64,000 nucleotides of DNA from Lonepinella koalarum (lineage in GTDB: Bacteria > Pseudomonadota > Gammaproteobacteria > Enterobacterales > Pasteurellaceae). Numbering within the stretch: position 1 is the stretch's first letter; every line of letters starts with the position of its first letter. Below are positions 1 to 64,000 of this stretch, piece by piece. The notes below the pieces were generated by a model. It was not told the DNA's origin. It did not search any database and saw nothing but the letters and a program-made list of their open reading frames with translations. The translations under genes and the position numbers were made by a program. The DNA lies in assembly GCF_004565475.1 (NCBI RefSeq), contig NZ_SRHX01000010.1, forward strand, positions 1 to 64,000. The letters are read 5' to 3'.

Positions 1-41
1 GCACGGCACTGCCGTCTGAAACCTGTCATCTGAACCCTGAT

Positions 42-159
42 TTCTGATGGTCATAATGCAGTAGCGCCACCTGATTCCATGCCGAACTCAGAAGTGAAAT
101 GCTGTGATGCCGATGGTAGTGTTGGGTCTCCCAATGTGAGAGTAGGTCACCATCAGGTT
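42..159 (+). rRNA. rrf: 5S ribosomal RNA
   Basis: The conserved 5S core (CCATGCCGAACTCAGAAGTG, then GATGGTAGTG and a GAGAGTAGG loop E region) is directly visible. The terminal helix closes between CTGATGGT at 44-51 and ACCATCAG at 149-156. This is the last gene of an rRNA operon whose 23S part lies outside the window; the 40 bases upstream are 23S-5S spacer. The exact ends are uncertain by a few bases. I see no tRNA after it. Confidence 0.95.
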
Positions 160-172
160 TTAATTTAAAGCG

Positions 173-210
173 AACCCCAGTTACGAGAGTGACTGGGGTT
201 TTGTCTTTTT
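173..210 (+). terminator. rRNA operon intrinsic terminator
   Basis: The stem AACCCCAGT (173-181) pairs with ACTGGGGTT (192-200) and is followed by a T-rich tract. It lies 14 bases after the 5S gene and is placed to end the rRNA transcript. Confidence 0.9.
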
Positions 211-258
211 ATATTTCCTTCAACATCTTCAAAAAATAGGTTGCACGAACAAGATGAG

Positions 259-284
259 TAGGGGCGTATTGCATACGCCCTAAA
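259..284. repeat. dispersed palindromic repeat, copy 1
   Basis: Core GGGCGTATTGCATACGCCC at 262-280 is a near-perfect palindrome. The flanked unit (GTAGG before, TAAAA after) recurs at 29569-29594, and related cores occur at 322-348, 22170-22190 and 22239-22259. All copies are intergenic. This is a REP-like dispersed element; its function is unknown. Confidence 0.75.
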
Positions 285-321
285 ACGTGATATTTCCATG
301 ATTTGAGAAAAAATAGATCGA

Positions 322-348
322 GTATGGGCGTATGTAATACGCCCATAC
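322..348. repeat. dispersed palindromic repeat, copy 2 (variant)
   Basis: GTATGGGCGTAT and ATACGCCCATAC form a perfect 12-bp inverted repeat around a 3-base loop. It is a variant of the GGGCGTAT/ATACGCCC element and lies 40 bases from copy 1. The pair occupies the otherwise empty gap between the rRNA terminator and the small broken gene. Confidence 0.7.
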
Positions 349-379
349 GGCAGCTTAATTAGAAGATTAAAAGGCGTTT

Positions 380-815
380 ATGCTAATTAAATTATTTTAC
401 AATCCTTTGTTATTTATTATATTGATGCTTGGTGTGAATAGCTTTGTTGTAGCTGAGATGGTTGAAGTAAAGGAAAATTGGATTTCGTCTGAGATAAAAG
501 ATATGATTGGCAAGTCATTTACAGGTTCGGGAAAATGTATCTGTAGAGCAGGAAAGAGATAATATATTACTTTTTCGGTATGACGGATATTTGGCGGTAG
601 TTAAGAGTAGAGATAGCGAAATTAATTGGCTACTAACAATAAACTATAAGTCAACGTTATCGGAATTTAATAAGTTCTATCATCAGGCTACACTAGATGA
701 TGACGGATGTGTATTGTTTAGTAGCTATATTCTTTGTTTGGGAGATAATTCGTTGTCAGTCTTTGATGTTTCAGTGTTGGAGGATGAGAGCATCTTACAG
801 ATGTTCTCATCCTAA
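380..815 (+). pseudogene. small exported protein gene, apparently frameshifted
   Basis: Two overlapping reading frames look like one gene. Frame one (380-562) begins with a hydrophobic signal-peptide-like segment (residues 1-26, ending VVAEM). Frame two runs to 815 with ordinary soluble-protein composition. Removing one A from the GGAAAATG run near 530 joins them into about 144 residues (reading TGSG then NVSVEQERDN). I do not recognise the family. The shift could be a true mutation, a slippage site or a sequencing error; the separate short ORFs have no convincing start for the second half (only TTG at 507). Confidence 0.5.
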
Positions 816-826
816 ACGTATCAGAT

Positions 827-1141
827 TTACTCCAAATAAAACACCTGTGCCAATTCTTCAGAAATTGGGCTGTTATCAGGATTAGATGGCATAATATCTT
901 TCATAAAAGCCCACCATTTTTGGCAAGCCGCCGTTTTGGAAACGGCGTTCCAACGATCTTCATCTTCAATTTCTACATACGCAAATAATAAATTGCGTTG
1001 TTTATCCAGAAAAATCGAATAATGGTGTGCACCGTGTGATTTTAATTCTTCCACTAATTCAGGAAAAATCTCATCGTGGCGTTTTTTATATTCAGCATGG
1101 CAGTCTGGATTGACTTGCATAACAAAACCTTTTCTGAGCAT
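827..1141 (-). CDS. rhaM: L-rhamnose mutarotase
   Basis: The 104-residue protein has the full length of E. coli RhaM (104) and follows it closely, with the catalytic His22 at the same position and the conserved NPDNSP segment near the C terminus. It interconverts alpha and beta anomers of L-rhamnose in the cytoplasm so that RhaA receives its preferred form. A strong ribosome-binding site (AGGAGG) precedes the ATG. It is the last gene of the rhaB-A-D-T-fucO-rhaM operon, starting 9 bases after fucO. Confidence 0.95.
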
Positions 1142-1150
1142 GACTTCCTC

Positions 1151-2302
1151 CTAATAAATAGCACGATATAAATTTTCGATTTCAGCTAATGTTGCTTTAC
1201 GAGGATTGCCACCTGTACAAACATCATCCAAGGCAGCTTGTGCCAACGCTGGAATATCATCTTCTTTCACATTTAGCTCACGTAATGTTGCTGGAATATG
1301 CACATCTTTGCTCAATTGTCTGACGGCTTCAATGGCAGCCACTCTTGCTTGTTCAATTGTCATATTCTCTGTATTTTTTACCCCCATTGCTTTTGCAATA
1401 TCACGATATTTATCGCCGGTAAATTCAGCATTGTATTGCATAATATGTGGTAATAATACTGCATTGGCTACGCCGTGAGGTGTGTTATAAAACGCACCTA
1501 ATGGGTGAGCCATACCATGCACTAAACCCAGCCCAACATTAGAAAATCCCATACCAGCCACATATTGTCCTAATGCCATATCTTCAACCCCTTGCTGCTC
1601 ACCGTTAACCGAAGCACGCAAAGAACGGGCAATAATTTCAATGGCTTTTAAATGGAACATATCCGAAAGCTCCCACGCTCCCAAAGTGATATAACCTTCA
1701 ATAGCATGAGTTAACGCATCCACGCCAGTCGCTGCTTTTAGTGACGGTGGCATACTCGCCATCATATCGCTATCAATAATCGCTACTTGTGGAATCGAAT
1801 GAGGATCGACACAAACGAATTTGCGTTTATTTTCTTCATCAGTAATCACATAGTTAATGGTGACTTCTGCAGCAGTACCTGCCGTGGTGGCTATTGCAAT
1901 GGTTGGTACCGCTGGTTTTTTAGTCGGAGCAACACCTTCAAGGCTACGAATATCGGCAAATTCAGGATTGTTGATAATAATACCAATCGCCTTTGCCGTA
2001 TCTTGTGGAGAACCGCCACCGATAGAAATCAAGTAATCTGCCCCACTGGCTTTAAATTTTGCTACACCAAGTTCTACAACCGTCATAGTTGGATTGGGTA
2101 ATACTTCATCAAAGATTTCATAAACTAAATTAGCTTGATCTAAAAGTGCGGTCACTTTTTCCACAACTTTGAATTGTACTAAAGGTTTATCTGTCACAAT
2201 TAATGCTTTTTTAAAACCACGTTTTTGTACTTCTGTTACCACGTTAATAATAGAGCCAGCGCCGAAATAAGAGGTTTCGTTTAAAATAAATCTATGAGAC
2301 AT
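1151..2302 (-). CDS. fucO: lactaldehyde reductase (L-1,2-propanediol oxidoreductase)
   Basis: The 383-residue iron-dependent (group III) alcohol dehydrogenase matches E. coli FucO over its whole length. The NAD loop GGGSPQD is at 95-101, and the metal ligands are visible as D195, H199, H262 and H276. It reduces the L-lactaldehyde released by RhaD to L-1,2-propanediol with NADH, balancing redox when oxygen is absent. In E. coli the gene belongs to the fucose regulon; here it is built into the rhamnose operon, so that the operon carries its own fermentation step. An uptake signal lies inside the gene at 2144. Confidence 0.95.
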   Translation of the reverse strand: MSHRFILNETSYFGAGSIINVVTEVQKRGFKKALIVTDKPLVQFKVVEKVTALLDQANLVYEIFDEVLPNPTMTVVELGVAKFKASGADYLISIGGGSPQDTAKAIGIIINNPEFADIRSLEGVAPTKKPAVPTIAIATTAGTAAEVTINYVITDEENKRKFVCVDPHSIPQVAIIDSDMMASMPPSLKAATGVDALTHAIEGYITLGAWELSDMFHLKAIEIIARSLRASVNGEQQGVEDMALGQYVAGMGFSNVGLGLVHGMAHPLGAFYNTPHGVANAVLLPHIMQYNAEFTGDKYRDIAKAMGVKNTENMTIEQARVAAIEAVRQLSKDVHIPATLRELNVKEDDIPALAQAALDDVCTGGNPRKATLAEIENLYRAIY

Positions 2303-2336
2303 AATGAACTCCTTATTTTGAAAAAATAATGGTAAT

Positions 2337-3371
2337 TTAATTCGCCATACCTAAACCCACGATATTCGCTGCAAGTACAATAATCAAGCAACCAATAACA
2401 AGCACTCGAGTTGGTTTTGTGCCTGTGTTGTTCCATTCTTTTAACACTAAGCCCACGATGCCACCGCACAATACATAGAAGCTCATGTGTAACATCCAGC
2501 TCATAAAGCCGTATTCCGCTGGCACGTTAGCATGTCCCCAAGCGTAGAAGAAGAATTGGAGATACCACATGATGCCCCCGATAGCGGAGAACAAAATGTT
2601 GCTGAACAGTAAACTTTTTACGACACTCATATCAGCTTTGAAAGACAATTCTGGACGAGTTTTTAAGCGGATAATACAGAAACTTAAGTTGATAATCGCA
2701 CCACCGCCCATAATCACCACATAACTTGGTAAGGCGACATATAGTGGATCAACGCCAAGGCTGGCGGCAGCTTCGTGCATTGGTGTGGCGGCACTCATAG
2801 CAAAAGACATACCTGCGGAGAAAATACCGCACATGATGGCAAGGGCTAAACCTTTTTTCAAGTTAAATTCTTCCGTGGTCACACCCAACACTTTTTCTTT
2901 GAGCAAGCCTGCGTAAGACACGATAGCCACCCCAATCACGGCAACGACCACGCCGATTAAGGTCATTTGACCGCCACTACTGGCTAATAATTCACCAAAA
3001 CGACCTTGTAAAATTGGGGTCATTAATGTGCCGATGATTAAGGTGATGCCAATGGCAACACCGATCCCCATGGACATACCAAGATAACGCATGGTTAAAC
3101 CATAACCCACATTACCGATCCCCCACATTGCCCCAAATAGGAACACAGGCAGTAAAATACTGCTGGAGAACGATCCATAATATGCCCAGAAATCAGGTAA
3201 TAACCAGTAAGAAATGCTCCATGGTAATAAGATCCAAGAGAAAATCCCTGCCACTGCCCACATGGTTTCCCATGACCAGTTGGTGACTTTTTTCATGGGT
3301 GCATAAAAGCACGCCGCAGATGTGGCACCGATAAAGTGCCAGAAGATACCTAATAAAATTGAGCTACCCAT
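2337..3371 (-). CDS. rhaT: L-rhamnose/H+ symporter
   Basis: The 344-residue protein is about ten hydrophobic segments long and equals E. coli RhaT in length and sequence pattern (for example GIFWHFIGA at the N terminus, MSMGIG near 103, [12 protein letters not shown] near 220, and the C-terminal [10 protein letters not shown]). It is an inner-membrane secondary transporter of the DMT superfamily that imports L-rhamnose with protons. It lies between rhaD and fucO in the operon, with 34- to 59-base gaps that each carry a ribosome-binding site. Confidence 0.95.
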
Positions 3372-3430
3372 AATGAACTCCTTGATAATTGATTTTTGTT
3401 AAAAATTGGTTAGATCAGAACTGCACTTTT

Positions 3431-4249
3431 TCACAACACACCTTGAATCGGCACGACCCCAAAACGTTTCGCTAAGGCATGGAAATTTTCCGTGGTAATG
3501 GTTTGTTTTTTGCCTCCCATAGAAATGACTTTGACTGAAATTTCCGATGATTTTTCCACCACGTCGATTAAGCCAAAGGCTTCGTCAAGGCTGGGTCCTG
3601 TAGCAAAAACGCCATGGAATGGCCAAATCACCACGGTGTGTTTTGCCATTTTTTCTGCGGTGGCATAGCCGATTTCGTCAATGCCTGGCACCATCCAAGG
3701 CAATACGCCCACGCCGTCTGGGAACACCACTAAGGATTCCGTACTCATTTCCCATAATTCACGGGTAAAGGTCACTTCATCGAGCGGTAACACATAGGTT
3801 AAGGCGATTAAATTGGTGGGGTGGCAGTGCATAATAACTCTGTCTTGCCCGTTGGATTTTTTGATCCGCACGATATGGGATTGCAAATGGGACGCCAGCT
3901 CTGACGTGGCAACGCCACCATTTTTTAATCCCCAAAGAACATAGTAGCCTTTGCCTTGTTCATCTACTTGAATCAAAGCAAGGGTATCTTCAGGATCTAA
4001 AATCACGTTACGGAAAAATTTACCTGATCCCGTGACGATAAAATATTGCCCTGCCACTTCTGCAACATCTTGTGTGATCAATTCATGACGTGGATTCGGA
4101 GCAAATTGGTTTTTAAACGGCTCCACATCTGAATCCAACAAACGGAAACTCACATTGCCGCCATTGCGTTCGTCCCAACCTTTTAACCACAGGTCATGGG
4201 TGGCTTTTACCATACCTTTTACAAACCAAGACTCTAAAATTGCGGTCAT
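3431..4249 (-). CDS. rhaD: rhamnulose-1-phosphate aldolase
   Basis: The 272-residue class II aldolase has the E. coli RhaD catalytic set at identical numbering: zinc ligands H141, H143 (in MHCHP) and H212 (in WPFHG), and the catalytic E117. It splits L-rhamnulose-1-phosphate into DHAP and L-lactaldehyde in the cytoplasm. It follows rhaA by 10 bases and precedes rhaT. Confidence 0.96.
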
Positions 4250-4259
4250 TTTTTTCTCC

Positions 4260-5510
4260 TTAACGTTGACTTAATACGGTTTTTTCATAGCCACGCACAT
4301 CATCTAACCAACGGCGACCCACTGGCACGTTATGGCGTTCGCAATACATATCCCACACAGCTTGCCATGGTAAGGATTTTTGCTCTTCCAATAAGGCAAG
4401 ACGAGCCGTGAAATCTCGGGCATTTTCTAATTGGCGTAATTGTGCTGTCGGTTCAAGCAAGGCTTTGAGCAAGGCTTTTTGCATATTACGAGTGCCGATT
4501 ACCCAAGCGGCAATGCGGTTAATGGACGCATCAAAGAAATCCAAGCCGATATGCACTCGGTCGAATAATTGATTGCGGATAATTTCATTGGCGATGGCTT
4601 GGGTTTCATCATCTAACAACACCACATGATCGCTGTCCCAACGCACAGGGCGGCTGACGTGGAGCAATAAATGTTGAATAAAGGGCATCACCGCGGAGAT
4701 TTTGTCGGCAATGGATTCCGTTGGGTGGAAATGCCCTGCATCTAAGCAAAGTGCCGTGCCACGAGTGGCGGCGTAAGTGGCGTAAAATTCATTTGAACCC
4801 ACGGTGTAAGATTCCACCCCGATACCGAATAATTTACTTTCGACCGCATCAATGTGGTATTGGGGATCGATTTTTTCGCTAATAATGGCATCTAAGGATT
4901 CCACTAAACGTTGGCGTGGGGCGAATTTGTCCACCACGAGATCTTTGCTGCCGTCTGGAATCCAAATATTCATCACCGATGCCGTGCCTAATTCTTTACC
5001 AAAATATTTGGAAATCTTGCGACAGGCTTTGCCGTGTTCGATCCAGAAATCCCGAATTTCTTTATTGGCATGGGTGAGCGTGGCTTCTTCACTTAAAGGG
5101 TGAGAAAAATAGGTGGGGTTAAAATCTAAACCAAGCTGATTTTGTTTCGCCCAGTCCACCCAGTTGGCAAAATGTTCGGGTTTAATTTCATTGCGTTCAA
5201 CTTTGTGTTCAGATTCCAAATAAGACGCATGCAAATTCAAGCGTTTTTTACCCGGAATTAAAGACATGGCTTTGTCTAAATCTGCCCGCAATTCCACCGC
5301 GGTTCTGGCTTTGCCAGGATAATTCCCTGTGGCTTGAATCCCGCCAGTCAAGCTTCCAGCCCCTTTTTCAAAACCGCCTACATCATCACCTTGCCAACAG
5401 TGCATAGAAATAGGCAATTTATCTAATAAATTAAGTGCAGTTTCAGTGTCAACACCAATATCGGCAAATTGTTGTTGAGCGAGTTGATAGGTTTGTTGTA
5501 CGTTACTCAT
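4260..5510 (-). CDS. rhaA: L-rhamnose isomerase
   Basis: The protein is 416 residues (E. coli 419) from the ATG at 5510. An in-frame upstream start exists (5549), but the leader it adds lacks family similarity and lies across the rhaB end, while a GGAG site is 6 bases before 5510. Family landmarks include [25 protein letters not shown], and the metal-binding [10 protein letters not shown] and VRWDSDHV segments. It converts L-rhamnose to L-rhamnulose. It starts 11 bases after rhaB. Confidence 0.96.
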
Positions 5511-5521
5511 AGTAATACTCC

Positions 5522-6970
5522 TTAATTTAATGCACAAAATTCTTGCCATTTTTTCTCAATAAGAGAATCAGACAAAAAGTGCGGTTGTTTTTGGAAATGT
5601 TTTAATGGAAAGTTTTTCGCCACAATGTGACGGAATTCTGCTTGGTTTTTAATTTGATCGAGTGCCATTAGTTGACAACCTACATTGCCTAATACTGATG
5701 CTTCAATAGGACCAGCCCATACATCAATATCGCATAAATCGGCACAAAGTTGATTTAACAAGGTATTTTGGCTACCACCGCCAACAATGTGCAAGCTACT
5801 GATAGGTTTACCTTGTAAGTCAGCCAGTTGTAATGCCACTTGGCGATATAACATGGCAAGACTGTCAAAAATACAACGAGCTAATTGTGCGGTAGTTTCT
5901 GGCACAATTTGATTGTGGCTTGCACAATACTGTTGAATGGTTTGCACCATAGACGGTGGGTTTAAGAAACACTCTGCATTCGGGTTAATTAGGCTCGCAA
6001 ATGCAGGAAGTTGTTCGGCATCATTCACAAGGGCAGCAATATCTTTTACGTCACGCTCAGCACAAAGGCGGTTAAACAACCACAAGCCCATGATGTTTTT
6101 GAGAATACGATAATGCCCGTCTACACCGCCTTCGTTGGTAATATTGTTATTCATTGCGGTATCATTGGTACAAGGGGTTAAGCGATCTAAGCCCATTAAT
6201 GACCAAGTGCCAGAACAAAGATAGGCGGCATTTTCATCAGCAAGCGGCGATGCAATCACCGCACTAGCGGTGTCATGGCTTGCCACGGACATCACAGGAA
6301 TATGGTTTTGCCAATATCCTACTTGATGCCCTGGATGACGAATTTGTCCAAACCAACTTGGTGGTAAACCAAGATAATCAATTAATTCCAGATCCCAACT
6401 GTCGGTATTGACATTGACTAATTGCGTGGTGGTGGCATTGGTATATTCACGATTCATTACGCCAGTCAAGCGGTAGTTTAAATAATCGGGAATCATCAAA
6501 AAATCGGTGACTTGATTAAGCCAATCAGGGTTTTCATCCACCGTGGCTTTGAGTTGATAAAGGGTATTGAACGGTAAAAATTGGATGCCTGTTTTATGGT
6601 AAATGGTTTCTTTGCCTAGTTCTTGTTGTACTTTTGGCATCACCAAATCAGTGCGGTGATCACGATAAGCATAGGTTGGAGCAATAACATTACCGTTTTT
6701 ATCTAACAATACGTAGTCCACACCCCAAGTGTCGATACCGATACTATGTAATGCTTTCCCGCTGTTAAGAATTTTATCAAGTCCAGTTTGGATTTCTTTT
6801 TCAAGGTAATTTAGATCCCAACAATCGTGGCCATTTTGATGAATAAATTGATTTTTGAAACGATGAATTTCATTGAGTGTAATCTGTTGACTATTTGTGG
6901 TATAAGTTGCCAACATCACACGTCCGCTGGATGCGCCAAGATCCACGGCTGCAATATTTAAATTCGTCAT
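5522..6970 (-). CDS. rhaB: rhamnulokinase
   Basis: The protein is 482 residues (E. coli 489) from ATG 6970, which is preceded by an AGGGGG ribosome-binding site. A longer in-frame extension to 7096 would run through the promoter and CRP site and is rejected. It is a FGGY-family carbohydrate kinase: the N-terminal [11 protein letters not shown] phosphate loop and the C-terminal HIVGGGSQN adenosine motif are visible. It phosphorylates L-rhamnulose at O-1. It is the first gene of the operon. Confidence 0.96.
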
Positions 6971-7081
6971 AGAACCCCCTTTAGAACAGTAAGTGAAAGG
7001 GAGTGTAAGCCGTTTTGTTTGAAGATTCTTTAAGTTAAGCGACAGGAAAAGAAGAGATTTTGGCGGAAAATTAATAGTCGA

Positions 7082-7097
7082 TGTGATCTGTGTCACA
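7082..7097. promoter_or_regulatory. CRP binding site, rhaB/rhaS divergent promoter
   Basis: TGTGA-N6-TCACA is a perfect match to both consensus half sites. It lies 112 bases before the rhaB ATG and 78 bases before the rhaS ATG. This fits catabolite control of both operons, with RhaS sites expected between it and rhaB. Binding is inferred from the motif only. Confidence 0.85.
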
Positions 7098-7174
7098 AAT
7101 CGAAAAAATAGTGAGAAAAGAAATTATCACCAACTTGTTAAAGTTTTATACTAGCTTTAAAGAGAGGGCAAAAA

Positions 7175-7987
7175 ATGTTCACTAGACTATCCTATAAAGA
7201 TTTCTTCCGCTCAAGTCAGCAATTATTAGCCATTGAGCCACGCTTACCACAAGAAAATTACCCTGAACATACCCATGATTTTAATGAGCTTGTGTTGGTA
7301 ACAAAGGGAAGTGGACGGCATATTCTCAACGGTTATCCCCATGAATTACATCAAGGCATGGTGCTGTATATTAATGCCGATGACCATCATTTATATGAAA
7401 ATGTAGATAATCTTCATCTCACGAATATTTTACTCAAACCTAAAAATGATTTTAAATTTATTCATAATGTTGATGCAATTTTACAAGATCTTGCTCCCAA
7501 TCAATCTCAATATAAAATGGTGAAACACCAAGTATTGAGCAACATCAATCAACAAATAGCATTGTTACAGCAAGATCCTTTAAACGCCTTACAGCAAGAA
7601 AGCAGTTTTTTACAAATTCTGAATTTAGTACAGCAAAATCAATACTGCGTCAATGTAAATCAAGATTCAAGAGGAGGGAGAGATGAAAATTTATATCAGC
7701 TCTTGCGTTATTTAAGTTTTAATTTTAAACAAGAGATTAATTGGCAACAGTTAAGCCAAGATTTTCAACTACCGTTAAGATCATTGCAACGTATGGTAAA
7801 GGAGAAATTAGGTATCACGCCACAACAATATGTGAATAAGCTGAGACTATCCTACGCCTATTACCAATTAAAATTCAGTGAGAAAGCGATTATTGATATT
7901 GCCTTAGAGAGTGGATATAGTGATAGTAGTTACTTTGCAAGTTGTTTTAAACATGAATTTGGTTTTTGCCCCAGAGAGTTGAGATAA
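7175..7987 (+). CDS. rhaS: AraC-family activator of rhamnose genes
   Basis: The 270-residue protein has an N-terminal cupin sensor (residues 1-165) with the RhaS-type sequence AIEPRLPQENYPEHTHDF near 19-36. A C-terminal double helix-turn-helix (about 172-270) ends in the family signature GYSDSSYFASCFKHEFG. It resembles E. coli RhaS (278 residues) more than RhaR, and it is the only regulator here: E. coli needs a RhaR-RhaS cascade. It is divergent from rhaB, across a 204-base region with a CRP site. Confidence 0.88.
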   Translation: MFTRLSYKDFFRSSQQLLAIEPRLPQENYPEHTHDFNELVLVTKGSGRHILNGYPHELHQGMVLYINADDHHLYENVDNLHLTNILLKPKNDFKFIHNVDAILQDLAPNQSQYKMVKHQVLSNINQQIALLQQDPLNALQQESSFLQILNLVQQNQYCVNVNQDSRGGRDENLYQLLRYLSFNFKQEINWQQLSQDFQLPLRSLQRMVKEKLGITPQQYVNKLRLSYAYYQLKFSEKAIIDIALESGYSDSSYFASCFKHEFGFCPRELR

Positions 7988-8041
7988 ATTTTGGCAGAAC
8001 TGTTTGTTAACTTATTTCATCATTTTTTTCCATTGCGACTA

Positions 8042-8476
8042 TTATGCTAGTATTCTCAACAAAATCGGCTTAAATGCCGATTTTTTTTGTACGTTTTTTG
8101 CATAATAACGCACTGCTACAAAGGAAATTGCGGTACAAAAAAAGATAAAAATCGCATTGATTAATTCGTGTTGGAACAATTTTTCACCAATAAAGGCGGT
8201 GACTAAAATCGTTAATAATGGTAAAAAATAAAGCAATAATGCGGAAAATAGGAGTGATCTTTCTTCTAAGCCAATTTCAATGGTTTGCCCTATTTTTAGC
8301 GGTGTAATGGTTTCTAAGATAAAAATATGTTCACCGGGTTCGCCCGTTAATTCGGACAGTGCTGATGTGCCACAAACAGATTTCGCAGTGCAACTGCCAC
8401 ATGCTGATTGTGATTGGCATTTCACTGTTGCCACACCTGGTTGATAATCAATTACTACAGCACTTTCTTTAATCAT
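8042..8476 (-). CDS. rseC: SoxR-reducing/sigma-E accessory membrane protein RseC
   Basis: The 144-residue protein has four cysteines near the N terminus (C20, C26, C29, C35), typical of RseC/RsxC-associated proteins. Two membrane segments follow at about 75-95 and 100-122. It sits in the inner membrane. It is known as the fourth gene of the rpoE operon in E. coli, as here, and is a minor modulator of sigma-E and part of the SoxR-reducing system. It follows rseB by 11 bases. Its last 15 codons overlap a transcription terminator. Confidence 0.88.
   Translation of the reverse strand: MIKESAVVIDYQPGVATVKCQSQSACGSCTAKSVCGTSALSELTGEPGEHIFILETITPLKIGQTIEIGLEERSLLFSALLLYFLPLLTILVTAFIGEKLFQHELINAIFIFFCTAISFVAVRYYAKNVQKKSAFKPILLRILA
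8061..8088. terminator. bidirectional terminator within the rseC 3' end
   Basis: Stem AAAATCGGC (8061-8069) pairs with GCCGATTTT (8076-8084), followed by a T8 tract for the rhaS direction. Both arms lie inside the last codons of the convergent rseC gene, so coding sequence and terminator share bases. Confidence 0.8.
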
Positions 8477-8487
8477 TACTTAATCCT

Positions 8488-9447
8488 TTATTTAAATTGT
8501 AAATCTTGCACAATACGTTTTGCGGTAGCAGATGGAATTTGACCAATTAATGTCACTTCTTTATCTCCGATATTTTCACTATAGATGGTATTCATTCCCT
8601 GTCGCCAGAGATTATCTTGATTTCCATTGATAATTTTATCTGCTACATAAATAGTAAAGGAAAATAATCCGTCGCTATATAAGCGGCTTTCAATAATATT
8701 GTTACCATCAATATCTTCTGGATCAGCATTTTCACTCACTAAAGTAAAGCCTTTAGGCAACCATTTTGTCTGCCAACTGGTAATCGACGGTTTTTCATTT
8801 GATTCATCGGTGAGTAACGGCGGAAAATGAAGCGCATTTAATTGTTCCACTAATGACTTGATTTCATCACCAATATACAAATTCACCACATGGAAACTTT
8901 CCAGTAAATTATCATTGCGATCAATCAGATCACTACGTAATAATAAATGGGTTTCTTCATCAATGAACAGTACATATTGATAGCGGAAATCATCTTTTGG
9001 CATAATTCTAATCACTTGTACTAAACGATCTGCCACACGATTACGTCCCAAGGCAGAAAAATCATAGTTTTCTGCGAGTTTTTCGATGTTAGCCGATAAG
9101 ATATTTGGTAAATAATCGATAATATGATTAGATTGAATAGTAAACGGGGTGAAATTGCTTTGGAAATAGCTGACCAAGTTGTCGCGACGAATAATATCTT
9201 GTTGACTACTTTCTAAAGTGGTTAATTGAGCGTAGCTTTTATTGTCTAAATTAACGTGTTTATAACGAAAAGCTTGCAAATCTGTTAGATTAGTTTGCAC
9301 AAAAGAAATTTGATAGTTTAATTCGGTTTGAGCTTTAGTCATTGATGTCACTAATTGCTGTGGGGTAAGATTTTCTTGCGCCAATACGGCACTAGGCAAA
9401 CTGAATAGTAGTGAAAGTGCGGTTAGATTTTTGATAATTTTTAACAT
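8488..9447 (-). CDS. rseB: periplasmic sigma-E regulatory protein RseB
   Basis: The 319-residue MucB/RseB family protein starts with a signal peptide (residues 1-23, ending VLAQE). It has the two-domain layout of the family, a lipid-sensing N-terminal lobe and a smaller C-terminal domain from about 210. It binds the periplasmic tail of RseA and shields it from DegS until lipopolysaccharide intermediates displace it. Its similarity to E. coli RseB is moderate; gene order makes the assignment firm. An uptake signal lies within the signal-peptide region at 9415. Confidence 0.92.
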   Translation of the reverse strand: MLKIIKNLTALSLLFSLPSAVLAQENLTPQQLVTSMTKAQTELNYQISFVQTNLTDLQAFRYKHVNLDNKSYAQLTTLESSQQDIIRRDNLVSYFQSNFTPFTIQSNHIIDYLPNILSANIEKLAENYDFSALGRNRVADRLVQVIRIMPKDDFRYQYVLFIDEETHLLLRSDLIDRNDNLLESFHVVNLYIGDEIKSLVEQLNALHFPPLLTDESNEKPSITSWQTKWLPKGFTLVSENADPEDIDGNNIIESRLYSDGLFSFTIYVADKIINGNQDNLWRQGMNTIYSENIGDKEVTLIGQIPSATAKRIVQDLQFK

Positions 9448-9495
9448 TGAACAACTCCACCGTTTATTTTTATATTATCATTCATTTAAAACAAA

Positions 9496-9519
9496 ATCAC
9501 CACCGCAAACGGTGGTGAT
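9496..9519 (-). terminator. hairpin between rseA and rseB
   Basis: A perfect 10-bp stem (ATCACCACCG with CGGTGGTGAT) surrounds a 4-base loop, followed on the minus strand by a T-rich tract (TTTTGTTTT). It could lower read-through into rseB and rseC or stabilise the rpoE-rseA message. Confidence 0.6.
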
Positions 9520-9536
9520 CAGAGAACAAATATAAA

Positions 9537-10103
9537 TTATTTTTGATGTTGACCTAAATTTACACCGTCAGCATGTAAACGGCGTTGCAATTCGTAATTT
9601 TGTAACATTGCGCCCATCCGTTTATTTTTCTGTTCGATTTGTTCATTAGTAATGACATCTTTACTTGGTGCATTATAGCTCACTTGTTGCACGCCATTAT
9701 TAAATGGTAAAGTTTGTAATACGGGGGTATCAGCAGATTTCTCCGTTTGGCTGGCGTTAAAGGTTTGCACACCTAATACGGCGACTAAACACACCCCAGC
9801 TGCCACGGCAACTTGTGTTAACGGCACAAACATGGCTTTTAATTTTTGCATAAACGGTGAGGTTTCTACTTCGTCTGGTGTTGGCTGTGACATTTGTAAC
9901 GGTGCTTCTGCTGCAATTAAGGCATCCATTTTTGCCGTAAAATCAGCCCCTAAGAAGACCGCACTTTCTTCACGAATTACAGAACGGATAGTATGGAAGT
10001 TTGCCCAACTTTGTTGTAATTCGCCATCACGACACAATGTAGCAGTGAATTCGTTACTTACTTGTTCACCGTCCATATAGGCGGAAAGTAACTCTTTTTG
10101 CAT
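9537..10103 (-). CDS. rseA: anti-sigma-E factor RseA
   Basis: The 188-residue protein has the RseA layout: an N-terminal cytoplasmic sigma-binding domain (MQKELLSAYMDGE at the start), one membrane span at about 94-114, and a periplasmic C-terminal tail. It holds RpoE inactive at the inner membrane and is cleaved by DegS and RseP under envelope stress. It follows rpoE by 44 bases. An uptake signal lies inside the gene at 9958. Confidence 0.93.
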   Translation of the reverse strand: MQKELLSAYMDGEQVSNEFTATLCRDGELQQSWANFHTIRSVIREESAVFLGADFTAKMDALIAAEAPLQMSQPTPDEVETSPFMQKLKAMFVPLTQVAVAAGVCLVAVLGVQTFNASQTEKSADTPVLQTLPFNNGVQQVSYNAPSKDVITNEQIEQKNKRMGAMLQNYELQRRLHADGVNLGQHQK

Positions 10104-10147
10104 AATAATACCCCAATTAATTGTTTAGTTTGCCGTTGTTACGGATG

Positions 10148-10723
10148 TTATCGCTGTAACAGCGGATTAATTTTATTTTCAATAATTTCTCTTGCTCGGA
10201 AGATTCGAGAACGTACAGTACCCACTGGACAATCCATAATATCGGCAATTTCTTCGTAACTCAACCCTTCTAGCTCACGTAATGTAATGGCGGTTTTCAG
10301 TTCTTCTTGCATACTCTCGATCGTATCAAAAACAATCTTTTTTAATTCCGCTGAGAGTAACTCATTCTCTGGCGTATCCACATCACGTAAATTCGTGCCT
10401 GAATCGTAACTTTCAGCATCTTCTGCTAAAATATCTTCGTTCGGCGGACGGCGACCTTGTGCCGTCAAATAATTCTTTGCAGTATTCACTGCGATTCGGT
10501 AAAGCCAAGTATAAAAAGCACTGTCACCACGAAAAGAATCCATTGAGCGATATGCCTTGATAAAGGATTCTTGCACCACATCGGGAATATCATTGCGTGG
10601 TACATAACGTGTTAATAAGCCTGCTACCTTGTTTTGATAACGAGAAACCAACAAATTAAAGGCTTTCTTATCCCCTTGCTGTACTCTTTCTACTAAAGCC
10701 TGATCGGTAATCTGTTCAGTCAT
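10148..10723 (-). CDS. rpoE: RNA polymerase sigma-E factor
   Basis: The 191-residue ECF sigma factor has the same length as E. coli RpoE from ATG 10723; an in-frame start 12 codons upstream lacks family similarity. Region 2 is visible as DSFRGDSAFYTWLYRIAVNT and region 4 as LEGLSYEEIADIMDCPVGTV. It directs transcription of envelope-stress genes. It heads the rpoE-rseA-rseB-rseC operon, and a sigma-E-type promoter upstream indicates autoregulation. Confidence 0.96.
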   Translation of the reverse strand: MTEQITDQALVERVQQGDKKAFNLLVSRYQNKVAGLLTRYVPRNDIPDVVQESFIKAYRSMDSFRGDSAFYTWLYRIAVNTAKNYLTAQGRRPPNEDILAEDAESYDSGTNLRDVDTPENELLSAELKKIVFDTIESMQEELKTAITLRELEGLSYEEIADIMDCPVGTVRSRIFRAREIIENKINPLLQR

Positions 10724-10768
10724 ATTATCTCTTGTGGCTTGCGATAAAACAACAAGCACTGTATTTGG

Positions 10769-10796
10769 TTAGAGCAACCGTTTTCTAAAAAGTTCA
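10769..10796 (-). promoter_or_regulatory. sigma-E-dependent promoter of rpoE
   Basis: Read on the minus strand, TGAACTT is followed after 16 bases by TCTAA, matching the sigma-E consensus (GGAACTT, 16-17 spacer, TCTGA/TCTAA). It ends 45 bases before the rpoE ATG. This is expected for an autoregulated rpoE operon. Confidence 0.8.
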
Positions 10797-10824
10797 AATA
10801 TTTTAAAAAAGGTACGAAAAAAAG

Positions 10825-11079
10825 CTAATTGCTTAACTGCAATGTTTGATGAATATAGTCAACCATTGCTTGCAACTCCGTATCTATCGCTGGTGTGCGA
10901 TTGAAAAACCAAGAAAAAAGCTGCAAGTCTGTACAAGCCAATAAACGAATAAAACTCTGTTTTTGGCACTCACTTAGTCCATCAAAATGTTGTTGATAAA
11001 AGGGCATAATCACCTTGTCTAATTCCAACATCCCACGGCGACAATCCCACTCAATACGAAGTTTATTGTATTTTGTCAT
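10825..11079 (-). CDS. sdhE: FAD assembly factor SdhE
   Basis: The 84-residue protein carries the family RGxxE motif (RGMLE, residues 15-19) that is essential for covalent flavinylation. It assists FAD attachment to the flavoprotein subunit of succinate dehydrogenase and fumarate reductase in the cytoplasm. Members of this family in fermentative Pasteurellaceae probably serve fumarate reductase. It stands alone, upstream of and in the same direction as rpoE. Confidence 0.9.
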   Translation of the reverse strand: MTKYNKLRIEWDCRRGMLELDKVIMPFYQQHFDGLSECQKQSFIRLLACTDLQLFSWFFNRTPAIDTELQAMVDYIHQTLQLSN

Positions 11080-11257
11080 AATTTGTTCCTATTTATTATC
11101 GAGGTATTATAACGAAAAATAAAAAATAAAGAAAAATAAACCGCACTTTAGTGATCATGAGAGTGGTTAGATTGTAAGGAAAATGTCTTTTCCCTTGATT
11201 TTCCTTTAGTTAACCTTTATCTTTAGCTTTAATTAAACGTTATTTCGGGGTCAATCA

Positions 11258-11830
11258 ATGAATTCAATTCAATATTTAGTGAACAGTATTTTAGGCGTGT
11301 ATCTGCTGGTCGTCATGTTTCGCATGTGGTTACAATATTGTCAAGCAGATTTTTATAATCCCATTTCACAAGCCGTAGTGAAATTGACGGATCCGGTGTT
11401 AAATCCAATACGTAAGACTTTTAAACCACGTAAAAATATGGATATTGCAGCGTTGATTTTTGTCTTTGTAGTAGGCTTAGTTAAATATCCTTTATTGGCT
11501 ATCTTAGGGGGAAAATGGTCATTTGACGGCGTGGTGGAAAATCTCGGTTTATTTACCGTTGTTGGTATATTGACTGTCATAAAAATTTGGGGTGAGATGA
11601 TTTTATATGTAATTTTTATCGGCGCAATTTTAAGTTGGTTTAGACGGGGCAATGATCCTTTGTCTTATTTATTGTATCAATTAGGCGAGCCGGTTTTACG
11701 TCCAATTCGCCGGCTATTACCGAAAACGGGCATGATTGATTTTTCCCCCATGATATTGGCGTTTGTGCTGTTTTGGTTAGATAAAGTGATGTATGACATT
11801 ATTCCTTATGGTATTTGGAAAATTGTGTAA
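11258..11830 (+). CDS. yggT: YggT family membrane protein
   Basis: The 190-residue protein consists of two YggT repeats, each a pair of membrane segments followed by a conserved basic loop: KLTDPVLNPIRK near 43 and LGEPVLRPIRRLLP near 142. This family has a role in membrane potential or osmotic stress that is not well defined. It precedes yggU by 27 bases, the usual pairing. Confidence 0.88.
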   Translation: MNSIQYLVNSILGVYLLVVMFRMWLQYCQADFYNPISQAVVKLTDPVLNPIRKTFKPRKNMDIAALIFVFVVGLVKYPLLAILGGKWSFDGVVENLGLFTVVGILTVIKIWGEMILYVIFIGAILSWFRRGNDPLSYLLYQLGEPVLRPIRRLLPKTGMIDFSPMILAFVLFWLDKVMYDIIPYGIWKIV

Positions 11831-11857
11831 AGTGCGGCGTAATTTGATGAGATTTTT

Positions 11858-12145
11858 ATGTCCGCAATAGAACAAACAGCAAATGGCTTGCGGTTGCGGA
11901 TTTTATTGCAACCTAAAGCCAGTCGTGATGCGATCATAGGATTACATGCTGATGAATTAAAAATCAGCATTACAGCACCACCTATTGATGGGGCGGCGAA
12001 TGTGCATTTGTTGAAATATTTGAGTAAATTATTTAAAGTGCCAAAAAGTATGATTCAGTTAGAAAAAGGCGAATTGAATCGACATAAGCAGGTATTTATT
12101 TCTGAACCGAAGACTATTCCGTCTGAGATTATTTCGTTAATTTAA
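11858..12145 (+). CDS. yggU: DUF167/YggU family protein
   Basis: The 95-residue protein matches the YggU family ([10 protein letters not shown] near 17-26, [18 protein letters not shown] near 45-62). The family folds as a small alpha/beta protein; its function is unknown. It forms an operon with yggT. Its last 9 bases overlap the convergent acetyltransferase gene. Confidence 0.88.
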
Positions 12146-12574
12146 ACTTAATTCAAACACTGCCTTTTGCGGATTGCGTTTAAATCCTTCCATTTCTAAA
12201 ATATATTGCGGGTGTTGATCCTGTTCTACGGTGAGCATTTTTGCTTGAGTAAAACACACAAATTCTTTCGCTTTTTCAATAAGTGCGGTGTAAATTTCGG
12301 TTTTTTGAGGATTATTTTGTACAAAAATATCGGTTAATTGCCAGTAGCGTTGTAATTGTAGGGATGATAAACGGGGATAGAGTTGAATAAAGCCGACCGC
12401 TTTTTGTTGGTTATCAAGGGCTAAGAAGAAAATACTTTCACTAAAACGAATCCGGTTATTAAGAAATTGATGGGTTCTTTCCGGATTTTCTGCCATGCCG
12501 TGTGACAAACGGTATTCTTCAAATAGTGGAAGTAATACGGCGAGATTCCATTGTTCAGCTTTGAAAATACGCAT
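12137..12574 (-). CDS. GNAT family N-acetyltransferase
   Basis: The 145-residue protein has the GNAT fold pattern: an N-terminal helix pair, an [18 protein letters not shown] strand pair, then a variant of the acetyl-CoA loop near 86-100 and a final [16 protein letters not shown]. The canonical Q/RxxGxG/A loop is poorly conserved, so its activity and substrate are unknown. It is convergent with yggU, overlapping by 9 bases, and divergent from tpiA. An uptake signal lies inside at 12281. Confidence 0.75.
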
Positions 12575-12756
12575 AATGTTAGATGCTTATAGGTTAGGAT
12601 TGATTAAAAAATAACAAATTTATACAGTAGATTGTACCTTGTAATTTGAGAATAATCACCTGTTAGATCAAAAAAAGATGAAAAAAAACAAAAATTGGGC
12701 TAAAAATTTGTTATATTAAGTTTATTCATTTTGATTAATTTATATGGAGAATTCAA

Positions 12757-13527
12757 ATGGCAGTTCGTAAACCACTCGTTATGGGTAACTGGAAATTAAA
12801 TGGTAGTAAAGCATTTACCAAAGAATTAATTGAAGGTTTGAAAAAAGAACTTCAAGGTGTAACAGGTTGTGGCGTGGCGATTGCACCACCAGTCATGTAT
12901 TTAGCCGAAGCGGAAGCTGCATTGGCCGGTAGTGAAATTGCGTTAGGTTCACAAAATGTGGATATTAATCTGCAAGGGGCGTTTACCGGTGATATTTCTA
13001 CTGCGATGTTAAAAGATTTTGGGGCGAAATATATTATTATTGGTCACTCGGAGCGTCGTACATATCACAAAGAAAGTGATGAATTTATTGCGAAAAAATT
13101 TGGTGTGTTGAAAGAAGCTGGATTAGTTCCAGTATTATGTATCGGTGAATCCGAAGCCGAAAATGAAGCCGGCAAAACCCAAGAAGTTTGCGCAAGACAA
13201 ATTGATGCGGTTATTAATGCATTAGGTGTAGAAGCCTTTAATGGTGCGGTGATTGCATATGAACCAATTTGGGCAATTGGAACAGGTAAATCTGCAACCC
13301 CAGCTCAAGCTCAAGCAGTGCATAAATTTATTCGTGATCATATTGCAGCAAAATCTCAAGCTGTAGCCGATCAAGTGATTATTCAATACGGTGGTTCTGT
13401 AAATGATGCCAATGCAGCAGAGTTATTTACTCAACCAGATATTGATGGTGCATTAGTTGGTGGAGCATCATTAAAAGCACCTGCGTTTGCCGTCATTGTG
13501 AAAGCAGCAGCTGTGGCTAAGGCGTAA
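12757..13527 (+). CDS. tpiA: triosephosphate isomerase
   Basis: The 256-residue TIM barrel has NWKLNGS at 8-14, the catalytic His in GHSERR near 96, the catalytic Glu in [11 protein letters not shown] near 168-178, and the phosphate-gripping loop YGGSV near 212. It interconverts DHAP and glyceraldehyde-3-phosphate. It would draw in the DHAP made by both the rhamnose and sulfoquinovose pathways in this window. It is monocistronic, with its own terminator. Confidence 0.98.
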
Positions 13528-13550
13528 TTGGTCATAAAATATAAATGATA

Positions 13551-13588
13551 AAAAGCGCTCAGATCGTTGCTCTGAGCGCTTTTTTACT
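13551..13588 (+). terminator. tpiA intrinsic terminator
   Basis: AAAAGCGCTCAGA (13551-13563) pairs with TCTGAGCGCTTTTTT (13571-13585): a 13-bp stem with a 7-base loop and a T tract, 23 bases after the tpiA stop. Confidence 0.92.
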
Positions 13589-13651
13589 TTCGGTTTATGT
13601 TTAAAATCGCTATAATGTCATATTCGTTATATTGAATATTAGGCATTCTTT

Positions 13652-14944
13652 ATGCTAGGTTTTTTTTATACGTTTGTCATGTATTTGTTGCAACCATTTT
13701 TGTTGCTCTTTATGTTAGGACGTAGTATTAAATCCCCAGATTACCGTAGGCGTATTAGTGAACGTTACGGTTTGTTCTATGCGGAGTTAGAACGACCACA
13801 ACCGAATGGGATTATTATTCATGCGGCATCTGTCGGTGAAGTTATTGCAGCCACGCCTTTAGTTCGTCAAATTCAAACGGAATACCCTAATTTACCGATT
13901 ACGGTGACAACGGTGACGCCAACAGGATCAGCTCGTGTCAAAGCCGCTTTTGGCGATTCTGTTAGCCATTTTTATTTACCCTATGATTTACCTGATGCGA
14001 TCACTCGGTTTATTAATTTTATTCAGCCCAAAGCCTGTATTGTGATTGAAACGGAAATTTGGCCAACGCTTATCCATCAACTAAAATTGCGTAATATTCC
14101 GTTTATTGTGGCGAATGCTCGTTTATCCGCTCGTTCTGCCAAACGTTATGCATGGGCAAAGAATCATATTAAAACGGTGTTAAATGAGATTAGTTTAATT
14201 GCCCCGCAAGATAGTATTAGTGGTAAGCGCTACATAGATTTGGGTTATCAAGGTCGGTTAGTGTTAACTGGAAATATTAAATATGATTTAGAAATTTCCG
14301 ATGAATTATTAAATGATATAATAAGTTTAGAGCAACAATGGATTGGTAATAGACCCGTTTGGATTGCTGGAAGTACCCATGAAGGGGAAGAAGAAATTAT
14401 ACTACAAACGCACCGCACTTTATTGCAGCAATTTCCAAATTTATTGTTGATTTTGGCACCTCGTCATCCGGAGCGTTTTAATTCAGTGGCAAATTTAATT
14501 GAAAAAGAGAATTTTAGTTATTGTCGCCGAAGTGAGGATATTGCGCCTAGTGCACAAACTCAAATTTTGTTGGGTGATACTATGGGAGAACTCATGTTAA
14601 TGTACGGTGTTTCCGATGTGGCTTTTGTGGGAGGAAGTTTAGTGAAACATGGCGGACATAATCCCCTTGAACCACTAGCATTTAAATTGCCTGTTATTAG
14701 TGGTAAGTATGTATTTAATTTCCCAGAAGTTTTTTTGAAATTAAGATATGTGCTCGGTGTTTTAACAGTAAAATCCGATGCCAATGCATTGGCGGAGGCA
14801 GTGAGCAGATTTTTACATTCAAAAGCATTACGTCAGCGTTTTGGACAGGCTGGTTATGAAGTATTAGTTGAAAATCGTGGAGCATTAAAACGATTAATTG
14901 GTTTATTGCGTCCCTATTTAGAAAACGAGCAAGTAGAGAAATAA
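13652..14944 (+). CDS. waaA: 3-deoxy-D-manno-octulosonic acid (Kdo) transferase
   Basis: The 430-residue GT30 glycosyltransferase has an N-terminal membrane anchor (residues 1-22). Characteristic segments are HAASVGEV near 53, IETEIWPTL near 131, and GGSLVKHGGHNPLEP near 328-342. It adds Kdo to lipid A precursor; in Haemophilus the enzyme adds one Kdo, later phosphorylated by KdkA, and a kdkA gene is present at 22321. It is followed by coaD after 3 bases, the common waaA-coaD pairing. Confidence 0.95.
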   Translation: MLGFFYTFVMYLLQPFLLLFMLGRSIKSPDYRRRISERYGLFYAELERPQPNGIIIHAASVGEVIAATPLVRQIQTEYPNLPITVTTVTPTGSARVKAAFGDSVSHFYLPYDLPDAITRFINFIQPKACIVIETEIWPTLIHQLKLRNIPFIVANARLSARSAKRYAWAKNHIKTVLNEISLIAPQDSISGKRYIDLGYQGRLVLTGNIKYDLEISDELLNDIISLEQQWIGNRPVWIAGSTHEGEEEIILQTHRTLLQQFPNLLLILAPRHPERFNSVANLIEKENFSYCRRSEDIAPSAQTQILLGDTMGELMLMYGVSDVAFVGGSLVKHGGHNPLEPLAFKLPVISGKYVFNFPEVFLKLRYVLGVLTVKSDANALAEAVSRFLHSKALRQRFGQAGYEVLVENRGALKRLIGLLRPYLENEQVEK

Positions 14945-14947
14945 TTT

Positions 14948-15427
14948 ATGACAACGGTGATTTATCCCGGCACATTTGATCCAATTACCAATGGACATTT
15001 AGATATTATTACACGAAGTGCGGTGCTTTTTCCCAACGTTATTGTAGCAGTCGCTTCTAGTCCAAGTAAGAAACCTTTATTTGAACTCGCACAACGTGTT
15101 GAGTTAATCGGGCAATCGGTTGCTCACTTGGCAAATGTGCGCGTGATTGGCTTTACGGATTTATTAGCAAACGTAATTCAACAGTTTGATGTTAAAGCGA
15201 TTATTCGCGGGGTACGCACTACCACAGATTTTGAATATGAATTACAATTAGCTCATTTAAATAGAGTGTTAACAGGAGGAGTAGAGAGTCTATTTTTACC
15301 GCCGACGGAACAATGGGCTTATGTTTCTTCAACCATTGTTCGTGAAGTTTATTTGCATGGTGGTGATGTCGCAAAATTTGTGCCACCACCGGTATTGGAA
15401 GCCTTGTTAAAAAGAGCGAAAAAATAA
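14948..15427 (+). CDS. coaD: phosphopantetheine adenylyltransferase
   Basis: The 159-residue nucleotidyltransferase has [14 protein letters not shown] at 7-20 containing the T/HxGH-type motif, and SSTIVRE near 128 (the ISSTxxR motif). It transfers AMP from ATP to 4'-phosphopantetheine, the fourth step of coenzyme A synthesis. It is coupled to waaA with a 3-base gap. An uptake signal lies inside at 15016. Confidence 0.96.
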
Positions 15428-15507
15428 GCAAGAAAGCCATTCAATAAAAGTGAAATTTGTGTAACAATAGCAGTAATTTATTTACATTAAACAATAATGA
15501 ATTATTT

Positions 15508-18132
15508 ATGAAAACAACAGCAGAAATTAGACAATCTTTTTTGAATTTTTTCCATAGTAAAGGTCATCAGATTGTGGAAAGTAGTTCTCTTGTGCCTGAA
15601 AACGATCCCACTTTACTTTTTACTAACGCAGGGATGAACCAATTTAAAGATGTTTTTCTTGGTTTAGATAAACGAGCTTATACTCGAGCTACCACCGCAC
15701 AACGTTGTGTGCGAGCAGGGGGAAAACATAACGATTTAGAAAATGTGGGCTATACCGCACGTCATCATACATTCTTTGAAATGATGGGGAATTTCAGTTT
15801 CGGTGATTATTTTAAACAAGATGCTATTGCTTTTGGTTGGGAATATTTAACCTCTCCACAATGGTTAGGTTTACCGAAAGAAAAACTGTATGTTACCGTA
15901 TATGAAACCGATGACGAAGCCTATAATATTTGGCATCAACAAATGGGTGTGCCAGCAGAACATATTATTCGCATTGGCGATAACAAAGGTGGTGCATACA
16001 ATTCCGATAATTTCTGGGCAATGGGCGATACTGGACCTTGCGGACCTTGTACCGAGATTTTCTACGATCATGGTGAGCAACATTGGGGTGGTTTACCAGG
16101 TTCGCCTGAAGAAGACGGCGACCGTTATATTGAAGTGTGGAATATTGTATTTATGCAATTTAACCGTTTGGCTGATGGGACATTAGAAAAATTGCCAAGA
16201 CCGTCTGTGGATACAGGTATGGGCTTGGAACGCATGACAGCGGTAATGCAGCATGTGAACTCCAACTATGAAATTGATATTTTCCAAACCTTAATTGCCA
16301 AAGTAGCAGAAATTGTCGGTACTCAAGATTTAACCAATAAATCTTTACGTGTGATTGCCGATCATATTCGTTCTTGTGCTTATTTAATTGCTGACGGCGT
16401 GATTCCGTCTAACGAAGGGCGTGGGTATGTATTACGCCGTATTATTCGCCGTGCAGTTCGTCATGGACATTTGTTAGGTGCGAAAGAAACGTTCTTTTAT
16501 AAATTGGTGCCTACTTTAATTGAGGTCATGGCTGCTGCAGCGAAAATTGTCAAAGAAAAACAAGCCAACGTAGAAAAACTGTTACGTTTGGAGGAAGAAC
16601 AATTTGCTCGTACGTTAGCGCGTGGTTTGACTTTATTAGATGATGCCTTGGCAGAGGTTAAAGACGGCGTATTGTCTGGTGAAGTGGCATTTAAATTATA
16701 TGATACTTACGGTTTCCCATTGGATTTAACCGCTGATGTATGTCGTGAACGTAATATTCAAATTGATGAAGCAGGCTTTGATAAAGAAATGGAAGCGCAA
16801 CGTTTAAGAGCGCAGTCTGCCAGCCAGTTTGGTATGGATTATAACAATGTTATTCGTGTCGATGGTACAACCCAATTTGAAGGTTATAACAAAGCAGAAA
16901 GTCAGGCAAAAGTTACCGCACTTTTCCATGACGGCAAATCAGTGGATAGCATTACCGCAGGACAAAGTGCGGTGGTTATTTTAGAAAATACGCCATTCTA
17001 TGCGGAGATGGGGGGGCAGATTGGTGATAGCGGAGAGTTGGTCAATAATAATTGTCAATTTGATGTGAAAGATACGCAAAAATATGGTCAAGTGTTTGGA
17101 CATATTGGTGAATTGACGGTAGGTTCATTGTCGGTAGGTGATAGCGTGGATGCGATTGTGGATAATGAACGTCGTCAGCATACTAGATTAAACCATAGTG
17201 CAACTCACTTATTACATTCCGCTCTACGTCAAGTATTAGGCGAACATGTCGCACAGAAAGGATCGTTAGTGTCTGATGTGGGTTTACGTTTTGACTTTGT
17301 GCAACCTGAAGCAATCGGTAAACAACAGCTTGCGGAAGTAGAACGTATCGTCAATTTTCATATTCGTGCGAATCACCCTGTATTAACCGAAGAAATGGGG
17401 ATTGAACAAGCCAAAGCAAAAGGTGCGATGGCGTTATTCGGGGAGAAATATGGTGATGTGGTTCGTGTCGTTACCATGAGTCCATTCTCGATCGAGCTTT
17501 GTGGTGGATTACACGTACAACGCACGGGAGATATTGGTTTATTTAAATTAGTGTCAGAAAGTGCGATCGCTGCGGGCATTCGTCGAGTGGAAGCCGTTAC
17601 AGGTGAGGGTGCGATGGCTTGGCTACATAATCAACAAGCTATTTTAGCGCAAGTCGCGGATGCGTTAAAATCTGATGTCACATCATTACCAGAGAAAATT
17701 GATCAGTTGCAAGAAAAAGCCAAGAAAACAGAAAAAGAATTACAACAATTAAAACAAAAAGCTGCCGTACAAGCAGGGGCGAATTTAGTGCAAAGTGCGG
17801 TAAAAATTAATGGAATTTCGGTAATCGTACAACAATTGGATGGTGTCGATACCAAAGTATTGCGTGTGATGGTAGATGATTTGAAAAATCAACTTGGTTC
17901 TGCTGTGATTGCTTTTGCTTCTGTTGTAGATGAAAAAGTCAATCTCATTGTGGGTATAACAGCAGACATCACAAGTAAAGTAAAAGCAGGTGAATTAGTC
18001 AATCTAATGGCTCAACAAGTGGGAGGCAAAGGAGGCGGTCGTCCAGATATGGCGATGGCAGGCGGATCTCAGCCTGAAAATGTAGTTGAAGCATTACATG
18101 TTGCTTCAGATTGGTTAAAAGTAAATTTGTAA
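15508..18132 (+). CDS. alaS: alanyl-tRNA synthetase
   Basis: The 874-residue protein matches the E. coli length (876) from ATG 15508; an in-frame extension to 15457 adds a leader without family similarity. Domains in order are the class II catalytic core (residues 1-240, with [13 protein letters not shown]), a tRNA recognition domain, the editing domain with HSATHLLH and CGGLH zinc-binding motifs, and a C-terminal coiled-coil C-Ala domain with a [11 protein letters not shown] ending. It charges tRNA-Ala. Three uptake signals lie within the gene (16915, 16965, 17793). Confidence 0.97.
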
Positions 18133-18194
18133 GTGTTGCATTATGAATGTCTTGTTTTAATGTATAAGACTGGTTATCAATAAGGATGTTGATA

Positions 18195-18252
18195 GGTCTG
18201 TGAATGTTTTATTTTTTCTTTATTGCAAGGCGAAATGAAACATTCACAGACC
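18195..18252. repeat. long inverted repeat between alaS and csrA
   Basis: GGTCTGTGAATGTTT (18195-18209) and AAACATTCACAGACC (18238-18252) are perfectly complementary over 15 bp around a 28-base AT-rich loop. No T tract follows, so it is not a typical terminator. It lies in the csrA leader, 43 bases before the csrA ATG. Confidence 0.7.
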
Positions 18253-18295
18253 AATAGCACAAGACAGATATAATCATATAAATAGGGAGAAGTAT

Positions 18296-18487
18296 ATGCT
18301 GGTTTTGACAAGAAAACTAGGTGAAAGCTTACTCATTGGCGATGATATTGAAATCACAGTGTTAAATGTCCGTGGTAATCAAGTAAAAATCGGTGTGAAA
18401 GCACCAAAAAACGTTTCCGTACATCGGGAAGAAATCTATCAACGTATCAAACAATCTCAAGATGACGAACATTTAGAGATTGAATAA
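18296..18487 (+). CDS. csrA: carbon storage regulator CsrA
   Basis: The 63-residue RNA-binding protein is full length: [15 protein letters not shown] at the N terminus, then the [19 protein letters not shown] core with the RNA-contacting Arg in HREE. It binds GGA motifs in leader RNAs and controls translation of carbon-use genes. The ribosome-binding site contains AGGGAGA. It lies 9 bases upstream of the phosphomannomutase gene, so the two are probably cotranscribed. Confidence 0.97.
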
Positions 18488-18496
18488 GGAGAATCT

Positions 18497-19861
18497 ATGA
18501 GTAAATTAACTTGCTTTAAAGCCTATGATATTCGTGGTCGTTTGGGGGATGAACTAAATGTTGATATTGCGTACCGCATTGGTCGTGCATTTGGTCAATA
18601 CCTAAAACCAAAAAATATTGTGGTGGGGGGGGACGTGCGTTTAACCAGTAAAGAATTGAAAAGTGCCGTAACCAACGGGCTATTAGATTCTGGCGTTGAT
18701 GTGATTGATCTCGGGGAGGTGGGTACAGAAGAAGTTTACTTTGCTACATCTTTCTTAAACGCTGATGGAGGTATTGAAGTCACTGCAAGCCATAACCCAA
18801 TGGATTACAATGGCTTAAAACTTGTCCGTGAAGGCTCACGCCCAATTAGTTCTGAAACAGGTTTAGCGGATATTCAACGCTTAGCGGAGGAAAATAATTT
18901 CCCAGCGGTAACGCAGCGCGGTCAATATAAACAACAATCGGTAATTGGTGATTATGTTGAACGTTTACTTTCTTATGTAAACTTAGACAATATCAAACCA
19001 TTAAAATTAGTGATTAACTCAGGTAATGGTGCGGCAGGTCATGTGGTTGATGCCATTGAGGCTCAATTTAAAGCGCGCCGAGTGCCAGTGGAATTTATTA
19101 AAGTGCATAATAATCCAGACGGTACATTCCCACACGGAATTCCTAATCCAATTTTACATGAAAACCGTCAAGACACCATTGATGCGGTATTAAAACACAA
19201 AGCGGATATGGGAATTGCCTTTGATGGCGACTTCGACCGTTGTTTCTTCTTTGATGAAAACGGTGGCTTTATTGAGGGGTATTATGTGGTTGGTCTGTTA
19301 GGTCAAGCCTTTACCCAAAAACAAAAAGGGGCGAAGATTATCTACGATCCACGTTTAATCTGGAATACTGAAAAATTAGTCGCTGAAAATGGTGGTGAAG
19401 CCGTGATGTCAAAATCCGGTCACTCATTTATTAAAGAAAAAATGCGTGAAGTGGATGCGGTTTATGGCGGTGAAATGTCGGCTCACCATTATTTCCGTGA
19501 TTTCTACTATTGCGATAGCGGTATGGTGCCTTGGTTATTAGTGATGGAATTAGTGAGCACAACAGGTAAATCCTTAGGTCAATTAGTGACAGAAAGTATT
19601 AACACGTATCCATCACCGGGTGAAATCAACAGCAAATTAACCGATGCCAAAGCGTCCATTGCTCGTGTACGTGCTGCCTATGAAAAAGATGCGGTGAGCG
19701 TAAATGAAATTGACGGTATTAGCATTGAATATCCAAACTGGCGTTTCAATTTACGTAGTTCAAATACGGAACCAGTGGTGCGTTTGAACCTTGAAACCCG
19801 TGGCGATAAGCAGTTGATGCAAGAGAAGACTGATGAGATTTTGGCGTTATTGCGTCAATAA
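18497..19861 (+). CDS. manB: phosphomannomutase/phosphoglucomutase
   Basis: The 454-residue alpha-D-phosphohexomutase has an N-terminal [12 protein letters not shown], the phosphoserine loop [11 protein letters not shown] near 95-105, the magnesium loop DGDFDRCF near 243-250, and the sugar-binding SGGEMS-like segment [11 protein letters not shown] near 322. It interconverts mannose-6- and mannose-1-phosphate for polysaccharide or LPS synthesis and may also act on glucose. CpsG is an equivalent name. It is followed by a terminator and galU. Confidence 0.9.
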
Positions 19862-19879
19862 AAAATCTTGTTAATATTG

Positions 19880-19908
19880 ACCGTACTTTAAAAAAGTGCG
19901 GTTATTTT
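19880..19908 (+). terminator. terminator after phosphomannomutase, built from an uptake-signal pair
   Basis: ACCGTACTTT (19880-19889) pairs with AAAGTGCGGT (19893-19902), one pair being G-U, followed by a T-rich tract. The right arm is an exact uptake signal and the left arm a one-base variant, a common Haemophilus arrangement. Confidence 0.8.
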
Positions 19909-19920
19909 ATAATTAATATC

Positions 19921-20113
19921 GTGTTTCGCCGATGGCGACTTACTTTTTCTTTGCTCGTGCAAAGCAAAAGTAAGCAAAAAGAAACACGCCCCGATTTTGC
20001 CTTGTTTCCTGAAAATCATTCAATTTGCTTAACGGAAAAATTGTAAACTCGCTACGCTCAAACAGTACAATTTTTCCTACAAATTAAATGATTTTCAGGC
20101 GGCAAAGACGGGG
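19921..20113. repeat. composite palindromic element (MITE/BIME-like)
   Basis: A 193-base non-coding block folds into two nested structures. In the first, GTGTTTC/GAAACAC (19921-19927, 19981-19987) encloses a 16-bp stem (19939-19954 with 19959-19974, one mismatch). In the second, the CCCCG...CCTGAAAATCATT...AATTTG arm (19989-20026) is complementary to 20080-20113, with a few mismatches, and encloses a perfect 12-bp stem (GGAAAAATTGTA with TACAATTTTTCC). There is no open reading frame. It fills the gap between manB and galU and looks like a small non-autonomous mobile or REP-type element. Confidence 0.65.
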
Positions 20114-20137
20114 ACTACCTTTAGAAAAGGACAAAAA

Positions 20138-21025
20138 ATGAAAGTTATTATTCCTGTAGCAGGTTTAGGGACTCGCATGTTGCCAGCCACGAAAGCCATT
20201 CCGAAAGAAATGTTGACTTTGGTGGATAAACCGCTGATTCAATATGTGGTGAATGAATGTGTGAATGCGGGCGTGAAAGAAATTGTGCTGGTCACTCATT
20301 CTTCTAAAAATGCCATTGAAAACCATTTCGACACCTCTTTTGAATTAGAAACGATGTTAGAGAAGCGTGTAAAACGCCAGTTATTGGAAGAGGTGCGATC
20401 TATTTGTCCGAAAGATGTCACTATTATGCACGTCCGTCAAGGTAACGCCAAAGGGTTGGGGCACGCCGTGTTATGTGGTCGTCCTGTGGTGGGGAATGAA
20501 CCTTTTGCGGTGGTGTTGCCTGATGTACTATTAGCGGATTTTACCGCTAATCAAAAAACCGAAAATCTTGCTGCCATGATCAAACGCTTTGAACAAACAG
20601 GCAATAGCCAAATTATGGTTGCTCCAGTGGATCCAAAAGACGTGAGTAGTTACGGTATCGCAGACTGTGACGGTGTGGATTTTGCGGGTGGTGAAAGTGC
20701 CAAAATTGCGCGTATGGTGGAAAAACCGAGTGTAGAAAAAGCACCGTCTAATCTTGCCGTTGTGGGGCGTTATGTATTTTCAGCGGGAATTTGGCGTTTA
20801 TTAGAAAAAACTCCAGTTGGTGTCGGTGATGAAATTCAATTAACCGATGCCATTGATATGCTGATCGAAAAAGAAACCGTAGAAGCTTTCCACATGACCG
20901 GAGAGTCTTTCGACTGCGGTGATAAAATTGGTTATATGCAAGCCTTTGTGGAATATGGGTTACAACATGAAAAATTAGGCAAACCATTTAAAGACTATTT
21001 GAAAAAATTAGCTAAAACCTTGTAA
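20138..21025 (+). CDS. galU: UTP-glucose-1-phosphate uridylyltransferase
   Basis: The 295-residue nucleotidyltransferase has the N-terminal [20 protein letters not shown] signature (6-25), LIQYVVNE near 34, and VEKP near 196. It makes UDP-glucose from UTP and glucose-1-phosphate for LPS and capsule. It begins 24 bases after the palindromic element, with its AAAGG ribosome-binding site in a small hairpin (20118-20130). Confidence 0.97.
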
Positions 21026-21077
21026 TAGGCGAGATAAAAACAGGATTAGGGTACGTTCAAACGAACCCTAACTTGCT

Positions 21078-22136
21078 TTAAAATCCCAGTTTCCGCATTT
21101 CATTCACCACATCTTTCACTTCAATTTCTGCCATCAAATTTTTACCCGATAATTTGGTTGCCCATGGTAATTCACTAGATGGCTTATGGAATTCTTTTAA
21201 CGCATTTTGCTCATAGACCGAAATCACATTATCTAAATTATGGTAAGGACCTGTTCGCCAAGGATTATGATAAGCATACAGACCAATAACAGGCGTTCCC
21301 ACCATGGTGGCAATATGAGCAGGACCGCTATCAGGGGCGATCACTAAATCCGCTTGTTGAATTAAAGCGGTCAATTCAGCCAAATTGGTTTTTCCACAGG
21401 CATTGGTTATCTGATTATCACAAAGTGCGGTGATTTTTTGGCAAATTTCCATTTCTCGTGAAGCAGAAGAACCACATAAAATCACGTTAATGCCTTGTTG
21501 AGTAGCAACATTGGCGAGCTCCGCATAGCGTTCAATCAGCCAATCTTTTTCCGCTTTGCTGGAACAAGGGGAAATAATCAGATTGCGTTGGTTTGGCTGA
21601 ATAAAGGTTTTTGCCTTTTGTTGTGCTGGCAAAGAAAGGTTTAATTGCCAATGAGGGGTAAATTTTGCTACGCCAATTTTTTCGGCAAATACGATGAAAC
21701 CGTCTAACACATGGGGATTGTCAGGATCATTCACCCGTTGATTAACAAAAAAACATTGTCCTTCTCTTGAGCGTTTTTTACCAAAACCGATTTTATATTT
21801 GGCTTTAATACCTAAAGATAAAATAGATGCACGGAAAGCGGTTTGCATATTTAATAAGGCATCAAATGGTTGATTTTTTAGCTGTTTCCATAAAGCAAAA
21901 ACGCCTTGCCAACCTGTTTTTTTATCAAATATAACTAAATCAATAGGCGAATTTTCAGGCATCACCTGCGATAATAAAGCATACTCCACCTTTCCCACAA
22001 TCCAAGTGATTTGACAAGCAGGATAAAACCGAGCAATTTCTTGTACCACCGCTAAAGCGTGAGTAATATCACCAATGGCGGAAAGGCGGAGAATACAAAG
22101 GGATTTGGGCGGATGCTTTGGGCTAAACAGGGACAT
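21078..22136 (-). CDS. opsX: LPS heptosyltransferase I (OpsX type)
   Basis: The 352-residue GT9 family protein starts at ATG 22136, preceded by AAGGAT. Reading further upstream would start inside the dispersed repeat (giving MQYAPV), which I reject. Family landmarks are LRLSAIGDITHALAVV at 16-31 and the C-terminal APDSGPAHIATMVGTPVIGLY near 276. In Haemophilus, OpsX adds the first heptose to phosphorylated Kdo. The divergent kdkA neighbour supports that role. An uptake signal lies inside at 21423. Confidence 0.85.
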   Translation of the reverse strand: MSLFSPKHPPKSLCILRLSAIGDITHALAVVQEIARFYPACQITWIVGKVEYALLSQVMPENSPIDLVIFDKKTGWQGVFALWKQLKNQPFDALLNMQTAFRASILSLGIKAKYKIGFGKKRSREGQCFFVNQRVNDPDNPHVLDGFIVFAEKIGVAKFTPHWQLNLSLPAQQKAKTFIQPNQRNLIISPCSSKAEKDWLIERYAELANVATQQGINVILCGSSASREMEICQKITALCDNQITNACGKTNLAELTALIQQADLVIAPDSGPAHIATMVGTPVIGLYAYHNPWRTGPYHNLDNVISVYEQNALKEFHKPSSELPWATKLSGKNLMAEIEVKDVVNEMRKLGF

Positions 22137-22169
22137 AATGGATCCTTTAATTGCTAAATTCATTAACAC

Positions 22170-22191
22170 AGGGGCGTATTGCATACGCCCT
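22170..22191. repeat. dispersed palindromic repeat, copy 3
   Basis: GGGGCGTATTGCATACGCCC at 22171-22190, the same core as at 261-280. It lies in the 184-base divergent gap between opsX and kdkA and is paired with copy 4. Confidence 0.75.
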
Positions 22192-22238
22192 TATGCTCGA
22201 TTGTAGGGTTTTAACAATTTTTGATTATTACATTTATT

Positions 22239-22262
22239 GGGCGTATGCAATACGCCCCTACA
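22239..22262. repeat. dispersed palindromic repeat, copy 4 (inverted)
   Basis: GGGCGTATGCAATACGCCCC at 22239-22258, followed by TACAA. It is the inverted form of copy 3, with TTGTAGGG at 22201 complementary to its flank. Copies 3 and 4 together could form a larger cruciform in the opsX-kdkA promoter gap. Confidence 0.7.
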
Positions 22263-22320
22263 ATTGCGAAATACCCCTATTTTAAAGTAGAATGATGCGA
22301 ACGCCAACAAGGAATATAAA

Positions 22321-23058
22321 ATGATTGAACGACAACATCAAAACCAGTTTTTTTTACTTTCTGATGAACGTTATAGTGAATTGGATTATACCCAATTTTT
22401 CCAACCTGACTATTGGCAAAAGCAAGGGCGAGTTTCAGGCACGGCCAAAGGACGTGGTACCACTTATTTTTTACAAACCGCTGATCTATTCGGTGTTAAT
22501 GCCAGCTTACGTCATTATTATCGTGGCGGTTTGTGGGGTAAAATTATTCGAGATCGCTACCGTTTTACCGTACTTTCACAAACCCGCAGTTTTGCCGAAT
22601 TACGTTTGTTGCAAAAATTATACTTAGCGGGTTTGCCTGTGCCGAAGCCAATTATGGCGGTCGTTGAAAAAGGTAAGTTAGGTATTTGTTATCGTGCCGA
22701 TATTTTGATGGAAAAGATCGAAAATGCACAGGATTTAACCGCGGTTTTACAACATCAAACCTTGCCCCCAGAAATTTGGCAACAGATTGGTAGCTTAATT
22801 CGTCAGTTACACGATTTGCAAATTTGCCATACGGATTTAAACGCCCATAATATTTTGCTCCAACAGACAGCAACAGGGCAAAAATGTTGGTTGTTAGATT
22901 TTGATAAGTGCGGTGAAAAATCAGGGGATTTTTGGAAACAAGGTAATCTTGAACGATTACAGCGTTCTTTTCATAAGGAAATTGAACGGATGAAAATTCA
23001 ATTTAGCACGCAAAATTGGCAAGATTTATTAACCGGTTATCACAATCACCAGATTTAA
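22321..23058 (+). CDS. kdkA: 3-deoxy-D-manno-octulosonic acid kinase
   Basis: The 245-residue protein is a small kinase of the KdkA/RfaP group. The catalytic loop HTDLNAHNILL lies near 167-177 and the metal-binding LLDFDKC near 190-196. It phosphorylates the single Kdo of lipid A at O-4 in the cytoplasm. It is divergent from opsX, whose product uses the phosphorylated Kdo acceptor. An uptake signal lies inside at 22906. Confidence 0.92.
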   Translation: MIERQHQNQFFLLSDERYSELDYTQFFQPDYWQKQGRVSGTAKGRGTTYFLQTADLFGVNASLRHYYRGGLWGKIIRDRYRFTVLSQTRSFAELRLLQKLYLAGLPVPKPIMAVVEKGKLGICYRADILMEKIENAQDLTAVLQHQTLPPEIWQQIGSLIRQLHDLQICHTDLNAHNILLQQTATGQKCWLLDFDKCGEKSGDFWKQGNLERLQRSFHKEIERMKIQFSTQNWQDLLTGYHNHQI

Positions 23059-23110
23059 TGATAGAATACCGCAAATTTTTTTTGAATAGATAAAATAATT
23101 AGGAATACCA

Positions 23111-24826
23111 ATGCGTACAAGTCAATATTTATTTTCAACGCTAAAAGAAACCCCGAATGATGCTCAAGTGGTGAGCCATCAGTTAATGCTTCGATCTGGT
23201 ATGATTCGCCCGATGGCATCTGGCTTATATAACTGGTTGCCAACAGGTGTTAAAGTATTGAAAAAAGTTGAAAATATTATTCGTGAAGAAATGAACAAAG
23301 GCGGTGCCATTGAAGTGCTGATGCCTGTGGTACAACCTGCCGAACTTTGGCAAGAATCAGGGCGTTGGCAGGATTATGGTGCAGAGTTATTGCGTTTTAC
23401 CGATCGTGGCAAACGCGATTTTGTGTTAGGACCGACGCACGAAGAAGTGATCACAGATCTTATTCGCCGTGAAATCAGTTCTTACAAACAGTTACCGCTG
23501 AATTTATATCAAATTCAAACTAAATTCCGTGACGAAGTTCGACCACGTTTTGGCGTAATGCGTTCCCGTGAATTTGTGATGAAAGACGCTTATTCTTTCC
23601 ACACCACGAAAGAAAGTTTACAACAAACCTATGATGTGATGTATCAGGTTTATAGCAATATTTTCAATCGGTTAAACTTAGATTTCCGTGCAGTACAAGC
23701 GGATACAGGTTCAATCGGTGGCTCCGCATCACATGAGTTTCAAGTGCTGGCTCAAAGCGGTGAAGATGATGTGGTATTTTCTACCGAAAGTGATTTTGCC
23801 GCCAATATTGAATTAGCGGAAGCGGTGGCGGTAGGTGAACGTTCACAACCAACTAAAGCGATGGAATTAGTGGATACGCCAAATGCCAAAACCATTGCAG
23901 AGTTAGTAGAACAGTTTAATCTGCCAATTGAGAAAACCGCCAAAACCTTGATTGTAAAAGGGGCAACAGAAGAACAGCCGTTAATCGCCTTAATCTTACG
24001 TGGTGATCATGAATTAAATGAAGTGAAAGCTCAAAAACACCCGTTAGTCGCTGATCCATTAGAATTTGCTGATGAAGCCACAATTAAAGCCAAAATTGGG
24101 GCGGGTGTGGGATCATTAGGTGTGGTGAATTTACCGATTCCAGCGGTGATTGATCGCTCCGTGGCATTAATGTCTGATTTTACGGTGGGAGCCAATATTG
24201 ACGGCAAACATTATTTCAATGTGAACTGGGAACGTGATGTGGCGTTGCCTGAAATTTTTGATTTGCGTAACGTCGTCGATGGTGATCCAAGTCCAGACGG
24301 AAAAGGCACATTGCAAATTAAACGGGGCATTGAAGTGGGGCATATTTTCCAGTTGGGGACGAAATATTCCGAAGCCATGAAAGCCACCGTGCAAGGCGAA
24401 GACGGTAAACCGTTGGTGATCACAATGGGTTGCTATGGTGTTGGTGTCACCCGTGTGGTGGCAGCGGCGATTGAGCAAAATCATGATGAGCGTGGGATTA
24501 TTTGGTCAAGCGATGAAATTGCCCCATTTACCGTGGCGATTGTGCCAATGAATATGTACAAGTCCGAAAGCGTACAACAATTTGCTGAAGAGTTATACCA
24601 CACTTTGCAATCGCAAGGTGTCGATGTGATTTTTGATGATCGCAAAGAACGCCCCGGTGTCATGTTTGCGGATATGGAATTGATCGGCGTACCACATATG
24701 GTGGTGATCGGTGAGAAAAATCTGGCTAACGGTGAAATTGAATACAAAAACCGCCGTACAGGGGAAAGGCAGATGATTGCAAAAGATGAATTGTTAGCGT
24801 TTTTAAAAGAGAATGTGAAAGCTTAA
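23111..24826 (+). CDS. proS: prolyl-tRNA synthetase (bacterial type)
   Basis: The 571-residue class II synthetase equals the E. coli length (572). The catalytic core is split by an editing insertion (about 225-405). Landmarks are [19 protein letters not shown] at 26-44, [10 protein letters not shown] near 109, and [16 protein letters not shown] near 443. It charges tRNA-Pro. It is monocistronic and followed by a hairpin terminator that contains an uptake signal. Confidence 0.97.
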
Positions 24827-24841
24827 GAACCTAAAAATTGA

Positions 24842-24870
24842 AATGACCGTCAAAGTGCGGTCATTTTTTT
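24842..24870 (+). terminator. proS terminator containing an uptake signal
   Basis: AATGACCG (24842-24849) pairs with CGGTCATT (24858-24865), followed by seven T's. The loop and right arm include the uptake signal AAGTGCGGT. It lies just past the 3' end of the convergent modC. Confidence 0.85.
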
Positions 24871-24876
24871 GCCTGT

Positions 24877-25569
24877 TTATCCTTTCCATCTCTCAAACAA
24901 AGATGAACTTACCACATTATCCACCTTATCAAAAGCAATCATTTTGCCATCTTCCATTAAGATCACTTGCTCTGCCAATGTGGTGAGTTCATCTACACTA
25001 TGGGTGACATATAAAATCGGAATAGCGATTTGTTGGGCGAGGTTTTCTAAATAGCTTAATAACTCTTGTTTACGGGGTAAATCAAGGGCGGATAAAGGTT
25101 CGTCCATCAGCAACATTTCAGGTTGACTTAATAACGCTCTTCCAATGGCGACACGTTGTTTTTCCCCGCCAGACAGGCTGATGGGGTAACGATTTAGCAA
25201 GTGTTCGATGCCGAGTAGTTGCACAATTCGGTCAAATTCCACCGCATTTTTTCTGCTTTTGGATTGCATGGCGTAACGCAAATTTCCTTTTACAGAATAA
25301 TGTGGAAATAAACGTCCATCTTGAAAAACATAGCCCATATTACGTTTATTGGGCGGGAGGCAGATACCTTTTTTGGTATCCACTAAAATTTTGTCATTTA
25401 ATTTAATATAACCTTGATCAGGATGAATTAACCCACTGATTAAATTAATCACGGTGGATTTGCCTGAACCTGACAAGCCAAAAAGTGCGGTGACATTTTG
25501 GCTCGGAATTTGAGCGTTAAGTTGTAATTCAAAATTGCCTAAGCGTTTACTTACATTAATGTCTAGCAT
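24877..25569 (-). CDS. modC: molybdate ABC transporter ATPase, short form without TOBE domain
   Basis: The 230-residue ABC ATPase has Walker [10 protein letters not shown] near 31-39, signature [16 protein letters not shown] near 127-142, and Walker [12 protein letters not shown] near 147-157. Similarity to ModC is clear ([13 protein letters not shown]), but E. coli ModC has about 352 residues; this one stops just after the ATPase domain, so the molybdate-binding TOBE domain is missing. It overlaps modB by 14 bases. The loss may follow a rearrangement next to proS. Activity as an importer ATPase is still plausible. Confidence 0.82.
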
Positions 25570-26272
25570 CAGATTGCCCCAATTTTTGTTGTGTCCGTTT
25601 GGCGAGCCACTCGGAAATAATCAGTGAGAGTAACGCAATAATAATGGAAATTAAACAAAGGCGAGCTGCTGCTCCTTCAGCATTTGGAGTTTCGATAAAG
25701 GAATACATGGCGAGTGGTATGGTTTGCGTGACATTGGGAATGTTTGACACAAAGGTAATAGTTGCCCCAAATTCACCTAAAGAACGGGCAAAGCCCAAAA
25801 TCATACCGGCCAAAATACCTGGGAACGCTAAAGGTAAGGTGATGGTATAAAAAGTTCGCCATGGTGAAGATCCGAGTGTTAGGGCAGCTTGTTCAAGACG
25901 CATATCAATGCTTTCAATGGCTAAACGGATAGAACGTACCACTAAGGGAAATGCGACCACGGCGGAAGCTAAAATAGCACCGTTAAGGCTGAATCCAAAG
26001 GTAAAACCAAACCATTGCGAAATATATTTACCGATGAATCCATTGCGTCCCATGGAAATAAGCAGTAAGTAACCGATCACTACCGGCGGTAGCACAAGCG
26101 GTAAATGAACAATACCATTAAGTAAGGCTTTGCCCCAGAATTGTTTGCGAGCTAATAACCACGCAATCGCAATCGCAAAGGGTAACGCCCAAATATTCGC
26201 CCACAGAGCGACTTTTAAACTTAAAATAATGGCATTTATTTCAGATGGTGAAAGTTTTATATATTCAATCAT
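25556..26272 (-). CDS. modB: molybdate ABC transporter permease
   Basis: The 238-residue inner-membrane permease has about five or six membrane segments. The ModB-type [14 protein letters not shown] lies near 58-71, and the EAA-type coupling loop [21 protein letters not shown] near 131-151. It imports molybdate with ModA and ModC. No modA lies next to it: the upstream neighbour is gpt, after 61 bases. Confidence 0.88.
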
Positions 26273-26333
26273 ATAGCGAATTTTGTTATTAAAAGGGCGG
26301 ACTCACAAATCCGCTCTACAAGTATTTATACAA

Positions 26334-26792
26334 TTATTTACGCACAATCGGTGGCACAAAGCCTAAGCCTAAATCCCATGGCTGTTCAATCCAAGTATTT
26401 TGTGGAATATCTATCACATAATCATCCACTAATGGCGCCCCCGCCGGCTTGGCAAAAACGGTAACAAATTTTGCCTTTGGATACATTTTGCGAATTTCAC
26501 GCGCGGTATTTCCTGTATCTACTAAATCGTCCACTACGATAAAGCCATCACCGTCAGTTTGAGCTGCATGTAAGACTTTTAATTCGCCTTGTTGATCATG
26601 ATCGTAACTGGAGATACACACAGTTTCAACATGGCGTAGTCCCAATTCACGTGCTAATACGGCGGCAGGAAATAAACCACCACGGCTGACAGCAATAATG
26701 CCTTTCCATTGTGTGGCTGGTAATAAACGCTCAGCCAGTTTGCGAGCGTGCATTTGGAACATATCCCAAGTGACAATATACTTTTCACTCAT
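26334..26792 (-). CDS. gpt: xanthine-guanine phosphoribosyltransferase
   Basis: The 152-residue enzyme matches E. coli Gpt in length when started at the second of two adjacent ATGs. The PRPP-binding motif is [14 protein letters not shown] near 82-95, and the substrate loop contains SRGG near 37. It salvages xanthine and guanine to their nucleotides at the inner face of the membrane. AAGGAT precedes the start. Confidence 0.95.
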
Positions 26793-26985
26793 CATTTTAT
26801 CCTTAACTTATTTGAGAGAAATTTAAAAATTGTGTAAGCATACCATTTTATCGGCGGTGAATGCTAGAAATTTTGTTTTTTCTATCGTATTTTTTGTGGA
26901 AAATCAGCGAAATATCAGGAATATTTGTATAAAACCAGAAATTGATCCATAATGAGACGATCTTTTTATTAAAGGAGGAATTATT

Positions 26986-28443
26986 ATGTCAGATATTCAA
27001 ACATTACAACCAAAACGTTTATGGCAATGGTTTGATCGCCTTTGTACTATTCCACGTCCATCACATCACGAAGAAAAAGTCGCACAATTTATTGTGGATT
27101 GGGCGAAAGAAAAAGGTTTTTTTGTAGAACGAGATCAAATTGGTAACGTATTAATTCGTAAACCAGCCAGTAAAGGCATGGAAAATCGCCAAAAAGTCGC
27201 ATTGCAAGCCCATATGGATATGGTACCGCAAGCAAATGAGGGATCTACACATGATTTCTTAACGGATCCAATTTTACCTTATGTGGATGGAGAATGGGTA
27301 AAAGCGAAAGGGACAACTTTGGGTTCAGATAATGGTATTGGTTTGGCATCAGCCTTAGCGGTGTTAGATGCAGATGATTTAGCCCATCCAGAATTGGAAG
27401 TGTTATGTACCATGACGGAAGAAGCTGGTATGGATGGGGCGCACCATTTAAAAACAAATTGGTTACAATCTGATGTGATGATTAATACCGATACGGAAGA
27501 AAATGGCGAAATTTATATTGGTTGTGCTGGTGGTGAAGATGCTAAAGTGAGTTTGCCGATTCAACGTGAAAAAAATACTTTTGCACATACGTATCAACTT
27601 TCTTTAAAAGGTTTGCGCGGTGGTCACTCTGGCAGTGAAATTAATACAAATCGAGTTAATGCGATTAAATTATTTGCTCGTTTCTTAGCAAATATTGAAC
27701 AAACTCAAGCCTTTTCATTTGCTTTAGCAGAAATTCGAGGCGGTTCGGTGCGTAATGCCATTCCGCGTGAGGCACATGCGATAGTTTGTGTGAATGATGA
27801 AAACGCCTTAAAAACTGCGGTGCAAAATTTCCAACATTTATTACAAGATGAATTAGCCATGGCTGAACCGAATGCTACACTTACCGCTCAACTGATTGAA
27901 AAAGCAGAAATGATCTTTGACAAAGTATCTACACATAAAGCTATTCATTTAGTTAATGCATTACCAAATGGCGTAAATCGTTACAGTGATGTTGTTGATG
28001 GTGTGGTGGAAACATCAAGCAGTATTGGTGTGTTAAAAACCGAAGACGATGCAGTAACGGGGTTGATTTTAATTCGCTCTTTAGTAGAAAGTGGTAAACA
28101 ATATGTGGCAAGTTTATTGTCGTCTTTGACATCTTTATGTGATGCAACAGTCACCCTTTCTGGTAATTACCCCGGCTGGCAACCTCACCCAGATACCGAT
28201 ATTTTGCGTTTAACCCAACGCATTTATGCGGAAATATTAGGTGCTGAACCAACCATTAAAGTCATTCATGCAGGGTTGGAATGTGGTTTAATTAAACAGG
28301 CTTATCCAGCGATGGAAATTGTGTCTTTTGGACCAACTATTGAAAATGCTCATTCCCCTGATGAAAAAGTGCATATTCCTGCTGTACAAATTTATTGGGC
28401 GCTATTGACCAAAGTATTGGCGAATATTCCAGAACAAAAATAA
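26986..28443 (+). CDS. pepD: aminoacyl-histidine dipeptidase (peptidase D)
   Basis: The 485-residue M20 metallopeptidase carries the zinc-site segments LQAHMDMVP near 75, GSDNGIG near 115, and the catalytic [11 protein letters not shown] near 146, with HAGLECG near 430 at the C terminus. It cleaves Xaa-His and other dipeptides in the cytoplasm. A strong AAAGGAGG site lies upstream. It stands alone between gpt and secE. Confidence 0.95.
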
Positions 28444-28570
28444 ATAGAAAAATTGGGGGCAGCTAAAAATTTGATATGAAAATAGTAAAGAAAGTGATAC
28501 AATCGCTCGTTCTAATTAGGGTCAATAGATCCTATGTCCCGAATTTTATATTTTATTGATAGGTTAATTT

Positions 28571-28984
28571 ATGGCTCTTGTTACCGAGAAAAAGAAACAT
28601 GCACCTGAGCAAACAGCAGGGCAAAAATCCGTTGGTTTAAACCGTTTATTATGGTTATTAGCTATCGTTGTCATCATTGTCGCTGCGGTAGGTAATATTT
28701 ATTTTGCAGAACAATATTCAACCGCTATTCGTGTGGTCGGTATTGTGGTATTAATTGCCGTTGCTTTGGGCTTGGCAGCCATTACTAATCAGGGGGTAAA
28801 AGCTCTCGCTTTCTTTAGTGATGCTCGTGTTGAAATGCGTAGAGTGGTGTGGCCAACTCGCTCCGAAACTACACAAACCACATTAATTGTGGCTGGTGTA
28901 ACAGTAGTTGTTTCATTAATTTTATGGGCGTTTGACAGCATTATTATTAGCGTCCTTGATTTCTTAACCAATTTGAGATTCTAA
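28571..28984 (+). CDS. secE: preprotein translocase subunit SecE
   Basis: The 137-residue membrane protein has three hydrophobic segments (about 25-40, 48-72, 105-130) and the conserved cytoplasmic motif [20 protein letters not shown]. This is the E. coli-type three-span form. It forms the SecYEG channel with SecY, encoded at 61189. It starts the secE-nusG pair (4-base gap). No tufB lies in front, unlike in E. coli; pepD is there instead. Confidence 0.95.
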
Positions 28985-28988
28985 TCCT

Positions 28989-29543
28989 ATGACAGAAACA
29001 GTAGCAGCTAAAAAACGTTGGTATGTATTACAGGCTTTCTCTGGTTTTGAAGGTCGAGTAGCGACAACATTGCGTGAATATATTAAATTAAACCACATGG
29101 AAGATCAGTTTGGTGAAGTGCTTGTACCTACCGAAGAAGTGATTGAGAATGTGGCGGGTAAACGTCGTAAAAGTGAACGCAAATTTTTTCCGGGCTATGT
29201 GTTAGTTCAAATGGAAATGAATGATTATACATGGCAGTTGGTGCGTAGTGTGCCGAGAGTATTGGGTTTCATTGGTGGAACAGCAGATAAGCCGTTGCCA
29301 ATTAGTCAGCGTGAAGCGGATTTAATTTTAAATCGTGTCGAACAAAATGCGGATAAACCACGTCCGAAGAATACGTTCTTGCCGGGGGAAGAAGTGCGAG
29401 TGACGGAGGGACCATTTGCTGACTTTAATGGTACCGTGGAAGAAGTAGATTATGAAAAAGGTCGAGTTAAAGTATCTGTTTCTATTTTTGGTCGTGCGAC
29501 ACCCGTTGAACTTGAGTTTAGTCAAGTAGAAAAAGCCCATTAA
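28989..29543 (+). CDS. nusG: transcription termination/antitermination factor NusG
   Basis: The 184-residue protein has the NGN domain ([14 protein letters not shown] near 8-21, [10 protein letters not shown] near 67) and a C-terminal KOW domain ([25 protein letters not shown]). It binds RNA polymerase and couples it to Rho or the ribosome. It is 5 bases after secE. Confidence 0.97.
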
Positions 29544-29568
29544 TGGATGGTATTTTATAAAAAGTAGT

Positions 29569-29594
29569 AGGGGCGTATTGCATACGCCCTAAAA
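29569..29594. repeat. dispersed palindromic repeat, copy 5
   Basis: GGGCGTATTGCATACGCCC at 29571-29589, with the same flanks (GTAGG before, TAAAA after) as copy 1 at 259-284. It lies in the 191-base gap between nusG and rplK. The rest of the gap carries the rplKA leader. Confidence 0.75.
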
Positions 29595-29734
29595 TTTGAT
29601 TAAAATACAGCCCTTTTAACGTCCTAGCCTTGTGTTAGGGTAAATAGAAATCTTGCATTCGCAAGGAAATAAACAGGGGAGCTGCTTGAGTAAAGCTTGG
29701 CGGCGTTATCACCCACATAGAAGGAAACTTAAAC

Positions 29735-30163
29735 ATGGCAAAAAAAGTCCAAGCATACGTTAAGTTGCAAGTTGCAGCGGGTATGGCTAATCCATCACCA
29801 CCAGTTGGTCCAGCATTAGGTCAACAAGGTGTGAACATCATGGAATTTTGTAAAGCATTCAACGCTCGTACTGAGAGCTTAGAAAAAGGTTTACCAATTC
29901 CAGTAGTTATTACGGTATATGCAGACCGTTCATTCACGTTCATTACTAAAACTCCACCAGCGGCGGTATTATTGAAAAAAGCAGCGGGTATCAAATCTGG
30001 TTCAGGTAAACCGAACAAAGATAAAGTGGGTAAAGTAACCTTAGAGCAAGTTCGTCAAATCGCTGAAACGAAAGCAGCGGATATGACTGGTGCAACTATT
30101 GAAACTAAAATGAAATCAATCGCTGGTACAGCTCGTTCAATGGGCTTAGTGGTGGAGGAATAA
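29735..30163 (+). CDS. rplK: 50S ribosomal protein L11
   Basis: The 142-residue protein has the N-terminal [22 protein letters not shown] region (as in all L11) and the C-terminal rRNA-binding domain ending in [12 protein letters not shown]. It forms the GTPase-associated centre with 23S rRNA and L10. It starts the rplK-rplA pair, with 4 bases between the genes. Confidence 0.98.
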
Positions 30164-30167
30164 TACG

Positions 30168-30857
30168 ATGGCTAAATTGACTAAAAAAATGAAAGCAATC
30201 AAGCAGACCGTAGATTCTACTAAAGCGTATGAAATTAACGAAGCTATTGCAGTGTTAAAACAATTCGCCACCGCTAAATTCAAAGAAAGCGTAGATGTGG
30301 CAGTAAATTTAGGTATTGATCCACGTAAATCAGACCAAAACGTACGTGGTGCCACTGTGTTACCACATGGTACAGGTCGTGAAGTGCGTGTGGCTGTGTT
30401 TACTCAAGGTGCCAATGCAGACGCAGCCAAAGCCGCTGGTGCAGACTTAGTGGGTATGGAAGATCTTGCCGAGCAAGTGAAAAAAGGCGAAATGAACTTT
30501 GACGTTGTAATTGCATCACCAGATGCAATGCGTGTTGTCGGTCAGTTAGGTCAAGTATTAGGTCCACGTGGTTTAATGCCAAACCCGAAAGTAGGTACCG
30601 TCACACCAAACGTGGCCGAAGCGGTTAAAAACGCAAAATCTGGTCAGGTTCGTTATCGTAATGATAAAAATGGTATTATCCATTCAACTATCGGTAAAGC
30701 TGACTTTGCTCCAGAACAATTAAAAGAAAACTTACAAGCCTTGTTGGCTGCTTTAGTGAAAGCAAAACCAACCAGTGCAAAAGGTATCTTTATCAAGAAA
30801 GTGAGCATCTCTACCACTATGGGTGCAGGTGTAGCTGTTGATCAGTCTTCACTTTAA
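30168..30857 (+). CDS. rplA: 50S ribosomal protein L1
   Basis: The 229-residue protein contains the L1 signature near 116-145 ([20 protein letters not shown]) and the C-terminal [16 protein letters not shown]. It is part of the L1 stalk at the ribosomal E site, and in E. coli L1 also represses translation of its own rplKA mRNA. It ends in a terminator made from paired uptake signals. Confidence 0.98.
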
Positions 30858-30875
30858 TTGATGACTCGGTTTGAC

Positions 30876-30904
30876 AAAAGTGCGGTTTTTTACCGCACTT
30901 TTTT
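30876..30904 (+). terminator. rplKA terminator made of two inverted uptake signals
   Basis: AAAAGTGCGGT (30876-30886) pairs perfectly with ACCGCACTTTT (30892-30902) over 11 bp with a T5 loop, then a short T tract. Both arms are exact uptake signals. Confidence 0.9.
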
Positions 30905-30915
30905 ATAGAAATGAC

Positions 30916-30944
30916 TTTACCAATAGGAAAAAGTCGTCTATAAT
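30916..30944 (+). promoter_or_regulatory. rplJL promoter
   Basis: TTTACC (30916-30921), a 17-base spacer, and a perfect TATAAT (30939-30944). It lies just past the rplKA terminator and about 260 bases before rplJ, so the transcript starts with a long leader that includes the L10 regulatory RNA. Confidence 0.8.
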
Positions 30945-31014
30945 TGCCGACCTAATTTTGCAAAATGTATTGCGAAATATATTGTAATATATAGCAAAAT
31001 ATAGCGAAGTATTG

Positions 31015-31195
31015 ATGGTGCTTGCCAAATCAAGCCCCATCCAAGACCGTAGGTGGTGACATAAAATCAGTCGCCTTAATATCCAACGTAGATGGTGAAC
31101 AGAAAAAGAATTTTCTGCTTCTGTACACCGAAGTCGTCCTAATAAATATTTTATTAGGTAGTTTAATTCCGAGAAATCGGAGTGTATTCAGGAGC
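31015..31195 (+). ncRNA. L10 leader (autoregulatory mRNA element)
   Basis: The position (rplJ 5' leader) and conserved stretches (GGTGCTTGCC, CCAAGACCGTAGGTGG, then CTTAATATCCAACGTAGATGG) match the L10 leader that binds the L10(L12) complex in gammaproteobacteria. Stems such as CCGAGAAATCGG (31169-31180) precede the ribosome-binding site AGGAG. Binding of excess L10-L12 would repress translation of rplJL. The whole 30858-31204 gap is accounted for by terminator, promoter and leader. Confidence 0.8.
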
Positions 31196-31204
31196 TAAAA
31201 GCCA

Positions 31205-31696
31205 ATGGCATTAAATCTTCAAGACAAACAAGCAATTGTTGCCGAAGTAAATGAAGCAGCCAAAGGTGCCCTATCAGCTGTTATCGCGGATAGCCGTGGT
31301 GTAACAGTTGATAAAATGACTGAGTTACGTAAAACAGCTCGTGAAGCTGGCGTTTCAATGCGTGTGGTTCGTAATACTTTATTACGCCGTGCCGTTGAGG
31401 GGACAGAATTCGAATGCTTAAAAGATACGTTTACTGGTCCAACTCTGATTGCATTTTCTAATGAACACCCAGGTGCAGCAGCACGTTTGTTCACTGAATT
31501 TGCAAAAACAAATAAAGAGTTTGAATTAAAAGGTGCAGCCTTTGAAGGTAAATTGCAGGATGTAAATTTCTTAGCAACATTACCAACTTACGAAGAAGCG
31601 ATTGCACGTTTAATGGGTACAATGAAAGAAGCTGCGGCAGGCAAACTTGTTCGCACTTTTGCAGCATTACGCGACAAATTACAAGAAGCCGCTTAA
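31205..31696 (+). CDS. rplJ: 50S ribosomal protein L10
   Basis: The 163-residue protein has [20 protein letters not shown] at 7-26 and [15 protein letters not shown] near 56, as in other L10 proteins. It forms the base of the L7/L12 stalk. Its synthesis is probably autoregulated through the leader upstream. It is 57 bases before rplL. Confidence 0.98.
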
Positions 31697-31753
31697 TTTT
31701 AAAAGCACTTCTTAAATCGTTTATCAACTTATTTACTTTAGGAATTGATTGTT

Positions 31754-32122
31754 ATGTCATTAACTAACGAACAACTAATCGAAGCGATTGCTTCAAAATC
31801 AGTATCAGAAATCGTTGAATTAATCGCAGCGATGGAAGAAAAATTCGGCGTTTCAGCAGCAGTAGCGGCAGCAGCTCCAGCAGCAGGTGCAGCGGCAGCA
31901 GTTGAAGAAAAAACTGAATTCGATGTAGTATTAGCAGAAGTGGGTGCAAACAAAGTTGCTGTGATCAAAGCAGTACGTGGTGCAACAGGTTTAGGCTTAA
32001 AAGAAGCGAAAGACTTAGTTGAATCTGCACCAGCTAACTTAAAAGAAGGCATTGCTAAAGCAGAAGCAGAAGCATTGAAAAAAGAATTAGAAGAAGCGGG
32101 TGCAAAAGTAGAGATCAAATAA
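31754..32122 (+). CDS. rplL: 50S ribosomal protein L7/L12
   Basis: The 122-residue protein starts at ATG 31754 (an ATT three codons earlier is in frame but not favoured). It has an N-terminal dimer domain, an alanine-rich hinge (about 35-55), and the C-terminal factor-binding domain with [20 protein letters not shown]. It recruits translational GTPases. The region downstream contains a partial terminator before rpoB. Confidence 0.98.
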
Positions 32123-32170
32123 TTTTGATTGACACTTTTTCCACTTCGGAAACCAGATTTTCTGGGAAAG

Positions 32171-32200
32171 TGGCTGACGGAATACCGTCAGCCATTTTGT
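32171..32200 (+). terminator. rplL-rpoB attenuator hairpin
   Basis: TGGCTGACGG (32171-32180) pairs with CCGTCAGCCA (32185-32194), followed by TTTTGT. It matches the position of the E. coli partial terminator that lowers rpoBC expression relative to rplJL. The rest of the 32123-32426 gap has one uptake signal (32370) and no open reading frame I would support. Confidence 0.75.
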
Positions 32201-32426
32201 GCTATCAAGGTAGCATAAATAAAACCACCGTTTTATTGTCGATAAATTAAGTTAAATCAATCTGTTAGCTTAATGACAATCCGCTCATCAGAAGTAAGGT
32301 TCAGAGTGCGGTATCTAACAAACGGATTCAAATCATTGTAACAGGTCGGCAAAAATTTTTATTTTTTTCACCGCACTTTTAAACTGTTGCAATTCGGTCA
32401 CACTAAAAAATTACAGAGGAACCCCA

Positions 32427-35400
32427 ATGGTTTACTCCTATACCGAGAAAAAACGTATTCGTAAAGACTTCGGCAAACGTCCGCAAGTTTTAAATGTACC
32501 TTATTTATTAACAATCCAATTAGATTCTTTCGATAAATTTATCCAAAGAGATCCTGAAGGACAACAAGGCTTAGAAGCGGCATTTCGTTCTGTTTTCCCT
32601 ATCGTGAGTAATAATGGTAGTACAGAATTACAATATGTCAGTTATCAATTAGGTCAGCCAGTATTTGATGTGCGAGAATGTCAAATTCGAGGTACCACTT
32701 TTGCCGCACCATTGCGTGTAAAATTACGTTTAGTCAGCTATGATAGAGATGCGGCACCGGGTACCATCAAAGACATTAAAGAACAAGATGTGTATATGGG
32801 TGAAATCCCGCTGATGACTGAAAATGGTACCTTTGTGATCAACGGTACAGAACGGGTTATCGTTTCACAATTACATCGCAGTCCGGGTGTATTCTTTGAT
32901 TCTGACAAAGGCAAAACCCACTCATCTGGGAAAGTATTATATAACGCCAGAATTATCCCTTATCGTGGTTCTTGGTTAGATTTTGAATTTGATCCGAAAG
33001 ATAACTTATTTGCACGTATTGACCGCCGCCGTAAATTACCGGCAACCATTATTTTACGCGCCTTAAACTACACCACTGAAGAAATTTTGGATTTATTCTT
33101 TGAGAAAGTACAATTTGAAATTCAAGATAATAAATTATTAATGACCTTGGTGCCAGAGCGTTTACGTGGTGAAACCGCCAGCTTTGACATTGAAGCCAAT
33201 GGCAAAGTTTATGTCGAACGTGGTCGTCGTATCACTGCCCGTCATATTCGCGCTTTAGAAAAAGATAATATCGATAAAGTTGAAGTGCCAACCGAATATA
33301 TTATCGGTGAAGTGGTCGCCAAAGATTATGTGGATTTAGAAAGTGGTGAGATTATTTGTCCAGCTAATATGGAACTATCGCTAGAGCTATTAGCCAAATT
33401 AGCGCAAGCAGGTTACACCACCATTGAAACCTTATTTACCAATGACTTAGACTTTGGTCCTTATATTTCTGAAACCTTGCGTGTCGATCCGTCTTGTGAT
33501 CGTTTAAGTGCGTTAGTGGAAATCTATCGCATGATGCGTCCAGGTGAGCCACCTACAAAAGAAGCCGCCGAAGGTTTATTTGATAACCTGTTCTTCTCAC
33601 AAGATCGTTATGATTTATCGGCAGTAGGTCGGATGAAATTCAACCGTTCTTTAGGCATTGAAGAAGAAGCAGGCAGTGGCGTATTAAGCAAAGAAGACAT
33701 TGTCAATGTAATGAAAAAACTCATTGACATTCGTAATGGTCGTGGCGAAGTGGACGATATTGACCACTTGGGTAACCGCCGTATTCGTTCTGTAGGTGAA
33801 ATGGCAGAAAACCAATTCCGTATTGGTTTAGTACGTGTTGAGCGTGCCGTGCGTGAGCGTTTATCTTTAGGCGATTTAGATGCAGTCACACCACAAGATT
33901 TAATCAATGCCAAACCAATTTCTGCTGCAGTGAAAGAATTCTTTGGTTCATCACAATTATCGCAATTTATGGATCAAAACAACCCATTATCGGAAGTGAC
34001 CCATAAACGCCGTATTTCAGCTCTTGGCCCAGGTGGTTTAACCCGTGAACGGGCAGGCTTTGAAGTGCGTGACGTACATACCACCCACTATGGTCGTGTG
34101 TGTCCAATCGAAACCCCTGAAGGCCCGAATATCGGTTTGATTAACTCCCTTTCTGTGTATGCTCGTACTAACGACTACGGTTTCTTAGAAACCCCATATC
34201 GTAAAGTGGTCGATGGTCAAGTGACCGAAGAAATCGAATATTTATCTGCCATTGAAGAAGGTAAATATGTGATCGCACAGGCGAACTCCAATCTTGATGA
34301 AAACTTCCGCTTTACTGATGCCTTTGTGACGGCTCGTGGTGAACACGGTGAATCAGGGTTATATCGCCCAGAAGATATTCATTATATGGACGTTTCCACC
34401 CAACAAGTGGTGTCGGTGGCGGCTGCGTTAATTCCATTCTTGGAACACGACGATGCGAACCGTGCCTTAATGGGTGCGAACATGCAACGCCAAGCCGTCC
34501 CAACGTTACGCTCCGATAAACCATTAGTCGGTACAGGCATGGAAAAACCAATCGCCCTTGATTCAGGTGTGGCTGTGGTTGCTAAACGTGGTGGGACAAT
34601 CCAATATGTGGATGCCTCTCGTATCGTGGTGAAAGTCAACGAAGACGAAACCATTCCAGGTGAAGCAGGGATTGATATTTATAACTTGATTAAATACACC
34701 CGTTCAAACCAAAATACTTGTATCAACCAAATTCCTTGTGTGAATTTAGGTGAGCCAGTGGGGCGTGGTGAAATCTTAGCTGATGGTCCATCAACCGATC
34801 TTGGTGAATTGGCGTTAGGTCAAAATATCCGTGTGGCATTTATGCCTTGGAACGGTTATAACTTTGAAGACTCCATGTTAGTGTCTGAGCGTGTGGTGCA
34901 ACAAGATCGTTTTACCACCATTCATATTCAAGAATTATCTTGTGTGGCACGTGATACCAAACTCGGTTCGGAAGAAATCACCGCAGATATTCCAAATGTG
35001 GGTGAAGCGGCGTTAAGCAAACTGGATGAATCAGGGATTGTGTATGTCGGTGCGGAAGTGAAAGGCGGCGATATTCTGGTGGGTAAAGTGACACCAAAAG
35101 GTGAAACTCAATTAACTCCAGAAGAAAAATTATTACGTGCGATTTTCGGTGAAAAAGCATCTGATGTAAAAGACAGCTCACTTCGTGTACCAAATGGCAC
35201 GTCAGGTACGATTATTGACGTGCAAGTCTTTACCCGTGACGGTGTAGAGAAAGACAAACGTGCCTTAGAAATCGAAGAAATGCAACTCAAACAAGCGAAA
35301 AAAGACCTTGTGGAAGAGTTGGAAATTTTAGAAGCAGGCTTGTTCTCTCGTGTGCGTAACCTATTAATTGACGGTGGCGTAAGCGAAAAAGAATTGGATA

Positions 35401-36455
35401 AAATGGATCGTACGAAATGGTTAGAACAAACCTTGAGCGATGAAGCGAAACAAAACCAATTAGAACAACTTGCCGAACAATATGAAGAATTACGCAAAGA
35501 CTTTGAACACAAACTTGAAGTGAAACGTGGCAAAATCATTCAAGGTGATGATTTAGCCCCAGGCGTGTTAAAAGTGGTTAAAGTCTATCTTGCGGTGAAA
35601 CGCCATATCCAACCAGGTGATAAAATGGCGGGTCGTCACGGTAATAAAGGGGTTATCTCAAAAATTAACCCTGTGGAAGATATGCCGTACGATGAAAACG
35701 GTCAACCTGTGGAAATCGTGTTGAACCCATTGGGCGTACCATCTCGTATGAACATCGGTCAGATTTTGGAAACTCACTTAGGTTTAGCGGCGAAAGGGAT
35801 TGGTGATCAAATCAATGCAATGCTTAAACAAAAACAAGAAGTGGAAAAATTGCGTGGCTATATTCAAAAAGCCTACGATTTAGGTGGTGGTTCACAAAAA
35901 GTGGATCTTAGCACCTTCACTGATGAAGAAGTCTTGCGTTTAGCCGAAAACTTGCGTAAAGGTATGCCATTGGCGACACCAGTATTTGACGGTGCTCACG
36001 AGAGTGAAATCAAGGGCTTGCTTGAATTAGGTGGCTTGCCGACTTCAGGTCAAATTACCTTATACGATGGTCGTACAGGGGAAAAATTTGAACGTCCAGT
36101 TACGGTCGGCTATATGTATATGCTCAAATTGAACCACTTAGTTGACGACAAAATGCACGCTCGTTCAACAGGTTCTTATAGTCTTGTTACACAACAACCG
36201 TTGGGTGGTAAAGCCCAATTCGGTGGTCAGCGTTTCGGTGAAATGGAGGTCTGGGCATTAGAAGCCTATGGTGCTGCTTACACCTTACAAGAAATGTTGA
36301 CGGTGAAATCCGATGATGTGAACGGTCGTACGAAGATGTATAAAAATATCGTCGGTGGCACCCATTATATGGAACCAGGCACACCAGAATCTTTCAATGT
36401 GATTATGAAAGAAATTCGTTCGCTTGGTCTTAACATTGATTTAGACGAAGAGTAA
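32427..36455 (+). CDS. rpoB: RNA polymerase beta subunit
   Basis: The 1342-residue protein equals the E. coli length. The rifampicin pocket is visible ([20 protein letters not shown] near 509-528, then [11 protein letters not shown]) with the sensitive-type residues at the usual Asp, His and Ser positions. The C-terminal switch and clamp region ends in [11 protein letters not shown]. It forms the catalytic core with RpoC. Confidence 0.99.
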
Positions 36456-36477
36456 GCCGACAGGCAAATTATCCGCT

Positions 36478-36518
36478 AAAGTGCGGTTAAAAAAATCTAA
36501 TTTTTTACACCGCACTTT
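36478..36518 (+). repeat. inverted uptake-signal pair between rpoB and rpoC
   Basis: AAAGTGCGGT (36478-36487) and ACCGCACTTT (36509-36518) form a perfect 10-bp inverted repeat with a 21-base AT-rich loop. No T tract follows, so it probably does not terminate transcription, as rpoC must be read through. Confidence 0.8.
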
Positions 36519-36550
36519 GAATACGTTTAACTCCGATAGGAGCAAAATCT

Positions 36551-39500
36551 GTGAAAGATTTAGTTAAATTTTTAAAAGCACAATCAAAAACTGCAGAAGA
36601 TTTTGATGTGATTAAAATCGGTCTAGCTTCCCCTGATATGATCCGTTCTTGGTCATTTGGTGAAGTGAAAAAACCAGAAACCATTAACTACCGCACATTC
36701 AAACCAGAACGTGACGGTCTTTTCTGCGCCCGTATTTTCGGACCAGTGAAAGATTACGAATGTTTATGTGGTAAATATAAACGCTTAAAACACCGTGGCG
36801 TGATCTGTGAAAAATGTGGCGTAGAAGTAACACAAACCAAAGTTCGCCGTGAACGTATGGGACATATTGAGTTAGCTTCTCCAGTAGCCCATATTTGGTT
36901 CTTAAAATCCCTGCCGTCCCGTATTGGCTTGTTGTTAGATATGCCGTTGCGTGATATTGAGCGTGTGCTTTATTTTGAAAGCTACATCGTGATTGAGCCG
37001 GGAATGACCGATCTTGAAAAAGGTCAATTACTCACCGAAGAACAATATTTGGAAGCCGAAGACCGTTTCCAAGATGAATTTGAAGCGAAGATGGGGGCAG
37101 AAGCCATTCAAGCGATTTTGCGTGATATGGATCTTCCACATGAATGCGAAGTGTTACGTGAAGAATTGCAAGAAACCAATTCGGAAACCAAACGTAAAAA
37201 AATCACCAAACGCTTGAAATTAATCGAGGCTTTCATTCAGTCTGGCAATAAACCAGAATGGATGGTGATGACCGTATTGCCTGTGTTACCACCTGATTTA
37301 CGTCCGTTAGTACCGTTAGACGGTGGTCGTTTTGCTACGTCTGATTTGAACGATCTCTATCGCCGTGTGATCAACCGTAACAACCGTTTAAAACGTTTAT
37401 TGGATTTAATTGCGCCAGATATTATCGTGCGTAACGAAAAACGTATGTTACAAGAATCTGTGGATGCCTTATTAGATAACGGTCGCCGTGGTCGTGCGAT
37501 TACGGGTTCAAACCGCCGTCCGTTGAAATCTTTGGCAGATATGATCAAAGGTAAACAAGGTCGTTTCCGTCAAAACTTATTAGGTAAACGTGTTGACTAT
37601 TCAGGACGTTCTGTAATCACCGTGGGTCCATACTTACACCTACATCAATGTGGTTTACCGAAAAAAATGGCGTTGGAATTATTCCGTCCATTTATTTACG
37701 CTAAATTAGAAAGCCGTGGTTACGCATCAACCATTAAAGCTGCCAAAAAAATGGTGGAGCGTGAAGATGCTATCGTATGGGATATTTTAGCGGACGTGAT
37801 TCGTGAACACCCAATCTTATTAAACCGTGCGCCAACCTTGCACCGTTTGGGTATTCAAGCCTTTGAACCGTTATTAATTGAAGGGAAAGCCATTCAGTTA
37901 CACCCATTAGTCTGTGCGGCGTTCAATGCGGACTTTGACGGCGACCAAATGGCGGTTCACGTTCCATTGACATTAGAAGCCCAGCTAGAAGCTCGTGCCT
38001 TAATGATGTCCACCAACAACATTTTATCCCCTGCCAGTGGTGATCCGATTATCGTGCCATCACAAGACGTGGTATTGGGTCTATACTACATGACCCGTGA
38101 CAAAGTGAACGGCAAAGGCGAAGGTATGTTGTTGCAAGACCCGAGAGAAGCGGAAAAAGCCTACCGTACAGGACAGGCGGAATTACATTCTCGTGTTAAA
38201 GTGCGTATTACCGAATACACTAAAAATGCGGATGGTGAATTTGAACCACAAACCAACTTAGTGGATACCACCATTGGTCGTGCCATTTTATGGATGATCG
38301 CACCAAAAGGGATGCCATTTAGCTTGTTTAACCAAACCTTAGGCAAAAAAGCGATTTCAAAATTGATCAACGAAAGCTATCGCCGTTTGGGGATGAAACC
38401 AAGCGTGCTATTCGCTGACCATATTATGTACACCGGCTTTGCTTACGCGGCACGTTCAGGTTCATCTGTTGGTATTGACGATATGGTCATTCCACAGAAA
38501 AAATACGAAATTATTTCCGCTGCTGAAGAAGAAGTGGCAGAAATTCAAGAGCAATTCCAATCAGGTTTAGTGACTGCCGGCGAACGTTATAATAAAGTGA
38601 TCGATATTTGGGCGGCGGCTAACGAACGTGTTGCCAAAGTGATGATGGAAAACTTGTCCACGGAAGAAGTGATCAACCGTGACGGTAATCCTGAAAAACA
38701 AGCGTCTTTCAACAGCATCTTTATGATGGCTGACTCTGGTGCGCGTGGTTCTGCCGCACAGATTCGTCAGTTAGCGGGTATGCGTGGTTTGATGGCACGT
38801 CCAGACGGTTCAATTATTGAAACCCCAATTACCGCAAATTTCCGTGAAGGCTTGAACGTATTACAATACTTTATTTCCACCCACGGGGCGCGTAAAGGTT
38901 TGGCAGATACCGCATTGAAAACTGCAAACTCTGGTTATTTAACTCGTCGTTTAGTGGATGTAGCACAAGACTTAGTGATCACCGAAGATGATTGTGGCAC
39001 GCACGAAGGTATCGTGATGGCACCATTAATTGAAGGTGGCGATGAAAAAGTCCCATTGCGTGAATTAGTGTTAGGTCGTGTTGCTGCCGAAGATGTGTTA
39101 AAACCAGGTACAGACGAAGTGTTAATCGCTCGTAATACTTTATTAGACGAAAAACTCTGTAATGTATTAGATGAAAACTCCGTGGATACGGTAAAAGCAC
39201 GTTCTGTGGTAACCTGTAACACTGATTTTGGTGTGTGTGCGAAATGTTATGGTCGTGATTTAGCACGTGGTCACTTGATTAACCAAGGGGAAGCTGTCGG
39301 TGTTATCGCTGCTCAATCTATCGGTGAACCGGGTACACAGTTAACCATGCGTACGTTCCATATCGGTGGTGCGGCATCTGCAGCAGCCAAAGAATCCAGC
39401 GTGCAAGTGAAAAACAACGGTACCATTCGTTTAGCCAACGTGAAATTCGTTAATAACAACGAGGGTAAATTAGTTTTAACTTCTCGTAATACCGAATTAA

Positions 39501-40816
39501 CCGTGATTGACGCATTCGGTCGTACCAAAGAGCATTATAAATTGCCTTACGGTACCATTTTAAACAAAGCAGACGGCAGCGATGTCGAAGCGGGCGAAAC
39601 CATTGCCAACTGGGATCCGCATACCATGCCGGTTATCTCTGAAGTAGCGGGTTTCGTGAAATTCGTGGATATCGTGGACGGCTTGACCGTGACACGCCAA
39701 ACCGATGAATTGACAGGTTTATCTTCTATCTTAGTGCAAGATGTGGGTGAACGTGCAACAGCCGGTAAAGACTTACGTCCAGCGATTAAATTAGTGGATG
39801 CCAAAGGTAACGATATTTTAATCCCAGGTACGGATGTGGCTGCACAATACTTCTTACCAGGTAAAGCGATTGTGAACCTTGAAGACGGTGCAGAAATCAA
39901 TATTGGTGATCCGTTAGCGCGTATTCCACAAGAATCCGTCGGAACCAAAGATATTACTGGGGGTCTTCCACGCGTGGCAGACTTATTTGAAGCACGCAAA
40001 CCGAAAGAGCCAGCGATTTTGGCAGAAATTTCAGGTATCGTGTCCTTCGGGAAAGAAACCAAAGGCAAACGCCGCCTATTGATTACCCCAACAGACGGCT
40101 CCGATGCGTACGAAGAAATGATTCCAAAATGGCGTCAACTCAACGTATTTGAAGGCGAAATGGTGGAACGTGGCGACTTAATTTCAGACGGGGCAGAAAC
40201 CCCACATGATATCTTACGTTTACGTGGTGTTCACGCCGTGACGGAATATATCGTCAACGAAGTGCAAGAAGTTTACCGCTTACAAGGGGTAAAAATCAAC
40301 GACAAGCACATCGAAGTGATTGTTCGTCAAATGTTGCGCAAAGCCATTATTACCAACGCTTATGACTCTGAATTCTTAGAGGGTGAGCAAGTGGAAGTGG
40401 CACGCATTAAAATCGTCAACCGCAAACGGGAAGCCGAGGGCAAACCATTGGTAGAATACCAACGTGAATTACTCGGTATTACCAAAGCATCACTTGCGAC
40501 TGAATCTTTCATCTCTGCGGCATCGTTCCAAGAAACTACACGTGTGTTGACGGAAGCTGCCGTGGCCGGTAAACGTGATGAATTGCGTGGTTTAAAAGAG
40601 AATGTCATCGTTGGTCGCTTAATCCCAGCCGGTACGGGTTTTGCTTATCACCAAAATCGTGTGAAAAACCGTAATGCTGGATTTAAAGTTGAAGAACCTG
40701 TGGTTAAATTCTCTGCCGCTGATGAAGCGGAAATTGAAGCGGAATTTAACAATATGGTCGCTGATGATCCAACCGCTAGTTTGACAGAAATGTTGAATAG
40801 GGTGGATGATGAGTAA
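36551..40816 (+). CDS. rpoC: RNA polymerase beta' subunit
   Basis: The 1421-residue protein (E. coli 1407) starts at GTG. It has the N-terminal zinc ribbon with cysteines in [20 protein letters not shown], the catalytic NADFDGD near 458, and the second zinc site in [18 protein letters not shown]. It is followed by a strong terminator, after which the accessory block begins. Confidence 0.99.
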
Positions 40817-40835
40817 TCGTTGATTTAAATTGACG

Positions 40836-40875
40836 AAAAAGCCCTTTGCTTGTTAAAGTAAAAGGGCTTTTTATT
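40836..40875 (+). terminator. rpoBC intrinsic terminator
   Basis: AAAAAGCCCTTT (40836-40847) pairs with AAAGGGCTTTTT (40861-40872) with a 13-base loop and T tract. It ends the rpoBC operon and marks the left edge of the accessory block. Confidence 0.92.
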
Positions 40876-40899
40876 TAGTTTAAGCAGTTAGAGAAAATC

Positions 40900-42096
40900 A
40901 TGGACAGAGAATATATCCTACGTTTTTTACAAGCTAAAATCAAAATTAATGAACATATTATTGGTGCTGCAGTAGGTTCAGGAATAACGGCTAAATATAC
41001 TACTCAGGGCGGAGCCGATTTTTTATTGGCGCTTAGTGCCGGTAAATATCGTATGATGGGAAGAGGTTCTTATGCCAGTTATTTATGTTATAGTAATAAT
41101 AATGAAATTGTCATGGAGTTAGGTACAAGGGAGTTATTACCTATTATTCAACAAACTCCAGTCTTATTCGGTTTATTTGCCACAGATCCTACGATTCGTC
41201 TTAATAAATATCTACAATTAATTAAACAAAATGGTTTTTCAGGTATTATCAATTTTCCTACAATGGCATTAATTGATGGAAAATTTGGTCAAGTTTTAGC
41301 AAAAGAAGGGCATTCATTTCAAAAAGAAGTTGAAGCAATAAAACTCGCTCATTCTTTGGATTTATTTACTATTGCTTTTGTGTGTACAGAACAACAAGCT
41401 CAGCAGATGTTACAGGCAGGAGCTGATGTTATTTGTGTTCATTTAGGTTTGACTAAGGGGGGAGAACTTGGTGCTAAAAAGTTTATTTCTCTTAATGACG
41501 CTAAACGAATAACAGAACGTATCTTTAATATTTGCCAGCAAGAGAATGAAAATATATTAAGAATGATTTATTCAGGAACAGTAAATACTCCTATGGATAT
41601 GCAATATATTTATCAAAATACTAGTTGTCAAGGGTATATTGGAGGTTCTATTTTTGAACGCATACCAATGGAAAAAGATATTTATAATATGACGAAAATT
41701 TTTAAAAGTTATGTAGATGAACAACAAAATGCTCTCTTAATTCAACAACTCAATAAACATAAACAGCGTAATCATACGGAAGAGGTTAAAAAATATATAG
41801 AGCAGCATTATATGAAAAATATTCATTTATCTGAGTTGGCGTTATTATTATATATTTCACCATCGTATTTAAGTATTAAATTTAAGAAAGATACGGGTAT
41901 ATCTTTTATTGATTATTTAGTCAGTTATCGAATAAATAAAGCAAAAGAATTATTAAAATCGACTAATATATCTTGTAAGGAAATTGCTCAAGCTGTGGGA
42001 TATGTGGACGATATTCAATTTTCCAAGATGTTTAAAAAGAAAACAGGAATAACCGCAATTCAATATAGAAAGAGAGAATATAAACACAATAATTAA
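40900..42096 (+). CDS. fusion regulator: PEP-hydrolase-like TIM barrel plus AraC helix-turn-helix
   Basis: This 398-residue protein has two parts. Residues 1-275 are a TIM-barrel domain of the PEP_hydrolase/TIM-br_sig_trns type (PF09370 from memory), sharing GITAKxxxxGGAD, RMxGRGS, INFPTxxLIDGKF and HLGLT with the separate enzyme at 43451. Residues about 295-398 are an AraC-type double helix-turn-helix (ELALLLYISPSYLSIKFKK, then the second helix pair with VGYVDDIQFSKMFKKKTG). I infer that it senses the same ligand as the neighbouring TIM-barrel protein and controls the two genes downstream. It starts 24 bases after the rpoC terminator, on the same strand. Confidence 0.82.
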   Translation: MDREYILRFLQAKIKINEHIIGAAVGSGITAKYTTQGGADFLLALSAGKYRMMGRGSYASYLCYSNNNEIVMELGTRELLPIIQQTPVLFGLFATDPTIRLNKYLQLIKQNGFSGIINFPTMALIDGKFGQVLAKEGHSFQKEVEAIKLAHSLDLFTIAFVCTEQQAQQMLQAGADVICVHLGLTKGGELGAKKFISLNDAKRITERIFNICQQENENILRMIYSGTVNTPMDMQYIYQNTSCQGYIGGSIFERIPMEKDIYNMTKIFKSYVDEQQNALLIQQLNKHKQRNHTEEVKKYIEQHYMKNIHLSELALLLYISPSYLSIKFKKDTGISFIDYLVSYRINKAKELLKSTNISCKEIAQAVGYVDDIQFSKMFKKKTGITAIQYRKREYKHNN

Positions 42097-42127
42097 AAAT
42101 ATAAACACATTTTATTTTTATATAAGA

Positions 42128-42170
42128 GGGATAAAATCTTAACATCAATAAAAGATTTTATCCCTTTTCT
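42128..42170 (+). terminator. terminator between the fusion regulator and the UPF0261 gene
   Basis: GGGATAAAATCTT (42128-42140) pairs with AAGATTTTATCCC (42152-42164): a perfect 13-bp stem followed by TTTTCTTTT. It separates the regulator from the 42210-44281 operon, which therefore needs its own promoter or antitermination. The 39 bases after it are too short to hold an obvious sigma-70 promoter plus operator. Confidence 0.85.
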
Positions 42171-42209
42171 TTTAAGTAAATTAGCTTTCAGCCAAAGGAG
42201 AGTTGCTCT

Positions 42210-43433
42210 ATGAAAACTATCGCAATCGCAGGAACTTTTGATACAAAAGGTACAGAATTTTTGTATGTTAAAAGTCTAGTGGAACAATTAGGGTTTAAAC
42301 CTTTTATGATCCATACAGGGGTATTTGAGCCTGATTTTGAAGTGGATATAACTAATAAGGATATTGCACAGCACGCAGGTTCTGATATTGCAGATATTGT
42401 AAGAAAAAAAGATCGAGCATTTGCTACCGAGATATTGTCTAAAGGTATGGAAATTCTTGTGCCTAAACTTTATGCAGCAGGTGAGTTTGATGGTATTATC
42501 TCTTTTGGTGGATCGGGTGGTACATCGTTAGTAACACCAGCGATGCGAGCCTTACCTATTGGGGTACCTAAGGTAATGGTTTCAACTATGGCATCGGGTA
42601 ATGTTGCACAATATGTAGGAGCTAGTGATATTGTTATGATCCCTTCAATTGTAGATGTTGCAGGACTTAATCAAATTTCTAAAACTATTTTTAGAAATGC
42701 TATCTTAACTATTGCAGGAATGGTAGGACTTAAAGATCAATTAAAAGGCGATTTAGAACAGAGTAAACCGCTTATTGCTGCAACCATGTTTGGTGTGACC
42801 ACACCTTGTATCAATTATGCTAAAAATTATCTTGAACAACGTGGTTATGAAGTTTTAGTCTTTCACGCTACTGGCACAGGTGGGAGAACCATGGATAGCT
42901 TAATTAGTACTGGTTTTTTTAAAGGTGTATTAGATTTAACTACAACAGAATGGTGTGATGAGATTGTCGGTGGTGTATTAAATGCCGGACCAAATCGTTG
43001 TGAAGCGGCAGCTAAACATGGCGTTCCACAAGTGATGTCTGTTGGAGCGTTGGATATGGTTAATTTTGGACCTTTTGATACTATACCGAATTGTTTCAAA
43101 GATCGCCTATTTTACCGCCATAATCCAACGGTTACTTTAATGCGAACCACTGAACAAGAAATTATCCAAGTGGGTAACAAATTAGTTGAAAAATTAAATA
43201 TGTCATCACGCAAAACTATTTTAATGTTACCACTACAAGGTCTTTCATCTATTGATGCCGAAAACCAAATTTTTGAAGGGATTAATGAACGAAAAGCTTT
43301 ATTTGATACCTTGAAGAATGGCGTAAATCCATCGGTTGTTGAAGTCGTTGAAATGAATAATCACATCAATGATCAAGTTTTTGCTGAAACTGCAGCACAA
43401 AAACTTATTGAATTAATAAACTCATCAAATTAA
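42210..43433 (+). CDS. UPF0261 / Tm-1-like ATP-binding domain protein
   Basis: The 407-residue protein shows UPF0261 features: N-terminal IAGTFDTKGTEFLYVKSLVE (residues 5-24), the glycine-rich nucleotide-binding-like ISFGGSGGTSLVTPAMRALP near 94-113, and a second domain from about 190 with HATGTGGRTMDSL near 220. It resembles the N-terminal half of tomato Tm-1 (family knowledge). Its biochemical function is not established; a strong AAAGGAG site precedes it. It is 17 bases upstream of the TIM-barrel gene, clearly one operon. Confidence 0.85.
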   Translation: MKTIAIAGTFDTKGTEFLYVKSLVEQLGFKPFMIHTGVFEPDFEVDITNKDIAQHAGSDIADIVRKKDRAFATEILSKGMEILVPKLYAAGEFDGIISFGGSGGTSLVTPAMRALPIGVPKVMVSTMASGNVAQYVGASDIVMIPSIVDVAGLNQISKTIFRNAILTIAGMVGLKDQLKGDLEQSKPLIAATMFGVTTPCINYAKNYLEQRGYEVLVFHATGTGGRTMDSLISTGFFKGVLDLTTTEWCDEIVGGVLNAGPNRCEAAAKHGVPQVMSVGALDMVNFGPFDTIPNCFKDRLFYRHNPTVTLMRTTEQEIIQVGNKLVEKLNMSSRKTILMLPLQGLSSIDAENQIFEGINERKALFDTLKNGVNPSVVEVVEMNNHINDQVFAETAAQKLIELINSSN

Positions 43434-43450
43434 ATCTAGGAGATTCCACT

Positions 43451-44281
43451 ATGAATAGAATGACTCGTACAGAAATTATGGCAAAATTCAGAAATGAAGT
43501 TGCTAATGGTAAAATTCTTGTTGGTGTAGGTGCGGGCACTGGTATTACTGCTAAGTGTAGTGAAAAAGGTGGTGCAGATATGCTGATTATTTATAACTCT
43601 GGTCGTTTTAGAATGGCTGGACGTGGTTCGTTATCTGGTCTTTTAGCATATGGCGATGCTAATAAAATTGTACAAGAAATGGGTGCAGAAGTCCTCCCTA
43701 TTGTAAAAGATACGCCTGTGCTTGCCGGGGTTTGTGGGACAGATCCATTCCGTGTTATGGATTTATTTTTAAAACAATTAAAAGAGCAAGGCTTCAATGG
43801 CGTTCAAAACTTTCCTACGGTCGGTTTAATTGACGGTAAATTTCGTGCTAATTTAGAAGAAACGGGTATGGGCTATGGTTTAGAAGTGGAAATGATCCGT
43901 GAAGCTCATAAATTAGATATGCTCACTTGTCCTTACGTTTTTGACGCAGAACAAGCGGCAGCAATGGCAGAAGCAGGGGCAGATATTTTGGTTGCACATT
44001 TAGGCTTAACAACAAAAGGTTCAATTGGTGCGGAAACTGCATTAACCCTTGATGATTGTTGTGAAATTATCCGAGAAATTATTAGTGCAGGCAGAAAAGT
44101 AAATCCGGAAATTCTTGTAATTTGCCATGGCGGACCTATTGCAGATCCAGAAGATGCGGAATATGTAATTAAAAAAGTCCCTGAAATTGACGGTTTCTTT
44201 GGCGCATCATCAATTGAGCGTTTAGCATCTGAGCGTGGAATGACAACTCAAACTGCGGCTTTCAAAGCGATTAAAAAATAA
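43451..44281 (+). CDS. PEP-hydrolase-like TIM-barrel protein (Tm-1 C-terminal type)
   Basis: The 276-residue TIM barrel has GAGTGITAKCSEKGGAD near 27-43, FRMAGRGSLSG near 52, NFPTVGLIDGKF near 118, and AHLGLTTKGSIGAE near 185. It belongs to the PEP_hydrolase family (PF09370 from memory) that forms the C-terminal half of plant Tm-1 proteins. In bacteria it commonly follows a UPF0261 gene, as here. Its substrate is unknown. The fusion regulator at 40900 carries a diverged copy. It is followed by a terminator. Confidence 0.85.
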   Translation: MNRMTRTEIMAKFRNEVANGKILVGVGAGTGITAKCSEKGGADMLIIYNSGRFRMAGRGSLSGLLAYGDANKIVQEMGAEVLPIVKDTPVLAGVCGTDPFRVMDLFLKQLKEQGFNGVQNFPTVGLIDGKFRANLEETGMGYGLEVEMIREAHKLDMLTCPYVFDAEQAAAMAEAGADILVAHLGLTTKGSIGAETALTLDDCCEIIREIISAGRKVNPEILVICHGGPIADPEDAEYVIKKVPEIDGFFGASSIERLASERGMTTQTAAFKAIKK

Positions 44282-44341
44282 AGTATTGAATTAGCGATAA
44301 AGCTAAATATCAATTCGTTAGTAGGTTAATTTCATTAAACT

Positions 44342-44378
44342 AAAACCACGTAAGTTTTTAAACAAACGTGGTTTTTGA
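44342..44378 (+). terminator. terminator of the UPF0261/TIM-barrel operon
   Basis: AAAACCACGT (44342-44351) pairs with ACGTGGTTTT (44366-44375) followed by T's. It ends the plus-strand module and separates it from the convergent TRAP operon. The remainder of the 44282-44542 gap shows nothing else I can support. Confidence 0.85.
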
Positions 44379-44542
44379 TTTTACCTATTAAACTATTTTA
44401 TCTATTATGCCAAAAAAGAAAAATAGCAAAAACTCACTATCTTTGCTTTAAAATTAAAAGGACTGAGTTCGATATAACATCCACCGTTGTTAGACCTTGA
44501 AATAGATGTCTAATTTTTCCGATCCGTTCAAAAGTACTTTTC

Positions 44543-45592
44543 TTATTTGAGAGCCTCCTGATCTTCTTTGCTTATTTTAGTCTCACAAAAATGAATTTGT
44601 TGTTCAAACTTGGTTAACCATTTTTTACCATCTTCATTTGCTTTATTTAGATAATTATCTCGTATTGGCATCGTAGCCTTTTTAAAGGCTTCTTTTTCTT
44701 CTGTTGTTGGATTGTATATCTTTCCACCAGCTTTTTTGAATTCTTCATAAGCATTAAATTCTTGCCACTTAGGATAGGATCTTAAATATTGATTTTGTGC
44801 AATAACAGCGTCTAGGATCACTTTTTTCAGATTATCTGGTAATGAATTAAATTTGTCATTATTCATTAACCAAGCTCCTCCCATATAAGCATGTCCATCT
44901 AATGTTATATGTTTAAGGCTTTCATGAAATTTCATCTGAACAATGTCTACAATACCATTTTTGGTACCATCTACCATCCCTGTTGATAGAGCAGTATAAA
45001 CTTCGGGCCAAGCAATAGGAGTTGGTGCGCCACCTAATGTTTTTACTAATTCCTGTTGTATTGCAGCTGGAACCGTTCTTAATTTAAGACCTTTTAGATC
45101 TTCTGGTTTTTGAATTACTTTTTTGGTTGTAGCAAAATTACGCCATCCTCCCGAGTTTGAAATCATCATTAAACGTAGATTTTGCGTTTTTCCTAATATT
45201 CCTTCTCGAACTTCGGCGATAAAATCTTGATTATCATACACACATTCCGCAACACGATCATTCGGTAATAAATAGGGCAAATCGAAGCTTTCTATAGATT
45301 GCCAGTAATTAGCTAACTCAGGAACTGTCGTTTGAAAATAATCAAACATTCCTGACTGAACACCCGCCAAACATTCTTTGGCATTACCACAAAGTTGTCC
45401 GCTAGGATAAATTTCAACAGAAATCTCACCATTTGAATGAGATTCAGCTATATTTTTAAAAACTAATAATGATTGATAATTATAACTGTCTAAATTTGTC
45501 ACAATAGGAACAGTCAATTTATATTGTGCTGCCTGAGCTGCTCCGATAGTTAATAAAAATGTACTGATTAAAATTGATTTTTTAATTTTCAT
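44543..45592 (-). CDS. TRAP transporter substrate-binding protein (DctP family)
   Basis: The 349-residue periplasmic protein has a signal peptide (residues 1-21, ending AAQAAQY) and the DctP fold, with the ligand-clasp Arg in the conserved LKGLKLRTVPAAIQ segment near 158-171. It is the last gene of a Q-M-P operon. Genomic context next to csqR and yihV suggests sulfoquinovose or its glyceride as ligand (inference). TRAP systems for other sulfonates, such as dihydroxypropanesulfonate and isethionate, are known. C4-dicarboxylate or sialic acid binding cannot be excluded by sequence reading. Confidence 0.88.
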   Translation of the reverse strand: MKIKKSILISTFLLTIGAAQAAQYKLTVPIVTNLDSYNYQSLLVFKNIAESHSNGEISVEIYPSGQLCGNAKECLAGVQSGMFDYFQTTVPELANYWQSIESFDLPYLLPNDRVAECVYDNQDFIAEVREGILGKTQNLRLMMISNSGGWRNFATTKKVIQKPEDLKGLKLRTVPAAIQQELVKTLGGAPTPIAWPEVYTALSTGMVDGTKNGIVDIVQMKFHESLKHITLDGHAYMGGAWLMNNDKFNSLPDNLKKVILDAVIAQNQYLRSYPKWQEFNAYEEFKKAGGKIYNPTTEEKEAFKKATMPIRDNYLNKANEDGKKWLTKFEQQIHFCETKISKEDQEALK

Positions 45593-45658
45593 AATAATGT
45601 CCTCGCGATTGATAAAAATTATTAATTAATGGAAATGGATAATATTTTTTATTTGATA

Positions 45659-46948
45659 TTACATTAATCCTAAAAGTTGTGGTAAACCAGTAACAAAAAT
45701 AGGAAAGAATGATATTAAGAAAATAATTAAAAATTCAATAAATAAGAACGGTAGAATTGCTTTTGATATTTTCTGCAATGGCACGCCAGATACACCTGAT
45801 GCGACAAACAATACCAACCCCATTGGAGGCGTTGCTAAACCTATAGATAAATTAGAAACCATAACCACACCAAAGTGAACAGGATCGATTCCTACATTCG
45901 TCATAATAGGGGCTAAAATTGGCGCAAAAATTAATATGGCAGGACCCGCGTCTAAAAACATACCAACGATAAATAAAAAGATATTAACGATAAAGAATAA
46001 AAGATATTTATTATCAGTGATTGAATACAAGAAAGATGTCACATGGTTTGCAATTCCGGATAAACTTACCGCAGAAGCAAATCCACTTGCCGCGGCAACA
46101 ATGATCAGTATAGCGGCTGCATTTACACTTACTCTAACAAACATCGGATAAACATCTTTTAGCTTTAAGTTTTTCATAATGAAAACAGATAAAATTAATG
46201 CATAGAATACGGCCACAGCAGCGGCTTCTGTCGGAGTAAATATTCCACCATAAATTCCCCCAAGGATAATTACAGGGGTAAGTAATGGTAATATTGCCAT
46301 TTTAAATCCGGCACGTCTTTCCACACTAGAAGCTCGTGCAAATTGTTGAACTTGTGGGTATTTTCTAATTTGGTATCTATTTACTAGCATTAATCCAATA
46401 CAAAGGATGATTCCTGGCACTACTCCACCCATAAACATAGCTGCAACAGATGTATTCATTACAAAAGCATAGATCAACATTATTCCACTAGGTGGAATAA
46501 TTGTTCCTAGAACCGTCGCGGCTGCAGTTAAAGCGGCAGCATAAGTTCTGTCATATTTATAACGTTCCATTTCAGGAATTAACATTTTTCCAATCGCAGA
46601 CGTTGCTGCAACCGATGATCCTGTTAAGGCGCCAAATAAAGTAGATGCTAATATAACAACATGTCCCAATCCACCCTTTAAGTGCTGAACCATTGTTTGA
46701 GAGAAAGTAATAATACGATTTGTTATACCACCATTTACCATAAATTCACCAGCTAGCATAAAAAATGGCAATGCTAGGAGTAAGAAACTATCTAACCCTG
46801 AATATAATCTTTGATAAAGCATGTTTATAAACAATACTTTTTCATCTTGAAATAATGCGATTATGGGGGATAATCCTAAGGCAAACAAAACAGGTACACC
46901 GATTAACAAAAATATTAAAAAATATAAAATAAAAACTGGAGATACCAT
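45659..46948 (-). CDS. TRAP transporter large permease (DctM family)
   Basis: The 429-residue inner-membrane protein has about 11-13 hydrophobic segments, with the DctM features LFGALTGSSVAATSAIG near 111-127, PPSGIMLIYA near 153 and GLATPPMGLVLFVASGVSG near 373. It starts at ATG 46948 (AGAGGG 8 bases before); a TTG two codons earlier is less likely. It translocates the substrate delivered by DctP, driven by the sodium gradient. It is separated from dctQ by 14 bases. Confidence 0.92.
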   Translation of the reverse strand: MVSPVFILYFLIFLLIGVPVLFALGLSPIIALFQDEKVLFINMLYQRLYSGLDSFLLLALPFFMLAGEFMVNGGITNRIITFSQTMVQHLKGGLGHVVILASTLFGALTGSSVAATSAIGKMLIPEMERYKYDRTYAAALTAAATVLGTIIPPSGIMLIYAFVMNTSVAAMFMGGVVPGIILCIGLMLVNRYQIRKYPQVQQFARASSVERRAGFKMAILPLLTPVIILGGIYGGIFTPTEAAAVAVFYALILSVFIMKNLKLKDVYPMFVRVSVNAAAILIIVAAASGFASAVSLSGIANHVTSFLYSITDNKYLLFFIVNIFLFIVGMFLDAGPAILIFAPILAPIMTNVGIDPVHFGVVMVSNLSIGLATPPMGLVLFVASGVSGVPLQKISKAILPFLFIEFLIIFLISFFPIFVTGLPQLLGLM

Positions 46949-46962
46949 AACCAACGCCCTCT

Positions 46963-47475
46963 TTAATTAATTTTTTGATAATTTATGAAGTTATTTAATT
47001 CAGAAATGATTTTTTGCATTACTTGTAATAGGGTTATACAAAATAGTAATGGTGGAACTAGATAAATGTAATACATTTTGAAAGGAAGACTATTAGCCAT
47101 TACGTTTCCTTTAAGAAAGAAAACCCAACCAAAATAAATCCATACTACTATAGTTAATAATGCAAAAATATGAACAAAAAACATTACCAAGTGAGATATT
47201 CTTTTACCTTTAATTTTCTCTACCAAAAAAGTCATCGCTATGTTTTGATCTGTTAAATAGATTAAAGGTAAACATAAATATGTCATATAAATCATCAAAT
47301 AACTTGATAACTCATCCGTCCAGGTTAAGGGGGAACCCAATAAATAACGGTAGAAAACTTGTAGTAAAACGATAGATGTCATCATTATCAATAGTAATCC
47401 AGCTATTCTTTTTCCCGTGTTTGCAATAGGTTCGTTTACTTTTGCAAGTATGTTTTCTATGTTCTTTAATATCAT
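46963..47475 (-). CDS. TRAP transporter small permease (DctQ family)
   Basis: The 170-residue protein has four membrane segments; the family motif TWTDELSSYLMIYMTYL lies in the second segment. I choose ATG 47475, six bases after AAGGAG; the ATG at 47481 abuts the ribosome-binding site, and a longer frame to 47523 has no site. It is the first gene of the dctQ-dctM-dctP operon. It sits downstream of a CRP-like site. Confidence 0.88.
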   Translation of the reverse strand: MILKNIENILAKVNEPIANTGKRIAGLLLIMMTSIVLLQVFYRYLLGSPLTWTDELSSYLMIYMTYLCLPLIYLTDQNIAMTFLVEKIKGKRISHLVMFFVHIFALLTIVVWIYFGWVFFLKGNVMANSLPFKMYYIYLVPPLLFCITLLQVMQKIISELNNFINYQKIN

Positions 47476-47548
47476 TGACATCTCCTTGTTTAGGTCGTTA
47501 AACGAGATTTTGATGTTAGGCATATTACCATTAATTTTGATAAAAAAA

Positions 47549-47564
47549 AGTGATGGAGATCACA
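47549..47564. promoter_or_regulatory. CRP site upstream of the TRAP operon
   Basis: AGTGA-N6-TCACA matches nine of ten consensus positions. It lies about 81 bases (centre) before the dctQ ATG. It suggests that import is under the same catabolite control as the sulfoquinovose enzymes. Confidence 0.7.
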
Positions 47565-47690
47565 AAAAAACAAATTTGTGTAATTTTTTTTTCTTTTTTT
47601 TTCGGTTTTATGCGTTTTTTAGAGGCGATTTGGAGAAAGGATGGAGGAAAGATGTATGGGGGGATAAAAGATCACAAAATCTTGCAGATC

Positions 47691-47792
47691 TTACATCGCT
47701 TGTTTAAATAAACTGTAATATTCCCATTCGAAACGTTTATCAGCCTTATTTCTTGCATGATTAGCAAAATGGTAGTTCTTGATGCCATCAAA
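47691..47792 (-). pseudogene. coding-like remnant in the dctQ-csqR gap
   Basis: On the minus strand a 33-codon open stretch ending in TAA translates to a protein-like C terminus (contains NYHFANHARNKADKRF and ends EYYSLFKQAM). A weak hairpin (AAGAT/ATCTT, 47660-47676) follows. In a second frame directly upstream, codons are open for about 60 residues to 47957. Together they look like a decayed, frameshifted gene between csqR and dctQ. I do not recognise the family. Chance open frames in AT-rich DNA cannot be excluded. An inverted repeat (GAACAAT/ATTGTTC) is at 47801-47821. I see nothing else in the 47565-47967 gap. Confidence 0.35.
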
Positions 47793-47967
47793 CTACAAAG
47801 GAACAATAAACCAAATTGTTCTTGATAATACAAGGTATTTTACCATCACTTTCAGTACAAAATGAAAGACATTGATGATATATGGTATAAAATAATGCGG
47901 ATATTTCCAATACAGTTATAAGGTTTATATATTGGGTAATATTTGGTAAAAATTTATTGATTTAATC

Positions 47968-48768
47968 TTAAATATGTTTTTTTACAGTATGAAGTTCTAC
48001 TTTTTTTTCTCTTATTATTCGCATTATTTCTGTTGGCGGTTTTTCATCAGTAAATAATACCATGTTGTTTCTCAGTGTGTCTATTTCAACGGCGGCAGAT
48101 GTATGGAATTTGGAGTGGTCTGCGGCGATTAAAACTTTCTTAGAATTATGTAACATCGCTTTCACAACAGCCACCTCGTTTATATCGAAGTCAAGCAAAG
48201 TGCCATCGTTTGCAATTGCGCCAAGACTCGTAATCAGATAGTCAGCTCTAAAGTGATTAATAAAAGAAACAACATTCGGACCAATAATACCACCGTTATG
48301 AGAGCGCAACATTCCACCCACCGTGATTACTTCAAAATTTTTGTTTATATATAATAGGTTAGCCACTCTTAAACTGTTCGTAATAATACGTAGATTATTT
48401 TTCGATTCTAGCGCTCTTGCTATAAATTCTACAGTGGTACCAATCGTGATAAATAACGTAGAGCCATCTAAAATGTAATTTGATATTTCATTTGCGATCA
48501 ACGTTTTTTCTTCAGTATGTATCGTTTCCCGTATTGAAAATTCTGTATTCGTAATGCTAGATACTCTACCAGCTCCACCATGATGGCGGGAAATAAAACC
48601 ATTTTGACTAAGTGTTTTTATGTCTCGTCTAATTGTTTGTGTTGTAACACCCAGAGTGTGAGCTAATTCTTCATTACTTATATAACCATTAGATTGCACT
48701 AAAGAAATTAATTTATCGTGTCTGGGGTTGCCAGTTAACTCGGTGTATTTAATAGTATTAATCGTCAT
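47968..48768 (-). CDS. csqR: DeoR-family regulator of sulfoquinovose catabolism
   Basis: The 266-residue DeoR regulator has an N-terminal winged helix (residues 12-70; ELAHTLGVTTQTIRRDIKTL) and a sugar-phosphate-isomerase-like sensor (ITIGTTVE, NSLRVANLLY, IIGPN, ADHSKFH). It follows E. coli CsqR (YihW) closely, including the unusual TELTGNPRHD start and SRHHGGAGR. In E. coli the protein represses the sulfoquinovose operons and is released by pathway ligands. It starts 3 bases past the yihV stop, so the two are translationally coupled. Confidence 0.92.
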   Translation of the reverse strand: MTINTIKYTELTGNPRHDKLISLVQSNGYISNEELAHTLGVTTQTIRRDIKTLSQNGFISRHHGGAGRVSSITNTEFSIRETIHTEEKTLIANEISNYILDGSTLFITIGTTVEFIARALESKNNLRIITNSLRVANLLYINKNFEVITVGGMLRSHNGGIIGPNVVSFINHFRADYLITSLGAIANDGTLLDFDINEVAVVKAMLHNSKKVLIAADHSKFHTSAAVEIDTLRNNMVLFTDEKPPTEIMRIIREKKVELHTVKKHI

Positions 48769-48771
48769 ATT

Positions 48772-49680
48772 TCACTTTAGTAAATTGTTATTTTTTGATT
48801 CCAGAAAAATATTCACTTGTTCTAAATTAGGAATACCCTCTCTCCCACCTGGTGCTTCACATTTTAACGCTGCTACAGCGCTAGCGAATTCTACTAGTTT
48901 ATCACTAGAATATCCATTAGCTAATGCAAAAGCAAATGCACCATGAAATACATCTCCAGCTCCTGTCGTATCAATAACTTGGACCTTAAAACCATTATGA
49001 TGTTTGATTTGATTATTTTCAAGCCAGTTACAGCCTTTTTCACCAAGAGTGACGTACACATTGCCTTTACAAATATTATTTGCATAATCTAGTGCAGTAT
49101 CAATATTTTTATATTTTGACATCTTTAATAAACCAGGTTCAGAAAATACAGCAAAATCAGCAAGTTTTACAAGAGAAATGATACTTTGTGGTGTTATATC
49201 TGCATCTAATACAGTCGTTATATTTAGCTCTTGAGCTTTTTTTAAGCAATACAATGTTCCTTTATGCCAGCGAACATCACATAAAATGATATTATATTGT
49301 GAAAAATCTATAGAATTTAACCATTTTGTGTTTTCTAATAAGTCAGGGCTTGGGTAGTTACATATTAATCTTTCCCCCATATTATCAACAAAAATAGCGG
49401 ATTGTGATGATTTTGCATTTTTGTATATTTTTGTTGTTTTAGTATTCACACCATAGGTTTCTAACTCAGACAGGAGTGACTTTCCCGTAAAATCATCCCC
49501 CACTCTACCTATAAAATCCACTTTTCCGCCTAATTTGGCGATAGTGACGGCAGCGGTAGCAGCAGGTCCACCACCGACTTCTTTGTAATGATGGGATACA
49601 TATTTACCACTCTGGGAAAACATCTTTTCAATATAGTAGATTCTATCTTGTACAGCGATTCCTACACAAGCAATTTTCAT
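48772..49680 (-). CDS. yihV: 6-deoxy-6-sulfofructose kinase
   Basis: The 302-residue PfkB-family kinase has EVGGGPAATAAV at 34-45 and the catalytic DTTGAGDVFHGA with Asp243. Residues K26, N108 and R137 align with those I recall as the sulfonate contacts of E. coli YihV (K27, N109, R138). It phosphorylates sulfofructose at O-1. It is divergent from yihU across a 146-base promoter region with a CRP site, and coupled to csqR. Confidence 0.94.
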   Translation of the reverse strand: MKIACVGIAVQDRIYYIEKMFSQSGKYVSHHYKEVGGGPAATAAVTIAKLGGKVDFIGRVGDDFTGKSLLSELETYGVNTKTTKIYKNAKSSQSAIFVDNMGERLICNYPSPDLLENTKWLNSIDFSQYNIILCDVRWHKGTLYCLKKAQELNITTVLDADITPQSIISLVKLADFAVFSEPGLLKMSKYKNIDTALDYANNICKGNVYVTLGEKGCNWLENNQIKHHNGFKVQVIDTTGAGDVFHGAFAFALANGYSSDKLVEFASAVAALKCEAPGGREGIPNLEQVNIFLESKNNNLLK

Positions 49681-49747
49681 GTTACCTCCAATTCTGTTTG
49701 ATATTTAGTTGTTAAAATGAATTCTACACTAAAAAAAATTTTAAAAA

Positions 49748-49763
49748 TGTGATCTAGATCACT
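49748..49763. promoter_or_regulatory. CRP site in the yihV/yihU divergent promoter
   Basis: TGTGA-TCTAGA-TCACT matches nine of ten half-site positions, and the central bases equal the strongest known CRP consensus. It sits between the two divergent operons, 67 bases from the yihV ATG and 63 bases from the yihU ATG, and can control both. Confidence 0.82.
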
Positions 49764-49826
49764 TTACTTAAATAAAAAATACAAATATGATAAAAAAAAG
49801 ACAAAAATGATCAAAAAGGAAATGAT

Positions 49827-50714
49827 ATGGCACATATAGCTTTTATAGGATTAGGGCAAATGGGGACCCCGATGGCAACTAATTTACTCCATAAAGGGCA
49901 TCATTTGAGAGTTTATGATATAAATCCTACAGCCTCTGAGAAGCTTAATGCTCTGGGTGCTTATGTAGCAACATCACCTAAAGATGCTGTTTTAGGGTGT
50001 GAGTTTATAATTACAATGCTACCAAATGGAAAGTTAGTTAATGACGTTATTTTTGGTAATAATGGTGCTATAGAATCTATTAATAGAAATTCTATTGTTA
50101 TTGATATGTCAACAATTCATCCTTTAGAAAGTGACGATATACGTAACAGGCTACGATCTGAAAATATAGAATTTATGGATGTTCCTGTAGGAAGAACTTC
50201 TGATCACGCTATTTCGGGGACATTACTCATTCTAGCAGGGGGAACAAAAGAACAAATAGAAAAAGCATCTCCTATTTTACTATGCATGGGGAATAAAATT
50301 GTTAATACTGGGGGACCAGGTAATGGTATTCGAGTGAAATTAATTAACAATTTTATGAGTATAGCATTAAATGCACTCTCTGCTGAAGCCACAGTGTTGT
50401 GTGAATCTTTGAATTTACCATTAGAAAAGGCATTGGAAGTAATGGAGGGGACGCCTGCTAATAAAGGACATTTCACCACAACTTGGCCGAATAAAGTATT
50501 AAAAGGAGATTTAACGCCTTCCTTTATGATTGATTTAGCCCATAAAGATCTCAGTTTAGCGTTAGATGTGGCTAATCAATTGAATGTTCCTTTGTTTATG
50601 GGAGCCGCTTCTAGAGAGATTTATAGTCAAGCGAGAGCTACAGGAAGAGGAAAACAAGATTGGACGGCTATTTTAGAACATTTGCGTAATTGTTCAGGAT
50701 TAAAAGATGATTAA
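49827..50714 (+). CDS. yihU: 3-sulfolactaldehyde reductase
   Basis: The 295-residue beta-hydroxyacid dehydrogenase has the N-terminal Rossmann motif [10 protein letters not shown] (8-17), a substrate-binding R123 in DVPVGRTS, and the catalytic K171 in GIRVKLINN, at the same positions as E. coli YihU. It reduces 3-sulfolactaldehyde with NADH to 2,3-dihydroxypropane-1-sulfonate. First gene of the plus-strand operon; AAGGA lies before the ATG. Confidence 0.95.
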
Positions 50715-50724
50715 GGAAAAAATT

Positions 50725-51600
50725 ATGTTAAGTTACACAATTAAAGATATTGCAAGAGCGTCTGGTGGCTTTGCTATGCTAGCGGTGGATCAACGAGAAG
50801 CGATGAGAAATATGTTTGCTTCTGCTGGTGTAAAACAGCCTATTGCCGATCAGGTATTAACCGATTTTAAAGTGAAAGCGGCGCAAATCCTGTCACCTTA
50901 TGCTTCGGCAGTGTTAGTTGACAATCAATTCTGTTATCAACAAATTGTCGCCCAAAAAGCAATATCGCCAGTCTCATCGATGATTGTGGCGATGGATAAA
51001 TTTATTCCGGGTAATGGTATTCCAGTTGATCAAGTTGAATTAGATAAAGACATTGATCCCTATGAAGTGAGGGCAAATGGTGGTAAAGCCCTTAAATTAT
51101 TAGTTTTATGGCGAGAGGATGAAGAGGCGGATCAACGTCTTGAGATGGTTAATGATTTTATTAAAAGTTGTCGTTCGGCTGGGTTAGTCAGCATTATTGA
51201 ACCTGTTGTGAGACCCCCACGCACAGGAGATAAATTTGATCGAGAAAAAGCCATTCTTTGTGCAGCCAAGGAATTAGGTGATTGCGGCGCTGACTTATAT
51301 AAAGGTGAGATGCCGTTGTTTGGTCAAGGCGAGGCTTCAACGCTATTAAAGGCAACGAAAGCGTTGAATGATCAAATTAATATGCCGTGGGTGATTCTTT
51401 CTTCTGGAGTGGATCCTAATTTGTTTTGTCGTTCAGTACGAATTGCTATGCAAGCAGGTGCATCAGGATTTTTGGCAGGGAGAGCGGTTTGGTCTTCGGT
51501 GATTGGCTTACCTGATACCGAATTAATGCTTAAAGATATTTCCGCGCCTCGTTTACAACATCTTGGTCGTATAGTTGATGAGATGATGGCTACAAGATAA
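50725..51600 (+). CDS. yihT: 6-deoxy-6-sulfofructose-1-phosphate aldolase
   Basis: The 291-residue class I aldolase has the Schiff-base Lys193 in ADLYKGEM, at the E. coli YihT position, and VDQREAMR near 21. It splits sulfofructose-1-phosphate to DHAP and 3-sulfolactaldehyde. Start ATG 50725 has AAGGA 7 bases upstream; ATG 50707 overlaps the yihU end and has no site. It follows yihU by 10 bases. Confidence 0.95.
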
Positions 51601-51654
51601 GCAATAAATATTTTATAAACAGTTACTTATTCATTCTTTCTTGTGAGATGTTAT

Positions 51655-53670
51655 ATGAAACTAAATCAAATTGAAAATGGATTTGAATTATTCTATAAGC
51701 AAAAAAGTATATTGTGCCATACCACGCAACATCCTGCTTTTTTTGTGGGTATTGGAGAAGAGAAAATAGCCAGTTATCGTGGTAATTTTCAAATAGAAGA
51801 TAGGATAATTGAAAGATTACCACTCAAATATAGCACAATCAAAGAGAATACTATTTATCTCTCTTATGATGAGAAAACACCTTTTCAATTAAAAATACAG
51901 ATTTCTCCCCGTTCTGATCGGGATCTTATTTTAACTATTCAGTCAATGAACCCATCACTTAATCGATTTTGGTTGAGACTTGTGGCAGATGAAAATGAGA
52001 AAGTTTGGGGCGGTGGGGAGCAGATGTCATATTTCAATATGAAAGGAAGACATTTTCCCTTATGGACATCTGAACCGGGTGTTGGTCGAGATAAAACCAC
52101 GGAAATAACGTTCTTGTCAGATAAATATCATAAAGCAGGTGGTGATTATTATCATACCAATTATCCACAGCCAACCTTTATTTCTTCTCAACATTATGCT
52201 TGCCATATCAATAGTACGGCTTATTCTGAATTTGATTTCCGTCATACGGATTATCATGAATTACACAGTTGGGAAATACCTAAATCGATAGAAATATATA
52301 CTGGCGATACTTTTTTAACCATCGTTGAGAAATTGAGCTTGCGTTTTGGCAGACAACCTAAATTACCCGAGTGGATTTATAATGGCGTGATACTAGGGTT
52401 AAAAGGTGGGGAAAAAAATTCATTTTCTCGATTAGACAATGCCCGAGCTAAAGGTGTTCCAGTGGCAGGAATTTGGTGTGAAGACTGGGCTGGCGTTAGA
52501 CAAACAAGTTTTGGTAAACGCTTGTTTTGGGATTGGAAATGGAACCCTAAGCGTTATCCCAACTTAGCTAAAAAGATCAAGCAATTAAAACAACAAAATA
52601 TTCGTTTCTTGGCTTATGTCAGTCCTTATTTATGCGATGATGGTGAACTTTTTCCCATAGCGAAAGAAAAAGGATTATTTGCCTTAAATGCGCAAAAAGA
52701 AGTGGCGTTAGTGGATTTTGGTGAATTTTATTGTGGTGTACTGGATTTCACCAATCCAAAAACAAGGGAATGGTTTAAACAGGAAATTATTCAAAAGAAT
52801 ATGCTTGATCTTGGTGTATCTGGCTGGATGGCTGATTTTGGTGAATACCTACCAACAGATGATCTTTACTTAGCAAATGGGATGGATGCCAAAATTATGC
52901 ACAATGCTTGGCCGCCACTTTGGGCTAGGGTTAATGCTGAAGCCGTTGAAGAAAGGGCGTTGACAGGCGAAATCTTATTCTTTATGCGAGCAGGTTTTAC
53001 AGGTTCTCAACAGTATTGTCCGATGTTATGGGCAGGTGATCAATGTGTCGATTTTTCACGTCATGATGGATTAAATACGGTTATTTGTGGTGCTTTATCA
53101 TCTGGATTATTGGGCAATGCCTATCATCACAGTGATATTGGCGGCTATACTAGTTTATTTGGTCATCGGAGAACAAAAGAAGTTTTTGAACGCTGGGTTG
53201 ATATGGCGGCATTTACCCCAATGATGCGAACCCATGAAGGAAATCGCCCAGATGAAAACTTCCAGTTTGACCAAGATAGTAGTACCATCGCCCATTTAGC
53301 CAGAATGACTAAAATTTATTGTCATTTAGTTCCTTACTTAAAATCCTTAGTCGATGAAGCCTATACCAAGGGCTATCCTGTTCAAAGACCCTTATTTGTG
53401 CATTTTGAACAGGATATCAATACTTATGATATTCAGGATCAATATATGTATGGTGCTGAGCTTCTGGTGGCACCAGTGCATAAACAAGGGGTAACAGAAT
53501 GGCGGGTTTATTTACCATCAGGGGAAACGTGGATAAGTGTTTGGACGGCTCAAGAAATTCAAGGTGGACAAACAATTACGGTTCCAGCCCCCATAGGCAA
53601 ACCGCCATTGTTTTATCGAAAAAATAGTCAGTGGACAGATTTGTTTGCAGCTATTGCTGATATTTCATAA
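51655..53670 (+). CDS. yihQ: sulfoquinovosidase (GH31)
   Basis: The 671-residue alpha-glycosidase has the catalytic nucleophile D394 in WMADFGEYLP and acid/base D462 in WAGDQ. The sulfonate-recognition residues are K250, E276, R289, W292 and Y498, corresponding to E. coli Q262, Q288, R301, W304 and Y508. So it has the KERWY set known in Agrobacterium-type enzymes, not the E. coli QQRWY set. It releases sulfoquinovose from sulfoquinovosyl glycerol or diacylglycerol. No signal peptide is seen, so it acts in the cytoplasm and the glycoside must be imported. Start ATG 51655 is preferred over GTG 51643. Confidence 0.94.
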   Translation: MKLNQIENGFELFYKQKSILCHTTQHPAFFVGIGEEKIASYRGNFQIEDRIIERLPLKYSTIKENTIYLSYDEKTPFQLKIQISPRSDRDLILTIQSMNPSLNRFWLRLVADENEKVWGGGEQMSYFNMKGRHFPLWTSEPGVGRDKTTEITFLSDKYHKAGGDYYHTNYPQPTFISSQHYACHINSTAYSEFDFRHTDYHELHSWEIPKSIEIYTGDTFLTIVEKLSLRFGRQPKLPEWIYNGVILGLKGGEKNSFSRLDNARAKGVPVAGIWCEDWAGVRQTSFGKRLFWDWKWNPKRYPNLAKKIKQLKQQNIRFLAYVSPYLCDDGELFPIAKEKGLFALNAQKEVALVDFGEFYCGVLDFTNPKTREWFKQEIIQKNMLDLGVSGWMADFGEYLPTDDLYLANGMDAKIMHNAWPPLWARVNAEAVEERALTGEILFFMRAGFTGSQQYCPMLWAGDQCVDFSRHDGLNTVICGALSSGLLGNAYHHSDIGGYTSLFGHRRTKEVFERWVDMAAFTPMMRTHEGNRPDENFQFDQDSSTIAHLARMTKIYCHLVPYLKSLVDEAYTKGYPVQRPLFVHFEQDINTYDIQDQYMYGAELLVAPVHKQGVTEWRVYLPSGETWISVWTAQEIQGGQTITVPAPIGKPPLFYRKNSQWTDLFAAIADIS

Positions 53671-53748
53671 CTAAATTGATTGAATTTTGTTTTGTTAAAG
53701 TTCAATTAAACTTTGAGAGTTTTATAAATTAAATAGTAGGTGAACATT

Positions 53749-54993
53749 ATGAAATGGATAAACACAAGAACGCATAATCATTGGTTAGAAAATGAAACTG
53801 ATCGTATTTTTGAGTTCGGCTATAAATCTGTAGTCCCCACAGGTTTTGGTTGGATTGGAAACAACGGTAATATACGTAAGGAGATGGGAACGCAACTTTG
53901 GATTACGGCAAGAATGCTGCATGTGTATTCATTAGCGACGTTAATGGGAAGACCTGGGGCATATAAATTAGTAGAACATGGCATCAATTCATTATTAAAT
54001 GGCGCTTTACATGACCCTATTTATGGTGGTTGGTATGCCAATGTGGATGATACGGGGGTGATTGATAGAACAAAACAAGGGTATCAACATTTTTTTGTCT
54101 TATTAGGTGCTGCGAGTGCAACGGCAACAGGGCACCCTAAGGCAAAAAAATTACTTGATAAGGCGATAGACATTATTGAAAAATATTTCTGGAGTGAAAA
54201 AGAACAAATGTGTCTTGAGTCTTGGGATGAAACATTTAGCCAGACAGAAGACTACCGCGGTGGCAATGCCAATATGCACGCAGTGGAAGCTTTTCTTATT
54301 GTGTATGATATAACAAAAGATAAAAAATGGTTAGATAGGGCACTCAGAATTACGTCTGTCATTATCCATGATGTGGCGAGAAATAATCACTATCGTGTAA
54401 ATGAACATTTTGATTCTCATTGGCAACCATTACCAGATTATAATAAAGAAAATCCTGCCAGCCATTTCCGAGCTTATGGTGGTACGCCAGGACATTGGGT
54501 TGAATGGGGCAGGCTAATTTGTCACCTTAGAGCCACCTTAATATCCATCGGAGAACATGCACCAGAGTGGTTATTGGAGGATGCTAAAAATTTATTTGCC
54601 GCTGGAATAAGAGACGCATGGTCGGTGGACGGTGCTGAAGGTTTTGTTTATACCGTGGATTGGAATGGTAAACCGGTTGTTCGGGAAAGAATCCGCTGGG
54701 TTATCGTTGAAGCAATCGGCACAGCTTATGCTTTATATACGACAACAGGAGAATCGCAATACGAGGAATATTATCAACGTTTTTGGGATTACAGTCGTTG
54801 TTATTTGATGGATTATGAAACAGGATCTTGGTGGCAAGAATTAGACGCTAACAATAAAGTATCCAATAAAGTATGGGACGGTAAACAAGATATTTATCAT
54901 TTAATGCACTGTTTATTAATTCCGCGCTTGCCTTTAACACCAGGCTTAGCACCAGCACTTGCAGCAGGATTATTAGATAAAAATGTAAAATAA
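53749..54993 (+). CDS. yihS: sulfoquinovose isomerase (AGE family)
   Basis: The 414-residue (alpha/alpha)6 barrel enzyme is very close to E. coli YihS (413). Catalytic histidines appear as H177 ([10 protein letters not shown]), H249 (GGTPGHW) and H384 (DIYHLMH), one residue off the E. coli numbering. It converts sulfoquinovose to sulfofructose and can equilibrate to sulforhamnose. Start ATG 53749 has AGGTGA upstream. It is 78 bases after yihQ. Confidence 0.95.
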
Positions 54994-55002
54994 GAAAATA
55001 TA

Positions 55003-55047
55003 GGCATTCTAATTGAAACGACGGTAAAAAGAGGAATGCTTTTTTAT
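55003..55047 (+). terminator. hairpin after yihS (terminator or attenuator)
   Basis: GCATTC (55004-55009) pairs with GAATGC (55034-55039), extended by G-U pairs, with a 24-base loop and a T6 tract. It would end or attenuate the yihU-T-Q-S transcript before the epimerase gene. Confidence 0.6.
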
Positions 55048-55076
55048 TTTAGATAGAAATGTTGAGATATACAGTG

Positions 55077-56144
55077 ATGAATATAAAAATTGAGACTTTT
55101 GGTCAGGTCAATGGGGAGCGAGTTGATTTAATTCATTTATCTAACCAAAATGGGATGTTAGTTAAAATAACCAATTATGGTTGCATTGTTACATCTATTG
55201 AGACTCAAGATTGTCAGGGTCACTTTAAAGACATTGTCTTAGGTTTTGATACCTTAAATGAATATTTACAGGGACACCCTTTTTTTGGTGCTGTGGTCGG
55301 AAGGTATGCTAATCGTATTAATCATGGTTTATTTAAAATAAAAGACCAAATATACCAACTTGAAAAGAATGAATTATCGACTTCGCAACATATCCATGGC
55401 GGAAGTGTCGGATTTGATAAATATATTTGGAATTACAGTATAGAGAAAAATGAAACGCTAATCATGATTCATTTTTATCGTCTCTCGCCAAATGGCGAAT
55501 CAGGCTACCCAGGTAATTTAAATATAACTCATAGCATAGGTTTAGATGAACAAAATCAGCTACATTTTTATTTTACTGCCACCACAGATCAAACAACAAT
55601 TATTAACTTAACTAATCATAGCTATTATAATTTATCAGGCCATGATCAAGGTTACATTTGTCATCATTATTTGAAAATTTTTAGCGATTATTATACCCCT
55701 GTTGCTCAGAATATGATCCCTACAGGAGAAATCTTATCCGTTAAACACACCGGTTTAGATTTTAGAAAGGCAATCAAGATTGGGGATAATATGGATAAAT
55801 TGAAAGATAAAACCCTAGATCATAATTTTATCTTAAATGGCGAAGTTGCCTATGATGAGTATCATAAAGCGGCTGAACTTTATGATCCTGAAAGTGGGCG
55901 ATTTCTAACGGTCATCACTACTCAGCCAGCCATTCAAGTATATAATGCCGCTAAGTTATCAAATAAGTGCTGGATGGGTAAAAACCAATACAAATATGAA
56001 TCTTTTGCAGCAATTTGTTTAGAAACGCAACATTTCCCTGATAGTCCTAATCATCGTCATTTTCCCAACACACTACTCGAACCAGATCAAATATACAAAC
56101 AAAAAACAATTTATCAGTTCAGTGTAAAAGATAATCAGGGATAA
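55077..56144 (+). CDS. GalM-type aldose 1-epimerase, putative sulfoquinovose mutarotase
   Basis: The 355-residue protein is a standard GalM-family mutarotase: VVGRYANRI near 75, the catalytic His pair in HIHGG and LTNHSYYNLSG, and the catalytic Glu in CLETQHFPDSPN. It is longer than, and distinct from, E. coli YihR (308 residues). By context it would speed interconversion of sulfoquinovose anomers released by YihQ; a role on ordinary hexoses is possible. The start (ATG 55077 or 55059) is uncertain, as neither has a clear ribosome-binding site. It is 6 bases before the TauE gene. Confidence 0.85.
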   Translation: MNIKIETFGQVNGERVDLIHLSNQNGMLVKITNYGCIVTSIETQDCQGHFKDIVLGFDTLNEYLQGHPFFGAVVGRYANRINHGLFKIKDQIYQLEKNELSTSQHIHGGSVGFDKYIWNYSIEKNETLIMIHFYRLSPNGESGYPGNLNITHSIGLDEQNQLHFYFTATTDQTTIINLTNHSYYNLSGHDQGYICHHYLKIFSDYYTPVAQNMIPTGEILSVKHTGLDFRKAIKIGDNMDKLKDKTLDHNFILNGEVAYDEYHKAAELYDPESGRFLTVITTQPAIQVYNAAKLSNKCWMGKNQYKYESFAAICLETQHFPDSPNHRHFPNTLLEPDQIYKQKTIYQFSVKDNQG

Positions 56145-56150
56145 TATAAA

Positions 56151-56882
56151 ATGGAAATTATTTTAATGATATCAATGGTTATTGGATTAGGTAGTTTTAC
56201 TCAAGGGCTTACAGGATTTGGATTAGCTTTAGTTTCAGTGCCATTACTATCATTGTTTATAGATGTAAAATTAGCGGTACCTTTGGCAGGCATTCTGGGT
56301 TGGTTAGTAACCTTTCCAATAGTATGGAAAATGCGATCTCATATACAATATAAGACGGCTTTAATTTTATTTATAGGTTCTTTACCCGGTTCATTTATTG
56401 GTGCGAGTTTATTAAAGCATCTTCCATCAGAAATAATTTTAATTATAATGGGGCTAATATTAATTATTTCAGGCATATATTCTTTCCGCTCAAAAACATC
56501 TTTATTTAAATCAACATCACCAGTGGCTAGTGCTGGTATTGGATTTTTCTCTGGTGCTTTAGGTGCGAGTGTAGGGGAACCAGGTCCACCAGTTATCGCA
56601 TATACATCAATGTTACCATGGACTCATGATCAAACAAAATCTACTTTAGTGTTTTTCTTTATGTTACAGATGATAGGTGCAATTATTGGCTTTTGGTATA
56701 AAGGATTACTCACTGATGATGTGTTTTCTTATGTTATTAAAGCTATTCCAGCATTTATTATTGGTATGCTTTTAGGTATGTTTAGCTATCAACTATTGCA
56801 TAAGTATAATATTAACTATCATAGAGTGATTTATTCGTTATTGATAATCATTGGTTTTGTATTAATAACTAAGAGCTTATAA
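56151..56882 (+). CDS. TauE/SafE-family permease, putative organosulfonate exporter
   Basis: The 243-residue inner-membrane protein has seven or eight hydrophobic segments with the family's two repeats: GSFTQGLTGFGLALVSVPLL at 15-34 and GFFSGALGASVGEPGPPV near 129-146. This family exports sulfite, sulfolactate and other sulfonates. Here it likely exports 2,3-dihydroxypropane-1-sulfonate, filling the place of E. coli YihP (inference). It is the last gene of the block, 239 bases before rplN. Confidence 0.82.
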   Translation: MEIILMISMVIGLGSFTQGLTGFGLALVSVPLLSLFIDVKLAVPLAGILGWLVTFPIVWKMRSHIQYKTALILFIGSLPGSFIGASLLKHLPSEIILIIMGLILIISGIYSFRSKTSLFKSTSPVASAGIGFFSGALGASVGEPGPPVIAYTSMLPWTHDQTKSTLVFFFMLQMIGAIIGFWYKGLLTDDVFSYVIKAIPAFIIGMLLGMFSYQLLHKYNINYHRVIYSLLIIIGFVLITKSL

Positions 56883-57020
56883 AATATACTACATGTCCTA
56901 GCCTACATTAGGAATACTGATTTTTCCACCGCACTTTTTGTTATTTAAATTATCATTTAAAGCAAAGTATGTCTTATTTCCACAACGTTTCTGATAGTTA
57001 ATATTTCCTTGAAAATCCAG

Positions 57021-57080
57021 TTGCTTTTACCTTGCCTTTTTGATAAACTCACCGACCTACTTATCCTAAGGTAAGTAGGT
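57021..57080 (+). promoter_or_regulatory. spc operon promoter region and leader hairpin
   Basis: A possible weak promoter (TTGCTT 57021-57026, 17-base spacer, TAAACT 57044-57049) is followed by a perfect stem ACCTACTTA/TAAGTAGGT (57055-57063, 57072-57080), then ACGGAG before rplN. The rpsQ gene that normally precedes rplN is absent, so the spc operon must start here. The 56883-57020 stretch holds only one uptake signal (56928). Confidence 0.5.
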
Positions 57081-57103
57081 TCGTCCCGCAAGGGTGTTTT
57101 TAA

Positions 57104-57493
<390 letters not shown>

Positions 57494-57506
57494 GGGAGAG
57501 TGAGAA

Positions 57507-58375
<869 letters not shown>

Positions 58376-58387
58376 GGCAGGTTATCA

Positions 58388-58693
58388 ATGGCTAAACAAT
58401 CAATGAAAGCACGCGATGTAAAACGCGTTAAATTGGCTGAGAAGTTCTACGCTCAACGTGTAGAATTGAAAAAAATCATTTCTGACGTCAATTCTTCTGA
58501 TGAAGATCGTTGGAGTGCGGTGTTAAAGTTACAAACTTTACCGCGTGATTCAAGCCCAAGTCGCCAACGTAACCGTTGTCGCCAAACTGGTCGTCCTCAC
58601 GGCGTATTAAGTAAGTTTGGTTTGAGCCGTATTAAGGTCCGTGAAGCAGCCATGCGTGGTGAGATCCCTGGTCTTAAAAAAGCAAGTTGGTAA
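58388..58693 (+). CDS. rpsN: 30S ribosomal protein S14
   Basis: The 101-residue protein is the long, zinc-independent form (no CXXC pairs), ending in [23 protein letters not shown]. It lies in the 30S head. It is 12 bases after rplE. Confidence 0.98.
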
Positions 58694-58730
58694 TGTACCA
58701 CTTTATATTGGAATCGGAGAATAAAGCACA

Positions 58731-59123
58731 ATGAGTATGCAAGATCCAATCGCAGATATGTTGACCCGTATTCGTAACGGTCAAGCTGCGAACAAAGTTG
58801 CGATCAGTATGCCTTCATCCAAGCTAAAAGTGGCTATTGCCAATGTGTTAGCGGAAGAAGGTTACGTTGAAAGCGTAAAAGTTTTAGAAGGTGTAAAACC
58901 TGAATTGGAAATTACATTAAAATATTTCCAAGGTAAACCAGTTGTAGAAAGTATCCAACGTGTAAGCCGTCCGGGTCTTCGTATTTACAAACGTAAAGAC
59001 GAATTACCAAAAGTTATGGGTGGTTTAGGTGTTGCAGTAGTGTCTACATCTAAAGGTGTGATGACTGACCGTGCGGCTCGTCAAGCGGGCTTAGGCGGCG
59101 AAATCATCTGTTATGTGGCTTAA
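58731..59123 (+). CDS. rpsH: 30S ribosomal protein S8
   Basis: The 130-residue protein has [20 protein letters not shown] at its start and the C-terminal [20 protein letters not shown] signature. It binds helix 21 of 16S rRNA and in E. coli represses the spc operon. It lies 37 bases after rpsN. Confidence 0.98.
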
Positions 59124-59140
59124 TTAAGAGGTAGGAAAAA

Positions 59141-59674
59141 ATGTCTCGTGTAGCAAAAGCTCCCGTCACTGTTCCTGCCGGCGTTGAGGTTAAACTTAAC
59201 GGTCAGCTATTAACAGTGAAAGGTAAGAATGGTGAGTTAACTCGCACTATTCATGACTCAGTCGAAGTTAAACAAGATAATGGTGCATTAACATTCGCAC
59301 CACGTGATGCTAGTGTTGGTGCAAATGCACAATCAGGTACTGCACGTGCGTTGGTTAATGCAATGGTTATTGGTGTTACCGAAGGTTTCACAAGAAAATT
59401 ACAACTCGTCGGTGTGGGTTATAGAGCACAAGTAAAAGGCAACGTAGTTGGCTTAAGCCTTGGTTTTTCACATCCAGTAGAACACACTTTACCCGCAGGG
59501 ATTACTGCAGAATGTCCATCTCAAACCGAAATCGTGCTGAAAGGTGCTGACAAACAATTAATTGGTCAAGTGGCTGCAGATATTCGTGCATATCGTAAAC
59601 CTGAACCTTATAAAGGTAAAGGGGTTCGTTATGCAGACGAAGTTGTACGTACTAAAGAAGCGAAGAAAAAATAA
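59141..59674 (+). CDS. rplF: 50S ribosomal protein L6
   Basis: The 177-residue protein has two related RNA-binding domains and ends with the L6 signature [20 protein letters not shown]. It sits near the sarcin-ricin loop. It lies 17 bases after rpsH. Confidence 0.98.
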
Positions 59675-59687
59675 TTAAGGTAACACT

Positions 59688-60556
<869 letters not shown>

Positions 60557-60562
60557 TGGATT

Positions 60563-60742
60563 ATGGCAAAAACGATTAAAGTAACTCAAACTCGTAGCTC
60601 TATTGCTCGTTTACCGAAGCATAAAGCCACCTTAAAAGGTTTAGGTCTTCGCCATATTCGTCATACTGTTGAGTTGGAAGATACTCCATCCGTGCGTGGT
60701 ATGATTAACCAAGTTTCATATATGGTTAAAGTAGAGGAGTAA
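60563..60742 (+). CDS. rpmD: 50S ribosomal protein L30
   Basis: A 59-residue gene below the usual ORF length cutoff, read directly from the sequence. It begins [20 protein letters not shown] and contains [20 protein letters not shown], the L30 signature, with the same length as in E. coli. It fills the gap between rpsE (6 bases) and rplO (4 bases). Confidence 0.97.
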
Positions 60743-60746
60743 GAGA

Positions 60747-61181
60747 ATGCGTTTAAATACTCTATCTCCGGCTGAAGGTGCGAAGCACAGTGCTAAGCGT
60801 TTAGGTCGTGGTATTGGTTCAGGTTTAGGCAAAACCGGTGGACGTGGTCATAAAGGTCAAAAATCTCGTACAGGCGGCGGTGTTCGTCGTGGTTTCGAGG
60901 GCGGTCAAATGCCTTTATATCGTCGTTTACCAAAATTTGGTTTCACATCAATGAAAGCAGCGGTAACTGCTGAAATTCGTTTGAATGATTTAACCAAAGT
61001 AGAAGGTAATGTTGTCACTTTAGATTCATTAAAGGCAGCGAACTTAATCACTAAAGAAATTCAATTTGTTAAAATTATTTTAGCAGGTGAAGTTAAAGGT
61101 GCAGTAACTGTTCGCGGTTTACGTGTAACTAAGGGTGCGAAAGCAGCAATTGAAGCTGCTGGTGGATCAATTGAGGAATAA
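60747..61181 (+). CDS. rplO: 50S ribosomal protein L15
   Basis: The 144-residue protein starts [20 protein letters not shown], followed by the glycine/arginine-rich region and [16 protein letters not shown]. It is a late 50S assembly protein. It lies 7 bases before secY. Confidence 0.98.
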
Positions 61182-61188
61182 TTAATAG

Positions 61189-62514
61189 ATGGCTAAGCAA
61201 CCAGGTTATCAAAGTAGAAGTACTCAAAGCGGTAAGGGTGAACTTAAAAGTAGATTGCTTTTTGTATTAGGTGCACTCATCGTTTTCCGTATTGGTTCTT
61301 TCATTCCGGTTCCTGGTATTGATGCAGCCGTGTTAGCTCAATTAATTGAACAGCAAAAAGGCACCATCATTGAAATGTTTAATATGTTCTCTGGTGGTGC
61401 ATTAAGCCGTGCGTCAATTTTCGCTCTGGGTATTATGCCGTATATCTCGGCATCGATTATTATTCAGTTGCTTGCCACGGTTTATCCTGCATTAAATGAA
61501 TTAAAGAAAGAAGGTGAGTCTGGTCGCCGTAAAATGAGTAAGTACACACGTTATGCAACGTTAGGACTTGCAACATTACAAGCGATTGGTATTTCCACCG
61601 GCTTACCAAGTATGTTACCGGGTCTGGTTCCTAACTTAGGCTTTGGTTTCTATTTTACGGCGGTAATTAGTCTTGTCACAGGAACGATGTTCTTAATGTG
61701 GTTAGGCGAACAAATTACAGAACGTGGAATTGGTAACGGTATTTCATTAATTATCTTTGCAGGTATCGTAGCGGGTCTTCCAGCTGCAATTGGTCAAACT
61801 ATTGAGCAGGCGCGTCAAGGGCAAATGCATCCGTTAGTTCTTTTATTGATTGCCGTAATTGTGTTTGCAGTAACCTATTTCGTTGTCTTTGTTGAACGTG
61901 GACAACGTCGAGTTAAAGTTGAATATGCTAAACGTCAGCAAGGTCGTCAAATATTAGGTGGAGGTTCATCTCATTTACCGTTAAAAGTAAATATGGCAGG
62001 GGTGATTCCCGCAATCTTTGCATCAAGTATTATTTTGTTTCCAGCAACAATAACGTCTTGGTTTGGAGAGGGTTCTAGCTTGGAGTGGTTAACGAATTTA
62101 TCGTTAATGTTACAACCAGGTCAGCCGATTTATTTGATTGTTTATGCGGCAGCAATTATGTTCTTTAGCTTTTTCTATGCTGCAATGCAATTTAATCCCC
62201 GTGATACAGCCGATAATTTGAAAAAATCTGGAGCATTCATCCCCGGAATTAGACCAGGCGAACAAACATCACGTTATATTGATAAAATTATGACTCGTCT
62301 CACTTTAGTGGGAGGTCTTTATATTGTATTCGTATGTTTAGTGCCTTACATTATGATGTCAGCTTGGAATGTACAATTCTATTTTGGTGGTACATCTTTG
62401 CTCATCGTTGTAGTGGTAATTATGGATTTCATCGTGCAGATTCAAAGTCATTTAATGTCAACCAAATATGAATCTGCGTTGAAAAAGGCAAACCTTAAAG
62501 GTTTTGGACAATAA
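61189..62514 (+). CDS. secY: preprotein translocase subunit SecY
   Basis: The 441-residue protein has ten membrane segments. The plug region contains [20 protein letters not shown] near 65-84, and signature 2 is visible as [19 protein letters not shown] near 172-190. It forms the protein-conducting channel with SecE (28571). It lies within the spc operon, in the usual place after rplO. Confidence 0.98.
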
Positions 62515-62544
62515 TTTGTCCATTTTATAAAGAAAGGATAAGCA

Positions 62545-62658
62545 ATGAAAGTTCGTGCTTCCGTAAAGAGAATTTGTCGTAACTGTAAAATTGTAAGACG
62601 TGAAGGTGTGGTGCGTGTATTATGTACCGACCCGAAACATAAACAACGTCAAGGTTAA
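62545..62658 (+). CDS. rpmJ: 50S ribosomal protein L36
   Basis: A 37-residue gene below the usual ORF cutoff, read directly. It has the zinc-binding form, with CRNCK near 11-15 and a later Cys and His ([13 protein letters not shown]). It is the last gene of the spc operon, 30 bases after secY. Confidence 0.97.
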
Positions 62659-62730
62659 TTGATAATTTTTTCTTGCAAAGAACCAGTTGAGCAGGTATAC
62701 TGCTCAGCTCATTTATGTCCTTGGTATATT

Positions 62731-62815
62731 GTTTGAGTATCCTGAAACGGGCTTTTCAAGATCAATATATCAAATTAGTTAAAAAAATAGGAGTGCATAG
62801 TGGCCCGTATTGCAG
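62731..62815 (+). ncRNA. alpha operon ribosome-binding-site pseudoknot (S4-regulated)
   Basis: TTGAGTATCCTGAAACGGGC followed by TTTTCA, and the AGGAGTGCATAGTGGCCCGT start region, closely match the E. coli alpha operon leader. ACGGGC can pair with GCCCGT in the first rpsM codons to form the nested pseudoknot. In E. coli, S4 (rpsD, here at 63592) binds it to repress translation. A separate hairpin, TGAGCAG/CTGCTCA (62687-62705), lies upstream. Confidence 0.85.
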
Positions 62816-63156
62816 GCATTAACATTCCTGATCATAAACATACTGTAATCGCTTTAACCGCAATTTATGGTATCGGTAAAACCCGTGCGCAAGCTATTTG
62901 TGCCGCTACAGGTATTGCTGAAAGCGTTAAGATCAGAGAATTGTCTGAAGAGCAGATTGATAAACTGCGTGACGAAGTTGGTAAATTTACCGTTGAAGGT
63001 GACTTACGCCGTGAAGTAACACTAAACATCAAACGTCTATTAGACCTTGGTTGTTATCGTGGATTACGTCATCGTCGTGGCTTACCGGTACGTGGTCAAC
63101 GTACTAAAACGAATGCGCGTACCCGTAAGGGTCCACGTAAGCCGATCAAAAAATAA
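62800..63156 (+). CDS. rpsM: 30S ribosomal protein S13
   Basis: The 118-residue protein starts at GTG, as in E. coli, inside the alpha operon pseudoknot. It has [20 protein letters not shown] and the [20 protein letters not shown] signature. It lies in the 30S head and contacts the P-site tRNA and the 50S bridge. First gene of the alpha operon. Confidence 0.98.
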
Positions 63157-63166
63157 GTCGGGGTAA

Positions 63167-63562
<396 letters not shown>

Positions 63563-63573
63563 TTTGACGTTAG

Positions 63574-64000
<427 letters not shown>

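Follow-up and report, generated by a model that had tools for sequence, protein, structure and literature searches.

The window analysed here is a stretch of 64,000 nucleotides from the genome of Lonepinella koalarum (Pasteurellaceae; contig NZ_SRHX01000010.1), and positions 44543-56882 of it hold 11 genes, each an intact open reading frame (Table 1). Sequence comparison confirmed the predicted complete sulfo-EMP (sulfoquinovose) locus, with csqR, yihV, yihU, yihT, yihQ and yihS; the six products are 49-75% identical to those of E. coli K-12 (YihS 75%, YihT 71%, YihU 65%, YihV 59%, CsqR 57%, YihQ 49%), and a PDB comparison places each enzyme closest to its yih namesake (YihT, 7ag7; YihV, 7ag6; YihS, 2rgk and 7ag4; YihU, 6sm7; YihQ, 5ohy, 5ohs and 5aed).

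Table 1. Genes and promoter regions of the sulfo-EMP locus in L. koalarum, in window coordinates.
Feature	Coordinates	Strand	Evidence
trapP, TRAP periplasmic solute-binding protein, DctP family	44543..45592	-	Pfam DctP 214 bits; signal peptide by eye
trapM, TRAP large permease DctM	45659..46954	-	TIGR00786 408 bits
trapQ, TRAP small permease DctQ	46963..47523	-	Pfam DctQ 87 bits
trapQ upstream region, CRP-like site TGTGATCTCCATCACT	47524..47967	-	9/10 consensus positions
csqR, DeoR-family regulator	47968..48768	-	57% to E. coli CsqR
yihV, sulfofructose kinase	48772..49680	-	PDB 7ag6 379 bits; 59% to E. coli
yihV-yihU divergent promoter region, CRP-like site TGTGATCTAGATCACT	49681..49826	.	8-9/10 positions in 9/9 Pasteurellaceae loci
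yihU, sulfolactaldehyde reductase	49827..50714	+	NF012005 484 bits, cut-off 348; PDB 6sm7
yihT, class I sulfofructose-1-phosphate aldolase	50707..51600	+	PDB 7ag7 458 bits; K193 equivalent = K199
yihQ, GH31 sulfoquinovosidase	51643..53670	+	PDB 5ohy 936 bits; no signal peptide by eye
yihS, sulfoquinovose isomerase	53740..54993	+	PDB 2rgk 756 bits; 75% to E. coli
galM-type aldose 1-epimerase, probably sulfoquinovose mutarotase	55059..56144	+	Pfam Aldose_epim 253 bits
tauE, TauE/SafE (TSUP) membrane protein, probable sulfonate exporter	56151..56882	+	PF01925 98 bits, cut-off 32.6

Catalytic residues had been expected at the E. coli positions, and the Schiff-base lysine K193 of YihT and K171 and R123 of YihU are indeed kept. 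The three active-site histidines of YihS are likewise kept, although the numbering first given for them (H177/H249/H384) is off by one against K-12 NP_418316.4, where they are H176/H248/H383. Also kept are D405, D472, R301, W304 and Y508 of YihQ, which we take to be catalytic and sulfonate-binding positions, and K27, N109, R138 and D244 of YihV, presumably functional positions. Departures from E. coli were found at Q288 of YihQ (to E) and R238 of YihS (to H); the comparison leaves out eight further positions, at which E. coli itself does not carry the expected residue.

The membrane components differ from those of E. coli, as the original prediction had held. yihO, yihP and ompL gave no tblastn match in the window, the best YihO-like protein of the L. 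koalarum genome (30% identity) lies on another contig, and none of the 11 genes encodes an outer-membrane protein. Domain matches identify, in place of the E. coli transporters and YihR, all three TRAP components together (DctP, DctQ and DctM, each above its Pfam cut-off), a TauE protein and a GalM-type epimerase. The last resembles YihR over 76 aa only (33% identity), and so not over its full length; it scores 291 bits with the Leloir GalM model, below the cut-off of 398, and 270 bits with PRK11055, above the cut-off of 240. Three genes at 40900-44281 (PEP_hydrolase-AraC fusion, UPF0261, PEP_hydrolase) were considered as locus members and rejected, since homologues of the one at 43451 occur in 2 of 140 Pasteurellaceae genomes, L. 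koalarum included, and none of the trio has a match in eight other sulfoquinovose (SQ) stretches.

YihS is present in 9 of the 140 Pasteurellaceae genomes, and the co-occurrence of yih genes with the TRAP and TauE genes, proposed earlier as a check, holds in all nine: the same 11 genes, GalM-type epimerase and tauE included, span 12.0-12.3 kb in three gene orders. A trapM orthologue (88-100% identity) is confined to exactly these nine genomes; the remaining 131 gave none, and three genera show the contrast among their own members. Among the matches listed, the closest other Pasteurellaceae TRAP is at most 43% identical to trapM (in some genomes, scoring was limited to 12 of as many as 21 first-look candidates). 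A chance neighbourhood of the TRAP and TauE genes with the yih genes was rejected because the set recurs in 9/9 loci in three gene orders and because of the gap in trapM identity (88% versus 43%). At the level of the order, 18 YihS loci divide into nine with a TRAP and nine with a YihO-like MFS protein, none having both in the stretches examined, and the TRAP loci yielded no yihO- or yihP-like gene over the same stretches. In terms of gene content, the comparison shows that TRAP and MFS systems stand in for one another in YihS loci.

The same TRAP is found in other bacteria. A collection scan gave 22 orthologues, all adjoining catabolic genes (22/22): 20 lie in sulfo-EMP clusters, from Pasteurellaceae, Vibrio, Alginatibacterium, Reinekea and Pseudovibrio, and the remaining two have genes for a TauD-type dioxygenase and for an aldo-keto reductase as neighbours, with no yih gene in the stretch examined. 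All 18 sulfo-EMP TRAP loci from outside the Pasteurellaceae have a class II aldolase and none has YihT (0/18); YihS is absent from 2/18, TauE was found in 8/18 in the stretches examined, and one locus (L072) has no trapP in its stretch. Constancy of the TRAP across these loci is partly selection, because they were partly found via the TRAP. A class-level draw of 369 genomes, with up to four candidates scored per genome, yielded nothing matching trapM at E 1e-150 except the window's own, and the root of a trapM tree rooted with paralogues is not informative because the outgroup branches are very long. The claim of a conserved enzyme set and a modular membrane set thus stands in comparison with E. 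coli; behind the TRAP, however, the aldolase and the isomerase vary between groups, and perhaps the chemistry varies as well.

A dioxygenase and reductase pair, matched at domain level (TauD and aldo-keto reductase), adjoins the TRAP in four Vibrio-group loci. Matches to the dioxygenase on two plasmids are 30-32% identical, and one is annotated as a trimethyllysine dioxygenase. Six dioxygenase homologues were found among the 369 class-level genomes, with a reductase neighbour in 5/6; in 4/6 there is also a GH31 gene whose product resembles YihQ at 25-32%. The kept neighbour and the GH31 gene are at most suggestive of a sulfo-ASDO-type pair and of the dioxygenase as a candidate SqoD. We propose, tentatively, that a distinct TRAP subfamily dedicated to SQ may form the gateway for three chemistries: sulfo-EMP with YihT, sulfo-EMP with a class II aldolase, and a dioxygenase/reductase route that depends on oxygen. 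In two Vibrio-group loci (L064 and L065) the C-C-cleaving and dioxygenase routes appear to share a single TRAP. If this is true, a cell of the latter type could remove the sulfonate from SQ when oxygen is present and, when it is not, ferment SQ to dihydroxypropanesulfonate.

For the locus as a whole, the reading that we consider quite probable is that of a sulfo-EMP pathway arranged round a dedicated TRAP importer of SQ or its glycerol glycoside, with TauE exporting the C3-sulfonate. It rests on gene content and orthology, on conserved residues, on co-occurrence and on promoter-like sites, all obtained here; we infer each transport step and its direction, as well as the regulation and the mutarotase role. 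The loss of almost all of the locus as one piece in a congener (G054) also speaks for it, whereas the patchy occurrence of TauE in the TRAP loci outside the Pasteurellaceae, the stretch of L072 that has no trapP, the split trapM and galM of G088 and the lack of an outer-membrane protein among the 11 genes count against it. TrapP would capture SQ or sulfoquinovosyl glycerol in the periplasm, and TrapQM would carry the ligand inward, presumably on a sodium gradient as in the TRAP family. SQ or its glycoside is the likely substrate because the TRAP is common to loci with different downstream enzymes, including the two with dioxygenase and reductase only. Cytoplasmic YihQ would then free SQ from the glycoside, and the GalM-type epimerase could interconvert the SQ anomers. 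SQ would be converted by YihS to sulfofructose, phosphorylated by YihV and cleaved by YihT to dihydroxyacetone phosphate and sulfolactaldehyde, the latter being reduced by YihU to 2,3-dihydroxypropane-1-sulfonate for presumed export by TauE.

Expression of the locus genes may be repressed by CsqR and activated by cAMP-CRP. CRP-like sites lie in front of both promoters (upstream of trapQ and between yihV and yihU), and the score of the site before trapQ is reached by 3/200 shuffles. Candidate CsqR operator repeats, counted without a shuffle control, are present in 6/9 yihV-yihU regions and 4/9 trapQ upstream regions; we do not put them forward as operators.

In a rival reading, the enzymes act as described but SQ enters by a different system, and the substrate of the TRAP is some other sulfonate, such as dihydroxypropanesulfonate, sulfolactate or isethionate. 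R151, R172 and N212 of TrapP are invariant in 27/27 orthologues, and its PDB relatives are SiaP (4mmp) and an isethionate-binding protein (8t9t). This Arg/Arg/Asn triad is counted in favor of the preferred reading, but it is common to carboxylate-binding TRAP proteins too; its conservation in TrapP would fit a ligand with an acidic group and is not specific to SQ. Structural proof of the ligand was attempted and failed, since the TrapP model (mean pLDDT 77) is of low confidence in parts of the pocket (148-150, 194-198 and 200-213) and Foldseek confirmed the TRAP fold only. TRAP systems for sulfonates are known, e.g., isethionate IseP, in which the triad binds the sulfonate (PMC11668362), and the place of 8t9t among the nearest solved relatives of TrapP likewise favors another sulfonate. 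In one pairwise alignment, the equivalents of IseP R156, R177, N217 and W200 are kept in the window TrapP, but five other ligand-contact positions are changed (D77 to A/G, S95 to T, N98 to E, Y153 to G and H244 to G). Import of another sulfonate is also opposed by the gene content: dihydroxypropanesulfonate is the end product of YihU, a C3-sulfonate brought into the cell would find no enzyme to use it among the products of the 11 genes, the TRAP loci lack a detectable yihO- or yihP-like gene for SQ, and the same TRAP stands beside the dioxygenase/reductase pair where no yih gene was seen in the stretch examined. We regard it as unlikely.

It is similarly improbable that TauE exports sulfite instead of dihydroxypropanesulfonate, or serves uptake. 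The TauE of Cupriavidus necator is reportedly a sulfite exporter (Weinitschke 2007), but no sulfite-releasing enzyme was found among the 11 genes, and TauE could not be matched in the examined stretches of the two dioxygenase-only loci, which are possible sulfite releasers. Export of the C3-sulfonate, as preferred here, has a parallel in another sulfo-EMP cluster for which TauE was proposed as exporter (PMC8873060). It is very unlikely that the locus is decaying or silent, left over in this lineage without selective value: trapM and galM are each split into two pieces in different frames in a genome of the same genus (G088), a single deletion has removed almost all of the locus from a congener (G054), in G051 only tauE with a remnant of galM was found, at a contig end, and the locus occurs in 9/140 genomes, but 11/11 genes are intact here with catalytic residues kept, and the CRP-like promoter sites are kept in 9/9 loci.

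Pasteurellaceae can now be counted among the groups that possess all genes of a sulfo-EMP pathway, and the locus points to a testable three-gene importer. In a literature search with subscription papers and preprints outside its scope, sulfoquinovose together with Pasteurellaceae gave no match, and for sulfoquinovose with TRAP transporter the matches listed concern taurine metabolism; in part of the matches listed for sulfoglycolysis with 'trap', the word does not denote a transporter.

Among known systems, the isethionate TRAP IseP/IseQM (8t9t; PMC11668362) is a sulfonate TRAP, as presumed here for TrapPQM, and TrapP shares its triad and, in 26/27 orthologues, its tryptophan; the two differ in the contact positions given above and are 27% identical in the structural match. 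The sulfo-ASDO pathway, described as the dioxygenase SqoD with the reductase SquF (PMC12890257), offers a possible counterpart to the pair, known from its domains, in the four Vibrio-group loci, a pair that is absent from the window. The clusters of Vibrio (a sulfo-EMP cluster is mentioned in PMC9594981), Alginatibacterium, Reinekea and Pseudovibrio share with the window the TRAP (trapM 73-84%), YihU, YihV and CsqR (17 loci: yihU 58-62%, yihV 49-53%, csqR 43-51%), mostly the GalM-type epimerase and YihS, and partly TauE, whereas they have a class II aldolase and no YihT, and Pseudovibrio is without YihS. The E. coli K-12 cassette, given as ompL-yihOPQRSTUVW (PMC12608037), has orthologues of CsqR, YihV, YihU, YihT, YihQ and YihS and the divergent yihV/yihU pair in common with the window, which has TrapPQM for YihO, TauE for YihP, the GalM-type epimerase for YihR and no OmpL in the locus. 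In Arthrobacter, sulfo-EMP clusters are described with an ABC importer and, in one strain, TauE (PMC8873060); a binding-protein-dependent, non-MFS importer round the sulfo-EMP pathway is thus shared, whereas ABC replaces TRAP and a sulfolactaldehyde dehydrogenase the reductase of the window. Arthrobacter thus shows that the sulfo-EMP pathway can do without the YihO/YihP MFS pair.

The 11 ORFs of the sulfoquinovose (SQ) locus in L. koalarum are all intact. To their left lie rpoB, rpoC and a block of three genes, and to their right rplN. The five enzymes, which are 49 to 75% identical to those of E. coli K-12, were compared with solved structures by phmmer. YihT matched 7ag7 best (458 bits; the top hit under any name other than YihT or sulfofructosephosphate aldolase scored 58), YihV 7ag6 (379 bits; next 164), YihS 2rgk (756 bits; next family 144) and YihU 6sm7 (423 bits; next 156); YihQ matched YihQ/sulfoquinovosidase entries together with two GH31 entries whose names say no more than glycosidase (776-936 bits; next 156). 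By sequence similarity, all five group with the yih enzymes themselves among solved structures. Enzyme residues were checked in the window, eight further Pasteurellaceae loci and two loci from the wider order, L060 and L074 (n = 11), and were kept in all 11 apart from YihV N109 (S in L074), YihQ Q288 (E in 10/11) and YihS R238 (H in 10/11, Q in one). The YihS histidines are conserved as originally predicted, but the numbering given for them was off: the K-12 record has 176, 248 and 383, one lower. Judged on its predicted gene content, the SQ locus is real and complete. Its membrane set comprises TRAP genes for DctP, DctM and DctQ (trapP, trapM, trapQ) on the minus strand beyond csqR, and the final plus-strand genes encode an aldose 1-epimerase (galM) and a TauE protein. 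YihO, YihP and OmpL of E. coli had been called absent, and indeed none matched in the window; in the organism's own assembly (2.51 Mb, 47 contigs, 99.9% complete) the top YihO-like protein is 30% identical and lies on a different contig.

Coordinates of the SQ locus and of neighbouring or compared features
Feature	Sequence	Positions	Description
Three-gene block	window	40900-44281	between rpoC and the SQ locus; PEP_hydrolase-like domain fused to AraC HTH, UPF0261 protein, second PEP_hydrolase protein
SQ locus	window	44543-56882	
trapP	window	44543-45592	
spc operon	window	57122-60041	from rplN on, parted from the S10 operon
Deletion scar	L037 (genome G054)	9527-9826	last 27 trapP residues abut last 74 of tauE; congener G053 has the full locus
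yih cluster	L060 (genome G381)	4185-14261	enzymes 66-82% like the window's

The second PEP_hydrolase protein of the left-hand block has a homologue in 2/140 Pasteurellaceae genomes, one of them the window genome; the second is G040, where UPF0261 is again its partner. On the right, rpsQ lies on a different contig in the window genome, 42 kb off in the same-genus G088 and <2 kb off in 7 other genomes, and in G088 rpoC adjoins neither the spc nor the S10 operon.

YihS was found in 9/140 Pasteurellaceae genomes, and the co-occurrence search bore out the linkage of enzymes and membrane genes: all nine hold the same 11 genes within 12.0-12.3 kb. Three gene orders occur in three genomes apiece, with TRAP beyond csqR (window, G088, G053), beyond tauE (G039, G031, G040) or between yihS and galM (G035, G036, G038). 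A trapM at 88-100% identity is present in exactly these nine genomes of 140. Some DctM match was found in 121/140 (in some genomes only part of the first-look candidates was scored), and the next after the trapM orthologue, among the matches listed, is at most 43% identical. The probability of this coincidence is 2e-14 assuming independent genomes, which are in fact related; more telling are the contrasts inside genera, where three g11 genomes carry the locus and G037 does not, G053 carries it in g17 and G051, G052 and G054 do not, and G031 carries it in g7 and G030 does not. tauE occurs in 11/140 genomes, namely the nine with YihS, G051 and, as a 74-residue fragment, G054. Compared with G053, to which it shows about 82% identity over the two longest flanking pieces, G054 is missing most of trapP, the first two thirds of tauE and all that lies between them; nearly the whole locus was lost in one piece. 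In G051, tauE is left with a galM remnant near a contig end, beside an ORF taken by eye for a transposase end. In G088 (L012), trapM and galM are each in two pieces in different frames, reflecting either decay or sequencing errors.

Beyond the family, 84,980 species, one genome each, were scanned with the trapM alignment using patterns for two conserved peptides, which reach close relatives only. Among the 23 loci recovered, 22 hold orthologues at 75-96% and one match, at 29%, is not orthologous; 20/22 orthologues lie in sulfo-EMP clusters (7 Pasteurellaceae, 9 Vibrio, Alginatibacterium, Reinekea and 2 of the alphaproteobacterium Pseudovibrio). With the order-level YihS sample and one more TRAP sulfo-EMP locus on a Photobacterium replicon, this gives 18 non-Pasteurellaceae sulfo-EMP loci with TRAP, each genome counted once and some being near-copies; gene absences refer to the stretches compared, mostly 20-21 kb. 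csqR, yihV and yihU are present in 18/18 and trapP in 17/18 (not found in the L072 stretch). A class II aldolase is encoded in all 18 and yihT in none, and yihS is present in 16/18, being absent from both Pseudovibrio loci; L081 carries, by eye, a fucose-isomerase-like ORF at that place. A GalM-type gene (17/18), yihQ (13/18) and tauE (8/18) complete the picture. The most useful result is that the TRAP genes follow the SQ genes across families and classes as the enzymes behind them change. The constancy of TRAP is partly a product of how the loci were found, which slightly lowers the confidence in import of SQ or its glycoside by TRAP, still the likely reading.

Within the order, YihS was found in 18/394 genomes, a sample taken through YihS and not through TRAP; nine of these loci carry TRAP, nine carry YihO/YihP-like MFS proteins and none carries both within the stretch compared. 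In a CsqR+YihV+YihU tree of 36 loci, built by a quick method, the Pasteurellaceae loci group with G381 (whose MFS protein is 48% like YihO) and with the MFS-bearing loci of E. coli and its relatives, apart from the Vibrio and Pseudovibrio TRAP loci. The minimum number of transporter changes on the tree is two (shuffled mean 9.0; 0/500 as low), so that the TRAP/MFS exclusion is based on few independent events. Identities of the window proteins to E. coli vs V. mediterranei are 57 vs 46% for CsqR, 59 vs 52% for YihV and 65 vs 62% for YihU, with no clear difference for YihS (75 vs 73%) or YihQ (49 vs 50%). From tree placement and identities, the Pasteurellaceae locus pairs a regulator, kinase and reductase nearer the E. 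coli type with a TRAP, GalM and TauE that marine bacteria also have. Either transporter may be ancestral, since paralogues join the trapM tree on very long branches. The L060 cluster carries MFS proteins and genes for dihydroxyacetone kinase and glycerol dehydrogenase, with no match to TRAP, GalM or TauE within the stretch compared.

Aldolase and isomerase vary among loci with the window-type TRAP. L091 and L094 (trapM 75%) encode a LysR regulator, an aldo-keto reductase and a TauD-type dioxygenase, with no yih gene within the stretch compared. Two sulfo-EMP clusters, L064 and L065, have the same dioxygenase/reductase pair (59% and 68-69%) immediately behind trapP, and one importer possibly feeds two SQ routes there. 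A dioxygenase, SqoD, and a reductase, SquF, form a route from SQ to glucose according to PMC12890257. If the pair is of this kind, SQ or its glycoside would be the substrate common to these loci. Regarding the binding protein, IseP R156, R177 and N217 hold the sulfonate of isethionate (PMC11668362). These residues align with TrapP R151, R172 and N212, which are invariant in 27/27 orthologues; five other isethionate contacts are changed in TrapP. Since such Arg/Arg/Asn residues also bind carboxylates and five contacts differ, the pocket points to an acidic ligand, though probably a different one from isethionate. TrapP cysteines 68, 74, 117 and 336 are likewise invariant in 27/27 orthologues and perhaps form disulfides.

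CRP-like sites were scored as matches to 10 positions of the CRP consensus, in the Pasteurellaceae loci against 200 shuffles each. The yihV-yihU region holds such a site in 9/9 Pasteurellaceae loci (8-9/10 positions; reached by 1-11/200 shuffles), as does trapQ in 6/6 loci where it has its own upstream region (9-10/10; 0-3/200). In the three loci with trapQ close behind yihS, no CRP-like site was found before trapQ, and 8-9/10 positions matched before yihS (1, 28 and 1 of 200 shuffles). Because sites lie at both yihV-yihU and trapQ/yihS, the Pasteurellaceae TRAP and enzyme genes are probably under common catabolite control. Outside the family the signal is weaker, 9/10 positions being matched in 9/16 trapQ upstream stretches and 7/16 yihV-yihU regions.

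In the open-access literature searched, no report joining sulfoquinovose with Pasteurellaceae was found; papers matching sulfoquinovose and Actinobacillus concern, by their abstracts, archaeal glycosylation, and those matching sulfoquinovose and TRAP transporters concern taurine metabolism. Several neighbouring observations are described in earlier papers: a sulfo-EMP cluster in Vibrio and the exchange of enzymes between sulfo-EMP clusters (PMC9594981, PMC10991401), the SQ gene content of V. mediterranei and its group (PMC12542681), Arthrobacter sulfo-EMP clusters with ABC importers and TauE (PMC8873060), ABC importers in other SQ pathways (PMC11659671, PMC12133307), and an SQ-inducible glycerol dehydrogenase and dihydroxyacetone kinase in Faecalicatena (PMC11659671). 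Sulfo-EMP itself is already known; the new element is its combination with a putative TRAP importer.
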